A DNA stretch of 64,000 nucleotides from NCBI RefSeq assembly GCF_006542275.1, contig NZ_CP041217.1:5396501-5460500 (forward strand), read 5' to 3'. The translations under genes and the position numbers were made by a program. Positions 1 to 64,000 of this stretch are shown here, piece by piece. Source of the DNA: Saccharibacillus brassicae. GTDB lineage: Bacteria > Bacillota > Bacilli > Paenibacillales > Paenibacillaceae. Positions within the stretch are counted from its first letter, which is position 1. Each line of letters starts with the position of its first letter. The notes below the pieces were generated by a model. It saw only the letters and a program-made list of their open reading frames with translations, did no database searches and was not told the DNA's origin.

Positions 1-1176
1 GCCCTGAAGCTTGCCCGGCTGCGGTACCTGCTCGGTCGGAATGATCGCGTAGTGATCCCCGACTTTGGAAGCATTTACGTAGCGTTTGTTGCCGATCAGT
101 GTCGATTTGGGTGCCGGCAGGAAAATTTTGAGTTCATTGAAGCTTTGCAGTTTATTCAAAATGTCCGGAAACTGCTTCGCTTCCTCGTCCGTCACGTACG
201 ACGAATCCGAACGCGGGTACGAAATGTAGCCGTCCAGATACAACTGCTGCAAAGCGCTCAGCGTATCCTGCGGCGAATATTTGAAAATCTGGTTGGCCGA
301 CGCCTGCAGCGACGACAGGGAAAACAGCTGCGGCGGCTGAAACTCTTTGCGCTCCGTCTCGATCGATTCGACGACGGCGTCTTTGCCTGCGCAGCGCGCC
401 CGAATCTCTTCGGCTTCTTCCGGCGTTTTCAGACGCGTCTCTTCGCCTTTGAACCAGGTGCCTTCATACTCCGCCCCGCCGATCGCGAAACGGGCTTTGA
501 CTTCCCAGAACGGTTCCGGCTTGAAGTGGGCAATCTCTTTCTCCCGGTTGACGATCAGCGCAAGGGTCGGGCTCTGCACCCGTCCCGTCGAGAACACGCC
601 CTGCACGCCGCGCCGCTGGAACAGCAGGGAGTAGACCCGGGAGCCGTTCATGCCGACAAGCCAATCCGCGCACGAGCGGCTGACCGCTTCGTAATACAGA
701 TTGCGCGTCTCGCTCTCGTCTTTGAGATTGGCAAATCCCTGCTCGACCGCGCGCGGCGTCAGCGAAGAAATCCACAGCCGCTTCATCGGCTTTTTGACTC
801 CGCTGAGCTGGATGACGATGCGGACGATATATTCGCCTTCCCGCCCGGCATCGCTCGCGATAATGATTCCGTTCACTTCCGGACGCTTGAGCAGTTCCTG
901 CAGCAGATTAAACTGCTTGGCTTTGGACGGGGTGATGCGATGTTTGAATTTGCCCGGCAAAATCGGCAGGCTGTTCAGGCTCCACCGCTTGTACGCCGGA
1001 TCGTATTCTTCCGGGGGAACAAGCTCGCAAATATGCCCGACCGCCCAACTGACATAAGCCCCGTCCGGAAAAGTCGGGCATTTCTCGATTTGGATATAGC
1101 CCTGTGTTTTTTTGTGCTTGAACGGCGCCGCCAGCTTGGCTCCCTGATCGGGTTTTTCCGCAATAATTAGCAGCAA
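1..1176 (-). CDS. topB: DNA topoisomerase III (partial, C-terminus beyond window edge)
   Basis: Type IA topoisomerase that relaxes or decatenates DNA by cutting one strand through a 5'-phosphotyrosine. The frame is open from a TTG at 1176 to the window edge, about 392 of the roughly 700 residues usual for the family. The N-terminal Toprim signature IAEKP is at residues 5-9, and the acidic SDAGREGE motif lies near residue 108. The catalytic tyrosine is Tyr320 in ISYPRSDS. The stretch VSWAVGHICEL matches the TopB pattern VTWALGHL. The TTG start is chosen because AGGAGGAG lies just upstream and the Toprim motif begins immediately after it. It is a separate transcription unit from gltD. The family call is secure; the TopB subgroup is inferred from overall similarity to Bacillus TopB. 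Confidence 0.92.
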   Translation of the reverse strand, partial: MLLIIAEKPDQGAKLAAPFKHKKTQGYIQIEKCPTFPDGAYVSWAVGHICELVPPEEYDPAYKRWSLNSLPILPGKFKHRITPSKAKQFNLLQELLKRPEVNGIIIASDAGREGEYIVRIVIQLSGVKKPMKRLWISSLTPRAVEQGFANLKDESETRNLYYEAVSRSCADWLVGMNGSRVYSLLFQRRGVQGVFSTGRVQSPTLALIVNREKEIAHFKPEPFWEVKARFAIGGAEYEGTWFKGEETRLKTPEEAEEIRARCAGKDAVVESIETERKEFQPPQLFSLSSLQASANQIFKYSPQDTLSALQQLYLDGYISYPRSDSSYVTDEEAKQFPDILNKLQSFNELKIFLPAPKSTLIGNKRYVNASKVGDHYAIIPTEQVPQPGKLQG

Positions 1177-1560
1177 ATTGATCTCCTCCTGTGGAATAAG
1201 CAAGCAAAAAGCCGAGAGCTGTCCTCCCGGCCGGCCTGGCCCCGTTTATTGCGTACGTTCGAACCGCTATCCGAATCCTCATTTTAGCATGCAGATTCGT
1301 TTTTCGCTACCGCCTTGAAAAGAGAACAAAATGGCTGAATCGTCTATAGAGTTAGGTATGTGTTAGTTAAAATAACTTGTATGCAAAAAAAGAAAATAAC
1401 GAATAGATTTTTCGCTTTATGTGTAATATAATATGACAAAAGGTTGCTGAATGACATGAAAAAGGGCCGTACCGGTGTACGACCCTTTCATTTCCCGCTA
1501 ATTGGAACAGAGTAGATCTGCTTGGTCACTCTGTCCGCGGCCGCTCCTGCTGCCAAGCGA
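1177..1560. other. Intergenic region between topB and gltD
   Basis: No gene is supported in this 384-base stretch. It contains the gltD terminator at 1460-1489 and AT-rich DNA around 1380-1445 that may carry the leftward topB promoter. No riboswitch or RNA gene was recognised. Confidence 0.6.
1456..1489 (-). terminator. Intrinsic terminator of gltD
   Basis: The arms at 1460-1472 and 1477-1489 pair (one mismatch) around a four-base loop. Read on the minus strand, the stem is followed by a run of T. It lies 70 bases downstream of the gltD stop. Confidence 0.8.
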
Positions 1561-3048
1561 TTAGACGAGAACCGTGGCTCCCATCAGGAACTTGTCCACT
1601 TCGCGAGCCGCTTCGCGGCCTTCGTTGATCGCCCAGACGACGAGGCTTTGTCCGCGGCGCATATCGCCTGCGGCAAACACTTTGTCGGAATTCGTTTTGT
1701 ATTCGCCGTATTTGGCTTTGACGTTCGTCCAGCGGTCCGTTTGCAGGCCGAGCTGATTCGCCAGCGTCTGCTCCGGTCCGTCGAAGCCGATCGCGATCAG
1801 CGCCATTTGAGCCGGGAACACTTTCTCGGTTCCTTCGATCGGTGCGTAGATTTTGCGGCCGTTTTCGTCGACGATCCGCTGAATTTGCACCGTATGCAGT
1901 TCTTTGAGATTGCCTTCGTCGTCGCCGACGAACTTCGTCGTCATGATCGAGAACTCGCGCGGATCGTCGCCGAAGATCGCTTTCGCTTCTTCCTGCGCAT
2001 AATCGAGCGTGTACACGTTCGGGAACTGCGGCCACGGGTTGGCCAGAATGTCGCGTTCCAGCGGCGCTTTGTTGTGCGTGCCGAACTGGGTAATGCTGCT
2101 GCAGCCGTGACGCAGCGAAGTCGCCACGCAGTCGGAACCGGTGTCGCCGCCGCCGATGACGATCACGTCTTTGCCCGCCGCCGAAATGTATTCGCCGTTT
2201 TCCAGATTGGAATCAAGGTAACTTTTGATCGTTCCGTTCAGGAAGTCCATCGCGTACGTCACGCCTTTGAGATGGCTGCCTTCGATGTTGAATTCACGCG
2301 GTTTCGTTGCACCGCCGCAAAGTACGACGGCGTCGAATTCGTCCGTCAGCTGCTGCGCCGGAATGTCTTTGCCGATTTCCGTCGACGTAATGAACGTGAT
2401 GCCTTCGGCCGCCAGCAGGTCGACGCGGCGCTGCACGATGTCCTTTTCGAGCTTCATGGACGGAATGCCGTACGTCAGCAGGCCGCCGATGCGGTCGGAA
2501 CGCTCGTAGACGGTCACGGAATGTCCCGCTTTGTTCAGCTGCGCCGCGCAGGCCAGGCCCGCAGGTCCCGAGCCGACAACAGCAATCTTTTTGCCGGTGC
2601 GGTGTTTGGGCGGTTCGGGCTGTACCCAACCTTCCGCAAACCCTTTTTCGATAATCGCTTCTTCGATGCTCTTGATCGTAACCGGCTGGCCGATCAAGCC
2701 GACGGTACAAGAACCTTCGCACGGAGCCGGACAGATGCGGCCGGTAAATTCCGGGAAGTTATTCGTTTTATGCAGACGGTCGAGTGCCTCTCTCCACAAT
2801 CCCCGATAGACCAGGTTGTTCCACTCCGGAATCAGGTTGTGCACCGGGCAGCCGGAAGTGCCGCCGCTCATGTTCACGCCCACGTGGCAGTACGGCGTTC
2901 CGCAGTCCATGCAGCGCGCTCCCTGCGTACGCAGTTCTTCTTCCGACATATGTTTATGGAATTCTTCCCAATCTTTGATGCGTTCAAGCGGATTGCGATC
3001 CGTTGGCAGCTGACGCTTATATTCCATAAATCCAGTAGGTGTAGACAT
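1561..3048 (-). CDS. gltD: Glutamate synthase small (beta) subunit
   Basis: NADPH-dependent subunit of glutamate synthase. It passes electrons from NADPH through FAD and iron-sulfur clusters to the large subunit, which makes glutamate from glutamine and 2-oxoglutarate. The N-terminal third has the cysteine clusters [10 protein letters not shown] and CPAPCEGSC for 4Fe-4S centres. The FAD dinucleotide fold [10 protein letters not shown] follows near residue 155, and the NADPH fold [11 protein letters not shown] near residue 300. At 495 aa it is the usual length. The large subunit gltA is not in the window, so it is either encoded elsewhere or beyond the left edge. The gene has its own terminator and stands alone. 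Confidence 0.95.
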
Positions 3049-3165
3049 CGAACGTTTCCCCCATCCGCATAAGTTCTTGATTTTTGTTCTCTATTCTATC
3101 ACAAGCGATATATTTCAACCATAATATCATTTTTCGTTCGTCATTTGAAATAGATTATACGGAAA

Positions 3166-3669
3166 TTAATTTGCATTTTGTGTAGAACGTTCGTAAATCT
3201 CAAAAACGTAACGGTACGTGTTCTTCTCGTCCTGCACGCCTTCTTCCGTGTGCACGAGCGTCCAGCCCGACCAGTCTAGCTCCGGAAAATGCGTGTCCCC
3301 TGCAAAAGCTTCATGTACCCGCGTCACGCGCAGCCGATCGGCCAGCGGCAGGAACAGCTCGTACACCTGCGACCCGCCGATGATCATCACTTCTTCCCCA
3401 TCTGCGGCAGAGAGCGCTTCTTCGGCCGTATGCACAACCTGCGCCCCTTCCGCGGCATAAGAAACATCGCGCGTCAGCACGAGGTTCGGACGATCTTTGA
3501 GCGGTCTGGAACCGAACGACTCCCACGTTTTGCGTCCCATCACTACCGGCTTGCCCAGCGTTTCGCGTTTGAAATAAGCCATATCGGCCGGCAGGCGCCA
3601 CGGAAGCGTGTTATCCCGACCGATCAGCCCGTTCTCGTCCTGGGCCCAAATAAGCGTAATTGTCGGCAT
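3166..3669 (-). CDS. dfrA: Dihydrofolate reductase
   Basis: Reduces dihydrofolate to tetrahydrofolate with NADPH, regenerating the cofactor oxidised by thymidylate synthase. At 167 aa it is the usual length. The N-terminus has the pattern IWAQDENGLIGRDNTLPW, with the substrate-binding acidic residue in LPADM. VVMGRKTWESFG and IIGGSQVYELFLP are the NADPH-binding stretches. It begins 9 bases after thyA, so the two are co-transcribed, the usual functional pairing in Bacillus relatives. Confidence 0.96.
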   Translation of the reverse strand: MPTITLIWAQDENGLIGRDNTLPWRLPADMAYFKRETLGKPVVMGRKTWESFGSRPLKDRPNLVLTRDVSYAAEGAQVVHTAEEALSAADGEEVMIIGGSQVYELFLPLADRLRVTRVHEAFAGDTHFPELDWSGWTLVHTEEGVQDEKNTYRYVFEIYERSTQNAN

Positions 3670-3678
3670 AAGGCCCTC

Positions 3679-4473
3679 CTAGATCGCAATCGGCGCTTTG
3701 ATGCCCGGCTGCGGATCATAATTTTCGAACACGAAATCTTCGTAGCGGTAATCGAAAATGGAATCCGGCTTGCGCACTATGCGCAGCTGCGGCAGCTCGC
3801 CCGGTTGTCGCTGCAGCTGCGTACGGACCTGCTCGATATGGTTGGAGTAAATATGCACGTCGCCGCCCGACCAGACGAACTCGCCGACTTCAAGGCCGCA
3901 CTGCTGCGCGATCATATGGGTGAGCAGCGCATAGCTCGCAATGTTGAACGGCAGGCCGAGGAACGTATCGACGGAACGCATCGTCAGCATGCAGGAGAGC
4001 TTGCCGTCCGCCACGTAGAACTGGAACAGCAGATGGCACGGAGGAAGCTTCATATTGTCGATCTCGGCCACATTCCAGGCGCTTACGATATGGCGGCGGG
4101 AATCGGGATTGTGCTTGATCGAATGGATCACCTGCGAGATCTGGTCGATCTTCCGGCCGTCCGGCGTCTCCCAGGCGCGCCACTGCGAACCGTATACCGG
4201 TCCCAGCTCGCCGTTCTCGTCGGCCCATTCGTTCCAGATCCGCACCCCGTTTTCCTGCAAATAGCCGACGTTCGTATCGCCTTTGAGGAACCACAGCAGT
4301 TCGTGTACGATCGACTTCAGATGCAGTTTTTTCGTTGTCAGCAGCGGAAAACCTTCCGTCAGGTCGAACCGCAGCTGGCGGCCGAATACCGACACCGTGC
4401 CGGTCCCTGTCCGGTCTCCTTTTTCCGTCCCGTGATCCAAAATATCCTGCAGCAAATCCAAATATTTACGCAA
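3679..4473 (-). CDS. thyA: Thymidylate synthase
   Basis: Converts dUMP to dTMP using methylene-tetrahydrofolate. The 264-aa product has the ThyA catalytic cysteine in [10 protein letters not shown], the N-terminal [12 protein letters not shown] loop that grips phosphate, and [13 protein letters not shown]. It is ThyA class, not the flavin-dependent ThyX. It is the first gene of the thyA-dfrA operon, so production and recycling of folate are coupled. Confidence 0.97.
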
Positions 4474-4788
4474 AAAAAGCCACCTCTGTTCCAGGGCATT
4501 CGTTCTCTTCTCGCGAGAAACCGCCCTTATTCGTCGTTCTTATTTTGTAAAGCCGAAAGCAAATGCTCGTTCGTCTAGTTTATCACGTCCGCCGCAAAAA
4601 AGAATAGGCCCCGCGAGGATGAAAAAACCGAATTCACCGGTAAATTTCATCTTTTTTCGACAAAGAAATTTAAGGCGCACATGAAAAAGCGGACGCCTGT
4701 AGGCGCCCGCTTTGCTTGGGCAAAATTCGGGGAGTCCGAGTAAAACGGGAATTCCGAACTTTGCTTTTATGAATTCATACTTTTGAAA
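4474..4788. other. Intergenic region between lpd and thyA
   Basis: A 315-base gap. It holds the terminator of the pyruvate dehydrogenase operon at 4684-4713 and, nearer thyA, an AT-rich stretch around 4600-4660 with a short imperfect hairpin. No open frame with a credible ribosome binding site was seen. Confidence 0.5.
4684..4713 (-). terminator. Intrinsic terminator of the pdh operon
   Basis: A twelve-base stem (4686-4697 with 4702-4713, one G-T-type mismatch) and TGTA loop. It is followed on the minus strand by a T run from 4688 to 4684. Confidence 0.85.
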
Positions 4789-6213
4789 TTAGCGTTTTTT
4801 AGGAGCGATTGCGTGGATCGGGTTACCCAAAACCAGCTCGGCCGCTTCCATCACGATTTCGCCCAGTGTCGGGTGAGCGTGGATAGTCAGGGCCAAATCT
4901 TCCAGGGTTGCGCCCATTTCGACGGCGAGACCCATTTCGGCGATCATGTTCGTCGCTTCCAGACCGACGATTTGGCTGCCCAATACGACGCCGGTGCTTT
5001 CTTCGGCTACGATTTTCACGAAGCCTTCCGGATGGTTCAGCGATACGGCACGGCCGTTGCCGCCGTAGCTGAATTTACCTGCCACGACGTTGAAGCCTTT
5101 TTCTTTGGCTTCTTTTTCGGTCAGGCCGACGCTGGAGCATTCCGGATCCGTGAAGACCACGGCAGGCATGCACTTGTAATCGACGACAGCCGGATGTCCG
5201 GCAATCGCTTCGGCAGCCACTTTACCTTCGTACGAAGCTTTATGTGCCAGCGCGAGGCCAGGCACGATATCGCCGATTGCGAAGATATGCGGAATGCTGG
5301 TACGGCCTTGTTGGTCGACTTTGATCAGGCCGCGCTCGTCGAGCTCAACGCCGATCATGTCCAGACCCAGTTCGCCGTCGGTGTTTGGACGACGTCCAAC
5401 CGTTACGAGCAGGTAGTCAGCCGTGATTTCCTGGCTTTCTCCGCCTACCGAGAATTTCACGGTTACGTCTTTGTCCGTTTGCGTTGCGCTTTCGGCTTTG
5501 GCATTCGCGTGAATCTCGATGCCGTTTTTCTTCATGGTTTTCGACACGAGGTTCGTCATGTCTTTGTCAAAACCAGGCAGAACCGTGTCCAGACCTTCGA
5601 TGATCGTCACTTTCGTGCCGAACTTCGCGTACATCTGGCCCAGCTCGGCACCGATATAGCCGCCGCCGATGACGATAAGGCTTTTCGGAATCTCAGGCAG
5701 GTTCAGCGCTTCGGTCGACGACAGGATGCGTCCGCCGAACGGGAAAGGCTTCAATTCGATCGGACGGGAACCCGTCGCGATGATGCAGTTCTTAAAACGG
5801 TAGCGCGGCGATTCGTGATCGTTGAATACGCGTGCTTCGTTTTCGTTGATGAACATGCATTCGCCGTTGAAGACTTCAACGTTGTTGCCTTTGAGCAGTC
5901 CGCTTACGCCGTTCGTCATTTTCTTGACGACGCCGTTTTTGAACTCTTGGGTTTTGGCGAAATCGACTTTAACGTCGCTTGCCGTAATGCCGAAAGCTTC
6001 GCCGTGCTGCGCGTTTTCGAAGCTGTGCGCAGCCGAGATCAGAGCTTTGGAAGGAATACAACCGCGGTTGAGGCAGACACCGCCGAGTTCGGCTTTGTCC
6101 ACGATCAGAACCTGTTGTCCCAGTTGAGCGGCGCGGATGGCGGCTACATAGCCGCCGGGTCCGGCACCGATTACCAATGTGTCAATATCCAGGGAAGCGT
6201 CTCCTACTACCAT
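4789..6213 (-). CDS. pdhD: Dihydrolipoyl dehydrogenase (E3) of pyruvate dehydrogenase
   Basis: FAD enzyme that reoxidises the dihydrolipoyl groups of the E2 core and passes electrons to NAD+. FAD fold VIGAGPGGYVAA is near residue 15, and the redox disulfide is in GGVCLNRGCIPSK. NAD fold VIGGGYIGAELG is near residue 178. The C-terminal HAHPTLGE supplies the catalytic His-Glu pair. At 474 aa it is full length. It starts 3 bases after the E2 stop, with its GGAGGT site inside the end of pdhC, so translation is probably coupled. It is the last gene of the operon. Confidence 0.96.
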   Translation of the reverse strand: MVVGDASLDIDTLVIGAGPGGYVAAIRAAQLGQQVLIVDKAELGGVCLNRGCIPSKALISAAHSFENAQHGEAFGITASDVKVDFAKTQEFKNGVVKKMTNGVSGLLKGNNVEVFNGECMFINENEARVFNDHESPRYRFKNCIIATGSRPIELKPFPFGGRILSSTEALNLPEIPKSLIVIGGGYIGAELGQMYAKFGTKVTIIEGLDTVLPGFDKDMTNLVSKTMKKNGIEIHANAKAESATQTDKDVTVKFSVGGESQEITADYLLVTVGRRPNTDGELGLDMIGVELDERGLIKVDQQGRTSIPHIFAIGDIVPGLALAHKASYEGKVAAEAIAGHPAVVDYKCMPAVVFTDPECSSVGLTEKEAKEKGFNVVAGKFSYGGNGRAVSLNHPEGFVKIVAEESTGVVLGSQIVGLEATNMIAEMGLAVEMGATLEDLALTIHAHPTLGEIVMEAAELVLGNPIHAIAPKKR

Positions 6214-6216
6214 TGT

Positions 6217-7914
6217 TTATACCTCCATTACCATCAGCTCGGGATTAGCGAGCAGGGATTTAAGATAGTTCATGCAATTTTGTGCAGTAGCGCCGTCGAT
6301 CAGACGGTGGTCGAAGCTCAGGGACAGAGCCATCATCGGAGCGGCTACGATTTCGCCGTTTCTTACGATAGCTTTTTCGCTGATGCGGCCCGTACCGAGG
6401 ATTGCCACTTCCGGATAGTTAATGATCGGCGTGAAGAACATGCCGCCTGCGGAACCGATATTCGTGATGGAGATCGTGCTGCCTCTCATCTCGTTCGGAG
6501 CAAGCTTGCCGTCGCGGCCGCGTTTGGCCAGATCGCTGATCGATTCCGCGATCTTGAACACGCTTTTGCGGTCGGCGTCTTTGACGACCGGTACGATCAG
6601 ACCGTTTTCGGTGTCTGTCGCGATGCCGATGTCATAGTGCTTTTTGTAGACGATTTCGTTGGCCGCTTCGTCGATCGAAGCGTTCAGAGCCGGGAATTCG
6701 CGTACAGCGGCAACCAGAGCCTTGACGATGAACGGCAGGTAAGTGACTTTGATGCCTTTCTTCTCGGCCAGCGGTTTCATGCGGGTACGGAAAGCGACCA
6801 GTTCGGTTACGTCGACTTCGTCCATGATCGTAACGTGCGGAGCCGTGTAAGCCGATTTGACCATCGCGTTCGAGATGGCTTTGCGGATGCCTTTGAACGG
6901 TACGCGCTCTTCGTCGGCAGCGGATGCCGATGCTGCAGGCGCGGATGCCGCTTTTGCCGGAGCTTCCGATTTTGCGGCAGCCGGAGCTTCGGTCGAAGCG
7001 GCAGCCGGAGCGGCTTCTGCTGCGGCTGGAGCTTGTCCGCCGTTTTTCTTGAAGTTCTCGACGTCTTCACGCGAGATTTTGCCGTTCTTGCCTGTGCCTT
7101 GAACCTGGCTCAGATCGACGCTTTCTTCGCGGGCGAACTTGCGTACGCTTGGCGTTGCAAGCACTTCGCGGCTCGATGCTGCTGCAGGAGCGGCAACCGG
7201 GGAAGTTGCGGTCGGAGCGTTCGCTTCGGCGGCCGGAGCCGATTCTTCGATCATTTCCGAACCTTCCGGCATTTCGCCTTCAACGGCGATGATCGCCACG
7301 ATGTCGCCAACGTGGTGAACTTCTCCGTCCGCTACGCGAACTTCGAGTACGGTGCCGTTTACCGGACAAGGTACTTCGACGACCGCTTTGTCGTTTTGCA
7401 CTTCCATGATGATGTCGTCATCGGTAACTTTGTCTCCGACTTTGATATGCATTTTGACGATTTCGCCTTCATGCAGGCCTTCGCCGAGTTCCGGGAACTT
7501 GTAGGCGAATTTGTTGCTTGCCGAACCTTGCGAAGAAGAAGCTTGCGATTCCGACGGATCGGCTGTCGCCGGCGAAGACTTCGTATCCACGCCGCCTACC
7601 GCAGCGTTGGATTCTTGAGCCGCGTCCGCTTGCGGACCCGGTGCCGTTTCTTCGTCGTTATGCGGCAGTTCGCCTTCGGCTTCGATGATCGCGATCACGT
7701 CGCCCACATGGTGAACTTCTCCGTCCGCTGCGCGAACTTCGAGTACCGTGCCGTTTACCGGGCAAGGCACTTCGACAACCGCTTTATCGTTTTGCACTTC
7801 CATGATAATGTCGTCGTCGGTGACTTTGTCTCCGGCTTTGATGTGCATTTTGACGATTTCGCCTTCGTGCAGGCCTTCGCCGAGTTCTGGGAATTTATAT
7901 TCGAATTTTGCCAC
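6217..7914 (-). CDS. pdhC: Dihydrolipoamide acetyltransferase (E2) with two lipoyl domains
   Basis: Core of the pyruvate dehydrogenase complex; transfers acetyl from lipoyl lysine to CoA. Domains in order: lipoyl domain 1 (about 1-85, lipoyl Lys44 in [10 protein letters not shown]), a Ser/Ala-rich linker, lipoyl domain 2 (about 135-220, Lys176), a second linker, a peripheral-subunit-binding domain near 255-300 ([11 protein letters not shown]), an Ala/Pro-rich linker, and the catalytic domain ending with the active-site motif DHRLIDG. The 565 aa length fits a two-lipoyl Gram-positive E2. The lipoyl domains are almost identical to each other, more so than usual. It lies between E1 beta and E3 in the operon. 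Confidence 0.96.
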
Positions 7915-7944
7915 GTTGCACTACCTCCTTCTGGATATTACTAA

Positions 7945-8922
7945 TTAAAATTCAAGAACTTTCTTCACGTTCGTGATGATACGCTCAGGAGTCGGCAGCC
8001 ATGCATCCTCGATTTGCGCGAAAGCGTAAACCGTATCCGGAGGAGTCACGCGCAGTACAGGAGCTTCCAGGTGAAGAATGGCTTTTTCGTTGATTTGAGC
8101 GATGACTTCAGCCGCGATGCCGGCAGATTTCTGAGCTTCCTGAACGACGATGGCACGGTTCGTTTTCTTGACCGAAGTCACGATCGTGTCGATGTCGAGC
8201 GGGTTCAGGGTGCGCAGGTCGATGACTTCGGCGTGGATGCCTTCTTTTTCCAGCTGCTCGGCAGCTTTGACGGAAGTGTGTACGCACATGCCGTAAGTCA
8301 GGATCGTTACGTCCGAACCTTCGCGAACGATGTTCGCTTTGCCCAGTTCAACCGTGTATTCGCCTTCCGGCACTTCGGAACGGAAAGCGTGGTACAGGTT
8401 CAAGTGTTCCATGAAGAAGACCGGATCGTTATCGCGGATCGCGGAGATCAGCAGGCCTTTTGCGTCGTAAGGGTTGGAAGGCACGACCACTTTGATGCCC
8501 GGGCTTTGAACGAGCAGGCCTTCAAGCGCGTCGGTGTGAAGTTCTGCCGCTTTTACGCCGCCGCCGAAAGGCGTACGGAATACGATCGGCGAGTTGTAAC
8601 GGCCGCCCGAACGGTAACGCATGCGCGCCGCTTGAACGATCATTTGGTCGAGAGCTTCGAAGATGAAGCCGACGAATTGGATTTCGGCGATCGGGCGGAA
8701 GCCCTGAACGCCCAGACCGACAGCCATGCCGCCGATCGCGGATTCGGCCAGCGGCGTATCGAATACGCGCTCCTCGCCGAATTCTTTTTGCAGCCCTTCC
8801 GTTACACGGAATACGCCGCCTACGTTACCCACGTCTTCACCGAAGATGAGCACGTTCGGGTCGCGCTTGAGTTCCACGCGCATTGCGTCGCGAATTGCTT
8901 CTTTCATGTTCATTTGTGCCAT
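7945..8922 (-). CDS. pdhB: Pyruvate dehydrogenase E1 component, beta subunit
   Basis: Pairs with PdhA in the alpha2-beta2 E1 that decarboxylates pyruvate and acetylates the lipoyl groups of E2. The 325-aa protein opens with [13 protein letters not shown] and contains [17 protein letters not shown] and the TPP-site stretch [21 protein letters not shown], shared by E1 beta and transketolase central domains. It is 30 bases upstream of pdhC and 125 bases downstream of pdhA in one operon. Confidence 0.96.
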
Positions 8923-9047
8923 TGCTACATTTCCTCCTTAACGTTACGTTCGCTGGAATCTTGCTCTATAAAAAGTTCACACTTATATGCGCAGGTAAAA
9001 GGTTCGGCAGAGCGCCATAGGGGCCGCTCCGACCGGAACCGATTCTT

Positions 9048-10115
9048 TTACTGGAAGTCCGCTTTTTGCTCTTCCAGGTGTTTAGGGGTATGTTCGAACA
9101 TCGAATCGATCAGGCCGGAAACGGTCATTTTCTCCGTTTTCTCCGCCTTCTTGATTTGCTCGGCTACGGTTTCTTTGGCTTCCGCTCTTACGCGTTCCGT
9201 ATCGTCGGCTGTCCAAAGTCCTTTTTTCTCCAGGTATTTCGCGAAACGGGTCAACGGATCTTTTTCGCTCCATTGTCCTTCTTCTTCTTTCGTCCGGTAC
9301 TTGGAAGTATCGTCGGAAAGGGAGTGCGGCTTGAAGCGGTAAGTGACGGCTTCGATCAGCGTCGCGCCTTCACCGTTGCGACCGCGCTCGGCTGCGTCTT
9401 GAACCGATTTGATAACGGCCAGAACGTCCATGCCGTCGATTTTTACGCCTTTGATGCCGGCTGCAACCGCTTTGTGGGCGATCGACAGGGCAGCGGTTTG
9501 CTTCGCGAACGGAGTGGTGATCGCGTAGCCGTTGTTTTGCACGAAGAAGATAACAGGCAGTTTGTAGACGCCCGCGTAGTTCAGGCCTTCGTAGAAGTCG
9601 CCTTCCGACGAACCGCCGTCACCCGTGTAAGTGATCGCGACCTGCTTTTGCTTTTTGAGCTTGAAGCCCATTGCGATACCCATTGCGTGCAGGATCTGCG
9701 CGCCGATGATGATTTGCGGCATCAGAACGTTTACGCCTTCCGGAATCTGTCCGCCGTGCTGGTGACCGCGGGAGTACAGGAATGCTTGGTACAGCGGAAG
9801 TCCATGCCATACGAGCTGCGGGATGTCACGGTAGCCCGGGCAGACGAAATCTTCTTTTTCCAGAGCGAATTCGCTGCCGACCATCGTCGCTTCCTGACCG
9901 GATACCGGTGCGTAGAAACCGAGGCGGCCTTGACGGCCCAGGTTGATTGCGCGCTCGTCCCAAGTACGGGTAAATACCATGCGACGCATAACTTCTTTTA
10001 ATTGATCGTCGGTCAGAACCGGCATCAATGCTTCGTTAACAATTTCGCCATCCGGCGACAGAACGGAAAGAGCCTCGACTTCTTCCGTATACACTTCATA
10101 AGGAACCTTGCTCAT
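9048..10115 (-). CDS. pdhA: Pyruvate dehydrogenase E1 component, alpha subunit
   Basis: Thiamine-diphosphate-binding subunit of E1. The TPP motif runs from GDGGSSEGDFYEGLNYA to FFVQNN. The substrate channel region contains PGYRDIPQLVWHGL. The ATG at 10115 is preferred: GAGG lies about 8 bases upstream, and the in-frame GTG at 10124 would overlap that site. This gives 355 aa. It is the first gene of pdhABCD, behind a near-consensus promoter at 10168-10196. Confidence 0.95.
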   Translation of the reverse strand: MSKVPYEVYTEEVEALSVLSPDGEIVNEALMPVLTDDQLKEVMRRMVFTRTWDERAINLGRQGRLGFYAPVSGQEATMVGSEFALEKEDFVCPGYRDIPQLVWHGLPLYQAFLYSRGHQHGGQIPEGVNVLMPQIIIGAQILHAMGIAMGFKLKKQKQVAITYTGDGGSSEGDFYEGLNYAGVYKLPVIFFVQNNGYAITTPFAKQTAALSIAHKAVAAGIKGVKIDGMDVLAVIKSVQDAAERGRNGEGATLIEAVTYRFKPHSLSDDTSKYRTKEEEGQWSEKDPLTRFAKYLEKKGLWTADDTERVRAEAKETVAEQIKKAEKTEKMTVSGLIDSMFEHTPKHLEEQKADFQ

Positions 10116-10167
10116 TGTTTTCACCTCAATAAAAAATTTGAATATCTTGGCCCTCTGTTATATCATT

Positions 10168-10196
10168 ATTATACACCTGTTCCATAGCGGAGTCAA
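10168..10196 (-). promoter_or_regulatory. Sigma-A type promoter of the pdh operon
   Basis: On the minus strand a TTGACT (10191-10196) is separated by 17 bases from a perfect TATAAT (10168-10173). It sits about 50 bases before the pdhA start and is the best housekeeping promoter in the window. Confidence 0.85.
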
Positions 10197-10391
10197 AGAA
10201 ATTAACCATATTTATTCATTAATTTCTGTGATTGTATATATAACAGGAATACAAGATTAGTATAACAAGAAAGCTAATTCGAACGTTTCACGTCTTAGCG
10301 TCCGCACAGTCACAATCTTACCGCATTCCGGACCGCCATGTAAAGCGCATGCAAAATGCGCACCCATACCGAACCCAAGGAGCGATTTCCC

Positions 10392-11117
10392 ATGACCGAT
10401 TCCCGTTATCTCAAACGTACGATTGTGAAAGAAGTCATTGCCAGCGCCTTTCTGAACGAAGACCGGGCGCTGCGCATCTACCTTCCTCCCGGTTACAATG
10501 AAGTACTCAGCTATCCGGTCGTGTACTGCCAGGACGGCGAAGAGTTTTTCAATTTCGGCCGTATCGCGACCTATGCCAATCAGCTCATTCTCGACGAAGG
10601 CGTGGAACCGTTCATCGTCGTCGGCATCGAAGTGGACGTCAAGACGCGCACGGCCGAATACGCGCCGTTCGGCGACCGGCACGAAGCCTACGTCAACTGC
10701 ATCATGCGGGAGATCATTCCGTTCGTCGAGCAGAAATACCGCGTTCGCGGCGACGACCGTATCCTGGCCGGCGATTCGCTCGGCGGTTCGATGTCGCTGC
10801 ATCTGTCGCTGTTATACCCGGGCGAGTTCCCGCGCATCATCAGCCTCTCGGGCGCCTACTACGAAGAGTCCCAGGACATCATTGCCCGCGAGGAAGATCT
10901 GGGATGGTTGGACACGTACATGATCGTCGGCCTGCAGGAAAATGAATACAAAACCGATCACGGCACATTCGATTTCGTCGACCTTAACCGCCGAACGCGC
11001 GACCTGCTGCTGGACCGTGGAGCGAAGGTGCATTATATGGAAAAGGAAGGCAAACATCTGTGGGGATTTTGGCAAAAAGAACTGCCGGACGCACTCCTCT
11101 ATTTCTTAACCCGATAA
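10392..11117 (+). CDS. Putative esterase of the alpha/beta hydrolase fold (enterochelin-esterase-like)
   Basis: A 241-aa cytosolic alpha/beta hydrolase. The nucleophile elbow GDSLGGS is clear, and C-terminal GKHLWGFW supplies a plausible catalytic His. YLPPGYNEVLSYPVVYCQDGEEFF matches the Esterase D / enterochelin esterase family (PF00756). The ATG at 10392 is chosen because AAGGAG is 8 bases upstream; an in-frame ATG at 10356 has no such site. The natural substrate cannot be read from sequence: carbohydrate acyl esters or siderophore esters are options. It faces away from the pdh operon and is followed by thiN on the same strand. Confidence 0.8.
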   Translation: MTDSRYLKRTIVKEVIASAFLNEDRALRIYLPPGYNEVLSYPVVYCQDGEEFFNFGRIATYANQLILDEGVEPFIVVGIEVDVKTRTAEYAPFGDRHEAYVNCIMREIIPFVEQKYRVRGDDRILAGDSLGGSMSLHLSLLYPGEFPRIISLSGAYYEESQDIIAREEDLGWLDTYMIVGLQENEYKTDHGTFDFVDLNRRTRDLLLDRGAKVHYMEKEGKHLWGFWQKELPDALLYFLTR

Positions 11118-11238
11118 GCGCTCTCCAACGCGCTTATTTTTGACAATGCTGCAAACGCCTTCAAAACTTTTTTGCGAAACGCAACCCTTGCGGCGGCCGA
11201 CTCTCCGACCTTGAAACGACGGCCGCCTTCGAAGTTCG

Positions 11239-11268
11239 TTGTACGCTTCGCCCTGTGTCCGCTATACT
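11239..11268 (+). promoter_or_regulatory. Candidate promoter of thiN
   Basis: TTGTAC at 11239-11244 and TATACT at 11263-11268 are 18 bases apart, about 70 bases before the thiN ATG. Confidence 0.5.
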
Positions 11269-11337
11269 GGATATCAGCACAGCAAGCCTGCTTGTTTCGA
11301 CAAAAGTACCGAACCCGAAAGGAGGAGAAACTGCGTC

Positions 11338-11979
11338 ATGAACGACACACGCGTCATTATCGTATCCGGCGGATTGTGGACCGACGACTATCTGGATTAT
11401 ATCCGCCCCGGCGACCTGCTCATCGGAGCCGACCGCGGCGCTCTCATGCTGATCGAACGCGGGCTTCGCCCGGATATCGCGGTAGGCGATTTCGATTCGG
11501 TCTCGCCCGAAGACGCGGAGCGCATCCGCGTGCTCAGCGGACGGATCGACACCTGCGACCCGGTCGACAAAAATTATACGGACACGGAACTCGCTTTCGA
11601 GCTGGCGTTGAACGAGCGGCCGTCGGAGATCGTCATGCTCGGCGTGACGGGCGGACGGATGGACCATACGCTGGCCAACGTGCAGCTGCTTATTCGCGCG
11701 CTGCGCCGGCAGGTAGTCTGCACGATCCGCGACCGCAACAACTATATTCAGCTGACCGGCAGCCAACTGGTCGTCGAAGACCGCGGATTTACATACGTGT
11801 CCCTCATTCCCGCCACGATGGAAGTGAGCGGGGTTACGCTGGAAGGTTTCGAGTATCCGCTCGAGAACGCGACGCTTCGCCAGGGGCAATCGTTGTCCGT
11901 CAGCAACAAGCTGTCGGGCCCCTCGGGCACCGTCTCGATCGAAAGCGGATTGTTATTGGTCATTCAGAGCCGGGATTGA
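11338..11979 (+). CDS. thiN: Thiamine diphosphokinase
   Basis: Transfers pyrophosphate from ATP to thiamine, giving thiamine diphosphate, the cofactor of the PdhA subunit encoded nearby. The 213-aa product has the ThiN/YloS pattern: GADRGALMLIERGLRPDIAVGDFDSV (read as two pieces), the acidic site DPVDKNYTDTELA, and GVTGGRMDHTLANVQLL. The ATG at 11338 follows GGAGGAG closely. A longer in-frame ATG at 11239 would overlap the candidate promoter and is rejected. A strong terminator follows the gene. Confidence 0.93.
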   Translation: MNDTRVIIVSGGLWTDDYLDYIRPGDLLIGADRGALMLIERGLRPDIAVGDFDSVSPEDAERIRVLSGRIDTCDPVDKNYTDTELAFELALNERPSEIVMLGVTGGRMDHTLANVQLLIRALRRQVVCTIRDRNNYIQLTGSQLVVEDRGFTYVSLIPATMEVSGVTLEGFEYPLENATLRQGQSLSVSNKLSGPSGTVSIESGLLLVIQSRD

Positions 11980-12045
11980 GTCCGTATGCAGCCATCGGTT
12001 GCATCCGTGCCTGCTCCATGCCCGCCGCGGCCGCCTACGCCGTTC

Positions 12046-12098
12046 AAACGCGCAAATTCCCCCGCCGCCCGGCGGCGAGGGAATTTGCGCGTTTTTTT
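12046..12098 (+). terminator. Intrinsic terminator of thiN
   Basis: A sixteen-base perfect outer stem (12046-12061 with 12079-12094) encloses a second GC hairpin and ends in a run of seven T on the plus strand. Confidence 0.92.
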
Positions 12099-12254
12099 AA
12101 CTCCGAAAATCATCCGGTTTTTGGAAAAAGAATCCGTAGACCTGCCGCGTGCATTCGGTATATATTAGGTTTACTATACGGGCGGCATGCCCACTGACGA
12201 AGCTCAATTCTGTTTGTGCGTTCAATTATTTTCGGTTAGGGAAAGGCGGACTTT

Positions 12255-12572
12255 ATGGATATCGGAAGCAAACTGCGCTATTTGCGCAAAGCACGTCATC
12301 TCTCCTCGGTCGAACTCGCTCAACGTGCGAACGTCTCTCAATCCTCGATCAGCGATATCGAATGCAATCGTCGCTCTCCCCGGCTCAATACGTTAAGCAG
12401 CCTCAGCCGCGCGCTGGGCATCCCTTTGTCGGAGCTGCTCCCGGTCGACGATCTGCTTGAACATCCTCTAAAAGAAGAAGAACGGCAGCTGCTCGATCTG
12501 TTCGGCCGCATGAACGAATCGCAGCAGCAGAATTTGTTGGAGCTGCTCCAAAGTTTTTCCGCAAAATCATGA
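12255..12572 (+). CDS. XRE-family helix-turn-helix regulator
   Basis: A 105-aa Cro/CI-type DNA-binding protein. The helix-turn-helix occupies roughly residues 5-60 (LRYLRKARHLSSVELAQRAN, then SQSSISDIECNRRSPRLNTL). The C-terminal 45 residues are helical, acidic and Gln-rich, and may dimerise, as in SinR-like proteins. Targets are unknown. It converges on the Tad-like operon whose last gene ends 35 bases downstream, so a link to that operon is possible but unproven. Confidence 0.85.
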   Translation: MDIGSKLRYLRKARHLSSVELAQRANVSQSSISDIECNRRSPRLNTLSSLSRALGIPLSELLPVDDLLEHPLKEEERQLLDLFGRMNESQQQNLLELLQSFSAKS

Positions 12573-12606
12573 AAGCCGTTTCTTGCGGTTTTGCTTCTGC
12601 CGGAAC

Positions 12607-13590
12607 TCAAGGTTTCGGTCGCCGGATCGGAAAATAACCGGACTGCGCCGCTTCCCGCTCGCTGCCGAACGTCTCCTCGTTCGGGGCCGGAAGCTCGGCA
12701 CGGTCGCGCGAATAATAACGGATGCCGCTGATCGGATCGGCCGCTCCGTACACCTGCTTGGTTCGGACCAGCCTTCCTCCGCCGAACGCGTAATGGTTGT
12801 ACGCCTGATCGCCGACCGGAATCCCCTGCAAAAAAGCCGCGATTCCGATATCGTCGATACCGTTGTCCCATTCTTCGCGCGAAATTTGCGGAAGCGTGAA
12901 CAGATAATCCACTCCGTAGCGCGCCGCATATCGATTATGCCGGTGAATGGCATGCGCCAGGTCGTTTTGGATCCCGTTCAGGATCGTCCGCCGGCGCACG
13001 CTCTCGAACGTATCCGCATCCTTCAATAGAGGAACATTCGTCTCTGAAGCGATCTCTTCCCGCATTCCCTGCACCCAGACCTGCCGGCTTCGATCATGGA
13101 TCTTCACGAAGCGGTCCAGCGTAAACTGAATGACAGAACCGCCGGCATCCGAGTAGGCGTACGGTTTTTTGGGCGACCATACCGCCCGGAGCTGCGTTTG
13201 TCCGCCGGAATCGACGAATGACTCTGTCGCATAGATGAAGTAACCGTCGTAATCGATGACCGCGATCGCGGGCACGTAAGCGGCGAGCGCGCCGAGCGCA
13301 GCGGGATCGTCTCCCGTGCCCATATTCAGCGCCAGCGAACGATAGAACGTCTCGACCGCGCGTTCTTTGTCCGTTCCGAGAAATTTCCGCGAACCGTAAC
13401 CCGGCTGATCGCCTTGCGCCGTCGTATCGTTCAGTACGTAACCGGCATCCTGCACGGCCGTTCGAAGCATGGCGTCGTAGCGGCTGCTCAGCCGCAGGGC
13501 GGTATGCTGATCGTCCAGATGTATAGAAGCGATCCGAAACACCGGGAAAAAGATCAAGACGAACAGCAACGCGAAATTAACGATCTTCAT
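12607..13590 (-). CDS. Tad-like operon: membrane-anchored extracytoplasmic protein (gene 10)
   Basis: A 327-aa protein with one N-terminal hydrophobic segment (residues 3-22) and a long soluble, probably extracytoplasmic domain rich in aromatic and charged residues. No known domain was recognised. It has the layout of a TadE/F-like minor pseudopilin, but is larger than most. Its ATG lies inside the end of the preceding gene (14-base overlap), so it is translationally coupled as the last gene of the operon. It could be the tip or adhesin of the machine; this is inference from position and topology. Confidence 0.75.
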   Translation of the reverse strand: MKIVNFALLFVLIFFPVFRIASIHLDDQHTALRLSSRYDAMLRTAVQDAGYVLNDTTAQGDQPGYGSRKFLGTDKERAVETFYRSLALNMGTGDDPAALGALAAYVPAIAVIDYDGYFIYATESFVDSGGQTQLRAVWSPKKPYAYSDAGGSVIQFTLDRFVKIHDRSRQVWVQGMREEIASETNVPLLKDADTFESVRRRTILNGIQNDLAHAIHRHNRYAARYGVDYLFTLPQISREEWDNGIDDIGIAAFLQGIPVGDQAYNHYAFGGGRLVRTKQVYGAADPISGIRYYSRDRAELPAPNEETFGSEREAAQSGYFPIRRPKP

Positions 13591-14128
13591 TGAGAACCAT
13601 TCCTTCGTAATTGAGCGCTACCGTGGCGTTTTCGTCCGTATTGTCGTTCATCAGGAAATCCCACAGCTGCACGGCCGCGGTACGGTTGACGTTCTCAAGC
13701 TTGATCCCGATATAATCGCCCACCTGCATGTCGTAACGCCGGGCGGGGTCGTCCGCGCTGGAGATGGGGTTCGGGAACAATACCGCCAAAATCTGTTCGT
13801 TGTAAAATCCGTCGTAAAAAGCAGTGAACCGATTCTTGAACGTCGAAGGATCGGCCGGGTCCCCGTATTCCGGAACATACCTTTTGCGCAGATGCTCCAG
13901 CCGCACCTCGTACGGATTGCCGGTTGCGGCCAGCTGCGCGTTAAACGTCTCGTACATCTGCGGCGTAATATACCCTTTGGTGCGGGCGCTGTCGACAAAA
14001 CGGGTCACCGCCGCCTGAACGACAAGGTTTGCGATTTTGTCCTGGCTGCGCGCCTGTTCGTACAGCGGATACATAAACAACAGCAAGAGGCTCAGCAAAG
14101 CCGCGAAAATGCCGGTTATGTAGTTCAT
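13577..14128 (-). CDS. Tad-like operon: single-span pseudopilin-like protein (gene 9)
   Basis: A 183-aa protein with an N-terminal membrane segment (about residues 5-23) and a soluble domain. The layout resembles TadE/TadF minor pilins, but there is no canonical prepilin cleavage motif (G followed by EY at +5). It overlaps the previous gene by ATGA and the next by 14 bases, so its product is probably made in fixed ratio with them. Unknown family. Confidence 0.72.
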   Translation of the reverse strand: MNYITGIFAALLSLLLLFMYPLYEQARSQDKIANLVVQAAVTRFVDSARTKGYITPQMYETFNAQLAATGNPYEVRLEHLRKRYVPEYGDPADPSTFKNRFTAFYDGFYNEQILAVLFPNPISSADDPARRYDMQVGDYIGIKLENVNRTAAVQLWDFLMNDNTDENATVALNYEGMVLNEDR

Positions 14129-14511
14129 GTCCCGCTCCGGAACACCATTTTGTTTAACGTACCGTCTGCGCTTCTCTCATAGAACGCCCGGTAAGCGAGC
14201 TTAACGTTCAGGATCGCCGGATCGACGTTGTCTTCATTCGAACCGGATCGATACAGCTTCCCGTTTACCTCGATATCGGCTCCGTCTTCTGCGAGGCCGC
14301 GAATCATGAGCAGGATCTGTGCGCCGGAATAACGTTCTTCGTAATCAAGGCCGAGTTCCGTTTTGATTTTGCCGTCCTGGTCGGTGTTCAGTTCGTAGGC
14401 CAGCCGCGTTCCGGCGTCGATCGACCTTGCGACATCCGCCGCATACGTACAGGCGCCGATGAACAAAGCAAACATGGCGGCCAGCGTCATAAAACTTTTT
14501 GTATTCCCCAT
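14125..14511 (-). CDS. Tad-like operon: small membrane-anchored protein (gene 8)
   Basis: A 128-aa protein whose start is set at the ATG at 14511, preceded by GAGGAGA. A longer frame from 14547 has no ribosome site. Hydrophobic residues 6-22 (MTLAAMFALFIGACTYA) form a membrane anchor or signal peptide; a Cys sits in GACTYA, but no convincing lipobox. The rest is charged and acidic. It couples to gene 9 by an ATGA overlap. No family was recognised; the position suggests a minor pseudopilin. Confidence 0.7.
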   Translation of the reverse strand: MGNTKSFMTLAAMFALFIGACTYAADVARSIDAGTRLAYELNTDQDGKIKTELGLDYEERYSGAQILLMIRGLAEDGADIEVNGKLYRSGSNEDNVDPAILNVKLAYRAFYERSADGTLNKMVFRSGT

Positions 14512-14571
14512 ATCGGTCTCCTCGCCCCTCGCCGCCTTCCGCCCCATACGGAAGACGGTAAAGATTCGGCT

Positions 14572-15036
14572 TTATTTCGCCTGCGTAAATACGATGCCGC
14601 GTACCATATTGTTGGCATCGCGCACGATCGAAGATTTGAATTTGCCCGACGGATTGATGAAGTTGTTGTCCGCTTCGTTCAACGCCGGGCTGAGCGCCTT
14701 GTTCTTGGTCTCGCCGGTAATGACGCCCGTCGTCTGGTTGAACTGGCTGCCGTAGTACGTGGCGCCGCCTTTGCCGGTCAGGACGTACACGCCGAACTGC
14801 TCGTCGTTGTTGTACTGCCGTACGGCGTTCATGACCTGGCTGCCGGACAGCGTCGTATTCTCGTAAATATTGAAGCGGGTCTGCGACAGCTGTGTCTGGA
14901 TCGTCGAAAACTGGGTTTGTCCTTCTTTGGCCGCGTCCTGCGAAGAGATGAAGATCACGACGACCGTCGTAATCAAAGCCAGTGTCAGAAAAATGCCGGC
15001 GGCCAATTTCAAACCCGAAGTTGCGTTGCTTCCCAT
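14572..15036 (-). CDS. Tad-like operon: pilin-like single-span protein (gene 7)
   Basis: A 154-aa protein with a strongly hydrophobic segment at residues 10-31 and a Gln/Asn/Thr-rich domain, typical of exported pilin-like subunits. AAGGAG precedes the ATG. No Flp-type cleavage signature is visible, so it may be held in the membrane uncleaved or processed by an atypical enzyme. It directly follows the TadB/C-like gene, the usual place for pilin-like genes, and is the best candidate for a major structural subunit. Confidence 0.7.
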   Translation of the reverse strand: MGSNATSGLKLAAGIFLTLALITTVVVIFISSQDAAKEGQTQFSTIQTQLSQTRFNIYENTTLSGSQVMNAVRQYNNDEQFGVYVLTGKGGATYYGSQFNQTTGVITGETKNKALSPALNEADNNFINPSGKFKSSIVRDANNMVRGIVFTQAK

Positions 15037-15074
15037 AGATAACAGTCTCCTTTATACGATACATGGATTTGGAT

Positions 15075-17153
15075 TTAGATTTGGCCCAGTCGGGCAATCA
15101 GGTCTTTCATCTGCATAAACGACACGTACAGAAACGGAACGATAATATAGGCGCCGAGCATGAACATGACGGGAGCGAAGCCGATATCCCGGCCCCAACT
15201 CGCTTTGTTTTCGATCAGCCGGTCCATCGTTTCTTTTTTTTGTTCGCGGTAATACTCCTGTTCCATTTCCAAATCGTCGAACGCTTCCTGGATCGACAAA
15301 TGCTCCAGCGAATTTTCCAACCGTTCGATCAACCGGATAAAAGCAGGAAACGGCGCTTCGTGCTTCAGTTCAGCCAGCGCGGCGGCAGCGCCTCCGTCAA
15401 AATCGAGCAGGCAGCGCTGAAGCGCCGGCTTGAAGATCACCGCAAACCGTTCCAGCCACTCCAGCAGAATCTGCACGCTCATCCGGTCGAATTGGCTTAG
15501 AATCGAGATCAGCATTCGGAACTGGTCGACTTCGCTCTGCATATCCATACCGCGCACCCGGCGCTGGAAACGCAAAATGCCTACGGGAACGAACGATGCG
15601 GCCGCTCCGGCTGCGACAGCAAGCAGCAGCTCCCACGCTTTCAAATATTCGTCGTTCATCCGATCCAACTTCCGGGCGATGCGGACCGCCGCTTCATTCT
15701 GCTCCGCTTCGCCAAGTACCGCCCCGGCCGTATCCCGTACGCGTCTGCGCAGCGCTTCCTCCACGTCGCCCCGCATCCCTCGAAATTCATCCATGATTTT
15801 CCGGTCGAATGCTGTTCGCCGTTCGGCTTCCGCGCGTTCCGCTCCGTCGACCCGCCCGATCATGAGGCCGCCTTTTGGATACGTCGGCGCTTCCCGCACG
15901 CGCTGGATCATGCTGCCGTGGACGGACACGAACATCAGCGCCGACAGCAGGCCGACCGACAAGCCGAGCAGCAGCCGCCTGAGCGTCAGCCATTCAAGCA
16001 GAAGCGGCGAATTCGACTCTTTGAGCAGCCGGGAAAGATCGCTATGCGCTTTCGTATGCTTTTGCGGCACGAAACGATCAACGACGCAGCGAACGATCCG
16101 GTATTCGTACAATTTCTTTTCCCAGCGGATACCTCCGGGCTTGGGCACATACCGCGACTCTTCCGTTTCCGCCAGTTTGCGAATAAGTACGTACGCCGCT
16201 ACCGCTATCGCGTACAGCAGCAGTTTGGACGCCATGCCGATCCGTCCTTCGTAAAACTCGCCCATGAGCGGAAAATAATGCTCGGCCCAGCGTTCCAGCG
16301 GAAACGACAGCAGGATCGGCGCCAGCGCGATCAGGGTCAGGCTGTTCAGCTGATAACTGAGCCGGCTGCGGCGCAGCAGGTCGAAGTTGATGTCCTGCAC
16401 GAATTTGCCGATCGCGTTCAGGTACAGGGAACCTTTCGCCGTCGCTTTGTCTCCGTATTCCATAATCATGCAGGCGACACCCGTGAATGCTTTCAAATAC
16501 CGATTGGGCGCCACTTCGTAATACGCCGACAGGCTGCGCTCCGGGTCTTTGGCTGTCAGCACACTGTGCATCTGTTCGCCATGCAGTCTCATGTTGTGTC
16601 CGGCAAGCTGCGCGGCTTCGTAGATCGCTTCGTCTGCCATCCGGCTGGCCTGAAACTGGTGCCGGTTGTCTTCCAGAAAATCGCGAAAATGTTGGAGCAG
16701 CCGATTCTCCGCCCGATGCACGAACACGTCGATCAGCATGCCGTTCAGGACGAGGCAGCCGATCGCCCCAAGCAGCGTGACGGAGAAGCTGCGTCCGAGC
16801 AGCGTCAAAGCAAGCAGCAGTCCGATACTAATCAGCAGGACGGCATACGTGATCTTCATCGTTTCTTTGCGCAGCGTCATTTCGTCATACGGCCCCATGA
16901 TTGCCAAGCGCTGGCGAATCCGCCGGAGCTGTCCGCCAAGCAGCGGGAACTTCGCGGAGCGCACATATGATCGTTGATAGAAGCGATTGAACGCCGGATT
17001 GCCGGGTCCCGCTTGAGCCTTTCGATTCATCCAGCTGCCGCGCGGCTCCTTGCTGCCCGAAGCTTTTTGGCTTCGTCGCTTCAGGATCAACACCAGCACG
17101 AGCGGCACAAGATACAGAATCAACGCCAGAATGATCCACCACTTCAGGCTCAT
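15075..17153 (-). CDS. TadB/TadC-like inner-membrane platform protein (fused)
   Basis: A 692-aa polytopic protein that seems to join the two platform proteins of Tad systems. The N-terminal half has a lone span at residues 5-23, a paired span near 105-145 and a GspF-like cytosolic helical domain. The C-terminal half has a further helical domain (roughly 545-650, EQFRMLISILSQF-type pattern) and a final span near 660-680, as in TadC. A long charged region around 430-500 separates them. It overlaps the CpaF gene by ATGA. The platform role, converting ATPase motion to assembly, is known for the family; that this is a fusion is my reading of the topology. Confidence 0.78.
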   Translation of the reverse strand: MSLKWWIILALILYLVPLVLVLILKRRSQKASGSKEPRGSWMNRKAQAGPGNPAFNRFYQRSYVRSAKFPLLGGQLRRIRQRLAIMGPYDEMTLRKETMKITYAVLLISIGLLLALTLLGRSFSVTLLGAIGCLVLNGMLIDVFVHRAENRLLQHFRDFLEDNRHQFQASRMADEAIYEAAQLAGHNMRLHGEQMHSVLTAKDPERSLSAYYEVAPNRYLKAFTGVACMIMEYGDKATAKGSLYLNAIGKFVQDINFDLLRRSRLSYQLNSLTLIALAPILLSFPLERWAEHYFPLMGEFYEGRIGMASKLLLYAIAVAAYVLIRKLAETEESRYVPKPGGIRWEKKLYEYRIVRCVVDRFVPQKHTKAHSDLSRLLKESNSPLLLEWLTLRRLLLGLSVGLLSALMFVSVHGSMIQRVREAPTYPKGGLMIGRVDGAERAEAERRTAFDRKIMDEFRGMRGDVEEALRRRVRDTAGAVLGEAEQNEAAVRIARKLDRMNDEYLKAWELLLAVAAGAAASFVPVGILRFQRRVRGMDMQSEVDQFRMLISILSQFDRMSVQILLEWLERFAVIFKPALQRCLLDFDGGAAAALAELKHEAPFPAFIRLIERLENSLEHLSIQEAFDDLEMEQEYYREQKKETMDRLIENKASWGRDIGFAPVMFMLGAYIIVPFLYVSFMQMKDLIARLGQI

Positions 17154-19042
17154 GCCGGCTCACTTCCCCAGTACCGATCCAGAAACGCATGAAAAGCGGC
17201 GGCGTCTTCCCGTGACATATTGCCGGCCATCAGCTGCACTTTTCCCGGAGTCGGGCGCTGCACGGGTACGTAAGCGCCGTCCCGAAACGCGATGATGTCG
17301 CGGACTTCGAACGTGCGCCCGGTCATCCGCCGGTAATAACTCAGCTGCGCCTGCGCCAACACGTTCAACGCCTCCGCTTCGTTCGTGCCGGCGGCAAGCT
17401 TTCGGCCGAGCTCCGCGAACGATTCTTCGTCCGGATCGAGCGCGACGCATTCGGTCACGCGCTCGATATGACGGGTGCCGTCGCGTTCTTTTTCCAAATG
17501 CACGTCGAACGCGATCACGCTGGCCACCTGTTCCTCGGCGATCCGCTCGTTCTGGAACGTGCCTGTCTTGAGCAGCGAATTGCGCAGCGACCAGATCAGG
17601 TCTTTTGTCGTTTTGGCATGATGGCTGAATACCGTGAACTTGCTAGCCACCTGGGACATCTGCACGGCCCACGCCGCCACGGGGTCGGTCGCCACTTCGC
17701 CGAGAATATTGACCGCGCCGTCCGTTTTCTTCTGCAGATCCAGCCCCTCCTGCCCGCTGATATGGTCCGTTTCGCGGAAAGCCAGCGTGTTACGCTCGGG
17801 ATATAATCTGCGCAGATGCAGCTCGAACGCCAATTCCTGTATCCGCAAATTGAACGTGCCGTAGATGCTTTTGACCATCGCCATCAGCAGCGTCGTTTTG
17901 CCCGAACCTTGTTCCCCCGTCACGGCCGTCACCTGCGCACCTTTCATCAAGTAGTCGAGCATCCGGATCGGCAGATCGGAATGGTTGCCTTCCTCAGCGC
18001 CGAGCAGGCGCTCCAGGCTGAGATTCGGCAGATCGAATTTGCGGACGAAAAACGCCCAACTCTCGGAAAAGGGAGGCCGGACCACGACGACCCGCGAACC
18101 GTCCCGCATCTCGTTGATCCGATAAGCTTTCGCTTCCGACAGCTGTCCGGGACTGCCGAATTTGTAAATGTTCTGGCAGACCCGCTTGAGCTCAAGCAGG
18201 CTGCCGAAGCCGAGAAAAGCCAGCCGGATCGATTTGCCGCGATAGAAAATCCATACGCTGTCGCAGCCTTTGGGCGTCTCGCCGCGCATGGCACGCAGCA
18301 GCTCGACTTCGTCTTCCGTCTCGCGCATGTCCGGCAGCAGGCCGGATACGCCGCCCGATACGCCGTCGATCGTCTGGTCGCGCAGTTCGTCGATCGGCCC
18401 AAACCCTTTGTACTGCTGGTAGACGCGCTGCACGACAAGCTGCAGTTTGTCTTCAAAAGACAGGCGGGGCGCTTCGGCGCCGTAAATGGCTCTTATTTCT
18501 TCACCCGTAATAATATACGATTCGGTCGCCGCGTTCTCGATGACGAACTTCGGATCGGCAAGGCCGTGCTTGTCGATGAGCACGGTCAGAGCTTGCATTC
18601 CGTGTTCCCGCTTGTACGCATGCAGCAAAATATCGAACTTGTCCGTATCGGTCAGCAGGCGTTCGTCGCCGAACGGCAGGATGCGGTCGATCGTCGCTTC
18701 GCTCACGGCGCCGCCCCGCAGCAGCAGATCGGAGATAAACGATTTGACATACGTCTTGTCGGGCAGGCTGCCGGCATTGCACGTCTTGAGCGAACTTTTG
18801 AGTTCGGCTACGACGTTTCTCCGGCGTTCGAATTCTTCCGCCGACAGACCCAAATCGAGTAGGTTCGCATTGGCGAATTCGTTGATCGCCGCTGCCGCGT
18901 ACCGCTGGAGGTCGTCGATCGTCAGCAGCTCGTCTTCCGCTTCTTCGCCTGCGGCAGCCGCATTTCTGCGCAGCGCAAGCAAGAGCCCGAGCGCAAGCCC
19001 GCCGACAATCGCCGCGATCAGCATCGAATTGATTCCGTCCAT
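17150..19042 (-). CDS. CpaF/TadA-family secretion ATPase with N-terminal membrane anchor
   Basis: A 630-aa hexameric-type traffic ATPase that powers pilus assembly or secretion. Walker A is GEQGSGKTTLL near residue 385, and a Walker B-like NILGEVATDP lies near residue 462. The SHHAKTTKDLIWSLRN stretch corresponds to the His box of CpaF. Family members are normally cytosolic, but this one begins with a clear transmembrane stretch (IAAIVGGLALGLLLAL). The helical domain at 40-170 resembles the CpaF N-terminal domain. Start: ATG 19042, with GGGAG 11 bases upstream, somewhat distant. It ends inside the start of the TadB/C-like gene (ATGA). Confidence 0.88.
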   Translation of the reverse strand: MDGINSMLIAAIVGGLALGLLLALRRNAAAAGEEAEDELLTIDDLQRYAAAAINEFANANLLDLGLSAEEFERRRNVVAELKSSLKTCNAGSLPDKTYVKSFISDLLLRGGAVSEATIDRILPFGDERLLTDTDKFDILLHAYKREHGMQALTVLIDKHGLADPKFVIENAATESYIITGEEIRAIYGAEAPRLSFEDKLQLVVQRVYQQYKGFGPIDELRDQTIDGVSGGVSGLLPDMRETEDEVELLRAMRGETPKGCDSVWIFYRGKSIRLAFLGFGSLLELKRVCQNIYKFGSPGQLSEAKAYRINEMRDGSRVVVVRPPFSESWAFFVRKFDLPNLSLERLLGAEEGNHSDLPIRMLDYLMKGAQVTAVTGEQGSGKTTLLMAMVKSIYGTFNLRIQELAFELHLRRLYPERNTLAFRETDHISGQEGLDLQKKTDGAVNILGEVATDPVAAWAVQMSQVASKFTVFSHHAKTTKDLIWSLRNSLLKTGTFQNERIAEEQVASVIAFDVHLEKERDGTRHIERVTECVALDPDEESFAELGRKLAAGTNEAEALNVLAQAQLSYYRRMTGRTFEVRDIIAFRDGAYVPVQRPTPGKVQLMAGNMSREDAAAFHAFLDRYWGSEPA

Positions 19043-19045
19043 GTT

Positions 19046-19891
19046 CTACGAAACTCCCTTCGCGGCATCGACATGCTTCAATCTCGTATTGATGCCGATC
19101 TCTTCGAGCAGCTTCTGCGCCGTGCGGCGCGCTTCGGCGATAAAGCGGTAATTGCCGTGCTTGCGATCGAGCGTCCGGCTTCTGGCAATAAATCCTTTGA
19201 TATCCCCGTCGTTGACCGCATCGCGGAAATCGGAATTGTAAGGCAGCGTCAGCGCCGAGTCCCGGTGTCCGTATTTGCGCAAAATGCTGGAAGCTTTGTA
19301 TTTGGAATCCGGGTCGTAACCGGAGAACAGCAGCAGCTGCTTTTTGCCATGCAGCTGCTCCGGCCAACCGCTGCGATCGAAATACCGTTCCAGCATGCCG
19401 ATATTTTGATTGAGGCAGACGACGACCAGATCCGCGTCTTCCAGCACCTGAGCGGCCGCTGGACTGTCGGCTCCCGAACGGACATCGAGCAGGATGCAGT
19501 CGTAATACGCGCGGGCGTTGGCATAGATATTTCCGATCAATCCGCCGGCATTTTCGAACTGCAGCCGGTTCATCCGTTCGGAACCGCTGAGTAGATCGAG
19601 GCGATGGCGTTCGATCATTAGAGCATTGTTTTTGACCGTTTCGCGTTCGAGCTTCCCGCTGCGGGCCAACCTGACCAGCGCGTCGAGTCCCGTGCCCGCT
19701 TCCGCCGCCTGGTCGCGGCCGTAGACGTTGATCGAGCGGGCAAAGGCCCGCTCCAGCGTATTCTCTTCGCCCTGCGGCTGCGAGACGAGCGTCCGAATGC
19801 CGTATTCGCTTCCGATCAGCGCAGCGAGCGCGCCTACGGAAGCGGTCACCCCCGTTCCGTGCCCGATTCCCCAAAATGCGATTTGTCCCAT
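19046..19891 (-). CDS. TadZ/MinD-like protein with degenerate P-loop
   Basis: A 281-aa ParA/MinD superfamily protein, the position and fold expected of TadZ/CpaE, which localises the pilus machine. The start is ATG 19891 with GAGGAG upstream; the longer frame from 19951 lacks one. The N-terminal loop reads GIGHGTGVTAS, where ParA proteins have KGGxGKTT. The signature and catalytic lysines are missing, so ATP hydrolysis is doubtful. YDCILLDVRSG corresponds to the Walker B-like switch region. It lies 3 bases before cpaF. Confidence 0.78.
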   Translation of the reverse strand: MGQIAFWGIGHGTGVTASVGALAALIGSEYGIRTLVSQPQGEENTLERAFARSINVYGRDQAAEAGTGLDALVRLARSGKLERETVKNNALMIERHRLDLLSGSERMNRLQFENAGGLIGNIYANARAYYDCILLDVRSGADSPAAAQVLEDADLVVVCLNQNIGMLERYFDRSGWPEQLHGKKQLLLFSGYDPDSKYKASSILRKYGHRDSALTLPYNSDFRDAVNDGDIKGFIARSRTLDRKHGNYRFIAEARRTAQKLLEEIGINTRLKHVDAAKGVS

Positions 19892-19892
19892 T

Positions 19893-20564
19893 TTATTTGC
19901 TCCTCTCGGCTCTGTTCCAGAGCTTGCGCATTTCCCTTCGATCCAGCCCAAGCAATACGGCGGCTATGCCCTGCACCGCTTTTCTCATCGCCGGAGACAG
20001 CCCTTTGAGTCTCAATCGGCCGGCATATTGATTGCCGATCTTGAGCGCCAGATCCCGTTCATCGGGATAATAGACGAAAGATTCTTTCCAATCGATCGGG
20101 AACGTTTCGAACTGTTCGGCGATATACGCTTCTCCCGGTTCGCTCGCTTCCTCGATTCGCACGGCGCGAAAAGCGCACAGCTCGGCGAGCGGCCGCCGTA
20201 AGAAATAGCCGTTCAGGAGCCGGACGCAGCGCCGAACCGACGCGTGTTCGCAGCCGCCGACCAGAAAACGGTAGGCCGTGTCCGGAAATGCCGGCAGCCG
20301 CCGCGGATCGTCCGTATCGTACAAGACGACGTCGTAGCCTTCTTCGAACCCGGACTTGGCGCCTTCGGCCGGAATCCAGACGTCGAATCCGTCATATTCC
20401 CGCGGTTCGCCCGGAACGTCCAATGCGGGAAAAGAAAACTCGTAGCGCTGCCCCGCCGTATAATCGACGATCAGTACTTCGCGTCCCGCTTCCGCCAACA
20501 TTTTCGCCACGTAAAACAGCAGATCCGTTTTATCGCGGTCTCCGATAAAAACAGCGGTACTCAA
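19893..20564 (-). CDS. Degenerate ParA-like protein of the Tad-like operon
   Basis: A 223-aa protein that starts with TTG at 20564, overlapping the previous stop (TTGA). MSTAVFIGDRDKTDLLFYVA followed by EVLIVDYTA has the beta-loop-alpha-beta order of MinD/ParA, but the Gly-rich loop is lost. YDVVLYDTDDPRR resembles the second acidic strand. A C-terminal basic helix may bind membrane or a partner. It is 1 base before the TadZ-like gene, so the two may work as a heteromer. The fold is inferred from pattern only. Confidence 0.65.
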   Translation of the reverse strand: MSTAVFIGDRDKTDLLFYVAKMLAEAGREVLIVDYTAGQRYEFSFPALDVPGEPREYDGFDVWIPAEGAKSGFEEGYDVVLYDTDDPRRLPAFPDTAYRFLVGGCEHASVRRCVRLLNGYFLRRPLAELCAFRAVRIEEASEPGEAYIAEQFETFPIDWKESFVYYPDERDLALKIGNQYAGRLRLKGLSPAMRKAVQGIAAVLLGLDRREMRKLWNRAERSK

Positions 20565-21472
20565 TGCGCTTCCCCCTCGGCGGCAGCGGCGTCTTCCCTA
20601 TCCGGGAGCAGCGCGTTATCCTGCGTGCCGGGATTGACGACATCCAGATTGGCTTTGCTGTTCAAATATTTCTGGATCTCTTCCGGCGTCAGCAGATCCA
20701 GTCCGTTCTCCAGCTTCTCGCGCCGGCGCCGCTCCAGTTCCGTGACGGCCCGCTGCACGATGTTCGGATCACTCCCGATCAGGTCGAGCACGCTCGCGTT
20801 CGACGGATAAGTCACGACCGCTTCCGCCTGCAAGCCGGGTTCGACGTAAGTCAGCGCATAGATCGAAGCATCGTTCAGGTACGCGTCGACAATGGCCGAA
20901 GACATCGTCAAAATTTCCCGTTCGCTCATGCGAATCCATACGGTGCCCGCAGACAGGTCTTCCGCCCGCTTTTTCGACAATACGATAAAATCTTCGCCGG
21001 TCGGGAATTTGACGCGCACGTCGACGAATTCGCCAGCCGCCAGCCGGGTCGGCAGTTCGATCAACCGAAACTCCTGATTCCGCACGTCGCTGGGCATAAC
21101 CGCTCCTTCGTACAGCATCGATTCGCTGACCGGCGTATTGCGGGCCAGCGCCACTTTGGCGAACCGGCCGACCGCTTCCGTTTTGGTCGGAAGGTTGTCG
21201 GGCACCGTCGCTTCGACGACTTCGATCTGCGCCAGATCTGCTTCGCCAATCTTTTCTCCGGCGCGGATATCCCGTGTCAGCGCAAAAACGGGGACGCGCC
21301 GCGCATCCATGTCCGCAATCTGGCGTTCGTAGTCTCCGCGCTCCGCTTCGTAACGGTTCTCGATGGAACGGATGTACGGCAGACCGGCCGCCGTGCAGAT
21401 CAGCAGGGCGGCGGCAGCCCCCGCTCCGGCGGCCAGCAGACGCTGCCGCTGTCGAAATCTCATTCTTGACAT
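20561..21472 (-). CDS. CpaB/RcpC-like SAF-domain protein
   Basis: A 303-aa protein with an N-terminal span (about residues 12-32), a short coiled segment, and a SAF domain starting at VFALTRDIRAGEKIGEADLA. RLAAGEFVDVRVKFPTGEDF is typical of CpaB/RcpC and FlgA relatives. In Tad systems this protein is periplasmic and steadies the channel; in a Gram-positive it would lie between membrane and wall. GGGAG lies 8 bases upstream of the ATG. It ends by overlapping the start of the next gene. Confidence 0.8.
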   Translation of the reverse strand: MSRMRFRQRQRLLAAGAGAAAALLICTAAGLPYIRSIENRYEAERGDYERQIADMDARRVPVFALTRDIRAGEKIGEADLAQIEVVEATVPDNLPTKTEAVGRFAKVALARNTPVSESMLYEGAVMPSDVRNQEFRLIELPTRLAAGEFVDVRVKFPTGEDFIVLSKKRAEDLSAGTVWIRMSEREILTMSSAIVDAYLNDASIYALTYVEPGLQAEAVVTYPSNASVLDLIGSDPNIVQRAVTELERRRREKLENGLDLLTPEEIQKYLNSKANLDVVNPGTQDNALLPDREDAAAAEGEAH

Positions 21473-21490
21473 GATTATGCTCCCTTCGTT

Positions 21491-22942
21491 TTACCGAAAT
21501 CCCAACTTCAGCCGCGAACGTCGTTCCCTCTTGGCATACAGCGTGCCCAGAATCGGCTCGAACGCTGCCCGGCATTGTCCCCCGAACGGATCGGGCAGCA
21601 GAGGCAGCGCATATACGTGCTTGCTGCCGAGCCGGCCGCGCAGTTCCCGAATGTCTTCGCTCGCCGCGAACGGCAGCACATATCTCCACTTCGGCCGCGC
21701 TCTCAAGCTCTCGCGGCGAACGAAAGCGTCCCACTCGCCGCTTCTCCATTCGCGGCCCGAACCGACGACTACCGGAACGTCGGCCCGCTGAAACTCTTCG
21801 AAATCCCCGGCGTCCCCGCACAGTCCCAGATCGAGCACCACATGCCGGTATCCCCGGCCGAACACGTCGGCCAACCGTTCCCGGCCCGCATCCGGCCAAT
21901 AATCCACGCCTCCTACGCTGAACGTCGGCCGGTCTCTGAGCGGCTCTCCTTCCCATTCCAGCGCGATCTGTGCGAAACTTCCCGCCCGCCGGTCCAATTC
22001 GACGATTGCGGTACGCCCGCCTTCGCGGGCCAGCGTATGCGCCGCGGCAATCGCGGTATGCGTCACGCCGCAGCCGCGGAACAAACCGAGCACCGCGACG
22101 GTCGACGTTCCGATCCCGCCCGCTCCGGCTTGCGCCAATTCGCTTGAAGCACCGACCGGCCGAACAAGCCGCTTGATCTCCGCGATCGAGGCGTAGCGGT
22201 CTTCCGCGCGGTAACTGAGCATTTTGCGAATCGCCGCTGCAAGCGGCGGCGGCAGATCCGGACGCAGCGCCCGCTGCGCTTCCGGCGTCCATGCGCTGAA
22301 CTGCCCGCCCGTGCACAGATGCAGCAGCAGCGCACCCAGCGCGTATTGGTCGCTGGACGGTTCGCTGCGTCCTTCGTACTGCTCGGGAGCAGCGAAGCCG
22401 ATCGTGCCGAGTTTGACCGTATCGTCAAGCCGCCCCGGACCCGTGCTGCGCGCAATGCCGAAATCGATCAGCCGAACGGCTCCGTCTGCGCCGATCATCA
22501 CGTTGCCGGGCTTCAGGTCGCGGAACACGATCGGCGGGCTCTGCCCGTGCAAATAGTCCAGCACGTCGCAGATCCGCAGCGTCAGTTCCAGCACGAACGC
22601 AAGATCGGGACGGCCGCCGCAGCGCGCCGCGTATTCCCCGAGGTTCATGCCTTCGATGTATTCCATCACGAGAAACACTCTTCCGGACGCGTCAGGCGAC
22701 AAAAAATCGACGACCTGCGGCAAACTCGGATGGCGCAGCCGGGTCAGCATGCGCGCCTCGTTCCCGATCCGTTCGTAATCCTCCGTAGCGGCCAACGTTT
22801 CCTTGACGGCCCAGCGCTTGCCCGGAAGCTTCGCATCGGAAGACAGATACACCCTCCCCATGCCGCCGCTTCCGAGCACGCGTTCCACCCGGTATCGTTC
22901 GCCGATGACCGTTCCCCGCTCCAATTCAGCCGGCTTCGGCAT
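21491..22942 (-). CDS. Ser/Thr protein kinase fused to a ParA/MinD-like domain (first gene of Tad-like operon)
   Basis: A 483-aa two-domain protein. Residues 16-275 are a PknB-like kinase: Gly loop GSGGMGRVY, ATP lysine Lys47 in AVKE, catalytic loop FRDLKPGNV (Asp142, His of HRD replaced by Phe), DFG at 160-162 and APE in GFAAPEQY. Residues from about 290 have a ParA-like fold with a degenerate loop, LFRGCGVTHT. There is no transmembrane segment or PASTA repeat, unlike PrkC. Start: ATG 22942 with AGGAGG upstream; the longer frame from 23011 would run through a terminator hairpin. It leads the operon, so phosphorylation probably controls assembly or placement of the machine. Confidence 0.88.
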   Translation of the reverse strand: MPKPAELERGTVIGERYRVERVLGSGGMGRVYLSSDAKLPGKRWAVKETLAATEDYERIGNEARMLTRLRHPSLPQVVDFLSPDASGRVFLVMEYIEGMNLGEYAARCGGRPDLAFVLELTLRICDVLDYLHGQSPPIVFRDLKPGNVMIGADGAVRLIDFGIARSTGPGRLDDTVKLGTIGFAAPEQYEGRSEPSSDQYALGALLLHLCTGGQFSAWTPEAQRALRPDLPPPLAAAIRKMLSYRAEDRYASIAEIKRLVRPVGASSELAQAGAGGIGTSTVAVLGLFRGCGVTHTAIAAAHTLAREGGRTAIVELDRRAGSFAQIALEWEGEPLRDRPTFSVGGVDYWPDAGRERLADVFGRGYRHVVLDLGLCGDAGDFEEFQRADVPVVVGSGREWRSGEWDAFVRRESLRARPKWRYVLPFAASEDIRELRGRLGSKHVYALPLLPDPFGGQCRAAFEPILGTLYAKRERRSRLKLGFR

Positions 22943-22963
22943 CTTATCCCTCCTTTTTTGGAC

Positions 22964-23024
22964 AAAAAAAGAAAGCATCCCTCGTGGCCGGGGTCCGAAG
23001 ACCGAGTCCATGAGGGATGCTTTC
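22964..23024 (-). terminator. Intrinsic terminator of the RlmM-like gene
   Basis: Perfect 13-base arms (22971-22983 with 23012-23024) enclose a second paired segment. They are followed on the minus strand by seven T. It separates the methyltransferase gene from the Tad-like operon. Confidence 0.9.
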
Positions 23025-23094
23025 CCTGTTTTGCCGCTGCTATGATTTTGAAGTCATTATAAACCGGCTGCTTGCCGACTGTAAAGACCTATTT

Positions 23095-24171
23095 TTAATA
23101 CTTGATCATGTACAGCGTAATTTCCTCGCGATTGTGGAACAGCTGCTTGGAGCGCTGAACCTGCAGGCGGGAACCTTCAAGCGACGCGATCACTTCCTTG
23201 ATCAGCGCCATCGGCTTTTTGTGCATCAGCTTGATAGTGATGATCGCCGTCCCGCCGGGCGCAAGCGCGTGCAGCAGACCCGTCACCAACTGAACCATCA
23301 GTTTGGGACTCCAGCTCATATCGCACACGAGCAGGTCGAACTCGTTGTCGCGGAATTTGATCTCGCTCGCATTTTTGCGGATATAGGTCAAATTCGGCAT
23401 TTTCAACAGCGAAGGATGCAGCTTGGCCGGATCGACCGCCGTCACTTTCAGCCCGCGTTCGAGCAGCAGCGATGTCCATCCGCCCGGCGCCGCGCCGATA
23501 TCGACCGCGCTGCGGTAAGCCGACAGATCAAGACCGAATTCCCGCTCCGCTTCCAGCAGTTTGAACTTGGCGCGCGACAGCTGTCCTTCTTCCCGGCGAA
23601 ACCGAACGGCTCCGCCGCTCCAGTCCGACAAGTTGTCTTCCGGACGCGAAATGCCCGCATAGACGCCGGACGGCGTGACGTAGACCGAGACGATCCAGTC
23701 GGCGCCTGCCGAGACGAATTCCGCTTCCGACCCGCGCAGCAGCTCTTCCAGCCATTCTTTGAGCTGCGGCGCGCTGTCGCCTCCGGCGCCTTCGCTTTTG
23801 CGTACCTGCAGCGCCGCTTTGATGCCCGCCGCAAGCAGGCCGCTGCCCAACACGAACCCGGCGGCCGCCGACAGCAGTTCGCCGACGTTGTCGCCTTCGC
23901 GTTCGAATTGAACAGGTTGGACGTGACGCAGGAAAATCGGACGGCTGTCCGTCATTTTCCGTACCGCTTCTTCCGCGCCGGTATTCAATTTGACCAGCAG
24001 CACTTCGCGGTCGCTCAGCACGCTGCTTTTGACCGATCCGAACAGACGGCGCAGCTCTTCCTGCGCGTAAGCGGCGAAATCCCGGTTGGCGGTGCAAATA
24101 AACGTGCTTTCTTCCGGCAGCGCGTCCGCCGCTTCGATCGGTTCTACGTGTTCTTGTTCATGCTCGCTCAA
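23095..24171 (-). CDS. RlmM/FtsJ-like ribose 2'-O-methyltransferase
   Basis: A 358-aa SAM-dependent RNA methyltransferase. The C-terminal Rossmann domain has motif I AVDIGAAPGGWTSLL, the acidic LLVCDMSW and the catalytic lysine in IITIKLM, as in RrmJ/RlmM enzymes that methylate the 2'-OH of 23S rRNA. The N-terminal 150 residues are weaker and may be a THUMP-like RNA-binding part. The start is TTG at 24171 with GGAGGG nine bases upstream. The exact nucleotide modified cannot be assigned. Confidence 0.82.
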   Translation of the reverse strand: MSEHEQEHVEPIEAADALPEESTFICTANRDFAAYAQEELRRLFGSVKSSVLSDREVLLVKLNTGAEEAVRKMTDSRPIFLRHVQPVQFEREGDNVGELLSAAAGFVLGSGLLAAGIKAALQVRKSEGAGGDSAPQLKEWLEELLRGSEAEFVSAGADWIVSVYVTPSGVYAGISRPEDNLSDWSGGAVRFRREEGQLSRAKFKLLEAEREFGLDLSAYRSAVDIGAAPGGWTSLLLERGLKVTAVDPAKLHPSLLKMPNLTYIRKNASEIKFRDNEFDLLVCDMSWSPKLMVQLVTGLLHALAPGGTAIITIKLMHKKPMALIKEVIASLEGSRLQVQRSKQLFHNREEITLYMIKY

Positions 24172-24275
24172 AATACGTTACCCTCCACAGGACTCCGGCA
24201 TCGAAAAAAACATCTTCCCGGTGCCGCGTCCTTTCTTGTTCGTTCTTGTCATTTGATGCGAATTCCGCCTGGCCC

Positions 24276-24584
24276 CTACCCGATAAAATCGAGCAGATAC
24301 GGCACCGACTGCATCGCATAGGCCGTTCTCGGCTCGCCGCGTGTCCCCGGTTCGAAGACGCTCAGCGAAGGCGTGCTGCGCACGCGGTACTTTTGTATGA
24401 ATTCGGGCGCAAAGTTCAGGTCCAGCGCATAGATGTCGATCTCGGGATTCATCTGTTCGACCACTTCGAGCATCCGCCGCGCCACGCGGCACGTTCCGCA
24501 AAAAGGAGTATGCCCGAAAACGATAATCCGGCGTTCCCCCGCTTCGATCCAGCCAAGCAGTTCGCGTTCTGTCGACTCTCTCAC
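24276..24584 (-). CDS. Thioredoxin-like protein
   Basis: A 102-aa thioredoxin-fold protein with the redox motif CGTC (in FGHTPFCGTCRVAR) and the cis-proline in RSTPSLSVF. It lacks a signal peptide, so it acts in the cytosol as a disulfide reductant or thiol carrier. The start is the GTG at 24584, overlapping the TGA stop of the receiver-like gene (GTGA), so translation is coupled. The reading frame is open well upstream, but the fold begins here. Confidence 0.85.
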   Translation of the reverse strand: MRESTERELLGWIEAGERRIIVFGHTPFCGTCRVARRMLEVVEQMNPEIDIYALDLNFAPEFIQKYRVRSTPSLSVFEPGTRGEPRTAYAMQSVPYLLDFIG

Positions 24585-24949
24585 GACTGCGATTGCTCCG
24601 CCGCGGCGCGTCTGCGGACGTCTTCCGGCATGGAATCGCGATGCAAGATGACATGTTCCGGCTTGCCCGCGTACAGAATTTCGTACATGCTGCGGCGGCC
24701 GTATTCGCTGGACGTATGCAGGTAGATCTCTTTGGGGAACGTGCCGTTGGCGACGATTCGGGCCGCAACTTCGCTTCCGCTCGGCTCGTCGGGTCCCATC
24801 TCGTGATCGAGCGACAAAATGCCGACTTCGCAGTCCCGCAGCAGCGTCAGGCATTCTTCGCCGGTGCGGGCCAGCGCGAACCCTTCCGGGCACGGACGCC
24901 AATCGTCCATGTACAGATGGATTTTCGGTTTGTTTTCCGTATTCGTCAT
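24581..24949 (-). CDS. Receiver-like (cREC-type) small protein
   Basis: A 122-aa protein starting IHLYMDDWRPCPEGFALA with ILSLDHEMG in the middle. This matches the pattern of the cyclic-phosphate-processing receiver-like domain (cREC_REC), a response-regulator-like fold in which acidic residues at the DDWRP and SLDHE positions form the site. AAGGAG precedes the ATG. It is coupled to the thioredoxin-like gene by a 4-base overlap. The biochemical role is unknown; the family name rests on motif recall. Confidence 0.7.
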   Translation of the reverse strand: MTNTENKPKIHLYMDDWRPCPEGFALARTGEECLTLLRDCEVGILSLDHEMGPDEPSGSEVAARIVANGTFPKEIYLHTSSEYGRRSMYEILYAGKPEHVILHRDSMPEDVRRRAAAEQSQS

Positions 24950-24982
24950 GTTAGGACTCCTTCCGCGCTCTCGCGCTTTCGA

Positions 24983-25810
24983 TCAGGAGAATACCGGCGT
25001 CTGTTCGTGCTGGCACTGCGGGCAGTAATACGCTTTTTTGCCCGCTACGTCCATTTTTTGCACCGGTGCTCCGTCTTCCGTACACGGTTGTCCTTCGCGC
25101 TCGAACACCCGGCACTGCGAGAGATACCCGCCGGTTACCGCGTCGTCCGCGTTCAGTGGAACAGTAATGCAGCCTCCGCCGTCGATCGCGGCCTTGAGCA
25201 CTTCTTCCAGCGCTTCGTACAGACGGGCCGCACTTTCGCCGTTCAGCTCCTGCGTTTTGACCGAAGGCAGCAGGCCCGCGGCAAAAGCGATCTCGTCCGC
25301 GTAGCGCGGACCGATTCCCGCGACCAGCTTCTGGCCGGTCAGGATGCTGCGCAGCGCGCCCCGGCGCTTCTTGAGCTGGGACACGAAGTACTCCGGCGTC
25401 GCTTGACGGGAAAACGGATCGGGACCGAGCGTCTTGAGCACTTCGTCCAGACCGCGTACGGTCATCAGACGCAGCACGCTGCCTTTGCCCGCGATGTACA
25501 GCGTCCGTTCCCCGAAGCCGATCTCGGCCTGGGAGACGAACGGCGGCTGCTCGTCTTGTTCCCCGCAGTAAAGCGCTCCGTCTTTGGCCAGAGCGATCAG
25601 CAGGCGATGCCCGTTATCGAGATGGAAAATAAGAAACGTTCCGCGGCGCTCCAAAAAGAGCAGGCTTCTGGCCTCCAGCGCGGCGGCAAATTCTTCCGGC
25701 TCGACATCGGTACTGTGCGCATGGTTCAGTTTCACTCGTTGAATCGGCAGGTCGAGAATCCATTGACCCAATTGTCTGCGGTAATGTTCGATTTCCGGCA
25801 GTTCCGGCAT
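24983..25810 (-). CDS. Divergent Fpg/Nei-family DNA glycosylase
   Basis: A 275-aa base-excision-repair glycosylase family protein. The N-terminus MPELPE gives the catalytic Pro and Glu after Met removal, which fixes the start at ATG 25810, not 25813. The H2TH domain is recognisable (GIGPRYADEIAFAAGLLP), but the usual GNIYADE Asn is replaced. Residue 58 is Thr where Fpg has the conserved lysine (RRGK to RRGT). The C-terminal zinc finger is C-x2-D instead of C-x2-C in its first pair. Activity on 8-oxoguanine is therefore uncertain. It is followed by a HAD gene on the same strand. Confidence 0.82.
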   Translation of the reverse strand: MPELPEIEHYRRQLGQWILDLPIQRVKLNHAHSTDVEPEEFAAALEARSLLFLERRGTFLIFHLDNGHRLLIALAKDGALYCGEQDEQPPFVSQAEIGFGERTLYIAGKGSVLRLMTVRGLDEVLKTLGPDPFSRQATPEYFVSQLKKRRGALRSILTGQKLVAGIGPRYADEIAFAAGLLPSVKTQELNGESAARLYEALEEVLKAAIDGGGCITVPLNADDAVTGGYLSQCRVFEREGQPCTEDGAPVQKMDVAGKKAYYCPQCQHEQTPVFS

Positions 25811-25835
25811 CATGCATCGTTCCTTTCCGTGTCGC

Positions 25836-26651
25836 TTAGTATCCGCTTAATATCCAGTCTTGGATTTCACGTAAATTGTGTCTGATCAGATCCGGCTTGG
25901 CGTCGGCCAGAACCTGATGACGTTCGAGATTATGCGGCGTCGTGACGCCTTCTTCGGTCAGCAGCAGCAGCGAGCGGCAGCCCGACTGCGCGCCGGCTTT
26001 GATATCGGTCATCATGTTGTCGCCGATCACCGTCACGTCTGCGGCTTCGACGCCGAGGAGATCGAACGCGAAATTCATCAGGATCGGCGAAGGCTTGCCG
26101 ATGACCGTAGGCTTGACGCCCGTCATCGCTTCGAGCGATGCGCCGAGCGTGCCCGCTCCCGGCATCAAGCCGTTTTCCGAAGGCAGCAGCAGGTCGGGAT
26201 TCGTCAGCACGAATTCCGATCCGCCGAGAATCCAGCGGCCTGCCTGCGCAAGCTTTCCGTAGGAAAACTCGCGGTCGATGCCTTGAATGACGTAATCGGG
26301 ACGTCCTTGCCTCGGATCGCCCGCGAATTCAGAGAGGCCGGCCGCGGCTGCCGCGCCGCGAAGCCCCGCTTCGCCGAATATCGCGACCGAAGCGCCGGGC
26401 TTGCGCTGCGCGATATAGGCCGCGGCCGCCATCGAAGACGTGCAGACCTGCTCACGCTTCGCGGGAATGCCCATGTTGTTCAAGCGTTGGGCGACCGTAT
26501 CCTGGGACGCGGACGAATTGTTGGTCAGAAAAAGAAACGGGATGCCGCGTTCGTTCAGCGCCGCGATCAGTTCGTCCGCTCCCGGAACGCGGCGTTCGCC
26601 GTGATACAGCGTCCCGTCCAGGTCGATCAAAAAAGCGTTGGGGCTTGGCAT
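25836..26651 (-). CDS. HAD-IIA family phosphatase (NagD/AraL-like)
   Basis: A 271-aa haloacid dehalogenase-type hydrolase that removes phosphate from sugar phosphates or similar small molecules. Motif I IDLDGTLYHG carries the nucleophile and acid Asp (residues 9 and 11). Motif II is FLTNNSS, motif III lysine is in GKPSPI, and motif IV is GDNMMTDI. The large cap in the middle is the C2A type of NagD. The substrate is not predictable. Its start lies 6 bases after the RNase Z stop. Confidence 0.9.
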   Translation of the reverse strand: MPSPNAFLIDLDGTLYHGERRVPGADELIAALNERGIPFLFLTNNSSASQDTVAQRLNNMGIPAKREQVCTSSMAAAAYIAQRKPGASVAIFGEAGLRGAAAAAGLSEFAGDPRQGRPDYVIQGIDREFSYGKLAQAGRWILGGSEFVLTNPDLLLPSENGLMPGAGTLGASLEAMTGVKPTVIGKPSPILMNFAFDLLGVEAADVTVIGDNMMTDIKAGAQSGCRSLLLLTEEGVTTPHNLERHQVLADAKPDLIRHNLREIQDWILSGY

Positions 26652-26657
26652 CGGTCT

Positions 26658-27599
26658 TCAGTCCTTTTCTCGGTCTTGCGCAGGGCGAACCGGATAGGTC
26701 TCGTGTTCCATCGCCAACTGCGTGTTGGGAAAAACGGCTCTCGCTTCGTCCAGCAGAGGCTGGAGCTGCTCAGGATCTTTGTAGCGCGAGCTGAAATGCG
26801 TCAGAATCAATTCGCCCACGCCCGCCTTCTTCGCCGCTTCCGCGGCCTGAACGGCGGTGCTGTGGTAATATTTCTGCGCCAAATCGGCAAATTCGTCGGT
26901 AAACGTCGCTTCGTGCACCAACAGGTCCGCTCCCGCCGCGAGCGGATCGATGCCCGGCGCCGGACGCGTATCGCCCAGAATCGTAACGATGCGGCCGCGC
27001 TTGGGCGGACCGAGCACCTGGTCGGGCGTAATCGTGCGTCCGTCCACCGTAATACTCTCTCCATTCTTAAGCTTACCGTATTCCGGCCCCGGACGCACGC
27101 CCCATTCCCGCAAAAGCTCCATGTTCAGGCTGCCCGGGCGATCTTTTTCCGTCATGCGGTAGCCATAGCTCTCGATCCGGTGTTCCAGCGCCGCCGCTTC
27201 AACCTTGATCTGCTCGTCTTCGAAAATCAAGCCGCCGGCATGCTCCACGATGTCCAGCCCGAACGTCACCCGGCTCTGCGTCGCGCCAAGCGTCACTTCG
27301 AGAAACTGCTTCAGCCCTTGAGGGCCGTATACGGTCAGCGGAGGCGAACCTTCCTGCGAGGAGCGGCTGGACAGCAGCCCCGGCAGGCCGAATACATGGT
27401 CGCCGTGCATATGCGTAATAAATATTTTTTCCAAACGGCTCAGCTTGAGCGGCGAATGCAAAATCTGGTGCTGGGTCGCTTCGCCGCAGTCGAACAGCCA
27501 GGACGAACGCCGTTCCTCCAGCATGCGGAGCGCGACGGAAGTGACGTTTCGCTGCGTGGTGGGCAGTCCCGCATTGGTCCCGAGAAAATAAAGTTCCAC
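26658..27599 (-). CDS. rnz: Ribonuclease Z
   Basis: Metallo-beta-lactamase-fold endonuclease that trims the 3' trailer of tRNA precursors. The zinc motif HMHGDHVFGLPGL is clear, followed by GDTRP, the VHEATF aspartate/glutamate region and LILTHFSSRY. At 313 aa it is the usual size. The start is the GTG at 27599 because AAGGAGGAG lies 7 bases upstream and the protein begins ELYFLGTNAG, as in other RNase Z proteins. The frame is open to 27626 but without support. Confidence 0.95.
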   Translation of the reverse strand: MELYFLGTNAGLPTTQRNVTSVALRMLEERRSSWLFDCGEATQHQILHSPLKLSRLEKIFITHMHGDHVFGLPGLLSSRSSQEGSPPLTVYGPQGLKQFLEVTLGATQSRVTFGLDIVEHAGGLIFEDEQIKVEAAALEHRIESYGYRMTEKDRPGSLNMELLREWGVRPGPEYGKLKNGESITVDGRTITPDQVLGPPKRGRIVTILGDTRPAPGIDPLAAGADLLVHEATFTDEFADLAQKYYHSTAVQAAEAAKKAGVGELILTHFSSRYKDPEQLQPLLDEARAVFPNTQLAMEHETYPVRPAQDREKD

Positions 27600-27706
27600 A
27601 GCCGCACTCCTCCTTTCTGCTTCCATATTCTAAATGATCATTACATACCCGAATACCGATCGGGGTAATCGTGACCGCCGGGCGGCGTCAGACTTGCAAA
27701 CAGGCG

Positions 27707-27737
27707 AAAAAAAGCCCGCCCGCCGCAGCGGGCGGAC
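27707..27737 (-). terminator. Intrinsic terminator of the HAD gene
   Basis: GC-rich ten-base arms (27714-27723 and 27728-27737), then seven T on the minus strand. Confidence 0.88.
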
Positions 27738-27759
27738 GGAACACCGTATCGCCGATTTC

Positions 27760-28569
27760 TCAGGAAACGCGGATTCCGGCCAGCTGAGGCAGGTCGCGCA
27801 GGGATTCGATCTGATGCACAGGCACGATGCCGGAATGGGGCGGACGACCTCCGCGATTGATCCAGACCGACGGAATGCCCGTGTCCAGCGCTCCGCGGAT
27901 ATCCGTGCTCTGCTTGTCGCCGACCATCAGCGCTTCTTCCGGCTCCACGCCGAGCAGGCTCAGCGCATGGCGGAAAATCGCCGGATCGGGTTTGCCTTTG
28001 CCGAACGTACCGGAAATGACGATATGGTCGAAGTAAGGCACGAGCTGCGGAACGCCGTCGAGCTTCTCCTGCTGCAGCGACGGACAGCCGTTCGTCAGCA
28101 GCAGCAGCTTGACTTCGCCTTTGAGCGCGTCGAGCACTTCGTACGTTTCTTCATAGACGTGGGGACGGCTGCGGCGTTCGGCCGCGAACCTGTCGGACAA
28201 CTCGAGCGCAAGCGCTTCGTCTTCGATGCCCAGATCCGCCAGCCCGAGGCGCCAAGCTTCTTTGCGGTACGCCGGAGCGATCTCCTGCAGCTTGCGGAAT
28301 TCCGGCTGTTCGCCTTTGTCAAAATTCGCCCAGAGTCCTTCGAACGGATTGATGCCGATCATCTGGGTAAAAGGGTAGGTGTCGTAGCCGGCGTACAGTT
28401 CGCGTGCACGTCCGCGCACCGCTTCTTCGAACGCCTGCGCGTCGATTCCCGTGCGGCGAGCCGCTTCTTCGGCCACGGCCGCAAAAGATTCCCGAATGCT
28501 GCGCTCGTCCCAAAGCAGCGTATCGTCCAGATCGAAAATTACCGCTTTAACCTCATTGTTCACCGTCAT
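27760..28569 (-). CDS. HAD-IA family hydrolase
   Basis: A 269-aa haloacid dehalogenase-type phosphatase with motif I VIFDLDDTLLWDE, motif II LLLLTNG, motif III GKGKPDP and motif IV MVGDKQSTD. The helical C1 cap between motifs I and II places it with YjjG/YsaA-like phosphatases, acting on nucleotides or small phosphorylated metabolites. The start at 28569 is preferred (AGGGG upstream); the longer frame adds five residues. It has its own terminator. Confidence 0.88.
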   Translation of the reverse strand: MTVNNEVKAVIFDLDDTLLWDERSIRESFAAVAEEAARRTGIDAQAFEEAVRGRARELYAGYDTYPFTQMIGINPFEGLWANFDKGEQPEFRKLQEIAPAYRKEAWRLGLADLGIEDEALALELSDRFAAERRSRPHVYEETYEVLDALKGEVKLLLLTNGCPSLQQEKLDGVPQLVPYFDHIVISGTFGKGKPDPAIFRHALSLLGVEPEEALMVGDKQSTDIRGALDTGIPSVWINRGGRPPHSGIVPVHQIESLRDLPQLAGIRVS

Positions 28570-28632
28570 GTGTCGTCCCCTCACTCTTCCTGTATGGTCT
28601 ACTTCCCGGCAAAGCCCGATTCAACGGCTCGC

Positions 28633-29163
28633 TTACTTCTTCTCGACCGGAATCTGGTGCTGCTCGGCGAATTCCGTCACGCGCGCAGCAATCTCGTCCG
28701 TTTTGAACATTTTAAGGAAGCGCGAGAAAATCCAGTTGGCGCCTTTGCCTTTGGTTTCTACCGTGACGTAGCCTTTTTCGATCCGGAACTTGGCGATATC
28801 GCCGGCCATGATCGTGCGCTCGCGGTTGAAGCGAATCGTGCTCATCCGGTCTTTGCCGATACGCAGGAAAGGCCGGCGCAGGAACATGATGACCGCCAAG
28901 ATGAGATACATTACGATGATGAACCAGTACGACGAGCCCGACGCTTCTTCGACGCCCGACATTTGGGCCGAAATCGTAATGGCCGTCAGGAAAAGGGCGA
29001 TGACCAGCAGGAACACCGGGAACATATAGTTCCGGCCTTTGAACGTATCGAACGACTGGCTTGAAGTGCCCGACCCGCCGATTCGTTCCTGACCCGATTT
29101 TTGCCTGTACGTATTCGTTTTTTGCTGATTTTTGCGAACCTGTCTCTCCCACGAACGGGACAT
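28633..29163 (-). CDS. Conserved two-span membrane protein of unknown function
   Basis: A 176-aa protein. The first 45 residues are polar, basic and Gln-rich. Two transmembrane segments (about 47-66 and 78-95) follow, then an 80-residue cytosolic domain with a short strand-rich stretch IMAGDIAKFRIEKGYVTVET, which resembles a PH-like fold in outline only. AAGGGGG precedes the ATG. No family was recognised. It lies between the HAD gene and the DUF896 gene on the same strand. Confidence 0.7.
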   Translation of the reverse strand: MSRSWERQVRKNQQKTNTYRQKSGQERIGGSGTSSQSFDTFKGRNYMFPVFLLVIALFLTAITISAQMSGVEEASGSSYWFIIVMYLILAVIMFLRRPFLRIGKDRMSTIRFNRERTIMAGDIAKFRIEKGYVTVETKGKGANWIFSRFLKMFKTDEIAARVTEFAEQHQIPVEKK

Positions 29164-29201
29164 GCGTTTTCCCCCTTAAAATAAGTCACTCTATATATAA
29201 G

Positions 29202-29245
29202 AAAAACCCGCCGGTTCGCGGCACTCCCTTTTCCGCGAACCGGCG
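29202..29245 (-). terminator. Intrinsic terminator of the ynzC-like gene
   Basis: Perfect 13-base GC-rich arms (29209-29221 and 29233-29245), then five T on the minus strand. Confidence 0.9.
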
Positions 29246-29314
29246 AGCCGTTTCCGTTCCGGTAAAGCGCTTGCGGAGCAGGTACGCGCTAGCGAGACCT
29301 CATCCGCAAAAAAA

Positions 29315-29518
29315 TCAGTGCAGCTTCGAATCGCTGCCCGGCTCTTCTTCGTCGACCCATTTGATCGTATCGAGTTCCTGCCGGAAATTGCGCCGAACGT
29401 TGCCGAGATACACTTCGCGAAGCTGCGCGCGTTCCTGCGCTTCTTCTTCGGTCAAGCCTTCGGCTTTATGTTTACGGGCCAGTTCGTTGATCCGGCCTAC
29501 CAAAATATCGATATCCAT
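29315..29518 (-). CDS. DUF896 family protein (YnzC-like)
   Basis: A 67-aa helical protein ([18 protein letters not shown] then [15 protein letters not shown]) typical of the DUF896 family, YnzC of Bacillus subtilis. Function is not established, although ynzC lies in the SOS-induced yneA operon there. The ATG at 29518 is chosen over 29581 because of AGGAGGGG six bases upstream. It follows yneA, so the SOS-operon arrangement is conserved, but without the yneB resolvase gene. Confidence 0.88.
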
Positions 29519-29664
29519 ACGTAACCCCTCCTTAATCACCTTGCTTCTATATACTTTCACATGAAAAAAAGAGCTTGTCAAGGCGATAGCCCTGCAAGCT
29601 CCTGCGTTTGGATCAGGTGCGTCGATCGGCGTTCCCGCGCGCTTCGCAACCTGGCGAGCGACGA

Positions 29665-30066
29665 TCAGAAATTCGGAAGAATCAGTTCGTCACCCGCGTG
29701 GATCTCGCTGCCGCTCAATCCGTTCTTCTGTTGGATGCCGGCGATAAAAATACGGGTGTCCGCGCCTGCCGGCTTGCGGCTCTCGGCGATCGACCACAGC
29801 GTATCGCCCGGCGAGACGATGACCGTGCTGACTTCCGCTGCCGGCTTGTCGTTTTGGAACGCGTGCACGACTCCGGTGCCCGCGAACAATCCGATCAGGA
29901 CAAACAGCAGCAGACGCGCTTTGGCGGTCGTACTTCCGCTTCGCCGATAAGCGGGAAACTTCCGATTATGTAAAAAAGACAAGCTGGAAACGGGTCTGCC
30001 GCCGCGCGACTCGGTTGGCGTGCCGGCCGTCTCGTAAATGCTCTTATACGTCGTATATTTTGGCAT
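29665..30066 (-). CDS. yneA: YneA-like cell division suppressor (LysM protein)
   Basis: A 133-aa protein with a single N-terminal membrane segment (about residues 50-67, [19 protein letters not shown]) and a C-terminal LysM domain ([14 protein letters not shown] to ILPNF). YneA delays septation during the SOS response. The gene is divergent from lexA, as in Bacillus. Its own promoter has a LexA-like box in the spacer. The start is ATG 30066 with GGGAGAG upstream. The identification combines domain, topology and locus. Confidence 0.9.
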
Positions 30067-30108
30067 CTTACACACTCTCCCAAACGTTTGTTCTGCCTTC
30101 TGTGAATT

Positions 30109-30137
30109 AATATAGCACGAACATACGTTTCAGGCAA
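30109..30137 (-). promoter_or_regulatory. yneA promoter
   Basis: TTGCCT (30132-30137) and TATATT (30109-30114) on the minus strand are 17 bases apart. The LexA-like box 30118-30131 fills the spacer. Confidence 0.75.
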
Positions 30138-30245
30138 TAGTTTTTGGAACGCTTGTTCGGGAAAATTTGTTCCCCTTTTTATGCGGTCCAAAAAGCGAGC
30201 CCGAACGCCCGTTTGCAAAAAGAACGCTTACTTTCGAACTTACGT

Positions 30246-30274
30246 TTGTACGAACGGAAGTTCTATGCTATAAT
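30246..30274 (+). promoter_or_regulatory. lexA promoter
   Basis: TTGTAC (30246-30251) and a perfect TATAAT (30269-30274), 17 bases apart, overlapping two LexA-like boxes. Confidence 0.8.
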
Positions 30275-30368
30275 TTGCGCGTATAGCATTCGACCGTCTG
30301 TTCGCATGTTTCGGATGCTCATAACTTGAATGACACTACTATAGATTAATGGATGGGGTTGATACGAT

Positions 30369-30995
30369 ATGTCGAAGATATCCATACGCCAACAGGCCAT
30401 TTTGGAATTTATCCGTACTGAAGTCAAATCCAAAGGGTACCCGCCTTCCGTTCGCGAGATTGGCGAAGCGGTAGGACTCGCTTCCAGCTCGACGGTACAC
30501 GGACACCTGGACCGCCTGGAGAAAAAAGGGCTGATCCGCCGCGACCCGACAAAGCCTCGCGCGATCGAGCTGCTCGGTCTGGAAGAGTCGGATACGGGCA
30601 ACCTGTTCGCCTCGACGATCCGGCGCGTTCCGGTCGTCGGCAAAGTCACGGCCGGCGTGCCGATCACGGCAACCGAGAACATCGAAGATTATTTCCCGCT
30701 TCCGCAGACGATGGTCGGCGACGATCAGGTGTTCATGCTGTCGGTCATCGGAGACAGCATGATCGAAGCCGGCATCAACAGCGGCGACTACGTCGTCGTA
30801 CGCCAGCAGCAGACGGCCAATAACGGCGATATCGTGGTGGCGATGACCGAAGAAGACGAAGCGACGGTCAAAACGTTCTACAAGGAGAAGGATCATATTC
30901 GCCTTCAGCCGGAGAACCCGACTTACGAACCGCTTCGCTTGACACACGTGACGATTCTTGGCAAAGTCGTCGGTTTGTTCCGTAACTTCCATTGA
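30369..30995 (+). CDS. lexA: LexA repressor
   Basis: SOS master repressor of 208 aa. The N-terminal winged helix-turn-helix (residues 1-65, [20 protein letters not shown]) binds the boxes upstream. The C-terminal domain has the Ala95-Gly96 self-cleavage bond (TAGVP), catalytic Ser130 in GDSM and Lys168 in TVKTF. RecA filaments trigger cleavage after DNA damage. It is divergent from yneA, shares the boxes at 30081-30304, and is followed by a terminator. Confidence 0.98.
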
Positions 30996-31033
30996 GTCTG
31001 GGAGGATCATCCGACCTTTACCGCTCCAACTAG

Positions 31034-31065
31034 AAAACTCCCCCGAAATCGGAGGAGTTTTTTTG
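31034..31065 (+). terminator. Intrinsic terminator of lexA
   Basis: Arms around 31036-31046 and 31049-31059 pair with one mismatch and run into seven T on the plus strand. Confidence 0.88.
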
Positions 31066-31147
31066 TGCGATATGGGCGGCTTGCGAATAAGAGTTTCCCG
31101 CTTAAGAGGTTCCCGTTCAAATTCCATCTCATTTAAGGAGGATCGTC

Positions 31148-31324
31148 ATGGCCGATCTGATGACTGTTTCTTTTCTACTGTTCGCGGTATCCGCGGTGCT
31201 TGGCGGCATTGCCGTCTACCGCCGCCGCCCGCGGCAGGTTCGGATCTACTTCGGCGCGGCGCTGATCAGTCTGCTGCTTGTCTTCGCCGCTCTGGTGGCT
31301 CTGTCCCTGTCGGACGGCGCTTGA
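31148..31324 (+). CDS. Small two-span membrane protein (58 aa)
   Basis: Open frame ATG 31148 to TGA 31322, with AAGGAGG seven bases upstream, a strong reason to accept it. Residues 4-22 and 34-54 are hydrophobic, separated by a basic YRRRPRQVR loop that should face the cytosol. No family was recognised. Its 3' end overlaps the 3' end of the convergent winged-helix-like gene by 59 bases. It may belong to the lexA neighbourhood, but no LexA box was seen directly upstream. Confidence 0.7.
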   Translation: MADLMTVSFLLFAVSAVLGGIAVYRRRPRQVRIYFGAALISLLLVFAALVALSLSDGA

Positions 31325-31658
31325 CCGTCGAACCTGTCGGTTGAGGCAGCGCCCGCTGCGTCCGATTCCCGGGCGGGCGGGGCAGCTTGCGCGTGTCCGC
31401 CGCCGAAGTGCCGAATCTCGGCGGCGGCGTCTTCGGCCGTTCGTACGCTTTGCGCAGCAGCACGATATGCTGCATCGATGACTTGTCGAGCCAACGGATA
31501 TAGGCGGCCTGTTCGAGATTGATCAGCGCAATCGTAACTTCGCGAAAAGCCCCGCCGCTGCGGCGGATCAATCGCGCCATCGACAACCAACGGAAAGCGC
31601 CCCAGCGATGACGGCGCAAAATGCCAAGAACTTTCAACTCCAGTCCATTCATGTCCAC
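31266..31658 (-). CDS. Winged-helix-like small protein, predicted SOS-regulated
   Basis: A 130-aa protein starting GTG at 31658 (GGGAGGG seven bases upstream); the ATG two codons later is an alternative. Residues 1-75 are compact and helical (ELKVLGILRRHRWGAFRWLS, EVTIALINLEQAAYIRWL), suggesting a winged-helix fold. The last 50 are Pro/Arg-rich, basic and probably disordered. The promoter region carries two LexA-like boxes around a TATAAT. No known family was recognised. It might be a DNA-binding damage-response factor; that is inference. Confidence 0.65.
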   Translation of the reverse strand: MDMNGLELKVLGILRRHRWGAFRWLSMARLIRRSGGAFREVTIALINLEQAAYIRWLDKSSMQHIVLLRKAYERPKTPPPRFGTSAADTRKLPRPPGNRTQRALPQPTGSTVKRRPTGTEPPERRRQAAD

Positions 31659-31717
31659 AAACACACCCTCCCGGCCCCTCGATCGAATCGCATCAGGCAG
31701 TTCCCTCACAACCGATC

Positions 31718-31754
31718 GGAACGTATGTTTGTATTATAAGCGAACACGCGTTCT
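31718..31754 (-). promoter_or_regulatory. Promoter with two LexA-like boxes upstream of the winged-helix gene
   Basis: Boxes at 31718-31731 (8 of 10 fixed positions of CGAAC-N4-GTTCG) and 31741-31754 (9 of 10) flank a minus-strand TATAAT at 31733-31738. No good -35 was seen, as the upstream box occupies its place. Confidence 0.75.
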
Positions 31755-31769
31755 TTTTCCACTCCAAAT

Positions 31770-32732
31770 TCACAGCTTCGGGTAGACGTTCAGCGCGTCG
31801 AGGATATGGTAAGGCTTCGTCCACGGCGTTCCGTCCGCTCCCGCAGTGACGAGAATGTACGATCTGCCGTTTTTGACCGCAAGCGACGCCAGGCACAGCC
31901 CTGCCGCCCGGGTATAGCCCGTTTTGCCGCCCAAAATTTTGCCGCCTTTGAACTGCAGCGTCGGAGCGCTCTCGGACAGCGTGCTGCGCACGGTTAGTCC
32001 GTTCGGATGGCTGTTGGTCGCGCCGATCGCATGTTTCTCCGTCGTGATCAGTTTGCGGAACGTGGCGTTTTTGAGTCCGGCCCGCAGCAGGATCGACATG
32101 TCTTTGACGGTCGTATAATGGTTCGGATCGTGCAGACCGGTCACGTTGGCGAAATGTGTATGCGTCATGCCCAGCTTTTTCGCTTTTTGATTCATCTTTT
32201 TGACAAATGCCGCTTCCGACCCTGCCACCGCGTAGGCCAGTCCCATCGAAGCGTCCGCCCCGGAAGGCAGCATCGACCCGTAGAGCAGATCGATTCCTTT
32301 CACTTTTTCGCCCGGCAGGAAGCCGGCCATCGAAGCGCCTTCTTTTTTGAGCGCGGGAAAAATAGACGCCGGCAGCGTAATTTTCTTCTGTTTGTCCGGC
32401 AAGCCTTCGAGCGCCACGAGCACCGTCATCATCTTGGTCATTGAAGCGGGATAGACCTTTTGGTTGATATTTTTTTTCATCCGCATCTGCCCGTTGTTCA
32501 AATCGATCAGGATCGCGTTCGAACTGTAGAGGCCGCTCGTAAGATTCGACGCCGACAACAGCGACGACGCAGATCGCGAAGCGACACTCGTCTCCCCGGC
32601 AGGCGACGCCTGCGCCGGCTCGGCCGCAGCGGTGCTCCCTCCGATCGCAAGCGCCAGTACCGCCGACAACATCGCTCCTCGTTTGGAACGAACGGCACCC
32701 GATCGGCTCTTTTTATACGTAAACAGCGGCAA
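31770..32732 (-). CDS. D-alanyl-D-alanine carboxypeptidase (low-molecular-weight PBP)
   Basis: Trims the terminal D-Ala of peptidoglycan stem peptides outside the membrane. N-terminal signal peptide (hydrophobic 20-35, then Ala/Ser-rich). The serine motif SMTK begins at Ser97, SGADAS stands for the second motif (Asn of SxN replaced by Ala), and KTG is in GGKTGYTRAAG. At 320 aa it lacks the long C-terminal amphipathic anchor of DacA. The preferred start is TTG 32732 behind GGGGGAG. ATG 32771 with AGGA upstream is possible and adds 13 residues. It lies just after coaA. Confidence 0.88.
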   Translation of the reverse strand: MPLFTYKKSRSGAVRSKRGAMLSAVLALAIGGSTAAAEPAQASPAGETSVASRSASSLLSASNLTSGLYSSNAILIDLNNGQMRMKKNINQKVYPASMTKMMTVLVALEGLPDKQKKITLPASIFPALKKEGASMAGFLPGEKVKGIDLLYGSMLPSGADASMGLAYAVAGSEAAFVKKMNQKAKKLGMTHTHFANVTGLHDPNHYTTVKDMSILLRAGLKNATFRKLITTEKHAIGATNSHPNGLTVRSTLSESAPTLQFKGGKILGGKTGYTRAAGLCLASLAVKNGRSYILVTAGADGTPWTKPYHILDALNVYPKL

Positions 32733-32779
32733 AACAAACTCCCCCTTCGTTATTTCGACTCTCTTTTTCATACCCCGTC

Positions 32780-33703
32780 CTACAAATCTTTTAAAAACAC
32801 GCGGTGAATCTGATGGTCCGGCCCTTTGCTCAGCACCAGGTCGGCCCGGCCGCGCGTCGGCAAAATATTCTCGTTCAAATTGAGCAGGTTGATCGTCTCC
32901 CAAATATTCGTCGCGCGCTCGACCGCTTCGCGCTCTGTCAACTCCGCATAGCGGTGAAAATACGAAGACGGATCGCGAAACGCGGTCCGGTGCAGCAGCA
33001 AAAAGCGATCGATGTACCAGTTGCGGATTTCTTGCTCCTCGGCGTCGATATAGACGGAAAAATCGAAAAAGTCGCTGACGAACACCGGCTGTCCTTTGCT
33101 CACCTGAAGCACGTTGACGCCTTCAACGATCAAAATGTCCGGACTGTCCACGATCTCGCTTCGGTCCGGCAGCACGTCATACGTGACATGCGAATAGACG
33201 GGCGCTTCCACCTGACGTTCGCCGGCCCGGACCCGGGTCAGGAAGTCGAGCAGCTTTTTGGTATCGTAGCTTTCCGGAAATCCTTTTCGGGCCATCAGCC
33301 CTTTCTCTTCCAGCACCCGCGTCGGATACAAAAAACCGTCCGTCGTGACCAGGTCGACCGTCGGATGGTGCTCCCACCGCGACAGCAGCGTCTGCAGCAG
33401 GCGCGCGACGGTGCTTTTGCCGACGGCCACGCTGCCTGCCACCCCGATGATGAACGGCTTATGTACCGGCTCGCAGCCGAGAAAAGCGCTCGTGACCTCG
33501 TCCAAATACTGCGCCGCCCGGACTTTGAGATTGATCAGCCTCGTCAGCGGAATATAGATCTCTTCGACCTCTTGCAGCGAAATTTTATCGTTTAACCCTT
33601 TGATCCGCTGCAGTTCTTCTTCAGACAACCGTAATGGCGTCCGGCTCCGCAAAGCGGCCCACCGGGCCCGGTCGAATTCGACATAACTTCCGTAAGCATT
33701 CAT
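32780..33703 (-). CDS. coaA: Type I pantothenate kinase
   Basis: Phosphorylates pantothenate, the first step of coenzyme A synthesis. Walker [18 protein letters not shown], the [10 protein letters not shown] catalytic Asp region and the [11 protein letters not shown] stretch are typical of bacterial CoaA. At 307 aa it is full length. The start [15 protein letters not shown] at 33703 resembles other CoaA proteins; a GTG six codons upstream (33721) is an alternative. The dacA-type gene starts 9-48 bases after its stop, so they may be co-transcribed. Confidence 0.95.
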
Positions 33704-33880
33704 GTTGGACCGATCCCTCACTCACTTAGACAAAGTAACTCTAGTCTATCAAATTGGGGCAGGTTTGAACATGCGAGAATGGCAGGCTGCGAAAAGAAGA
33801 CCGAAAAAGACCGTGTTTCTCCCTTCTCCCCGATTCTGGTAAACTAAATAAAGTCCCTACCGGGCCAAGGAGGATTAACG

Positions 33881-34507
33881 ATGACTAAACTTTTCCGGGT
33901 CATGGCAGCCGCGGCTCTGCTGACCGGCCTGCTGACCGGCCTGCTGTCCGCCTGTACCGCCGATACGCCGGATCCGCTGACCGCTGCGCAAGATATAAGG
34001 AAAGCCGAAGACGTGCCTGCAGTAGACACGGCCGAGCCAGGCGAGGTAACGGATGCGCCAGGTCTGACCGTGCAGCAGTTCGAAGAACGCTTCAATACAA
34101 AAGCCGCGGAAGTCGGAGCGAAAATGAATCTGGAGCCTTCGACATTCTCGCAAGGATCGATCCCAAATACGTTTCAATATGCGATTACCGCCAATCTGAT
34201 TCTGACCGGCACGCTCAATCCGGCGGACGATTCGGTACGTGCCGCAAGCCTGCTGACGCAGGGCGACGGCAGCGAAGCGACGAGCGCGCACTTTTTTACC
34301 GCAATGTCGCTCGTCATGCTTACGATGGACCCGAGCCTCGATCTGGATCAGGTCACCGAAATTGCCGACTCTCTCAAGATGACGGAAGCGGATGCCGATT
34401 TCTCTTCCATTAACGAGACTACCGAACGCAGCGGTCTGCGCTACCGGATCGAAGGTTCAAAAGAAGGCGCCGTGCAGTTCAGTGTCGAAATCCCCCTCGA
34501 TAATTGA
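33881..34507 (+). CDS. Lipoprotein of unknown function
   Basis: A 208-aa exported lipoprotein. The lipobox LLSAC puts the acylated cysteine at residue 25, after a hydrophobic stretch with a TGLLTGLL internal repeat. The mature part starts with an acidic low-complexity linker and has a domain near residues 60-208 with no recognised family. AAGGAGG lies seven bases before the ATG. It shares a bidirectional terminator with the convergent ilvD. Confidence 0.8.
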   Translation: MTKLFRVMAAAALLTGLLTGLLSACTADTPDPLTAAQDIRKAEDVPAVDTAEPGEVTDAPGLTVQQFEERFNTKAAEVGAKMNLEPSTFSQGSIPNTFQYAITANLILTGTLNPADDSVRAASLLTQGDGSEATSAHFFTAMSLVMLTMDPSLDLDQVTEIADSLKMTEADADFSSINETTERSGLRYRIEGSKEGAVQFSVEIPLDN

Positions 34508-34597
34508 AGCGGATTGTTCCAGCGGTCTTCAGGCGAGACATCCCCGCGCGTCAGAAGACATCCGGGCGAATGAGGCAAGACGTTCGCGGCAGCACGC

Positions 34598-34632
34598 AAA
34601 AAGGCTCTCCGGATATCCCGGAGAGCCTTTTC
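34598..34632. terminator. Bidirectional terminator between the lipoprotein gene and ilvD
   Basis: Perfect 14-base arms (34599-34612 and 34618-34631) with A and T ends, so it can stop transcription from both sides. Confidence 0.92.
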
Positions 34633-34687
34633 CTGTTCGCCTATCCCCTATATACCATTCCAAACGTTCAAACGTCAGATGCGGCGC

Positions 34688-36379
34688 TTACTCGAACAGG
34701 TCGGTAACGGCGCCTTTCGAAGCGGAAGACACCTGTCTCGAATATTTGGCGAGCACGCCGGAGTTGACTTTGAACGGCGGCTGCACCCAAGCCTGTTTGC
34801 GGGCCGCCAACTCTTCATCTGTCACTTCGAACGTGATCTGCTGCGTCTCGCTGTCGATAACGACCGTGTCGCCGTTCTTCAGCAGTCCGATCGGTCCGCC
34901 TACCTGTGCTTCCGGCGAGACGTGCCCGACGACGAAGCCGTGCGAGCCGCCCGAGAACCGGCCGTCCGTAATAAGAGCTACCGCTCCGCCGAGTCCTTTG
35001 CCGACGATCAAAGCGGTCACGGACAGCATTTCCGGCATGCCGGGTCCGCCTTTCGGTCCGCAGTAACGAATGACGACGACGTCGCCTTTGTGGATTTGGT
35101 TTTGCAAAATGGCTTCCGTCGCTTCGGCTTCGCTGTCGTACACTTTGGCCGGTCCGACGAAGCGCTGGATCTTCATGCCGGACATTTTGGCGACGGCGCC
35201 TTCGGGAGCGAGGTTGCCTCGCAGCACGACGAGCGGTCCGTTCGGCTTCAACGGCTTGTCGAGCGGACGAATGATCGTCTGATCCGCTTGCAGCCCGGAC
35301 GCTTCGGCCAGATTCTCGGCAATCGTCTTGCCGGTTACGGTCAGGCAGTCTCCGTGCAGCAGTCCTTCGGCAAGCAGCAGCTTCATGACGCCGGGAATGC
35401 CCCCGATATCGTTCAGATCCTGCATGACGAACTGGCCGCTCGGCTTCAGGTCCGCCAGATGGGGAACGCGCAGACGGATTTCTTCGAAATCGTCCAGCGA
35501 CAGATCGACGCCGGCCGAGTGGGCAATCGCAAGCAGATGCAGGAACGCGTTGGTCGATCCGCCCAGAGCCATAACGACGGTAATCGCGTTCTCGAACGCT
35601 TTCTTCGTCATGATGTCACGCGGGTAGATCTCCTGCTCCAGCAGCGCGATAACCTGTTTGCCCGCTGCGGCACATTCCTCGGCTTTGCCCGGCGAAATCG
35701 CCGGCGTGGACGAAGAACCCGGCAGGGTCATGCCCATCGCTTCGGCCGCAGCCGCCATCGTGTTGGCCGTATACATACCGCCACATGCGCCGGGACCCGG
35801 ACATACGCTGCATTCGACTTTGTGCAGTTCTTCTTCCGTCATCTTGCCGTCGTGATACAGGCCGACCGCTTCGAAAGCGGTGACGATATCGACGTCTTTG
35901 CCGTCAAGCTTGCCAGGCTGGATCGTTCCGCCGTAGACATACACGGCAGGCACGTTCAGACGGCCAATCGCCATGAGGCAGGCCGGCGTATTCTTGTCGC
36001 AGCCGCCGATCGCCACGATTCCGTCGAACCGTTCCGCGCCCGTCACGATTTCGATCGAATCCGCAATGGCTTCCCGGCTCGGCAGCGAGAACAACATGCC
36101 TTCGTGGCCCATCGAGATGCCGTCGGATACCGTAATCGTATTGAAAATGAGCGGTGCGCCGCCGTTGTCGCGCGCGCCCTGCTTGGCATGGACAGCCAAG
36201 TCGTTAATATGCATATTACACGGAGTCACTTCGCTCCAGGTGCTGGCTACGCCGATCATCGGCTTCTTGAAATCTTCGTCCGTAAATCCGACCGCGCGAA
36301 GCATGGCTCTGTTCGGTACCCGATTGGCACCCTCGCTAATAACATGACTGCGAATCCGAAGATCTTTTCCGTTGGCCAT
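34688..36379 (-). CDS. ilvD: Dihydroxy-acid dehydratase
   Basis: Iron-sulfur enzyme of isoleucine and valine synthesis, turning dihydroxy acids to 2-oxo acids. The 563-aa protein has cysteine motifs [11 protein letters not shown] and [15 protein letters not shown] for the cluster, and the C-terminal [14 protein letters not shown]. The start ATG 36379 is 20 bases after the GntR-type gene, so the two form an operon. Other ilv genes are not nearby. Confidence 0.97.
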
Positions 36380-36399
36380 TTCTTCTCACTCTTTTCCGT

Positions 36400-37074
36400 T
36401 TAGAGTAGCTCGTGCAGTTCTTGCATGGGACGAATAAAATTCCGCTTCATGATCTCTTGGGCCCGCTTGCCGTCGCGTTGTTCAAAAGCCTCGATAATCG
36501 CCGCATGTTCGTCGACCGAAGTCTGCGTCTCGGCGATCGGCTGTTTGAGAAACACGTACTTGAACCGCCGAATATGGATCTGCAGCGAAGCGCTGAACGA
36601 CGACACATAAGGATTGCGCGACAGTTCCACAATCAAGTTGTGAAACTGTTCGTCGACCTCCATCGCCAGATAGGCGTCGTCGCCGCGGATACAATCCGCA
36701 AAATCGAGATTGATCGCGCGCAGCCGCTTAATCTGCTCGGGCGTAATGACGGCTGCGGTCGTCTCCGCCGCAAGCGATTGCAGCGCCGCCATTGTGGAAT
36801 ACATGTTCAAAATGTCGCCGCGCTCGATCTCCGTCACTTTCGTTTCCTTGCCGGGATGCATCGAGACAAGTCCCTGCGCTTCAAGCAGCTGAAACGCTTC
36901 GCGAATCGGCGTCCGGCTGACCGCAAGCGATTCCGCCAACTCCGCGTCGATAATCTTCTCCCCCGGCTGCAGCGTACCGTCAATGATCCAACGTTGAATT
37001 TGCGAGAATGCCCTTTCTTTCGCGGACATCCGCACGGGCGAAACGAAATTTTTGGGTATCGGGATAATGATCAT
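36400..37074 (-). CDS. GntR-family regulator (FCD/FadR type)
   Basis: A DNA-binding regulator of about 224 aa. The winged-helix domain is at residues 20-90 (LAESLAVSRTPIREAFQLLE). The C-terminal helical FCD domain has the metal or acid ligand-binding pattern EVDEQFHNLIVEL and DEHAAIIEAF. Such proteins sense small organic acids. Directly upstream of ilvD, it could link branched-chain or sugar-acid metabolism. The start is uncertain: ATG 37074 or 37110, neither with a good ribosome site. Confidence 0.88.
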   Translation of the reverse strand: MIIIPIPKNFVSPVRMSAKERAFSQIQRWIIDGTLQPGEKIIDAELAESLAVSRTPIREAFQLLEAQGLVSMHPGKETKVTEIERGDILNMYSTMAALQSLAAETTAAVITPEQIKRLRAINLDFADCIRGDDAYLAMEVDEQFHNLIVELSRNPYVSSFSASLQIHIRRFKYVFLKQPIAETQTSVDEHAAIIEAFEQRDGKRAQEIMKRNFIRPMQELHELL

Positions 37075-37190
37075 CCTTACTTCATTCGTTATGTATGCAA
37101 TATATCGCATAAATATATGTAATGCAAGTACGGGTAAACAATAATGGGTTGAAAGAGTTGGGAGAATGAATTTGTATTTTCGCTAAACAA

Positions 37191-37221
37191 ATAACATTTT
37201 GAGGCATAAAGAATATATAAT
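37191..37221 (+). promoter_or_regulatory. Promoter-like element of the Excalibur gene
   Basis: ATAACA (37191-37196), 19 bases, then TATAAT (37216-37221). The same arrangement with identical spacing precedes the prophage paralogue at 42770-42800. Confidence 0.55.
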
Positions 37222-37266
37222 ACCTAAGGTAGATATAGAAACAGATTGCATAGAGGGGGAAAAGGG

Positions 37267-38121
37267 TTGAAGTGGCTTAAAATTTTGGGATGGATTTTCA
37301 TTCCGTATATCATGATTTGGTTTGTATGGAAAAGGTTTGGCGTTGTCAAAAGAACGGTCGGCGTCCTCTGGGCATTCTTTATTCTTCTCCTAACCGTTAC
37401 GCCAAAAGAGGCGGCCGTCGAACCGGTCACCGCAACAACATCCGTAAAAACGGAAGCGGTACAATCACAGCCGGCACAACCAGCCAAATCAAAATCGCTC
37501 GTCTCGGATATACCGAAGGCTGCAGCTAAGTCAGAGGTTCCCGTCGCAAAACAGGAAACTCCAAAAGAGCCGACCGCAGCTGAATGGCAGGCCAATCACA
37601 AAAAAATCGTAATGAACGAAACTCAAAGTTATATCGAGTTATCCGTCCGGCAGACTTTATCCAAAGACCGATACGAATCTGCCGTTGACGTCGTTAAGAC
37701 TTATGCAGACAAAATTGACGATGCAGACAAAGCTTCTTTTCAAAAACTGGCAGCAGCCGTTGAAGCGGACGACCTTGAAGGTGCAAAAAAGATTTATACT
37801 TCCATAGGAGGGGAATATTTTTCGGAACTTAAGGCTGCCACTCCAACCCCGATCATAAAGGAAGCTCCGAAAAAGGAACCAGCTGCTTCTCCGGCGCCTG
37901 CTCCTGTAAAAGAAAAGCAGCCGGAACCGAAGTCGGAACTGAAACCCGCCCCTGCAGCTGCCGCTGTTGAACCTGAACCCGAAGCTGCACCTGTTCCGGA
38001 CGTTTATTTCGCAAATTGCGACGCCGTTCGTGCGGCGGGAGCAGACCCGATTTATGAAGGTGATCCGGGTTACTCCCACAAATTGGACCGTGACAGAGAC
38101 GGTGTAGGCTGCGAAAAATAA
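37267..38121 (+). CDS. Membrane-anchored Excalibur-domain protein
   Basis: A 284-aa protein, start TTG 37267 by analogy with the paralogue at 42835 (both begin KWLKI) and supported by the GGGGG upstream. Residues 1-50 hold two hydrophobic spans (GWIFIPYIMIWFVW and GVLWAFFILLLTV). The middle (120-200) is helical with no known fold. A Pro/Ala/Glu/Lys-rich linker follows. The last 35 residues are an Excalibur calcium-binding-like domain: NCDAVRAAGADPIYEGDPGY, then DRDRDGVGCE. The domain is extracellular in relatives. It is outside the prophage. Confidence 0.85.
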   Translation: MKWLKILGWIFIPYIMIWFVWKRFGVVKRTVGVLWAFFILLLTVTPKEAAVEPVTATTSVKTEAVQSQPAQPAKSKSLVSDIPKAAAKSEVPVAKQETPKEPTAAEWQANHKKIVMNETQSYIELSVRQTLSKDRYESAVDVVKTYADKIDDADKASFQKLAAAVEADDLEGAKKIYTSIGGEYFSELKAATPTPIIKEAPKKEPAASPAPAPVKEKQPEPKSELKPAPAAAAVEPEPEAAPVPDVYFANCDAVRAAGADPIYEGDPGYSHKLDRDRDGVGCEK

Positions 38122-38124
38122 TAA

Positions 38125-38165
38125 AGAGATTCGCCGGCTGTGTGCCGAGCGGATCTCTCTTTTTG
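38125..38165 (+). terminator. Intrinsic terminator of the Excalibur gene
   Basis: Arms 38125-38134 and 38149-38158 with an inner CGG/CCG pairing, then T run on the plus strand. Confidence 0.82.
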
Positions 38166-38557
38166 TATGCTAAATTTCGGATGCTTTACTTAAAGCGGTT
38201 CAAAAATATCGTAAAATCAAGAACTCCCACCGCAAGCATCTTTTAAAGTATTATAAAGATAAATGTATTTATAGCGGAGAGCAATATTAAAAAGCTTAAC
38301 TCCTTATCTTTCGTTTCGACAAATAGTCCCCCTCTCACCAACTGCTCTTCTTTTACTGCTTCAAGTTGGGATTTAATCGCTTCTCAGTCTGTTCAGAAGC
38401 AATAAACGTACCTTCCAATTATACTGTATATCATGCCAATGGATCTCAGACACTTACTACCAGCAGCATATATAAGTGATTGTTATTATTCAGCTTATAA
38501 CACATGATATTACTTATACTCATCGCTCATAAGATGCGTACAAAAGGATGTGATCAA
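38166..38557. other. AT-rich intergenic region
   Basis: About 390 bases with low GC and no supported gene. The right part probably carries the promoter of the small membrane protein at 38558. No repeat or RNA gene was recognised. Confidence 0.4.
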
Positions 38558-38938
38558 ATGAAAAAAGGAAAAAAAACGATGCTGGCATTTGGAGTTTTGA
38601 TTGTATTGTTGCTTTTTTCAGGATTTCTTATAGCCCATTTCCAGCAAAATAATTCCCGTTCCATTCTTTCCGTTGAAGAGCTGGCAATTAACGAAGCTTC
38701 ACTGGACGAACATTCTTTATCTATTCGAGGCAGCATTTTGGCAAGCGCAAAAAGTTATAGAGGTTATCATTATACGATCAAACAAAACGATGCGTATATT
38801 CAGATTGAAGGAGGACTTGTTACTAAAAAATATCCAAGCGGAGATTTTAACATCACCATAGAGGATCCGGATTTGAAAAACGTTAAGGCGGTCTATATTA
38901 AAAGCAAAAATCGAGAAAAGCATGTTGGTCCGTTTTGA
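38558..38938 (+). CDS. Small membrane-anchored exported protein
   Basis: A 126-aa protein with a basic start and hydrophobic residues 8-27 (MLAFGVLIVLLLFSGFLIAHF in part), then a soluble beta-rich extracytoplasmic domain of about 95 residues. The ATG at 38558 follows an AAGGATGTGA site; the frame from 38504 lacks one. Codon use is AT-rich, unlike the chromosomal neighbours, hinting at recent arrival. No family was recognised. Confidence 0.65.
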   Translation: MKKGKKTMLAFGVLIVLLLFSGFLIAHFQQNNSRSILSVEELAINEASLDEHSLSIRGSILASAKSYRGYHYTIKQNDAYIQIEGGLVTKKYPSGDFNITIEDPDLKNVKAVYIKSKNREKHVGPF

Positions 38939-39301
38939 TCTTCTGCTCCTTTTCTTTCACATGTGCGATTGAAACGGATGCAGTTGCTAGAACTGATCCG
39001 TCTCGCTGATCCGCGAAAGGCTGATGCCGCAGCCTACCATCTTTAGACAAACATTTTGCCCGCTTGCTTTTGTATCGAAAAGCTTTGTTCAATAGATGTT
39101 TTCGGTGACGTGTACAGTTACGTCACCAAAAAAATCGAAAGACGTGGTATAGACAATTTTAGCGCATATTTAAATCAATAACTCGAATGCTTCTTTTCCC
39201 GTGGTCAAAATGTGGTCACGAGTTACATAAGATAACGCAAAAAAAGCCGCAGCAAGAATGTGCGGAAAGCACAATCCTTGCTGCGGCTGGGATTACGAAT
39301 T
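38939..39301. other. Non-coding region before the prophage junction
   Basis: No supported gene. It contains an eight-base inverted repeat at 39104-39127 of unknown role and the glnA terminator at 39239-39288. Confidence 0.5.
39239..39288 (-). terminator. Original glnA terminator
   Basis: A 19-base near-perfect stem (39245-39263 with 39269-39288), then seven T on the minus strand. It lies just beyond the stop of the displaced glnA end. Confidence 0.88.
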
Positions 39302-39349
39302 CTAGTAAAGCGTCATATACTGATCGCGTTCCCACTGGTGGACCTGCGT
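39302..39349 (-). pseudogene. glnA: Displaced 3' end of glnA (prophage attachment site side)
   Basis: The last 16 codons encode RTQVHQWERDQYMTLY and a stop, matching the C-terminus of Bacillus-type glutamine synthetase (RTQVHPWEREQYMSQY). Upstream in frame (39350 to about 39400) the similarity stops at once, and no other glnA sequence is present in the window. Together with the downstream terminator this is the 3' tip left behind when an element recombined into glnA. The intact gene should lie past the right edge on the minus strand. Confidence 0.78.
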
Positions 39350-39350
39350 A
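39306..39350. other. Candidate prophage attachment site (attR-like)
   Basis: The att core should lie in the glnA-derived sequence, because the similarity to glnA ends at about 39350. The exact core needs the other junction, which is outside the window. Confidence 0.6.
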
Positions 39351-39460
39351 CGGTTTATGTTCCCTGCTTTCAAACCGTATTGTATTATGCCTAAAATGCT
39401 TGTTTTATAGGGATGTATTCAATTTCACTTTTCATTTTGTATCATATCATTTCAAACCTT

Positions 39461-39491
39461 TGTGGGCATCATGTGGGCACTTTTGTGGGCA
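39461..39491 (+). repeat. Three TGTGGGCA direct repeats
   Basis: Copies at 39461-39468, 39472-39479 and 39484-39491, spaced 11-12 bases, about 110 bases inside the junction. This placement suits arm-type integrase binding sites. Confidence 0.55.
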
Positions 39492-39623
39492 CCCAAATGA
39501 TCCTAGTATAATAGAAGGAAACCTTCTCCAGAGTTCGATATCTGGGGCAGGTTTCTTCTCTTCTATTTATAAGTTCAGAATATGGTCAGCGTATAATCAC
39601 GCATTCTGAGAGGAGAAAATAAG

Positions 39624-39893
39624 ATGAACGAAACTCAAAACCCAACTAATTTCGAATTTTTTAAAAAGGTGATGAGCGATCGCCTGAACTGGATCGAAGG
39701 AGATGACTCATTCAAGCGGAGAGAGGCGTCAGAAATCTTAGCGCTCTATTTGGAAAACTTTCTTCATGTCGTCGATCAAGACGAGCACGACATCTGGCCG
39801 GCGCAATCACAAAAAGACGCGTACATCGTCGAGTGCACGCGCGCCTACATGGAGGCTTATCAAGAATATATCAAAGAAATACGCAAATATTAG
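39624..39893 (+). CDS. Small acidic prophage protein of unknown function
   Basis: An 89-aa acidic helical protein with GAGAGGAG before its ATG. There are no recognised motifs, no membrane segment and no cysteine. It is the first gene inside the prophage junction. Confidence 0.7.
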   Translation: MNETQNPTNFEFFKKVMSDRLNWIEGDDSFKRREASEILALYLENFLHVVDQDEHDIWPAQSQKDAYIVECTRAYMEAYQEYIKEIRKY

Positions 39894-39961
39894 ATAGCCA
39901 CCCCCCCTCTATTTTGGTAAACTCTCACCAATGAAGCCCAACAGAATTCAGGAGGGGAATC

Positions 39962-40369
39962 GTGCTCTTTCTTATTATCGGCGTCGTGCTCGCACTATAT
40001 TTCAGCGTACTATTGGCAAGGCAGATTAAAGCAAAGCAATGGAAAGTCGCCCGCCTCTCCGCCGTCATTGTTACAGCCGGGTTGGCAGGCATTGTCACGG
40101 GGTTGGTTATGCTTTCAAGTTCCGGAGATTCACATTCCGGAGAAATCACATTAGAAGAGTACGATCAGATACAAATAGGCATGACATATAAAGAAGTTGT
40201 TGATATTATCGGCGCACCTGGGAAAAAGACCGACGTCGTCAAAACTGAAAGCGGAGAAACAGGAGTGACGAATTACATTTTTGAAAGAAATGACGGGTCA
40301 AAGCCTGACGTTACGCTATATTTCAAAGACGACGAACTGATCATTAAATCCCAAATGCTTTTCAAATAA
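39962..40369 (+). CDS. Membrane-anchored SmpA/BamE-like protein
   Basis: A 135-aa protein starting GTG 39962 behind AGGAGGGG. Residues 2-50 hold two hydrophobic spans. The exported domain has YDQIQIGMTYKEVVDIIG APGKK and a second matching strand set, the repeated-helix-sheet pattern of SmpA/BamE and beta-lactamase-inhibitor-like folds. Such domains bind proteins at the cell surface. The similarity is by motif (IQIGMTYKEV); function in the phage is unknown. Confidence 0.7.
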   Translation: MLFLIIGVVLALYFSVLLARQIKAKQWKVARLSAVIVTAGLAGIVTGLVMLSSSGDSHSGEITLEEYDQIQIGMTYKEVVDIIGAPGKKTDVVKTESGETGVTNYIFERNDGSKPDVTLYFKDDELIIKSQMLFK

Positions 40370-40406
40370 AAAAGCTCCGTTCGGCAACGCGCCGGCGGAG
40401 CTTTTT
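40369..40406. terminator. Bidirectional terminator
   Basis: Arms 40369-40379 and 40396-40406 with A and T ends, between convergent genes 39962 and 40405. Confidence 0.85.
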
Positions 40407-40671
40407 AATGGTCCGTCCAGTACTCGATTCCGGATCCCGAGCGTTCCTCGCGGAATTCATCCCGCGGAACTTTGTTTGTCAGTCGAATAGACTTCTCCCC
40501 GCCTCGCGGCTCCCAATCCACATATCCTTCCTCGCGCAGCTCCACGAGTGCCGCACGGATCGCATCGAGACTTCGTCCAGTCCGGACTAGTAGCTCATGC
40601 TGCGTCGGCGCACGCCCGTACGATGTCCAGTGCGCACGCAAGACACGATATACCTTATCCTTTGTATCCAT
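40405..40671 (-). CDS. Small winged-helix regulator
   Basis: An 88-aa DNA-binding protein with a helix-turn-helix resembling the LexA N-terminus (YGRAPTQHELLVRTGRSLDA, then VELREEGYVDW). No catalytic domain follows. The start is ATG 40671 with AAGGGTGA upstream; a longer frame to 40803 crosses the promoter. It is divergent from the 40768 operon and next to a palindrome at 40717-40732, so it probably represses both itself and that operon. Confidence 0.75.
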   Translation of the reverse strand: MDTKDKVYRVLRAHWTSYGRAPTQHELLVRTGRSLDAIRAALVELREEGYVDWEPRGGEKSIRLTNKVPRDEFREERSGSGIEYWTDH

Positions 40672-40716
40672 AAGATCACCCTTCAATATTTTAACACAAC
40701 GTTCCCCTTTCGTTCG

Positions 40717-40746
40717 CTTAACATTTGTTAAGTTATATTGTATAAT
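40717..40746 (+). promoter_or_regulatory. Promoter with palindromic operator of the 40768 operon
   Basis: TTAACA (40718-40723) and TATAAT (40741-40746) are 17 bases apart. A perfect seven-base-arm palindrome, CTTAACATTTGTTAAG (40717-40732), covers the -35, so a bound regulator would block it. Confidence 0.75.
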
Positions 40747-40767
40747 AAAAATATCAAATGAGGGGAA

Positions 40768-41124
40768 GTGATCGGGATGAACGTAATCAGCAGCCAACGC
40801 CACATCGATTGGGAGATTGTAACAAGTAAAGAGGAATCGGTTCGTGGCGCTGGTGAGGTTACCCTCCCGGTTGTCCTTGTCGGAGAATACAACGGTTCCC
40901 CGCTTTACGTACTAGTCGATGGCCATCATACACGCGAGGCAGCAAAGGAAGTTGGAGTAGCGGTTGTTTTCGAAGAAATGAGTCGAGCTGATGCCGGCGT
41001 TAGCTACGATGCCGATCTGACTCAAGCGCTCGAAGAAAAGTATATGGGCAGCGACTACTATTGGATTACTGGAGATCGTGTTGAGCGGGACATCATCGAC
41101 GAAGAATGGGAGCTGATGAAATGA
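40768..41124 (+). CDS. ParB/sulfiredoxin-like domain protein
   Basis: A 118-aa protein (GTG 40768, or ATG 40777 three codons on). VVLVGEYNGSPLYVLVDGHHTREAAKEVGV matches the ParB-N/sulfiredoxin-like core with the GHHR/T motif. Such domains bind nucleotides (CTP or ATP) or DNA. No helix-turn-helix follows, so it is unlikely to be a partition protein. It starts a three-gene unit joined by ATGA overlaps. Confidence 0.72.
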   Translation: MIGMNVISSQRHIDWEIVTSKEESVRGAGEVTLPVVLVGEYNGSPLYVLVDGHHTREAAKEVGVAVVFEEMSRADAGVSYDADLTQALEEKYMGSDYYWITGDRVERDIIDEEWELMK

Positions 41125-41447
41125 ATAACCAATGGATAGGCAGCGGACTCTGGTCCGGATGGAAGATCACAACCGACCACGCGGCCAGTAGCCACGGACA
41201 GCCCGTGCTTGTTGCGCCTGATGGTAAAGCATACGGACCCGGCGACATTGCCGCTCCCCGCCCCCTTCTCCGTGCTGCTGACGTGGCTCGCGAGCTTGGG
41301 GTTAGTCGACCGGCAGTGTCGCAGTTACGAGATGCCGCCCGGAAGCCGGAATATCGAGGCTCCTTTCCAACCGAAGTCTCTGAGGGTCTTTGGGATCCGG
41401 ATGCAATCAAGGCTTACCGAATTCAACGCGAGGCGACTGCGGAATGA
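41121..41447 (+). CDS. Helix-turn-helix phage protein
   Basis: A 108-aa protein beginning at the ATGA overlap with the previous gene (ATG 41121). The middle has DVARELGVSRPAVSQLRDAA, a helix-turn-helix like that of terminase small subunits or excisionase-type proteins. It is coupled at both ends by ATGA overlaps. The role is unknown; DNA-binding is inferred. Confidence 0.72.
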   Translation: MNNQWIGSGLWSGWKITTDHAASSHGQPVLVAPDGKAYGPGDIAAPRPLLRAADVARELGVSRPAVSQLRDAARKPEYRGSFPTEVSEGLWDPDAIKAYRIQREATAE

Positions 41448-41905
41448 TTCGGAACTGTGTCATCTGCGGAACTGCCTTTAAGGCTTCTCCAAGCGATCGG
41501 AAATCTACCTGCGGCGATCTGGCATGCCGCAGTGAGCGCGCTCGTCGAGCAAGATTGGGACGAGGTATGCCGTGGAACAATGAGAGCCGGCAACGACTGG
41601 CTGCACGAGGCAAGACGCCTAACTTACAAAAAGGGACGGCTGCCGCTCAGCAAAGCCCAATCGCCGGTCCTTTTGAGACACACCGCGATGCTCTGATCTG
41701 GACGATACGATCGCCTGACGGTGTAGAGCATACGGTGCGTAATCTGAGCCTCTGGCTGCGCGAGCATGCTGATCTGCTGGACGGGACACCGGAGCAAGCG
41801 CGGGCCGGGCTTATGCAGGTGAAGCGATCAATGGAAGGCAAGACCAAGCGGCCGGTCGGCTCCTGGAAAGGTTGGCGACTCATTGACTGGCAAGAACCTG
41901 AGTGA
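41444..41905 (+). CDS. Zinc-ribbon protein with a homing-endonuclease-associated-type domain
   Basis: A 153-aa protein starting in an ATGA overlap at 41444. The N-terminus has a zinc-ribbon-like CVICGTAF then CGDLACRSER. The C-terminal stretch SPDGVEHTVRNLSLWLREHA and the terminal GSWKGWRLIDW resemble modules seen in phage DNA-binding and HNH-associated proteins. No HNH catalytic motif is visible. It probably binds DNA or RNA with the upstream helix-turn-helix protein. Confidence 0.65.
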   Translation: MIRNCVICGTAFKASPSDRKSTCGDLACRSERARRARLGRGMPWNNESRQRLAARGKTPNLQKGTAAAQQSPIAGPFETHRDALIWTIRSPDGVEHTVRNLSLWLREHADLLDGTPEQARAGLMQVKRSMEGKTKRPVGSWKGWRLIDWQEPE

Positions 41906-41907
41906 GC

Positions 41908-41945
41908 AAAATCCTACCACAGAATCAAATCTGGGTAGGATTTTT
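41908..41945. terminator. Bidirectional terminator
   Basis: Arms 41908-41918 and 41934-41944 flank an inner hairpin, with A and T ends, between convergent units. Confidence 0.85.
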
Positions 41946-41958
41946 GATTTAACCTCAT

Positions 41959-42663
41959 TTAAGGGATTCTTCGAATTTCCCTTTTGATAATTTTCTTTTT
42001 TTTATGAGGATTTTTAAAATCTATGATTCTCCAAAAGCCATCAGCTATATATATTCCCATCCTCCCTCTCTTTTTTACTACTCCAGATTTTAAATGTCCA
42101 ATAATTGCTTTTGTTATTTTAGTTTGAATAAGGAATGGAATAGTGAAGAATTGAAGAACCTCTTTCCAGCTAAACTCAAAAACAAAAACAATGACAGAAA
42201 ACAAAATCCAATAAAATACATCTAGGTATTCTAAAAGAACTCGGCTTGCTGAAATCAGGTCGCTATTATGCCTTTCTCGCAGCACAAAGATGCAAGTTAC
42301 CGCACTAATTCCGAATAATATGACTGCTATAAAAACAAGTTCTTGAATTAAAGTGAAAGTAGATGGATTAAATGAAATCATTGAGAGAACAATAACTACT
42401 ATGCCTACCGGAAGGATGAATATATGATAGAAAGATTTAAGATATAAGAAGTCTTTTTTTCTAACATGTACAAAATACAGGCTCATTATCACGGTATAAA
42501 TTCCAATCGAGACTACCATCCACGGTGAATTGTGAAACTCTGTTTTAATTCTTTCAAAATTCTCACCAAATAAATTAATCGCAGCCAAAACGAGAATAAG
42601 AAGCACTGCTAAATAACTAATAACAATTAAAGCAGCTAGAGCGATAGCCTTGATTTTCTTCAT
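41959..42663 (-). CDS. Polytopic membrane protein (prophage accessory)
   Basis: A 234-aa protein with five or so transmembrane segments (near 8-30, 48-66, 80-97, 103-125 and 148-165) and a basic C-terminal tail (KKKKIIKREIRR). AAGGAGG precedes the ATG. Codon use is much more AT-rich than the tail genes, the mark of a late-acquired lysogenic-conversion gene. No family was recognised; superinfection exclusion is possible but unproven. Confidence 0.65.
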   Translation of the reverse strand: MKKIKAIALAALIVISYLAVLLILVLAAINLFGENFERIKTEFHNSPWMVVSIGIYTVIMSLYFVHVRKKDFLYLKSFYHIFILPVGIVVIVLSMISFNPSTFTLIQELVFIAVILFGISAVTCIFVLRERHNSDLISASRVLLEYLDVFYWILFSVIVFVFEFSWKEVLQFFTIPFLIQTKITKAIIGHLKSGVVKKRGRMGIYIADGFWRIIDFKNPHKKKKIIKREIRRIP

Positions 42664-42769
42664 CCAATCCTCCTTAGAATTTCATTTATATATCTTCATA
42701 TACATTTTCTCTCAAAGAAAGTGATTTAGCAAATATAAAGGTCTTTTCTCCTTTTGAAGACGTATAAGA

Positions 42770-42800
42770 ATAACAAATTAAGGAAACATGACGATATAAT
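42770..42800 (+). promoter_or_regulatory. Promoter-like element of the NucB-Excalibur gene
   Basis: ATAACA (42770-42775), 19 bases, TATAAT (42795-42800), matching the element before the chromosomal Excalibur gene. Confidence 0.55.
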
Positions 42801-42834
42801 AATTAGATACATATTATAGAGGGGGAACAACGAA

Positions 42835-43794
42835 TTGAAGTGGCTTAAAATCTTTGCTTGGATTGTATTTCCGTATATCATGATTCTCTTCGCTTGGAAA
42901 CGGTTTGGCGTAGTGAAAAGAACAACTGGTGTACTCTGGGCGTTCTTTATCCTCATCCTGACGATCGTTCCAAAGGACGCTCCGCCAGAAACGGTAACGA
43001 CCAACACGACGCCGGAAGCAGCCGTTGTCCAAACGAAGACGGCCGAACCCAAAACTGAACAAGCGAAGGAAACGCCAAAACCAGCCGCCACTCTTCCGGC
43101 AGCTGATCCGGTGCCGGCTATTGATAATGACGAGGAATACGACGTCGTCCTTGAGTTCCCCGCCGCGAGATACCCGCAGACGGCCGCGCACATCGCTGCA
43201 GCAATCGAAGCCGGGCAACCAGCAGTATGCACGATCGACCGTAATGGCGCGGACTCGAACCGTGATGCTTCGCTGGCCGGATTGGCTACAAAAGCTGGTC
43301 ACGATCGCGACGAATGGCCGATGGCCATGTGTGCCGAAGGCGGCGTGGGCGCGGATATTGCTTATGTAGAACTATCAGATAATCGCGGATCAGGTTCTTG
43401 GGTAGGCAGCCGCCTACGTGATTATGAGGACGGCACACGCGTGTTGTTCGTCCTGGATGGGACGAGCGACGCAAAGGTTGTAGCTGCCGAGAAAGAAACG
43501 CCAGCTTCCACTCCTGCAAAAGAGCCAGCAAAGGCTGTGACCCCAGCACCGGAAAAGAAACCGGTTGTCGAGAAGGCGCCTGTTGTTGCTACTCCGGCAC
43601 CTAAACCGCAACCAAAGCCCGAGCCCGCACCAGAGCCTGAACCAGAACCGGTTGTCGAAGAACCGGAAGTCGAGTATACGTTTTATGAAAACTGCTCGGC
43701 TGTACGCGCCGCTGGCGCAGATCCGATCTACGAAGGCGAGCCAGGGTACGATACACATCTTGATCGTGACAGCGATGGTGTAGGTTGTGAATAA
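42835..43794 (+). CDS. Membrane-anchored NucB-type nuclease with Excalibur domain
   Basis: A 319-aa protein starting TTG 42835 (AGAGGGGG upstream). Residues 1-50 are two hydrophobic spans nearly identical in pattern to those of the protein at 37267. Residues 108-213 are a NucB/DNA-entry-nuclease domain with AAIEAGQPAVCTIDRNGADS, GHDRDEWPMAMCAEGG and SDNRGSGSWVG, a fold that cuts extracellular DNA. A long Pro/Glu/Lys linker leads to a C-terminal Excalibur domain (DRDSDGVGCE). The nuclease is predicted to be tethered outside the cell. Confidence 0.88.
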   Translation: MKWLKIFAWIVFPYIMILFAWKRFGVVKRTTGVLWAFFILILTIVPKDAPPETVTTNTTPEAAVVQTKTAEPKTEQAKETPKPAATLPAADPVPAIDNDEEYDVVLEFPAARYPQTAAHIAAAIEAGQPAVCTIDRNGADSNRDASLAGLATKAGHDRDEWPMAMCAEGGVGADIAYVELSDNRGSGSWVGSRLRDYEDGTRVLFVLDGTSDAKVVAAEKETPASTPAKEPAKAVTPAPEKKPVVEKAPVVATPAPKPQPKPEPAPEPEPEPVVEEPEVEYTFYENCSAVRAAGADPIYEGEPGYDTHLDRDSDGVGCE

Positions 43795-43840
43795 AATAAA
43801 ACCATGTTTAGCTAAAAGCCTAAACATGGTTTTATTTTTT
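43795..43840. terminator. Bidirectional terminator
   Basis: Fourteen-base arms (43798-43811 with 43820-43833) with long T runs to the right, between the NucB gene and the convergent membrane-protein gene. It overlaps the stop of the latter. Confidence 0.85.
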
Positions 43841-44458
43841 TATTTTTAATTTTTCCTCTTCTTGAATCCTTAAATAAGTTCGAAGTGTCTTTAATATCTC
43901 TTTCTGCTCTTCCGCTTCTTCACGCTCCTGTTCTATATTTTCAGAAAGCCGCTCAAGATCGGACTTATAAATTAAAGCGAGATTTCCTCCAAATCGTAAT
44001 GCAGCTGAAAACATCCAAATCAAAAGCAAGAAAAAGACGAAGACTTGAAGGAATTCAAATTCGATTGCATTTGCTATTAAAGAATAAAACACTACTATAA
44101 AAGAACTTAACATCCCTTTAACAATAAAATTTACAAGCTTCTTTAAATCCAAATCACTTAAAAAGGCCATAACTGAGTTAACTTTGACGCTTCCTAACAC
44201 CGACAATACTGTCATGTATATTCCTACAAATATCGCTGCAATAGTTGTTATCGTCCCGAGATTAGAAGAAATCAAAACTTCATAAGTCCGATAAAGCCAA
44301 AGTTCTAAGTCAGTTGAACCCATGCTTTTAGTGAAATATAACAATAGTTTATTACATAAAAACAATAGAGCGAAACCAGGGAAAAAAATTTGCATTGAAC
44401 ACTTCTCCAATAACCAACCAATGAAATTCGCTCTCTTGGCACTCATGGTATTTTCCAT
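43832..44458 (-). CDS. Four-span membrane protein with cytosolic coiled coil
   Basis: A 208-aa protein. Spans near residues 22-42, 70-90, 112-130 and 137-160, then a charged helical tail (ERLSENIEQEREEAEEQKEI) that should form a coiled coil in the cytosol. The start at 44458 has GGAG close upstream. It lies 19 bases after the 44478 gene and is AT-rich like it, so they form a pair. Layout matches effector membrane proteins of abortive-infection systems, but no family was identified. Confidence 0.65.
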   Translation of the reverse strand: MENTMSAKRANFIGWLLEKCSMQIFFPGFALLFLCNKLLLYFTKSMGSTDLELWLYRTYEVLISSNLGTITTIAAIFVGIYMTVLSVLGSVKVNSVMAFLSDLDLKKLVNFIVKGMLSSFIVVFYSLIANAIEFEFLQVFVFFLLLIWMFSAALRFGGNLALIYKSDLERLSENIEQEREEAEEQKEILKTLRTYLRIQEEEKLKIKK

Positions 44459-44477
44459 CCCTCTCCAAAATCATCAA

Positions 44478-45515
44478 TTAAGCAGAGGCATTACCTAAGT
44501 CCTTTCTCTCTCCTTTTTGGACAGCGACTCGGTACTCCTCTTTAGGGATCTCTGTAAGCAGCGGAAGTTTTTTATCATGGACATACTTCCATTTTTGTAA
44601 AGTTACACTTCCTGGTCTTCCTTTCTCATTATACCGCTCTAGGATCTTATCCCCTACAAATCCCCAAGCATGATTTCCTTCTACATTTTCTAAAACAATA
44701 TCACTCATAATTCCTACATTTTTAAGTTCGATAGACTCGTACTTCGAAGTTGCGTCATTTTTATAAAGTACAGAGCAGGAAAGCACTGATTCATTTTGAT
44801 CAATTTGTAACAACTCTAAAAGTTTTAGAATTTCAGAGCCATCTAGTTGCAATTTTCGCTGTCTGCCTTTTCCAAATTTCAGTTCGACTATCGGTGCTTC
44901 TACATCCTCTTTTATTTTGTCCATAGCGCTCATAATATTAGCAAAAAGACTATCTTTATGCGCTTTAGTTTTAGAGCTTTCTAGGATTGAAGAAAAATTT
45001 TCAGCTTCTACATTCATTTTTAACTGTATGTTTTTTATATCACTTGATTTCCTTACATCCTTTAAACTTTTTTTAGAATCAACTGGAACGAATTTGATTG
45101 CCCATTGTTGAGCTGGATCTTCATTTATAAAAAAAGAGTTAAAATACTCTTCTAAATCTTTTGCTTTACTACCATAGAAGCTATATTCAACCAAGACAGT
45201 CCTTGCGGTTGGAATTGTTACTAACGATATCATCTCTATTATATCGTTTTCGATCATGTCAGCTTTACTAGTGTTTATATCTCCGATATAAGGCTTTACC
45301 TGTTGTCGATATTTCCCTAACCCTACAATCCTACAATCCGTTTGTTCGGAAGGAATATTTATTTCAAACAAGGCTGTAGGATAATTGTTAATTTTACGAA
45401 TACGCTTTTCCCAGTCCAACTTTCTGATCTTATCTAAAAATTCTGTGAAGTATATAGTTGTTGCTTGGGCGTTCAAAGTAATTGCAACATTGTAGTATTG
45501 AAATTTTCTTGCCAT
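44478..45515 (-). CDS. Unknown cytosolic protein, partner of the four-span membrane protein
   Basis: A 345-aa soluble protein (ATG 45515 or 45533; neither has a clear ribosome site). It begins KFQYYNVAITLNAQ, with mixed alpha/beta structure and a central charged helical region (170-240). No catalytic motif or known domain was recognised. The upstream region has a TATAAT and two LexA-like sites, so expression may rise with DNA damage. AT-rich and in the opposite orientation to the NucB gene, it looks like an independent cassette. Confidence 0.65.
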   Translation of the reverse strand: MARKFQYYNVAITLNAQATTIYFTEFLDKIRKLDWEKRIRKINNYPTALFEINIPSEQTDCRIVGLGKYRQQVKPYIGDINTSKADMIENDIIEMISLVTIPTARTVLVEYSFYGSKAKDLEEYFNSFFINEDPAQQWAIKFVPVDSKKSLKDVRKSSDIKNIQLKMNVEAENFSSILESSKTKAHKDSLFANIMSAMDKIKEDVEAPIVELKFGKGRQRKLQLDGSEILKLLELLQIDQNESVLSCSVLYKNDATSKYESIELKNVGIMSDIVLENVEGNHAWGFVGDKILERYNEKGRPGSVTLQKWKYVHDKKLPLLTEIPKEEYRVAVQKGERKDLGNASA

Positions 45516-45592
45516 GTGTTTCTGCAGCCCCATTCTTTAGGAATAATTACTTGCCAACTTAATAATCCCTTAAAATGGTTGAATAGGCAATA

Positions 45593-45637
45593 GGAACGGA
45601 TATTCCCTTAGGAACGTTTGTTCCTATCTATATTATA
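45593..45637 (-). promoter_or_regulatory. Promoter with two tandem LexA-like operators
   Basis: GGAAC-N4-GTTCC at 45611-45624 has a perfect GAAC-N4-GTTC core, and GGAAC-N4-ATTCC at 45593-45606 is a second copy 18 bases away. A minus-strand TATAAT lies at 45632-45637 with a weak GTTGAA-like -35, so the first operator covers the start of transcription. Confidence 0.6.
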
Positions 45638-45706
45638 CTTTTTTCTGTCTTTCTTCAACTAAAACGGTTGATTGTATAACAGCCTTAGACTAACACTGAG
45701 AAATTT

Positions 45707-45910
45707 TCACCTATCAAAAACTTTAAAAATGTACAAATGTCGCTGATAGTATGTGCCACCGATCCGGACGGCAAATTCCGTATACTTCTGTACCGGACCG
45801 CCGTAGTCGACCAAAGACCGGTCCTCTGCATCGATGACAAAGACCCTTACCTGCAGCAACGCTGCGGCGAAAAACTCCTCGTTGCTGATCAGTTCTTTAT
45901 ATGTATTCAT
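45707..45910 (-). CDS. Small prophage protein of unknown function
   Basis: A 67-aa protein with AAGGAGG seven bases upstream of its ATG, which supports translation. It has alternating hydrophobic and charged residues (VRVFVIDAEDRS, YYQRHLYIF), suggesting a small beta-rich fold. No family was recognised. Confidence 0.6.
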   Translation of the reverse strand: MNTYKELISNEEFFAAALLQVRVFVIDAEDRSLVDYGGPVQKYTEFAVRIGGTYYQRHLYIFKVFDR

Positions 45911-45932
45911 GATGAGCCTCCTTATAAACAGA

Positions 45933-45969
45933 AATCGGCCCTGTCCTGGCTATCCAGGCAGGGCCGATT
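45933..45969 (-). terminator. Strong hairpin beyond the lysis genes
   Basis: An 11-base arm pair (45933-45943 and 45959-45969) plus an inner five-base stem. The T run is weak, so read-through control or RNA stability is possible. Confidence 0.55.
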
Positions 45970-46065
45970 CTTTCGGTTGCTTATATTATATCTGTTCTTC
46001 GGTTTAATTTACAATTTCGGTTTTTAGATTGAATGCCGTGCGCGAGCCTCACGATCATATACCAT

Positions 46066-46103
46066 AAAAAAAGAGCCTATTGTTTGAACGGATAGGCTCT
46101 TTT
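46066..46103 (-). terminator. Intrinsic terminator of the prophage late operon
   Basis: Perfect 12-base arms (46069-46080 and 46092-46103), then a T run on the minus strand, directly past the amidase gene. Confidence 0.9.
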
Positions 46104-46154
46104 GCTGAGGCTTTAGGTTTGTTCACAAAGCGATTTTTTGTGGTAAAACAAACG

Positions 46155-47099
46155 TCAAGTTGAAGGCATGCCGGCAGCACGCCGCAGATAATTTGCCCGA
46201 TTATTTACATGAGCGGCAGATTCATCATTTCCAGCTGCCTTCGCTCGATACCAGTCCGGCGAAAGCCAACGAAAGACGATCTCCTGAACGTTGCTCTTAT
46301 ACAGCTTGACCGGCACCGCTAGCGGCCGTATCTGATCATCTACACCGGCCGCCGATCGCAGATTGACGGCAAGTCGGTGGAAATGCTCCGCTTCCGGCTG
46401 CTGCCCAGCCGCGTTGGCCGCTGCCCAGGCCGGACGCACGTATTTGTCGATCAGTTCCTTTGCTACGGCCACCGGCAGAGGCAGGAAGTCCGGTTCCGCT
46501 GGCTTCGGAGCCGGCGCAGGCACGGGCGGCAGCGCGACGGCAGCAGCCATCTCCGCGGCGACGTCGTTGACCAGGTCTTTCAGCGTCCGGCCGCCGGACC
46601 GCAGCGCGTTATCGCAGTCGATCTTCCGCGCCGGGTCCAACTGTTTGTGGCTCGGAATGAACAGGCGCGGGTCCTTGTTCCACTTTTTGCAGCAGAAGGC
46701 CAGATACCAGACGAACCGCGCGTACGCCGCCTCGAAATCGATTCCGCCGCCATAGCACAGCTCCACACCCAGCGCGGCGTCGTTGGCATTGTAGCCGAAC
46801 CGCTCATTGTCCAGTTTGACGCCATAGAGTACGTGCCATGCCTTTTCCGCCGGATCCGGACCGGTCCCGGCCGGGATGATCTCCAGAATCTTCTTGTCGT
46901 CGATGAATGTGTGCGCGGATGCGGAGCGGTCCTTCAGCGCATTGAAATAGCGGTAATGCGAGTCTGCCGATGCTCCGGGATTTCCGACGTCGTGGGCAAC
47001 AAAAAAAGCCGGCACGCCGGTTGTGAGCCGGAGTCCTGGCCGTGTATTCGAGCGCTTCGCAATATAGCGGCGCTCGATCGGATATTTGTTCAAATTCAA
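46155..47099 (-). CDS. Phage endolysin: N-acetylmuramoyl-L-alanine amidase
   Basis: A 314-aa amidase of the Amidase_2 type that cuts the bond between MurNAc and the stem peptide to lyse the cell. The N-terminal domain has zinc ligand patterns in VAHDVGNPGA and AWHVLYG, and SHKQLDPARKIDCD for the third ligand region. No signal peptide, so it needs the holin. An Ala/Pro linker near 195 leads to a C-terminal part (residues 205-314) with no recognised wall-binding repeat. It follows the holin gene in the same operon. Confidence 0.88.
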   Translation of the reverse strand: MNLNKYPIERRYIAKRSNTRPGLRLTTGVPAFFVAHDVGNPGASADSHYRYFNALKDRSASAHTFIDDKKILEIIPAGTGPDPAEKAWHVLYGVKLDNERFGYNANDAALGVELCYGGGIDFEAAYARFVWYLAFCCKKWNKDPRLFIPSHKQLDPARKIDCDNALRSGGRTLKDLVNDVAAEMAAAVALPPVPAPAPKPAEPDFLPLPVAVAKELIDKYVRPAWAAANAAGQQPEAEHFHRLAVNLRSAAGVDDQIRPLAVPVKLYKSNVQEIVFRWLSPDWYRAKAAGNDESAAHVNNRANYLRRAAGMPST

Positions 47100-47120
47100 A
47101 GTGGTGCCTCCTTTGGCCGA

Positions 47121-47633
47121 TTAGGCCGTTTTGTTGTCTTCGGCCGCCTGTGCTTCCGCGGCAGCCTCTTCTGCCTTGTCTTCCTTCACAATCTCCGGCT
47201 GCGCGTCTGGGATCAGAATCGGGTTTTCTTCCGGCTTGGTCCGGCTCTGGAAAATATGCACGGCATCCCGGATGATCGGCGGCATCGGCACGCCCATTTT
47301 ACCCATGTTCTCGACGACGCTCAGCAGCTCATTCGCCAGATAGAAAAAGATCACGGCATCCCGGAACATATGCAGATCACCGAGAACCTGGTCGACCAAA
47401 TGCGCGATCGCCACGACGACGAAAATCGCCGCTTTCCGGACGATGCCAAAGTACCCCACTCGGCTGCGCAGCTCCCCGCGCACCCACGCCGCCGTCAACC
47501 CTGTTGCCCAATCCACGATGATAAGTACCAGCAGCAATGTGACCATTGTATTCGTCCCTCCAAATAGGAACCCGACCACGACACCGACGGCCGCGGCCGT
47601 CCCCTTGATTATTTGTTCCCCCAGATTCCCCAT
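47121..47633 (-). CDS. Phage holin
   Basis: A 170-aa membrane protein with three or so hydrophobic segments (VGVVVGFLFG, TLLLVLIIVDWATGLTAAW, KAAIFVVVAIAHLVDQVL) typical of the Holin_4_1 (TcdE/toxin-secretion) family, then an acidic Glu/Ala-rich cytosolic tail. It makes the membrane lesions that release the amidase. The ATG at 47633 has GGGAGA six bases upstream; the ATG two codons earlier overlaps that site. Confidence 0.85.
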   Translation of the reverse strand: MGNLGEQIIKGTAAAVGVVVGFLFGGTNTMVTLLLVLIIVDWATGLTAAWVRGELRSRVGYFGIVRKAAIFVVVAIAHLVDQVLGDLHMFRDAVIFFYLANELLSVVENMGKMGVPMPPIIRDAVHIFQSRTKPEENPILIPDAQPEIVKEDKAEEAAAEAQAAEDNKTA

Positions 47634-47680
47634 ACGCATTCTCCCGTTCTTGTAAAATGAGCCCTCGGGTCCGAAGGCAT

Positions 47681-47710
47681 AAAAATAGCGCGTCCCATAA
47701 TGGGCGCGCT
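47681..47710 (-). terminator. Terminator or attenuator before the holin gene
   Basis: Arms 47687-47697 and 47701-47710, then five T on the minus strand. It sits between the 47711 gene and the holin gene inside the late operon, so some read-through is needed for lysis. Confidence 0.7.
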
Positions 47711-47980
47711 CTATCCGGCCGACTCCTTGTGTTGCTGCTCTTCACTTGCTTCTCGCGCTGTTTCCCCGGCCTCACCTCCTTCACGGGCATCAGCGGCGGC
47801 CTGGTCGGCTTCGTCGATGGCGTTCAGGCCGGCGCCGACCATCAGTTCCAAGTGGTGCAGGATCTCGCGTCTCTTTTTCAGATCAGGGTACTGCTGCAAG
47901 ACGGTTGAGACTACAGCCTCCAGTTCTCCGGTGGGATCGCCGAGATCAATGAGACACTCGATTTTCATAGCAAATTTCAT
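47711..47980 (-). CDS. Small prophage protein of unknown function
   Basis: An 89-aa acidic protein, ATG 47980 with AAGGAG upstream. It is mostly helical (VVSTVLQQYPDLKKRREIL, then Ala/Glu/Gln-rich end). Its place before the holin fits small XhlA-like or hemolysin-type lysis accessory genes, but no membrane segment is seen. Confidence 0.65.
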   Translation of the reverse strand: MKFAMKIECLIDLGDPTGELEAVVSTVLQQYPDLKKRREILHHLELMVGAGLNAIDEADQAAADAREGGEAGETAREASEEQQHKESAG

Positions 47981-48004
47981 TTTTATATTCTCCTTTTCCG
48001 CACG

Positions 48005-48031
48005 AAAAAGCCGCTTTGTAATAAGCGGCTT
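48005..48031 (-). terminator. Intrinsic terminator of the exported-protein genes
   Basis: Nine-base arms (48008-48016 and 48023-48031), then five T on the minus strand, directly beyond the 48040 gene. Confidence 0.85.
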
Positions 48032-48039
48032 CATGTGGA

Positions 48040-48777
48040 TTATCTTATGAATTTTTGGAAATCCAATTCGTATACAGCATAATCGTCTTTTCCGTTAAAA
48101 AGGAAAACCAGTTCGGCGGGTTGTTCGAAATCGATCTGGTCTCCTACCCAAAAAATAACATGCCCATTTTCCCGAATGTATCTTTCTTTAGTTTTTTTCA
48201 TATCTCGTCCGCTATCATACATAGAATTTCCGTCAATAGAATCCGCTTCATATTCTCCCGCTGGCTGCAAAACAAAATCGCCTTGGCGTAAGACAACATG
48301 AAAATCAGAGGATGCTTCTGTCGGAAGCCTATATGACTCTGTCAAAAAAGATAGCGTTCTATCTCCTGCATCAGCTCTTACATCGGTAGGGGATGGCGTC
48401 TCCATGCGCTGATACGCCGCATCAGCACTCCGCACAATCGACGCCCACGGACTAAACAAGGTTACAAACGGAGGATGATCAGCAGCCGTGCGCAACTTAT
48501 TTTCCTTCAATGGCAGCCGCTGATCCCTCATGTAGTTTTCCATATCGTACTCTTGAAATTTAGAAGCCTCTCTGATAAGAGCGTTTACCTCATTTTCGTT
48601 AGGATAATAAAATCGCTCATATGTGTCGCGGGCGGTAGAATCTTTAACTTCTACCTGTGCAATACTTTCGGCAGAAACATTATTTACGTCTTTTTGCGAA
48701 CCTACCACAAGCACCGTCACGCCAATGGAAACAAGGACTAAAGCGGCCCAGAAAATCCGATCACTTTTCATCTTCAT
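48040..48777 (-). CDS. Membrane-anchored exported protein of unknown function (prophage)
   Basis: A 245-aa protein with one N-terminal span (residues 9-26) and an exported domain with many Tyr, Asp and Arg residues. No family was recognised. Its start lies inside the end of the 48761 gene (17-base overlap), so the two are co-translated. It is separated from the lysis genes by a terminator. It could be a lysogenic-conversion product altering the cell surface. Confidence 0.68.
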   Translation of the reverse strand: MKMKSDRIFWAALVLVSIGVTVLVVGSQKDVNNVSAESIAQVEVKDSTARDTYERFYYPNENEVNALIREASKFQEYDMENYMRDQRLPLKENKLRTAADHPPFVTLFSPWASIVRSADAAYQRMETPSPTDVRADAGDRTLSFLTESYRLPTEASSDFHVVLRQGDFVLQPAGEYEADSIDGNSMYDSGRDMKKTKERYIRENGHVIFWVGDQIDFEQPAELVFLFNGKDDYAVYELDFQKFIR

Positions 48778-49354
48778 ATTCCCGAGCGGCCTTCAAAGCG
48801 GCCTTAACCAATACAATTTCGGATTCAGTCTCAGAAACCATTTGTTCATATTCTTCTAACTGTTTTTTCTTGGCTTGCAACGCCGTATCGTTATCGATTT
48901 TCTCGCTTATTCCCGTCATATCAGCCACTTCCAATGCCAATCGATCTCTACCCACCTTTGTCGGAGCAAGAACATTATTTTCAAGCACATTCAGTGTGCT
49001 TTCAAGGTCTGCTTTTGTGCGACCGAAATATTTGTTTTTCGAATCATCTGTAGAATTTGATTGCAACGAATCCCGAATGCTTGATTCGTCTGTTGACACT
49101 TCTATAGATTTAGATTTTCCGTCCACTTTTATCCCCATCCCTAACGCATCGGAAAAAGATCGAACAGGAAGCATCGCTTTATTGCCGAGGATTACGGCCT
49201 TATCGGCAAAGTTTACTCCGTCAACTTTTACGCTGTACTCCGCTGTCACCTTCGTTCCAACCAGACTTTTTACTTGATCAGCAAGGGCAGTTCCGGCCGT
49301 GCTCAGTATGATCCCGGCCAGTAAACCCGCCACTAAATATCCTGTCTTTTTCAC
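48761..49354 (-). CDS. Exported protein with copper-amine-oxidase N-terminal-like (stalk) domain
   Basis: A 197-aa secreted protein starting GTG 49354 with GGAGGG upstream. The signal peptide ends near residue 25 (ALADQ). Residues 30-90 have the stalk-domain pattern VDGVNFADKAVILGNKAMLP then VRSFSDALG, common in Paenibacillus surface proteins. A coiled-coil C-terminus (KKKQLEEYEQMVSETESEI) follows. It is coupled to the 48040 gene; the two may form a surface complex. Phages rarely carry this domain, so a host origin is likely. Confidence 0.8.
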   Translation of the reverse strand: MKKTGYLVAGLLAGIILSTAGTALADQVKSLVGTKVTAEYSVKVDGVNFADKAVILGNKAMLPVRSFSDALGMGIKVDGKSKSIEVSTDESSIRDSLQSNSTDDSKNKYFGRTKADLESTLNVLENNVLAPTKVGRDRLALEVADMTGISEKIDNDTALQAKKKQLEEYEQMVSETESEIVLVKAALKAAREYEDEK

Positions 49355-49395
49355 AAAATCCCTCCGTAATGGTCGCCGTTTCCCTCATATTACCA

Positions 49396-51621
49396 TTACG
49401 CAGCGGAAGTTGGGAAGTTTCCTCCTCCAGACGGCGCCAACGTTGCACTGCCATGATTGTGATTTGGAAGGGTGACAGAATGCGAATGTCCTTTGTCCGA
49501 CTTATTATTCAAAGCGTTCCAGATTCTATTCATTTCACTCTGGAGTCCCACAATATCTGTGATTGCGAGTGTCAGACCGCTCACACTCCCTAAAAAGTTC
49601 ACTGTACTATTGAACGTCGCCGGCCCAACCATAGTTGCCGCGCCCTGCAAGCGGATCGGGTTGGCCGTATTGTTCGATCCCAAAAAAAGGTCGTTGCTGA
49701 AAATCGTCAGCCCGCCATTTTGGTACGAATTCAGCTCCCCGGCAAATCCGCCGCCGGAACCGAAGAAGCCCAACGATGCGATACTGCTGTCCGTGCTCGT
49801 ATTGATACGTATGCGCACCGTCCCGCCGCTATCGTACGCTTGTAGGCCGCCGGCTGCCTGCTCGATTCTGCGCCCGCTCTCCGCCGTTTTAAACGTGGAG
49901 CCGATGATTACGCTGCCGCGCACCGTAGACGACTCGACCTCTCCGGAGAACCGCGCTGCCGTCGCGCTCATGATGCCGCCGGACGTCACCGTGAACATGC
50001 CGTTGCCGACGTTGATCGACGACCCAGTGATGGCGCCGTTCGTGAAATTCGAATAGGCGATGTTCGCGTAGTTGGCCGTGAGGCTGTTCGCGACGACATC
50101 GCCCCTCATGTTCAGGCGGAACGCTGCCGCATCGAAGACCGACGCTCCCGCGGAGATGCCGCGCGTATTGATCTGCACGACGTCCTCGCCGCTGCCGATC
50201 AGCATCGAGACGAAGTTACCGAACTGCCCAATGACCGCCTCCGCCACGACGCGGCCGCCGACGACCGCCGCGCGCGCCGTCTTGCCGCCGTCGGAGCTGA
50301 TCAGGATGCCCGCGGCCGTAAGCCGGACCTGATTCAGCGGATTCGTCTTATCCTGCGCAAGGATACCGCCCTCGAGCGGGTAGCTGATCTCCGTCTTGCT
50401 GTTTTTGATGTCGATCACCGCCTGCCGGGCGAACGATTCGAAAATGTCCGCCCGGATACGGCCGCCGGATAGCATGCCGTTGACGATGTTTTTGGCCTGG
50501 TCCAGATCCGCGATGATGTCGTTCCAGTCCGGCCGGACAAAGTTGGCCACTGTCGCTTTGGCATGCTGATCCAGCGCAAACGGATACTCGCTCAGCTCCG
50601 TGACCCGGGCTTTCATGTTTTTCAAGCTCATTTCCGGATCGTACACGTACACGATGTCGCCCAGCCCTGCCGGCGGGTTCGATCCGTCCAGCTTGTGCAG
50701 GTCGGCCGTGTCGATCTGCACTTCCAATTCTGGCACTTCTTTCTTTGCCAGCTCTATGCGCGCTGCCTCCAGCAGATCCTTCGGCTCTTCAATGTCCTGG
50801 TCGCTCATTTCGCCGTCGAAGAATGGGATGTCCTGGCTTGCCCAAGCGCCGGCGTATTGCGAAACAAGGAAGTTGGACTGCAGCACGCCGCCAACGATCG
50901 CGCCCGGCACCGCTTCGAGCCGTGCCCGCTCGTCCGCCGTCAGGATCGAAGCCGGCTGCCCGATCCACGTCCGGCCGTCCTTCATGGTCGCGTACATCCG
51001 CGTAACGAGGTTCGACGACTCGTCCTTAAACTGGTCGTTGACGATGTTCTTTTTCAGGCGGTATTGGTGTCCTTTGTCTTGGCCGATCTGCTTCCGCAGA
51101 TAAATGACATGATTGTCCGGCTCGACTTCCATGCCGTACTGCTCCACCAGCGCGTTGAGCGCTTCCAGGCAGTTGCCCCGCCCCCAGTCCTTCACGTCGC
51201 GCAGCCCAAAGTCGTCCTCGATCCGGAATTGGAAGAGTCCGCCCGTAACGTCCGTGATCCGCTGCAGCAGCACGCTGACCGGGATGCCGTACCGCTCCTC
51301 GACATACAGATCATACGGGATTTTGAATTCTTTCAGCGTGTACATGATGTGCGAGCACACGATTTGTGCCGTTAGCTGCTTGCCGCCGCGAACCCGGCTC
51401 CGCCCATTGATCACGTAATACTGGCCGCGCTCGTCCCGCACGTGGCCTTTCATCAAGATTTTTTCCCGGTAGTCAGCCGACTGCATGGGCACCGTGAATG
51501 TCAGCTCATAGTCCGAATTGATTCGCCGCTGCCGCTGGACGCTGCTCGGGTCCACATCTTTGAGGATGCCGATCCGCCGGCGGTTTTTGTCGAACGACTC
51601 CAAATATTTTTGTTTTTGCAT
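49396..51621 (-). CDS. Phage tail endopeptidase/minor structural protein (Tal-like)
   Basis: A 741-aa baseplate protein. The N-terminal 370 residues have the gp27/Tal-like pattern of siphophage tail-associated proteins (YLESFDKNRRRIGILKDV, VKDWGRGNCLEALNALVEQY). The C-terminal half is Ala/Gly/Asn-rich with beta-helix-like repeats (VNGMLSGGRIRADIFESFA, ANYANIAYSNFTNGAI) that probably contact the receptor. The ATG at 51621 has GAGG eight bases upstream; the frame is open from 51627. It follows the Dit-like C-terminal protein gene. Confidence 0.82.
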   Translation of the reverse strand: MQKQKYLESFDKNRRRIGILKDVDPSSVQRQRRINSDYELTFTVPMQSADYREKILMKGHVRDERGQYYVINGRSRVRGGKQLTAQIVCSHIMYTLKEFKIPYDLYVEERYGIPVSVLLQRITDVTGGLFQFRIEDDFGLRDVKDWGRGNCLEALNALVEQYGMEVEPDNHVIYLRKQIGQDKGHQYRLKKNIVNDQFKDESSNLVTRMYATMKDGRTWIGQPASILTADERARLEAVPGAIVGGVLQSNFLVSQYAGAWASQDIPFFDGEMSDQDIEEPKDLLEAARIELAKKEVPELEVQIDTADLHKLDGSNPPAGLGDIVYVYDPEMSLKNMKARVTELSEYPFALDQHAKATVANFVRPDWNDIIADLDQAKNIVNGMLSGGRIRADIFESFARQAVIDIKNSKTEISYPLEGGILAQDKTNPLNQVRLTAAGILISSDGGKTARAAVVGGRVVAEAVIGQFGNFVSMLIGSGEDVVQINTRGISAGASVFDAAAFRLNMRGDVVANSLTANYANIAYSNFTNGAITGSSINVGNGMFTVTSGGIMSATAARFSGEVESSTVRGSVIIGSTFKTAESGRRIEQAAGGLQAYDSGGTVRIRINTSTDSSIASLGFFGSGGGFAGELNSYQNGGLTIFSNDLFLGSNNTANPIRLQGAATMVGPATFNSTVNFLGSVSGLTLAITDIVGLQSEMNRIWNALNNKSDKGHSHSVTLPNHNHGSATLAPSGGGNFPTSAA

Positions 51622-51631
51622 CAGCATCGCC

Positions 51632-52153
51632 TCAGTACAGGTATTTGTCTTTGTGCGTGATCCGCGTCAAGACCGAGCGCTGCGCTTCCTTGTCGGAGTA
51701 CGTCAGCGTGTTGACCCCGCGGATCAGCTCAAGGAAGTCGCCTTCCATGAGGTGCAGCGCGTTCTCGCCGTTGATCGTGACAGTCATTTCGGTCGAGTCG
51801 ATTTCGATTCGCGCGCCCGGCGGGAAATCTCCGGTAAATCGGATTTCTTCCACTCGCGCCCGCACGACTTTGGCAAGCATTTCCGTCTGCATTTCAAACT
51901 CGGCGCCAATCAGCATTTCGCGGACGATCTGCGCCAGCATTTCAATTTGCGTCTCAATCGTGGCCTGAAGTGCGCTCTCCCGAATAAATGAAGCTTCCAT
52001 TTCGGTCTGCGTTTCGAAAATGGCGAATAGCGGCGCCTCGACGTTTATCCTCGCTTCAAATTCCGTTTGCGTCTCAAAAGTTACGGCCAGCGCAATCTCA
52101 AGCGAAGCGGCCCGGCCGAACGGTGTACGCCCGAATGGGCTTGTATTAAACAC
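51632..52153 (-). CDS. Phage tail protein with Dit-like C-terminal domain and 20-residue repeats
   Basis: A 173-aa protein. The start is the GTG at 52153 (MFNTSPFGRTPFGR is a typical phage opening) with AAAGGCGG upstream; ATG 52171 and 52204 are weaker. Four tandem 20-residue units with an E-x-QTEME-type core run over residues 22-105. The C-terminal GDFPPGARIEIDSTEMTVT then GENALHLMEGDFLEL resembles the last part of Dit (distal tail) proteins. It lies just before the tail endopeptidase gene. Confidence 0.75.
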   Translation of the reverse strand: MFNTSPFGRTPFGRAASLEIALAVTFETQTEFEARINVEAPLFAIFETQTEMEASFIRESALQATIETQIEMLAQIVREMLIGAEFEMQTEMLAKVVRARVEEIRFTGDFPPGARIEIDSTEMTVTINGENALHLMEGDFLELIRGVNTLTYSDKEAQRSVLTRITHKDKYLY

Positions 52154-52233
52154 GGCATCGCCGCCTTTCATGAATAAAAATGCCCCCGGTAGTCCCAAGG
52201 GCATAAAAATAACCGCTCCCGGATCGGGGCGGT

Positions 52234-52374
52234 TTACTCGGCTGCGGCCGGCTCGGCCAGCATTTCGTCAACGATCGGACGGAGCGTCGGCGATACGTCT
52301 TCAATAGCCAGGCGGCCCGCCATGATCAGGACCACGGCGTTCCCGGCCAGCATGCGTTTCAGTTTTTCACTCAT
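52234..52374 (-). CDS. CD1375-like small phage protein
   Basis: A 46-aa protein, ATG 52374 with GGGGGTGA upstream. VVLIMAGRLAIEDVSPTLRP IVDEML has the layout of the CD1375 family, short proteins commonly placed between tail fibre and tail genes. An in-frame ATG at 52446 (70 aa) also has a possible site, so the start is uncertain. Confidence 0.65.
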   Translation of the reverse strand: MSEKLKRMLAGNAVVLIMAGRLAIEDVSPTLRPIVDEMLAEPAAAE

Positions 52375-52447
52375 CAGTTTCTCACCCCCTCTCGTAGCCA
52401 TCCAGATTCCTAAACGAAAGGCAGCGGCGTAGATCCGGCTGCGCATA

Positions 52448-52840
52448 TCAGCCCTCCATAAGCGACATGAGCATTTCGCCCAGGCCGTTGATCATTTCTT
52501 TATTGTCCAGATCGGCCGCGCGCAGCCGCGCGACTTCTTCCTCAAGAGAGTTTTTCGGCGGCGAAGGGACTTCATTCGGATCTGGTTCGGGGCGGGCTTC
52601 GAAAACCGGTCGCCTCGTTTGCGGGTCGATCCGCGCAAGCTTTTGGCTCGAAAACTCTTCTTCGTACTCGCCCCATCCAAACTGCTGCATTTCGATCCCT
52701 TCTTTCCCGATCAGTTCCGGGTGCCAATCTCTGGGGTCGTTATCTTTGTAATAGTCGGTGACTGTCGTCTCAATCGTACCCGTCTGGAATACGATAGCCC
52801 CTTCACTATCAAAATAAACTCGCGGTCCGTATTTATACAT
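52448..52840 (-). CDS. Phage tail-region protein of unknown function
   Basis: A 130-aa acidic protein with AAGGAGG before the ATG. It has a Trp/Tyr-rich start (YKYGPRVYFDSEGAIVF) and a helical C-terminus. Position beside the tail spike gene suggests an XkdW-like or tail-fibre accessory protein. No motif identified. Confidence 0.65.
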   Translation of the reverse strand: MYKYGPRVYFDSEGAIVFQTGTIETTVTDYYKDNDPRDWHPELIGKEGIEMQQFGWGEYEEEFSSQKLARIDPQTRRPVFEARPEPDPNEVPSPPKNSLEEEVARLRAADLDNKEMINGLGEMLMSLMEG

Positions 52841-52851
52841 AGTTGGCCTCC

Positions 52852-55497
52852 TTATCCGAAAGCTTCGATCATTGTGTCGTAGGTCGATCCGCTATTCGCG
52901 TAAACTCGAAGAGCCTGCGGCAAACCCTCGTTCACGTTGAACTCGTTGTACGTGCCGGACTTACAGAGAACAAAACCGGCGAACTGCGTATACTTGGCTT
53001 GATCTTGGTTAACAACGCCCGAGTTTACTGTTTGGTAAACCCGCCAGGTCCCTCCTGGAGGAAGTATTGAAATAATAATAGATCGAGGTATAAAACCAAA
53101 ATTTACTTCGTTCACGGAATAAGCCCCCGCATTATATCGTTGAGCGAAATATCGTCTTGGCGTTACGGTTCCTACAACGCCAAACATATTTACGCCTTCC
53201 AAAATATTTCTAGCAGCCAGATCCGGTTCGGCCTGAATCAGCTGCGACTGTGTGACCTTAATCTCCCCGTCGCCCGCTCCGCCTTTCTGGTAGCCGCGTT
53301 CCGGGTAGACAGCGATCCCGCCATCACCCCATTGAGCCGCCCCCGTAGCGTTTCGAATGCCCGTCAAAACGGGCACGGTCCCCGTCTCACCGTCCGGGTA
53401 AGCCGCACTCATAAACGTGTTACCGTTGAGCACCGTCGCCGGTGACGCATCTCCGGTCGGCGCGGCGCTACGTGCTAAAAAATAGTTTCCCACCTTAACG
53501 ACCGATAATGGAGCGCCTGCTTTGATGGATCCGGCAGCAAAAGTTCCGCCGGATTGCCGCCGGATGGGCAGCGCGGTCAGCGCGCCGATCTTGAGCGTTG
53601 GGTCTGCGACTGTATTCGCTACATGGGGCACAATCGTAATCGACAGACCATCGACCAGGGCGGCTGGCTGCGGGCTCAGCGTTGCCGTATAGACCGCCCC
53701 AGTGCCCGTAGTGGCTGCATAACCCGATTGCCGTACGTAATCCGCTTTATTCGCGAGCGCATTCCACGCCGATCCGTCCCAGCAATAAGATTCTCCGCCG
53801 TAATAGACGATTTGCCCGATTTTGTATCCAATAAGATTCGCGGCCGTCGGCACGGCATCTACCGTAAACGGAGCCGTCTCAATGTTTGCCGTCGTCCCCG
53901 TCAGCACCAATCGCGACCCGACATTCATTGTAAAGCACGCGATTTTGGCGTTCGGCGAGTTATGCAGTTGGATTGCCCGTTCGATCAGATACGGAACACG
54001 GTTATCCATCGATACGATATTCCCGATGCGAACCCCATCGCAGCCGTCGGCGAAGAAGTTATCGACTCCCCCATGGCTATTGGTCGTGTTCGACGTGTTG
54101 TTGTCGACGACCATGAAATTCCCCATATCGCTGGTCCGGTCGAGCGCGACCATCAGCACGCCTTGCTTCCCGTTGTTGTTGGCCGTGTTCGCCCCACCTG
54201 AAATGCAGCTGCCGCTGAACTTAAAGCCGGCTTCGATATTTTGTTCCGACGTATTCCCATCCAGAAATACGTACGTGGCGTTGGCCTGCGTAACGACCCC
54301 GTTGGCGTCCGACCCTACGATCGTGTTGTTCGTAATTTTCGTTTTCGTCGACTCTCCGACTTCGATGCCGTTGTACGATCCGCGGTGCGCGATGTATTTT
54401 CCGGCATTCCGGATCTTGTTGTCGGCGACGGTCGTATCGATCGGCGCATGCGTATCGTAATCCGCCGTGCCGTCGCGGTGAACCAAGATACCGCAACTGG
54501 ATGTGTTTTCAATGTCGTTCTGGGAGATGTCGACGCTGATCGACCCGACGTTGGTGATGCCGCGGCTCCGCGAATCTCGAACAAAGTTTTCGTGGATTCG
54601 GATGCCGAAGCAGGCGGCGCCGTGCCTTTTGTAAGAAACGGTCGCGATGCCATCGTCACCGCTGTCAAATACTCGACACCGCACGACGTCGATGTCGAAC
54701 GCCCCTTCGGTAATATGGATGCCGTCGGCCTGCGTGCTGCGCACCCGGCATCTTTCGATCGTGCCTTCGCTGCCGCCGCCTACATAAATGCCGGCTGCTG
54801 CCGTATTTTCGATAATGACGCCGCGGGCGTGGAATGTCGTGCAAAGATCGAATTCGATGCCGTCGCCGCCGGATTGCCGCGGTCCACCCGGACCCACGAT
54901 CCGGAGATTTTCGACCCCGACACGCTCACACCGCGAAAAGATCAGGACGGCGTCCGTATTGTAGTCCGCTTTGATCGGCGAGCGGTATCCAACTCCGTAG
55001 AGTACGAAGTCTTTGACCGCATCAAACCGCAGCGGCGCCGAAATCCGGTATTCGACCGCCGCCGGCGGAAGGAAGACTCGCTGCGCCCCGTCTGCAATCT
55101 TCGCGGTGATGTATCCCATCAATCCCGCCCGGTCATCCGCGACGCCGTTTCCGCTTACGTTGTAAAACGGCGGGATCGTGCCGGCAGCGTCTCGCACATT
55201 GTCGACCAGCGTGTCATGGTCGTATGCAGTAAAATATCGCGCGACGCGGGCGCCGATACTCCAAGACTTGGCTGCGCCCTGGAATCCGCGTGTCACGCCC
55301 GTCAGCTTATTCCCGGTCTTCCCGGTATACAAAACGACTTCCGCCGTCTCATCGCTGCCGATCGTCGCCACATTCGGCGCGTCCGGCAACTTACTCGCAT
55401 CCAACAACGTAATTTCTTTCGCCGAAATTGTAGCCGCTACGCCCAGTTCGGTACCCGGCGAGCTGATCTGTGCCGGGTACATCGGTTTCTGCACCAT
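52852..55497 (-). CDS. Tail spike with right-handed beta-helix (pectate-lyase-like)
   Basis: An 881-aa receptor-binding protein. Residues 1-115 look like a tail-attachment part. Residues 115-520 have regular N-x-I/V-x-x-N-type coils of a right-handed beta-helix (NVSGNGVADDRAGLMGYI opening, VRSTQADGIHITEGA, SVDISQNDIENTSSCGI), as in pectate-lyase-fold spikes that cut surface polysaccharide. The last 300 residues are Gly/Thr/Ala-rich and end with a probable trimerising tip. A catalytic residue was not identified. Confidence 0.85.
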   Translation of the reverse strand: MVQKPMYPAQISSPGTELGVAATISAKEITLLDASKLPDAPNVATIGSDETAEVVLYTGKTGNKLTGVTRGFQGAAKSWSIGARVARYFTAYDHDTLVDNVRDAAGTIPPFYNVSGNGVADDRAGLMGYITAKIADGAQRVFLPPAAVEYRISAPLRFDAVKDFVLYGVGYRSPIKADYNTDAVLIFSRCERVGVENLRIVGPGGPRQSGGDGIEFDLCTTFHARGVIIENTAAAGIYVGGGSEGTIERCRVRSTQADGIHITEGAFDIDVVRCRVFDSGDDGIATVSYKRHGAACFGIRIHENFVRDSRSRGITNVGSISVDISQNDIENTSSCGILVHRDGTADYDTHAPIDTTVADNKIRNAGKYIAHRGSYNGIEVGESTKTKITNNTIVGSDANGVVTQANATYVFLDGNTSEQNIEAGFKFSGSCISGGANTANNNGKQGVLMVALDRTSDMGNFMVVDNNTSNTTNSHGGVDNFFADGCDGVRIGNIVSMDNRVPYLIERAIQLHNSPNAKIACFTMNVGSRLVLTGTTANIETAPFTVDAVPTAANLIGYKIGQIVYYGGESYCWDGSAWNALANKADYVRQSGYAATTGTGAVYTATLSPQPAALVDGLSITIVPHVANTVADPTLKIGALTALPIRRQSGGTFAAGSIKAGAPLSVVKVGNYFLARSAAPTGDASPATVLNGNTFMSAAYPDGETGTVPVLTGIRNATGAAQWGDGGIAVYPERGYQKGGAGDGEIKVTQSQLIQAEPDLAARNILEGVNMFGVVGTVTPRRYFAQRYNAGAYSVNEVNFGFIPRSIIISILPPGGTWRVYQTVNSGVVNQDQAKYTQFAGFVLCKSGTYNEFNVNEGLPQALRVYANSGSTYDTMIEAFG

Positions 55498-55507
55498 GGG
55501 GTCCCCC

Positions 55508-55912
55508 TTACTGTCCGAAACGGACGACGATACTATCTTTGTACATTTTTACTTTGTCGTTGGCCAAAAAGGTTTTGGCGTTATCGAGCGGCCGCGAAAA
55601 CAGCAAGTTCCCGCCTGTTTTTGCCGTGCGCAGCCCGATATGAGTGATCAGTCCGACATCGCCTGTGAAAATGGGAAATTCAATGTCCGCTGTATTTTTG
55701 GTCGTTTGTTTGCCGTTCTCGACGGCGGCTGCCGTAAAAGCTACCACCTGCCGCTCGTACCCGTTCCCTGCAACTTCTTGCCCGGTATCGGCCGCGGTTG
55801 GGTCCGACTTGTAGAGCGCTACATAGCACCCCGCTGGCGGCGAGAAGGCCACGCCGCGCAGCATCGAATTGAGCACCTGCGCAGACAGCCAGTTCGAAAT
55901 TTGCATTGCCAT
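55508..55912 (-). CDS. Phage tail fibre-like protein
   Basis: A 134-aa protein starting ISNWLSAQVLNSMLRG and YVALYKSDPTAADTGQEV. This pattern is shared by small tail-fibre-type proteins of Gram-positive phages. GGAGTGA precedes the ATG. It lies between the Dit-like gene and the spike gene and probably links them. Confidence 0.75.
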   Translation of the reverse strand: MAMQISNWLSAQVLNSMLRGVAFSPPAGCYVALYKSDPTAADTGQEVAGNGYERQVVAFTAAAVENGKQTTKNTADIEFPIFTGDVGLITHIGLRTAKTGGNLLFSRPLDNAKTFLANDKVKMYKDSIVVRFGQ

Positions 55913-55919
55913 CGTTCAA

Positions 55920-56471
55920 TCACTCCCTGATATATTCGTTTTTGAAGGTCAGCCCGCGGATCGTGTTCGTCCCGATATTCGTCAGCACAATCACCGGCTG
56001 CGCGCCGACGTCGGAATCGGACTCAACCGGGATGGTCCGCGGCGACTCGGTGATCGTCAGCTCTTTGATACGTTCCGGCGCGCGCGGGAATGGATCGTGC
56101 ATTTTGACCGGGATCGTTACCATGCCGTCGAACAGCAGCTTCTCGATGTCCATCGTGCCGGCGTACCGGCCGTGATAGGTCCGGTCCGGCAGATCATCGA
56201 AGGTGAAGGCGATGTCGCCCCTTTTTGCATTAAAAAGAGCCGCCACTTGGGCGACTCTGCGGTGATAATCGAGTGTCGTATCTTCGGCCATAACCACGCA
56301 TTCCAGGTTGATGACCCGAGGCCCGTAGTCGCTGCCAAAGTCGATCTCCCCATCCCGCCCGGCAAGCTGCACGTTGTAATCGCGCGTCGGCGGGAGGACC
56401 GGAATATTGTGCTTGATCAAGCCGAGGCCGATCGAGCGGAAGCTGACGCCGTTTGCGGTCGCGTCGATCAT
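55920..56471 (-). CDS. Distal tail (Dit)-like protein, N-terminal part
   Basis: A 183-aa protein with the Dit N-terminal layout: NGVSFRSIGLGLI, RDYNVQLAGRDGEIDFGSDYG and the belt region DIAFTFDDLPDRTYHGRYAG, then MVTIPVKMHDPFPRAPE. It stops at about the point where the C-terminal galectin-like part normally begins (NIGTNTIRGLTFKN). That part seems to be encoded separately at 51632. Dit forms the hub joining tail tube and baseplate. It overlaps the tape measure stop by four bases. Confidence 0.8.
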   Translation of the reverse strand: MIDATANGVSFRSIGLGLIKHNIPVLPPTRDYNVQLAGRDGEIDFGSDYGPRVINLECVVMAEDTTLDYHRRVAQVAALFNAKRGDIAFTFDDLPDRTYHGRYAGTMDIEKLLFDGMVTIPVKMHDPFPRAPERIKELTITESPRTIPVESDSDVGAQPVIVLTNIGTNTIRGLTFKNEYIRE

Positions 56472-59400
56472 CCTTTTCTCCCCCTCACGCTTTGGCGGCG
56501 CATAAAGTTTTCCTCTTCGGTCCAGTATGCCGTTACGTCCGCCTGGTCCTGCAGGATGGTATCGCCGCGGTTCAGGTAAACCCGGTTATCGATCGAAGTC
56601 GTGTTATTGTTTGTCGTCGCCGGCGTGAAGCTCGGCATCGAAAAGTCGATCTTCGGCAGGCTCATGTTCAGCAGCTTCATCAGGTTCTGCTGCTGCGGAT
56701 CGTTCAGGAAGATTTCGCCTGCGTGCGCGATGACCGGCACCGCTGCGCCGCGCATGCCCTGAACGACGCCGCCCTCGCTGAACTGCTGGATCTTGCCCGT
56801 ATCCTTGCCGAGTCCATACTTCTTCCGGAGCGCTTCATTCTGCGCAGCCAGCGTCTTCATCGCCGCCGCGTCGCCGCGCGCCTTTGCCAAATCCCAAGCC
56901 TCTTTGTTGGCGTTGTACGTATACAGGTCCAACGCCTTCGTGTCCGACTGCTGCTTGGATGCGGTTCCAGGCGCCAGCGGCACGCCCGAAACGTCCACGT
57001 CGGCCGCGAGCGTCTGCGCCGCGGCGATCTGATCCATTCGGGCTTGATAGTCCACCACGAACTGATCCAACTGCGCGATGATCGTCGCGTTCTTTTCGGC
57101 TTCCTTGAGGACCTGAATGGTTTTCAGATTCTCAGCGGACAACTCCGTCGCGGAAGAAAACTCATCGTAAGCCGTCGTCAGGCTCTCGTAATGGTCTTTG
57201 GCCGCCTGCATTTTGTCATCGAAGCCTTTCTCCTGCGTTTCCTTCTCGGTTTGCAAGGCGGTCTTCTGGTCCTCGATCGCTTGGCGGGCCAGCTTGCGGC
57301 CATGATCGCGGTCCATGTCCTCGATTTCCTTCTCGACCTGTTTGCGCTCGGCGATCCCTTCCGGGCTGACGGCTGATTGCAGCAGCTGGAGACGGGCGAC
57401 CTTCTCTGCCCGCTGACGCTCGTAATCGGCCTCGTCGTTGTTCCGTTCCATCGCCTGCAGTACATCGTCCAGCGCCTTGATTTTAGCTTCCTGTGCGGCT
57501 GTGAACGCGTCCTTCTCCGCCTGGATGCTTTTGATCTCCGCGTCGCGAGCGGCATCGAGTGCCTTTTTCTGTTTGGCTGCCGCTTCGGTTACTGCTTTCG
57601 TCGCTTCCTCGGTGAGTCGCTTTTTCAGGTCATAGACCTTTTCGTCCGCGCTCATTCGTTCGTCGCTGCCATCCAAGTAGGCGGCTTGGAGCTTTTGATA
57701 CTCGACCAGCTCCTGCGCCGTCGTCAACTGCCCCATCGCTTTCGCGTGATTGATCCGTTTTTCGGCAGCCGAATAGTATTCCTTGTCCAGCTCTTCGCGA
57801 GACTTGTAAATGTTCTGTTCCAGTTCCCACTGCTGCGCCGCCGAGCGGGTCTTATCCGCTTGCATACGCAAATAAGCGTTCAGTTCCATTTTCAGAACGG
57901 ACACTTTATCTTTGCCGACCATCTCCATCCGGACTGCTTCTTTCGCGATCCAGTTCTCTGAGTGGTCGTAACGGGCTTCGGTGAGATTTTTCGCCGTATC
58001 CTGGTACTTCTTTTCGGATTCCGCGCGCTGATCCGCCGTAAGCGCCTTATTCTTTCGCAAGCGATTGTACCCTTCTGCCTGCATTTGGAGAATTTCTGCT
58101 TCCGACTTACCCTGCCGCTGCATCCGCTCGGACTGCTTGTCGATCCACTCGTTCGAGTGTTCAAACTGTGCTTCCCCGAGCTTTTTCGAAGCCTCGTAAT
58201 ACTTCTCGTCCGATTCTGCCCGCTGTTCTGCTGTCAGCGTCTGGCTTTTCCGCATACGATCGTATGCAGATACTTGCATCTGGAGGATGGTTGCTTCGGA
58301 CTTCCCTTGCCGCTCCATCTTTTTGGCCTGATTGTCGATGAATTCATTCGAAGTTTGGAATTGGATCTCGGTCGATCGCTGCGTCAGGTCATAGACCTGT
58401 TTGGTCGCCTCCGCGCGCTGCTCTTCAGTCAGGGACGTGTTCTTGAGCTGGTCTTGGTAAAAGCGCAGCTGCTCTTTAACCCGCTCGGCCTCGCCGCGTC
58501 CCTGCTGCCGCATCCGCTCGACTTTGGCTTCCATGCTGGCGACCGAAGCTTCCCATTGGTCGCTGGCATATTGCTCCTGCATGCCGCCCTTGTCGGACTG
58601 TATATCGCCGATTTTTTCCGTCAGCGAGCGGCGCTTGTTGATCAGCTCGTCCGATTTGAGTCCGGATTTATCGATCAGTTGCCGCTGCTCTTGATAGATT
58701 TTCTGAATCTCCGTCTTGAGCTTGATCTGCCGATCCAACTCCGCTTTATACTCGGCTGAATCTTTCCGCATGCCTTCTTGCCGCTGTTCGGACTGTTTGA
58801 GTAGCAGCTCTTTGTCGGCAATATCCATATCTTTCATGCCGAGTTTGGCTTCAAGCTTCTGCACATCGACGTCGTACAGCTTATCGCTGATCTGAAGCAG
58901 TTCGGCGTCCGCGCCCTTTTGAGCGTCAGCCAGCTCTTTTTGCGTCGGGGCTTTGGTGGTAACGGTCTGCGGCGAATACTTGGCGGCAATGTCGTCCACG
59001 TAGCTGACGGTGCCATAGCGTTTGCCTTTCCCGTACTTTTGGGAATAAGCAATCATGTCCGCTTTGTTGTATCCGCCCGTTTCCTTGAACCAATCGATGA
59101 TGCCTTCGCCCATGTTGTAGCCGCCCAGGGCCATCTTCCAGTCGCCGCCGGCTTTGTCCAGCAGATCGGCCAGCATTTTCGTGCCTGCACTGATGCTTTC
59201 CGCTACCGTAGCGTTATTCTTGCCGTTGACCTGCATCACGTTCGTAATTCCGTTCGCTCCGAAGCTGGACTCCTGTTGAATCACCGCGGCGATCAGGAAC
59301 GGATCTACGCCATATTTGGCCGCGGCGCCATTGATCGTATCTTGGTACTTCCCTGTGTACCCGCCTGCAGATCCGGAATAACTTGCCGCACTCGACGTCG

Positions 59401-62400
59401 TAGCCGAAGCAGTCGAAGCGCTCATGTTCGCGACGGCAGGGAAGCGGACGGCTCCGTCATATTTGCCAGACCAGTACGAATTGCTCATGCTCTGCGTCGA
59501 GAGGCCGCTTTCCTCACCGATATGGAAGAATTTTCCGTCGCCTTTATAAATGCCGACGTGCGAGTGGTCGCGTCCCGTCGTATTGAAGAAGACCAGGTCG
59601 CCTGCTTGTAGCGCATCCGTTTTGATGTTCAATTTCTGACCTTTGGCGTACTGGTCTGTCGTCGTTCGTCCGACATCGATTCCCAAAAATTCTTTGTACG
59701 TTTTCTGGACGAGCTGCGAGCAGTCAGCAACCGCGTTCTTCAAAAATTGATCGAAGGACGATGCCGCCTTGCCGCCGTATACGTATTTGAACGAATCTTC
59801 GTACCCCGCCATCGTATTGAACAGATTGTTCAGGCCAGTCGTTCCAGCGCCGCCTGCGCCGCCGCCCGTCGACTCTGTCTTGATGGGCACGAGCTGCGAG
59901 GGGTCGGCGTATCCGGCTTCGTACAGCGTTTGCCGCTCCAGCAATGCTTGCCGCTCCTGCTCCAGCAGATCCAAATTTTCTTGCGACGATTTAGCGACAC
60001 GTTTCTTTGCCGAATCCAGCTTGTCGAGCGACTTCGTATTGCCTTCAATCGTCTTCATGAGATCGGTCATGATCTCGTTCGTTTCTTTGTTCGTTTTGTT
60101 CGCGTCTTTAGAGGCCTTGTCGTTTTCCTCGACGCCGTATGTGTTGTCGTTGAGCAGCTTCGTCATGGCGTCAATTTGATTACTGCTCAACTGCAGCTCG
60201 CCGGCATATTGATTGATCACGCTTTTAACTTGGGAAAGTCCATCCGCTTGCACGTCCATGCTGCGCTGCATTTGGTTTTGTAGGACGGTAAATGGAGCAA
60301 ACCCAGATCCGACCAGACTTTCGGCGGCTCCTTTGGCAAAGTCCGTCATTCGTTTCTGTTCGTCCACCTGTTTTTGTTCCAGTTCAGCAAGTTTTTGCCT
60401 CGCTTCAGCGAAGGTCGAAATCGCGGCAAACTCCTGCTGGTACACGTCGATCCGTCTTAAAGATTGCAAGACAGTATCTCGGGTTGTGTCTCGCTCCGCT
60501 TTCAAGTCGCTGATGGCCTTTTGGATCTTTATATCCCGCAGCTTCTCCAGCACGTCGCCTTCGAATGTCCAGCCATCCGTTGTTTTCCGGATTTCCGAAG
60601 CCAGTTGCGGATATTTCATGATCAGATCGGCAGCAGCCTGCGCGTTGAAGGATTGATTCTTCGAAACCATTGCTGAGGCCTGATTGAGTTCCGCGACGGC
60701 CGAGGTATTGTCCTTGATCGACTGCTGCAATGCGCGCGTCTGCTCTTCCACTTCCTCGGCGACCTGTTCCATCGTATCAGCGACTTTGCCGGATGCGCCG
60801 CTGAGCGCATCCATCTCCTGCTGAGCATTGAGCGCTTCAAGTGAGGTTTGGCTAAACTGAACATCCAAATCCGCCATAGAGGAATTCAGCTTGCTGTTTT
60901 CCGTTCGCAGAGACTCCATTTTCATCTGGAGTTCTTCCGCCAGGCTTGCATCTGTACGTCCTGCAAATATTTTGACTTCCTTACCTTCAAGCGCAGCCAG
61001 CTGTTCTTCGACGTTTTTGAGTTGAGCGACATTTTCTTTCAGTTGCTCTTCAAATTCCGATTTCTGACCGGTTATTGAAACCTTTCGCATTTCCATCTGT
61101 TTGAAGATCAGCTGATTTAAATTGTCGAGCTGCTGCTTTGTAGCCTGCTCGGTGTATCCAGCTGCCTCAAGCTGCGCGGCGCCTTCTTTTCCCAGCGTCA
61201 TAGCCAAGGCTTGCGAAATTTGATCGAGTTGCCGTTTCGTTTGAACCTGTTTGCTCGACGAGAGCGTGCCGCTTTCCATCATCTTCGACAAGGAATTATG
61301 AGCTTGAACGAGTTTAGGCAGCAGTTCCGTTTGCCGCTGGTATTGACTGATGATCTGCTGACTGGCCGAGTCTTGGTCCTTCAAGGCTTCTTGCCGCTCG
61401 CGCGTTGCCTTTTCGGCATCGCCACTTTTGAAGGCGTACAGCGCGACGGCGCCGATCAGCAGAGACAGCCCCGCTGTCGCCGCGGCTGTCGTAACCGTAG
61501 CCAGCGCCTGCGCACGCGTCAGCGCGCCGGTAGCGGCTGTGGCCGCTGTGGTAGCCGCCGCATTCGCGCCGCGGGCCGCCGTCTGTTCGACGGTCGAGAC
61601 CACAACGCCGTTGCCGGACACAATATTCACGGCGTTCGCCGCCGTATTGGCGCCGGTGGCCGTTGTGCTGGCTGCTGTCGCCGCGGTATCCGCCACTTTC
61701 GCCGCCATCAGCACTTTTGTCGCGGCCATGACGGCCATGATCGGCCCGGAAAGTGCTTTGTACGCCATGAAGAGCCCGGCAAGCCCTGCGGACGCCGCAA
61801 ATACGCCGGTCGGAATTCTCGTCAACCCGATCAGCAGCTGGTCAATGCCATCCAGCACGTCTTTGATCATCTGGCGGAGTCCGTCTTCGCCGGCCGTATT
61901 GAAGATTTCGAGCAGCGACGTTTTGGTCTGCGCCGCCTTCCGGCTGATCGTATCCATCTGCACCGTCAGGTATTGCATCGTAGAGCCTGTCGAACCGATC
62001 GAGGCGGCTGTGCCCAGAAGGATGTCTCCGGCGTTCAAGGAAGCGGCCAGCTTGGCGTATTGGTATACGCCGCGGGAGATGTCCGCATACGACTTTGTCA
62101 GGTCATAGTTTTTGTCCGTGACCTGGATGGAAAGGTCGAGCAGAATATCTTCCGCTTTCCGCCATTGTTCGACGCCGTCGACCACTTCTTTCGTCTTGAC
62201 GCCGAGACGTTCGATTTCATTGACTGCTTTGTCCGTCCGAATTGTACCGAGTACCGTTTTCCACATGTTACCGAGGTTCTCCCCGGACAGCGCCGTATTC
62301 CGGATACCGGCAGAGATCAAGCCGTTCATGAAGTCGAAGCCGACGCCGGTTTCCGCGGCGATCTTACCGGTCCGCTGGAAGGCGGCGCCGAGATCCCGCG

Positions 62401-63652
62401 CGGGCGCCATCGTATCGTGCGCGACCTTAGACCAGGAATCGAGTACGCGGTTGCCGATCACCATCGCATCATTCGCGCTATGGATGTGAACGCCATACTG
62501 CGACATGACCGATTCCATCGATTTGGTTGCATCTTCAAGCGCAACCATATCCACGGTTGAGAGCTTGGTCGACTGCCGGACGAGTTCCTGCACGACGTTG
62601 ACGTCTTTATACATCCGGCCCCATAGGCGCGCAGACTCCGTTACGTCCATGATGTTCGATCCAAGTTCGTGGGCGGTCTGAATAAACTTTTGCGTTTCCG
62701 CATTGAGTTTATTCGTATCCATCGTCATATGGTTCGTTCCCTCTTCAAAATGAACGAAGTAATGCTCATTGGTTTGCACGTAGCCAGCCATATTCGATTC
62801 AATGTCGACCAGACCTTCGCGCATCGCCTGCGTGGCCTCGTGCAGGGCACGATAGATCGTGTGGAAAACGACCGCATGCGTCGCCATATCCGAAAGCCGG
62901 CCGATCCAGCTCTTGGACATGGCATCCATCGTCGAGCCCATCTGACGCGCCTGCTGCTCGGTCTGAGCAAGGGCGTTCCGGATCCGCTGCTCTTCCTGCA
63001 GGACCTTCTCCCGCGTGGCCGCTTCCTTCTGCTCCCGCGTGCGGAGCGCATTGATCCAGAATTTCTCGTAGTTCTGCGCCGCCTGCTGTTGCCGGGCAGC
63101 GGTCTGCTGGATGTTCTGCTCGATCGCACGCCGAACCTTCTGCTCTTCCTGCAGGACACGCTCTCGCGCTGCGATGTCGCTTCCGGTACCGGTCGATCGC
63201 GCCGCCTGCTGACCGGTCGTAACCGTGCGATTTTGAAGAATCTGCATCCGCTGCTGATGTTCGCGTTCCTGCTGCTCAATCTGCTGCTGACGCCGCTGTA
63301 CGATCGCCTGCTGCGCTTGCATCTTCTGTTCCGTCAGCCGGTTCACCTGATCGAACTGCTGCGTGCGGGCGGTAAGGAGAGCGGCTTGAGCGGTCCGCTG
63401 CTGCACGAGAGCGTTCGACTCGGCCATGATCTTGGCTCGTCGCTGATCGGAAGTCAAAGCGATCTTGTCCATAGCGGCCGCCATCGCCTTGTACGACTTC
63501 TCCGCCGCGGCCAGATGTCCATTCAGCACTTTGAATGAATCGGCGTTGCCGCGCGCCCCGGTATCGATCACCTTGAACGACTGCAGGATCTTGCTGGTGT
63601 CCAGGTTGATCCGGGCGCCTACCACGTCCCGGCCCATTGATGCGTCTGGCAT
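56468..63652 (-). CDS. Tail tape measure protein with NlpC/P60 and lytic transglycosylase domains
   Basis: A 2394-aa tape measure that sets tail length and helps DNA entry. Coiled-coil N-terminus (1-230), TP901-like domain (about 300-600), hydrophobic helices near 640-760. An NlpC/P60 peptidase has Cys1311 in DCSQLV and His1365 in HSHVG. A lytic transglycosylase follows with its Glu near 1461 (AVIQQESSFG, then YNMGEGI). Four 65-residue helical repeats run from about 1697 to 1960, then charged coiled coil. Both enzymes probably open the wall during infection. It starts at a TAATG junction with the chaperone product. Confidence 0.92.
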   Translation of the reverse strand: MPDASMGRDVVGARINLDTSKILQSFKVIDTGARGNADSFKVLNGHLAAAEKSYKAMAAAMDKIALTSDQRRAKIMAESNALVQQRTAQAALLTARTQQFDQVNRLTEQKMQAQQAIVQRRQQQIEQQEREHQQRMQILQNRTVTTGQQAARSTGTGSDIAARERVLQEEQKVRRAIEQNIQQTAARQQQAAQNYEKFWINALRTREQKEAATREKVLQEEQRIRNALAQTEQQARQMGSTMDAMSKSWIGRLSDMATHAVVFHTIYRALHEATQAMREGLVDIESNMAGYVQTNEHYFVHFEEGTNHMTMDTNKLNAETQKFIQTAHELGSNIMDVTESARLWGRMYKDVNVVQELVRQSTKLSTVDMVALEDATKSMESVMSQYGVHIHSANDAMVIGNRVLDSWSKVAHDTMAPARDLGAAFQRTGKIAAETGVGFDFMNGLISAGIRNTALSGENLGNMWKTVLGTIRTDKAVNEIERLGVKTKEVVDGVEQWRKAEDILLDLSIQVTDKNYDLTKSYADISRGVYQYAKLAASLNAGDILLGTAASIGSTGSTMQYLTVQMDTISRKAAQTKTSLLEIFNTAGEDGLRQMIKDVLDGIDQLLIGLTRIPTGVFAASAGLAGLFMAYKALSGPIMAVMAATKVLMAAKVADTAATAASTTATGANTAANAVNIVSGNGVVVSTVEQTAARGANAAATTAATAATGALTRAQALATVTTAAATAGLSLLIGAVALYAFKSGDAEKATRERQEALKDQDSASQQIISQYQRQTELLPKLVQAHNSLSKMMESGTLSSSKQVQTKRQLDQISQALAMTLGKEGAAQLEAAGYTEQATKQQLDNLNQLIFKQMEMRKVSITGQKSEFEEQLKENVAQLKNVEEQLAALEGKEVKIFAGRTDASLAEELQMKMESLRTENSKLNSSMADLDVQFSQTSLEALNAQQEMDALSGASGKVADTMEQVAEEVEEQTRALQQSIKDNTSAVAELNQASAMVSKNQSFNAQAAADLIMKYPQLASEIRKTTDGWTFEGDVLEKLRDIKIQKAISDLKAERDTTRDTVLQSLRRIDVYQQEFAAISTFAEARQKLAELEQKQVDEQKRMTDFAKGAAESLVGSGFAPFTVLQNQMQRSMDVQADGLSQVKSVINQYAGELQLSSNQIDAMTKLLNDNTYGVEENDKASKDANKTNKETNEIMTDLMKTIEGNTKSLDKLDSAKKRVAKSSQENLDLLEQERQALLERQTLYEAGYADPSQLVPIKTESTGGGAGGAGTTGLNNLFNTMAGYEDSFKYVYGGKAASSFDQFLKNAVADCSQLVQKTYKEFLGIDVGRTTTDQYAKGQKLNIKTDALQAGDLVFFNTTGRDHSHVGIYKGDGKFFHIGEESGLSTQSMSNSYWSGKYDGAVRFPAVANMSASTASATTSSAASYSGSAGGYTGKYQDTINGAAAKYGVDPFLIAAVIQQESSFGANGITNVMQVNGKNNATVAESISAGTKMLADLLDKAGGDWKMALGGYNMGEGIIDWFKETGGYNKADMIAYSQKYGKGKRYGTVSYVDDIAAKYSPQTVTTKAPTQKELADAQKGADAELLQISDKLYDVDVQKLEAKLGMKDMDIADKELLLKQSEQRQEGMRKDSAEYKAELDRQIKLKTEIQKIYQEQRQLIDKSGLKSDELINKRRSLTEKIGDIQSDKGGMQEQYASDQWEASVASMEAKVERMRQQGRGEAERVKEQLRFYQDQLKNTSLTEEQRAEATKQVYDLTQRSTEIQFQTSNEFIDNQAKKMERQGKSEATILQMQVSAYDRMRKSQTLTAEQRAESDEKYYEASKKLGEAQFEHSNEWIDKQSERMQRQGKSEAEILQMQAEGYNRLRKNKALTADQRAESEKKYQDTAKNLTEARYDHSENWIAKEAVRMEMVGKDKVSVLKMELNAYLRMQADKTRSAAQQWELEQNIYKSREELDKEYYSAAEKRINHAKAMGQLTTAQELVEYQKLQAAYLDGSDERMSADEKVYDLKKRLTEEATKAVTEAAAKQKKALDAARDAEIKSIQAEKDAFTAAQEAKIKALDDVLQAMERNNDEADYERQRAEKVARLQLLQSAVSPEGIAERKQVEKEIEDMDRDHGRKLARQAIEDQKTALQTEKETQEKGFDDKMQAAKDHYESLTTAYDEFSSATELSAENLKTIQVLKEAEKNATIIAQLDQFVVDYQARMDQIAAAQTLAADVDVSGVPLAPGTASKQQSDTKALDLYTYNANKEAWDLAKARGDAAAMKTLAAQNEALRKKYGLGKDTGKIQQFSEGGVVQGMRGAAVPVIAHAGEIFLNDPQQQNLMKLLNMSLPKIDFSMPSFTPATTNNNTTSIDNRVYLNRGDTILQDQADVTAYWTEEENFMRRQSVRGRKG
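57760..58560 (-). repeat. Four ~65-codon tandem repeats in the tape measure gene
   Basis: Units begin at about 58560, 58348, 58155 and 57955 with the pattern W/F-I-x-x-Q-x-x-R/K-M-x-x-QG followed by LTAEQRAES. The middle two are the most alike. Copy number could set tail length. Confidence 0.8.
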
Positions 63653-64000
63653 TACGTTTTCCCTCCTCCCTGCGCTGGGTAGAATCCGAAGTCAGACAAG
63701 AATTTCGCCTTTTTGGGCTTCTTGTTTTCTACATTTCCACCATGCAGCACGATTTCGAATTCTCGGGACTGACGCCGCTCCTTCATGAGAGCACGAACTT
63801 TGGGGATCGTCACATTCGGCCACTCGCTGTCCGAGATGCCATTAGCTATGCACAAGGCCCAAAGCCCCATCCAGTCCGTACCGGGCGGCTTGTATTCGCC
63901 AGCTCCTTCCTCGTTCTCGTCCTCATCGTCATCCGGCTCTTCCGGATCTGGTGGGAACGATTCCTTATAGAAATCGATCGAGGACCTTATCCAGCTCCTC
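63652..64000 (-). CDS. Tail assembly chaperone, frameshift extension (partial)
   Basis: The frame is open from the TAA at 63652 to the window edge. The in-frame ATG at 63870 has no ribosome site, so I read the whole stretch as the C-terminal extension made by frameshifting. It runs SSIDFYKESFPPDPEEP..., then an acidic DDDEDENEE linker, then WMGLWALCIANGISDSEWPN, and a basic end. The upstream frame ends at 63965 (next entry). Overlapping chaperone genes before the tape measure are standard in siphophages. Confidence 0.7.
   Translation of the reverse strand, partial: RSWIRSSIDFYKESFPPDPEEPDDDEDENEEGAGEYKPPGTDWMGLWALCIANGISDSEWPNVTIPKVRALMKERRQSREFEIVLHGGNVENKKPKKAKFLSDFGFYPAQGGGKT
63965..64000 (-). 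CDS. Tail assembly chaperone, main frame (C-terminal end only)
   Basis: The last 11 codons before TAA at 63965-63967 read EELDKVLDRFL. The frame is +1 (equivalently -2) relative to the extension that continues to 63652. Only the 3' tip is in the window. Confidence 0.5.
   Translation of the reverse strand, partial: EELDKVLDRFL

Follow-up and report, generated by a model that had tools for sequence, protein, structure and literature searches.

A conserved Tad-related operon behind a kinase–ParA fusion gene and a conserved leader hairpin in Saccharibacillus brassicae

Introduction

In the portion of Pelicic's review available to us, prepilins are defined by a leader that a peptidase cleaves (PMC10191384). 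Related components recur in the type VII secretion variants T7SSc to T7SSj of the Bacillota, in which kinases, FHA and DUF6382 proteins are found beside secretion machines; T7SSg and T7SSh adjoin Tad genes, and the T7SSf ATPase has a TadZ-like receiver domain. The part of that account available to us contains no kinase–TadZ fusion (PMC11217815). Neither such a fusion nor the operon presented here was described in the literature excerpts that our search returned.

Gene organisation and proposed roles

Saccharibacillus brassicae is a soil bacterium. The window, that is, the whole 64,000-nucleotide stretch of its genome that was analysed, contains ten open reading frames on the minus strand (Table 1), at the positions given by the initial annotation, which had described them as a single operon of overlapping genes. 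The overlaps are confirmed: four bases for F/T (ATGA, 17150–17153), p8/p9 (ATGA, 14125–14128) and B/Z1 (TTGA, 20561–20564), and 14 bases for p9/p10 (13577–13590). The remaining gaps are 18 bases (K–B), 1 base (Z1–Z2), 3 bases (Z2–F), 38 bases (T–p7) and, with the p8 start at 14511, 60 bases (p7–p8); this start was chosen for its better ribosome site, judged by eye. K starts at the ATG at 22942, 3' of AAGGAGGG, and an alternative longer frame starting at 23011 would read through the hairpin. The gene order recurs in relatives and is thus not due to chance; the ten genes form a genuine, conserved operon.

Table 1 Features of the operon and its leader (positions in the window)
Feature	Description	Positions	Strand	Basis
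K	Ser/Thr kinase (~10–262) and TadZ/CpaE-like ParA domain (~270–483)	21491–22942	-	
B	Membrane-anchored SAF protein, CpaB-like	20561–21472	-	
Z1	Degenerate ParA/TadZ-like protein	19893–20564	-	
Z2	Second ParA/TadZ-like protein	19046–19891	-	
F	CpaF/TadA-like assembly ATPase with N-terminal extension	17150–19042	-	
T	Probable one-piece platform protein	15075–17153	-	
p7	Pilin-like protein without leader	14572–15036	-	
p8	Leaderless p7 paralogue	14125–14511	-	
p9	Leaderless single-span protein	13577–14128	-	
p10	Leaderless single-span protein	12607–13590	-	
Promoter	Sigma-A-like; -35 TTTACA 23080–23085, spacer 18, -10 TATAAT 23056–23061	23056–23085	-	Read from sequence
Hairpin	Conserved, terminator/attenuator-like, in the 5' leader of K; 5' arm GGGAAAGCATCCC, then T run 22964–22970	22971–23026	-	

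We hypothesise that a filament-assembly machine with leaderless subunits, a relative of the Tad (type IVc) branch, is encoded by the nine genes from B to p10, lies behind an older kinase–TadZ gene (K), is regulated by attenuation at the hairpin and is licensed by K. The probability of this reading is, in our estimate, about one half. F would be the ATPase, T the platform in one piece, B a CpaB-like envelope part, and Z1 and Z2 degenerate TadZ-like proteins; p7 and p8 would serve as pilin-like subunits, and p9 and p10 as minor subunits.

Distribution and gene order

The ATPase F is found in 169 of 295 genomes sampled from the operon's own family, which is Paenibacillaceae by its named relatives. 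A phylum-wide sample, with the operon in 5 of 398 genomes, all from this family, suggested that it is limited to the family. This is wrong, because an independent named collection contains relatives in Tumebacillus and Clostridia.

Synteny is seen in 40 fetched loci and in the best 80 loci of the named collection, apart from some loci in which BLAST did not detect p7, p8 or Z1. The order from B to p10 is kept in the 20 loci first fetched, one of which (L038) is cut by a contig end, while BLAST missed p8 in L040 and L045, and both p8 and Z1 in L050. Among the best 80 loci of the independent collection, the core order B–Z1–Z2–F–T is present wherever the contig reaches; p7 and p8 are mostly undetected by BLAST in the Clostridia loci.

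The leader hairpin

The putative promoter begins about 10 bases past the stop of an FtsJ-type methyltransferase gene, and the hairpin follows it. MAFFT cannot align the 3' arms of the hairpin cleanly, and per-sequence folding was therefore used in place of a covariance model: all 39 distinct leaders fold with z below -3. An exact 13-mer of the hairpin is present in 38 of 44 kinase-led loci and in none of 75 other-led loci, and the hairpin is a single copy in the whole S. brassicae genome. Rfam gave no match up to E 1 across positions 12000–26000 of the window, and in eight relatives searched at gathering level it gave three TPP riboswitches only, away from the K leader. A known riboswitch at this leader is rejected, since no Rfam match lies there. 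The hairpin is new here: it is strongly conserved, goes with a single gene and has no match in Rfam.

RNA polymerase must pass this terminator-like structure before it transcribes K or the operon; attenuation therefore probably sets expression. In Saccharibacillus and many Paenibacillus, K is immediately followed by the machine operon, whose transcription would thus be driven from the promoter and leader of K. A doubtful alternative is that the hairpin serves only as an intrinsic terminator for the methyltransferase gene, just behind which it lies, and that it does not attenuate K. This view is favoured by the orphan K loci inspected, in which no TTTACA/TATAAT promoter was seen by eye between that gene and the hairpin. 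It fits poorly with the promoter pattern that precedes the hairpin in 32 of the 39 distinct kinase leaders (in the window it lies between the methyltransferase gene and the hairpin), with a T run just 21 bases from the K start codon in the window, and with a 5' arm that is nearly fixed in sequence beside an upper stem that varies freely.

The kinase–ParA fusion

The kinase part of K matches Pkinase in a Pfam search (E 8.3e-29), and the catalytic residues K47, E62, D142, N147 and D160-F-G are invariant in an alignment of K relatives (16/16). Judged by these matches, K is a genuine Ser/Thr (Hanks-type) kinase fused to a ParA domain, and the catalytic residues predict that it is active. The ParA part matches TadZ/CpaE (profile E 4.5e-7). 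The initial annotation had allowed that the kinase and ParA parts might prove to be separate genes in relatives; they are fused in all 12 outlying loci fetched, weakly in two. Its description of the operon as led by the fusion holds for Saccharibacillus and many Paenibacillus, but does not extend to the whole operon family, where the leader may instead be a receiver-like–ParA protein, a CpaE-like protein, or none. The term receiver-like is our own reading of the sequence, as this N-terminal domain matched neither CpaE-type N-termini (E 0.36) nor a Pfam receiver family.

We suggest that K is an older, separately conserved relative of TadZ/CpaE, in which a Ser/Thr kinase would replace the usual N-terminal domain. 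It may phosphorylate the machine or the Z proteins and thereby license assembly; the initial annotation had suggested that phosphorylation would govern where or when the machine assembles. The contrary view is that K, a housekeeping kinase, has no functional tie to the operon, which arrived behind it and borrows its promoter; this view draws on the independent distribution of the two. K is matched in 280 of the 295 family genomes, some of these without the operon; it can stand alone, in orphan K loci, and many operons occur without it. Among plasmids, a near full-length K was found in a single record. The fusion is also not the dedicated operon part that had been assumed, as 26 of the 150 genomes with full-length K, among the matches listed, lack the operon ATPase (judged at E 1e-30).

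We nevertheless regard the lack of a tie as rather unlikely. K bears a TadZ/CpaE-like domain, and operons elsewhere carry its ParA module with another N-terminus, the module being common to kinase-led and receiver-like-led leader proteins (profile E 1.8e-60). In the F tree, the operon of the window falls among receiver-like-led and leader-gene-free operons and outside the main kinase-led clade, and the starred branches force at least three changes of kinase label, with gain and loss not distinguishable from the tree. The tree thus suggests that various subtypes of the operon came to lie behind K, which supports a working link between K and the operon.

ATPase, platform and associated proteins

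F matches the CpaF of S. brassicae itself (profile E 5e-14); its match to TIGR03819 (1e-7) is below the family cut-off, and that to Pfam T2SSE reaches only 0.042. The Walker A residues, G448-E449 and H475 are invariant (31/31). B matches SAF in Pfam (6e-11) and TIGR03177 (CpaB) at 4.6e-8, below the family cut-off. Z1 has no Pfam match and resembles TadZ/CpaE (profile E 8.5e-8). Z2, by eye without the Walker lysine, matches the ParA part of K (profile E 5.6e-8), and TadZ/CpaE only at 3.8e-4.

T had been annotated as a TadB/C-like platform. Its N-terminal half matches TadB with deep profiles (E 1.9e-5; reversed control 0.087); its C-terminal half, compared likewise, has no match to TadB or TadC. 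With single sequences, T matches TadB and TadC weakly (E 0.02 and 0.006), and the deeper profiles were needed for the N-half match. Among 40 T proteins none matched Pfam T2SSF up to E 0.05, and neither did the split T halves of two loci; T is split into two open reading frames in four Clostridia loci. No internal repeat was found by profile (E 0.09 and 0.014), and the T model has no PDB match at E 0.001 (Foldseek). The TadB match and the split of T speak for our main reading; the missing T2SSF, C-half and PDB matches speak against it.

The initial label of a Tad/Flp-like operon is upheld as regards relationship to Tad, by the matches of F, Z1, the ParA part of K and the SAF/CpaB protein, but the locus is not an ordinary Tad/Flp one, having no Flp and no TadV; none of the ten products matches a prepilin peptidase family in Pfam and TIGRFAM. 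By these homologies the operon is a distant cousin of the Tad machine.

The leaderless subunits

The four proteins p7 to p10 are single-span, and each begins directly at its membrane helix (median helix start at 4 for p7, 5 for p8, and 1 for both p9 and p10). The pattern [GA]xxxxE near the helix start is found in 0/76 p7, 0/66 p8, 0/103 p9 and 3/100 p10 sequences; at the cut-off used, no helix was assigned in one row of p8 and one of p10. As a control for the scan, the Flp1-like pilin of S. brassicae (Pfam 3.7e-19) does have such a site. Being without a cleavable leader, p7 to p10 would be assembled without peptidase processing. The p7 protein is 97% identical to the nearest relative in the alignment, and its model is one helix (2–56) plus β-strands (pLDDT 81).

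A different machine altogether is somewhat improbable, namely an ATPase-driven membrane complex (for export, envelope remodelling or as a piston) that reuses CpaF- and TadB-like parts and has four fixed single-span proteins. Subunits without a leader would suit it, as would the p7 model, which has no PDB match, pilin or other, at E 0.001 (Foldseek), and the ten products, which match no Flp or secretin family in Pfam and TIGRFAM. However, p7 and p8 are paralogues (profile E 3.3e-12), and the Clostridia loci inspected have several small p7-like frames in a row (likeness by eye), both as expected of filament subunits. In Clostridia, p10 is enlarged to about 450–870 residues in the majority of the loci in which it was detected.

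An ordinary Tad pilus, its TadV and processing shared with the second, separate Tad locus of S. brassicae (Flp1-like pilin, TadB, TadC, peptidase and FHA/DUF6382), with p7 to p10 processed unusually, is quite unlikely: a prepilin peptidase is present somewhere in the genome in 37/37 genomes tested, a TadC homologue in 58/59 family genomes, and MSH loci without their own peptidase may borrow one (Denise 2019, in the part available to us), but few residues precede the helix of p7 to p10 and a class III-like site occurs in only 3 of the 345 sequences evaluated. None of those 37 genomes combines the operon with the lack of a peptidase, which weakens the leaderless reading in its strongest form.

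Discussion

The reading that we prefer, a Tad-related machine with leaderless subunits behind K, can be taken a step further. Tentatively, the operon could represent a type IV filament branch of its own, spread over Paenibacillaceae and Clostridia, with leaderless pilins and hence no need for a prepilin peptidase, and with an unsplit platform; the Paenibacillaceae form would be licensed by the kinase–TadZ protein and a conserved RNA attenuator. A widespread machine with uncleavable subunits, if true, would test the leader-based rule for prepilins, as worded in the accessible part of Pelicic's review (PMC10191384). The coupling of a kinase with a TadZ/CpaE domain would also be a direct handle on the switching or placing of a pilus machine in a Gram-positive cell.

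Comparison with known systems

The T7SSc to T7SSj variants carry WXG100 and EssC-type proteins, according to the part of their description available (PMC11217815), and differ in this from the K operon. With the Tad or type IVc (Flp) systems the operon has in common a CpaF/TadA-like ATPase, a CpaB/SAF protein, TadZ/CpaE-like proteins and a probable platform with a TadB-like half. It differs from them in having neither TadV nor an Flp with a class III leader, in having its probable platform in one protein, and in pilin-like subunits that start at the membrane helix. K resembles the CpaE/TadZ localisation ATPases in pairing its ParA-like domain with a partner at the N terminus, and, in our own reading of the sequence, in being without the Walker lysine. 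The partner domain in K is, however, a predicted Ser/Thr kinase with invariant catalytic residues, in place of a receiver-like domain.

Organisation of the operon

All ten ORFs of the operon proposed in the initial annotation are present on the minus strand, together with the overlaps that were said to couple them (ATGA at 17150 and 14125, TTGA at 20561, and 14 bases at 13577). By eye, the start of p8, one of four single-span proteins (p7 to p10), is best placed at 14511.

Features of the window, and the second Tad locus of the same genome
Feature	Position	Strand	Remark
Ten-gene operon	12607-22942	-	
K, kinase-ParA fusion gene	21491-22942	-	start codon ATG 22942; first gene of the operon
FtsJ-type methyltransferase gene	23095-24171	-	upstream neighbour of K, same strand
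Helix-turn-helix regulator gene	12255-12572		convergent with the 3' end of the operon
Prophage-like region	49396-63652		tail endopeptidase, beta-helix protein, 2394-aa protein with NlpC/P60 and SLT domains
Second Tad locus	6430-17349 of locus L052		at 4.09 Mb in the same genome

Residues 17-214 of K match Pkinase (Pfam, E 8.3e-29). B, the CpaB-like protein, matches SAF (6e-11) and, under that model's cut-off, CpaB TIGR03177 (4.6e-8). The ATPase F matches TIGR03819 at 1e-7, again under the model cut-off, and the CpaF of the same genome at E 5e-14 in a profile comparison. Searches of Pfam up to E 1 gave no match at all for p8, p9 and the two ParA/TadZ-like proteins Z1 and Z2, and no meaningful match for p7, p10 and the probable platform T.

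In profile comparison, the ParA part of K matches that of the receiver-like leaders which head some related operons (E 1.8e-60), and also TadZ/CpaE (4.5e-7). Z1 also matches TadZ/CpaE (8.5e-8); Z2 matches the ParA part of K (5.6e-8) and, more weakly, TadZ/CpaE (3.8e-4). By eye, the Walker lysine is missing from the P-loops of K (which has a GxGxTH pattern), Z1 and Z2; the Walker A motif of TadZ is atypical, according to the accessible part of Denise (2019).

A profile of 105 sequences gives the N-terminal half of T a 233-column alignment to TadB (E 1.9e-5, against 0.087 for the reversed control) and a weak one to TadC (0.0022), and the C-terminal half matches neither. A search of 40 T proteins for T2SSF up to E 0.05 gave no match. 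The halves are separate ORFs in four Clostridia loci (L140, L149, L155 and L157). TadB and TadC are described as fission products of a two-domain platform in the accessible part of Pelicic's review (PMC10191384), and T may have retained or regained the joined state.

The single-span proteins

All four proteins begin at their membrane helix, the median first residue of which is 4 in p7, 5 in p8 and 1 in both p9 and p10. A [GA]xxxxE site near the helix is found in 0/76 p7, 0/66 p8, 0/103 p9 and 3/100 p10 sequences, counts which omit one p8 and one p10 row having no helix under the cut-off used; the same scan finds the site in the Flp1-like pilin of the same genome. A prepilin peptidase is encoded somewhere in all 37 F-carrying genomes tested. 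The p7 and p8 proteins are paralogues (profile E 3.3e-12), and profile comparison gave no convincing match of p9 to p10 (0.2) or p7 (0.0075). The predicted model of p7 (pLDDT 81, pTM 0.60) has a single long helix and β-strands, a layout resembling that of pilins; Foldseek against the PDB returned nothing at E 0.001. Three Clostridia loci (L118, L150 and L157; 14.0-17.9 kb) contain several small p7-like ORFs in a row, with MENASKAL-type N-termini, and a greatly enlarged p10.

Distribution of the operon and its first gene

F is present, at E 1e-30, in 169 of 295 genomes of a family sample taken as Paenibacillaceae. Five of 398 genomes in a phylum sample were positive for the operon, every one within the same family. 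A second contig collection holds at least 554 relatives of F, and the best 80 of these comprise 34 named Clostridia, several with animal-gut samples as their named origin, one Tumebacillus lacus, and for the rest Saccharibacillus, Paenibacillus and Cohnella. Contigs of the family sample recur there under the names Saccharibacillus and Paenibacillus, which is why the family is taken as Paenibacillaceae. Among the matches listed, Saccharibacillus are the nearest named relatives.

The genome also carries a separate Tad locus (L052), encoding CpaF (T2SSE 4.7e-59), TadB (T2SSF 1.1e-10), TadC (T2SSF 7.8e-15), TadE-like proteins, a peptidase (1.2e-20), an Flp1-like pilin whose leader is of class III type, and a ParA-type protein taken as TadZ. 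The window operon is therefore an additional system beside a standard Tad locus; a TadC homologue occurs in 58 of 59 family genomes. L052 further encodes a DUF6382-FHA protein that may read kinase marks.

The operon is not always headed by a kinase. Of 120 operon loci examined, B was found in 119 (L138 is cut), and these are led by kinase-ParA (44), receiver-like-ParA (15), CpaE-like (6) or another ParA (1), with no leader detected in 53, seven of which have less than 2.5 kb of upstream sequence; the counts include genomes occurring in both locus sets. Twelve of the 15 receiver-like-led loci have a membrane protein gene in front (L043, at 13987-15090, and L044, L045, L056, L084-L090 and L096). 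The product of that in L043, the one tested, has a weak GGDEF match under the cut-off (Pfam 0.012), hinting at a cyclic-di-GMP-type input to these operons.

K beyond the operon

K itself is more widespread, with matches at E 1e-50 in 280 of 295 genomes. Alignment coverage is known for 150 of these, and in all 150 the match extends to residue 414 or past, as a full fusion; F is present in 124 and absent in 26. Among the F matches listed, full-length K lies within 7.5 kb of F in at least 88 of the 150. Twelve K loci, selected mostly for a hairpin (see below) distant from known F sites and thus no random sample, contained the whole operon (2), K and Z2 (2) or no operon gene that could be found (8); the ParA part was found in all twelve, two of them with weak matches (E 3.4e-5 and 2.5e-4). 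Because K is spread across so many genomes, we infer that it predates its position in the operon. In one annotated plasmid relative the gene labels are SAF protein, hypothetical and T2SS/T4P/T4SS-family ATPase; its gene table, self-declared incomplete, has no entry for the kinase gene. A locus of Paenibacillus sp. IHB B 3084 on a record named as a plasmid (L231, NZ_CP013205.1) has a kinase-ParA match, SAF and T2SS-type ATPase genes and chromosomal-type neighbours.

A tree of F was built by a quick method without a mixture model (86 rows, Clostridia reduced from 32 to 8), and carries a long-branch warning. The window groups with Saccharibacillus and two leaderless operons in a starred clade, whose sister, also starred, holds ten receiver-like-led operons and one leaderless. 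The main kinase-led clade (28 rows) lies apart, with five further kinase rows elsewhere. Counting gain and loss alike, the kinase label needs three changes, which the starred branches also force. Our reading is that in Saccharibacillus a different operon subtype became placed behind K, which argues for a working link between K and the operon.

The leader RNA of K

Upstream of K there are, in order, a promoter (TTTACA-N18-TATAAT), a hairpin with a T run, and a ribosome site; the leader folds with z -5.5 over 171 nt. The 5' arm of the hairpin, exactly or nearly GGGAAAGCATCCC, occurs in 43 among the window and the 44 kinase-led loci, or 39 once copies are removed. L110 has, by eye, another hairpin at the same place, and in L145 none was found by the 5' arm motif. 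All 39 distinct hairpins have z below -3, with at least six of the first eight bases pairing with the 3' end, and the promoter pattern is present in 32.

The exact 13-mer of the hairpin is present in 38 of 44 kinase-led loci versus 0 of 75 others. A coarser scan for terminators and promoters ahead of the operons that no kinase leads, whose gene starts are approximate, gave scattered matches, this hairpin not among them. A wider pattern found 98 sites in 96 of 290 whole genomes (reversed control, one match), with a single copy in the window's own genome. Of the 98, 84 adjoin K among the K matches listed, four more lie beside a kinase gene in fetched loci (L068, L227 with two, and L228), and the other ten may be chance matches. 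Rfam gave no match to the leader, and inspection by eye revealed no competing antiterminator. The most direct reading of the sequence is a putative transcription attenuator.

Comparison with known systems

In the open-licence literature on kinases with Tad pili, TadZ fusions, Paenibacillus Flp and leaderless pilins, searched mostly at listing level, no description of this operon or of the kinase-ParA fusion was found. The words "Paenibacillus" and "kinase" are absent from the accessible part of a survey covering type IV pili in Gram-positive bacteria (PMC3244431). The pilus of Paenibacillus thiaminolyticus, as far as the accessible part of its description goes (PMC9765702), is encoded by a PilB/PilT-type locus, and differs in this from the window operon. 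The closest precedent for kinases adjoining Tad genes is in a T7SS survey (PMC11217815), judging from its accessible part.
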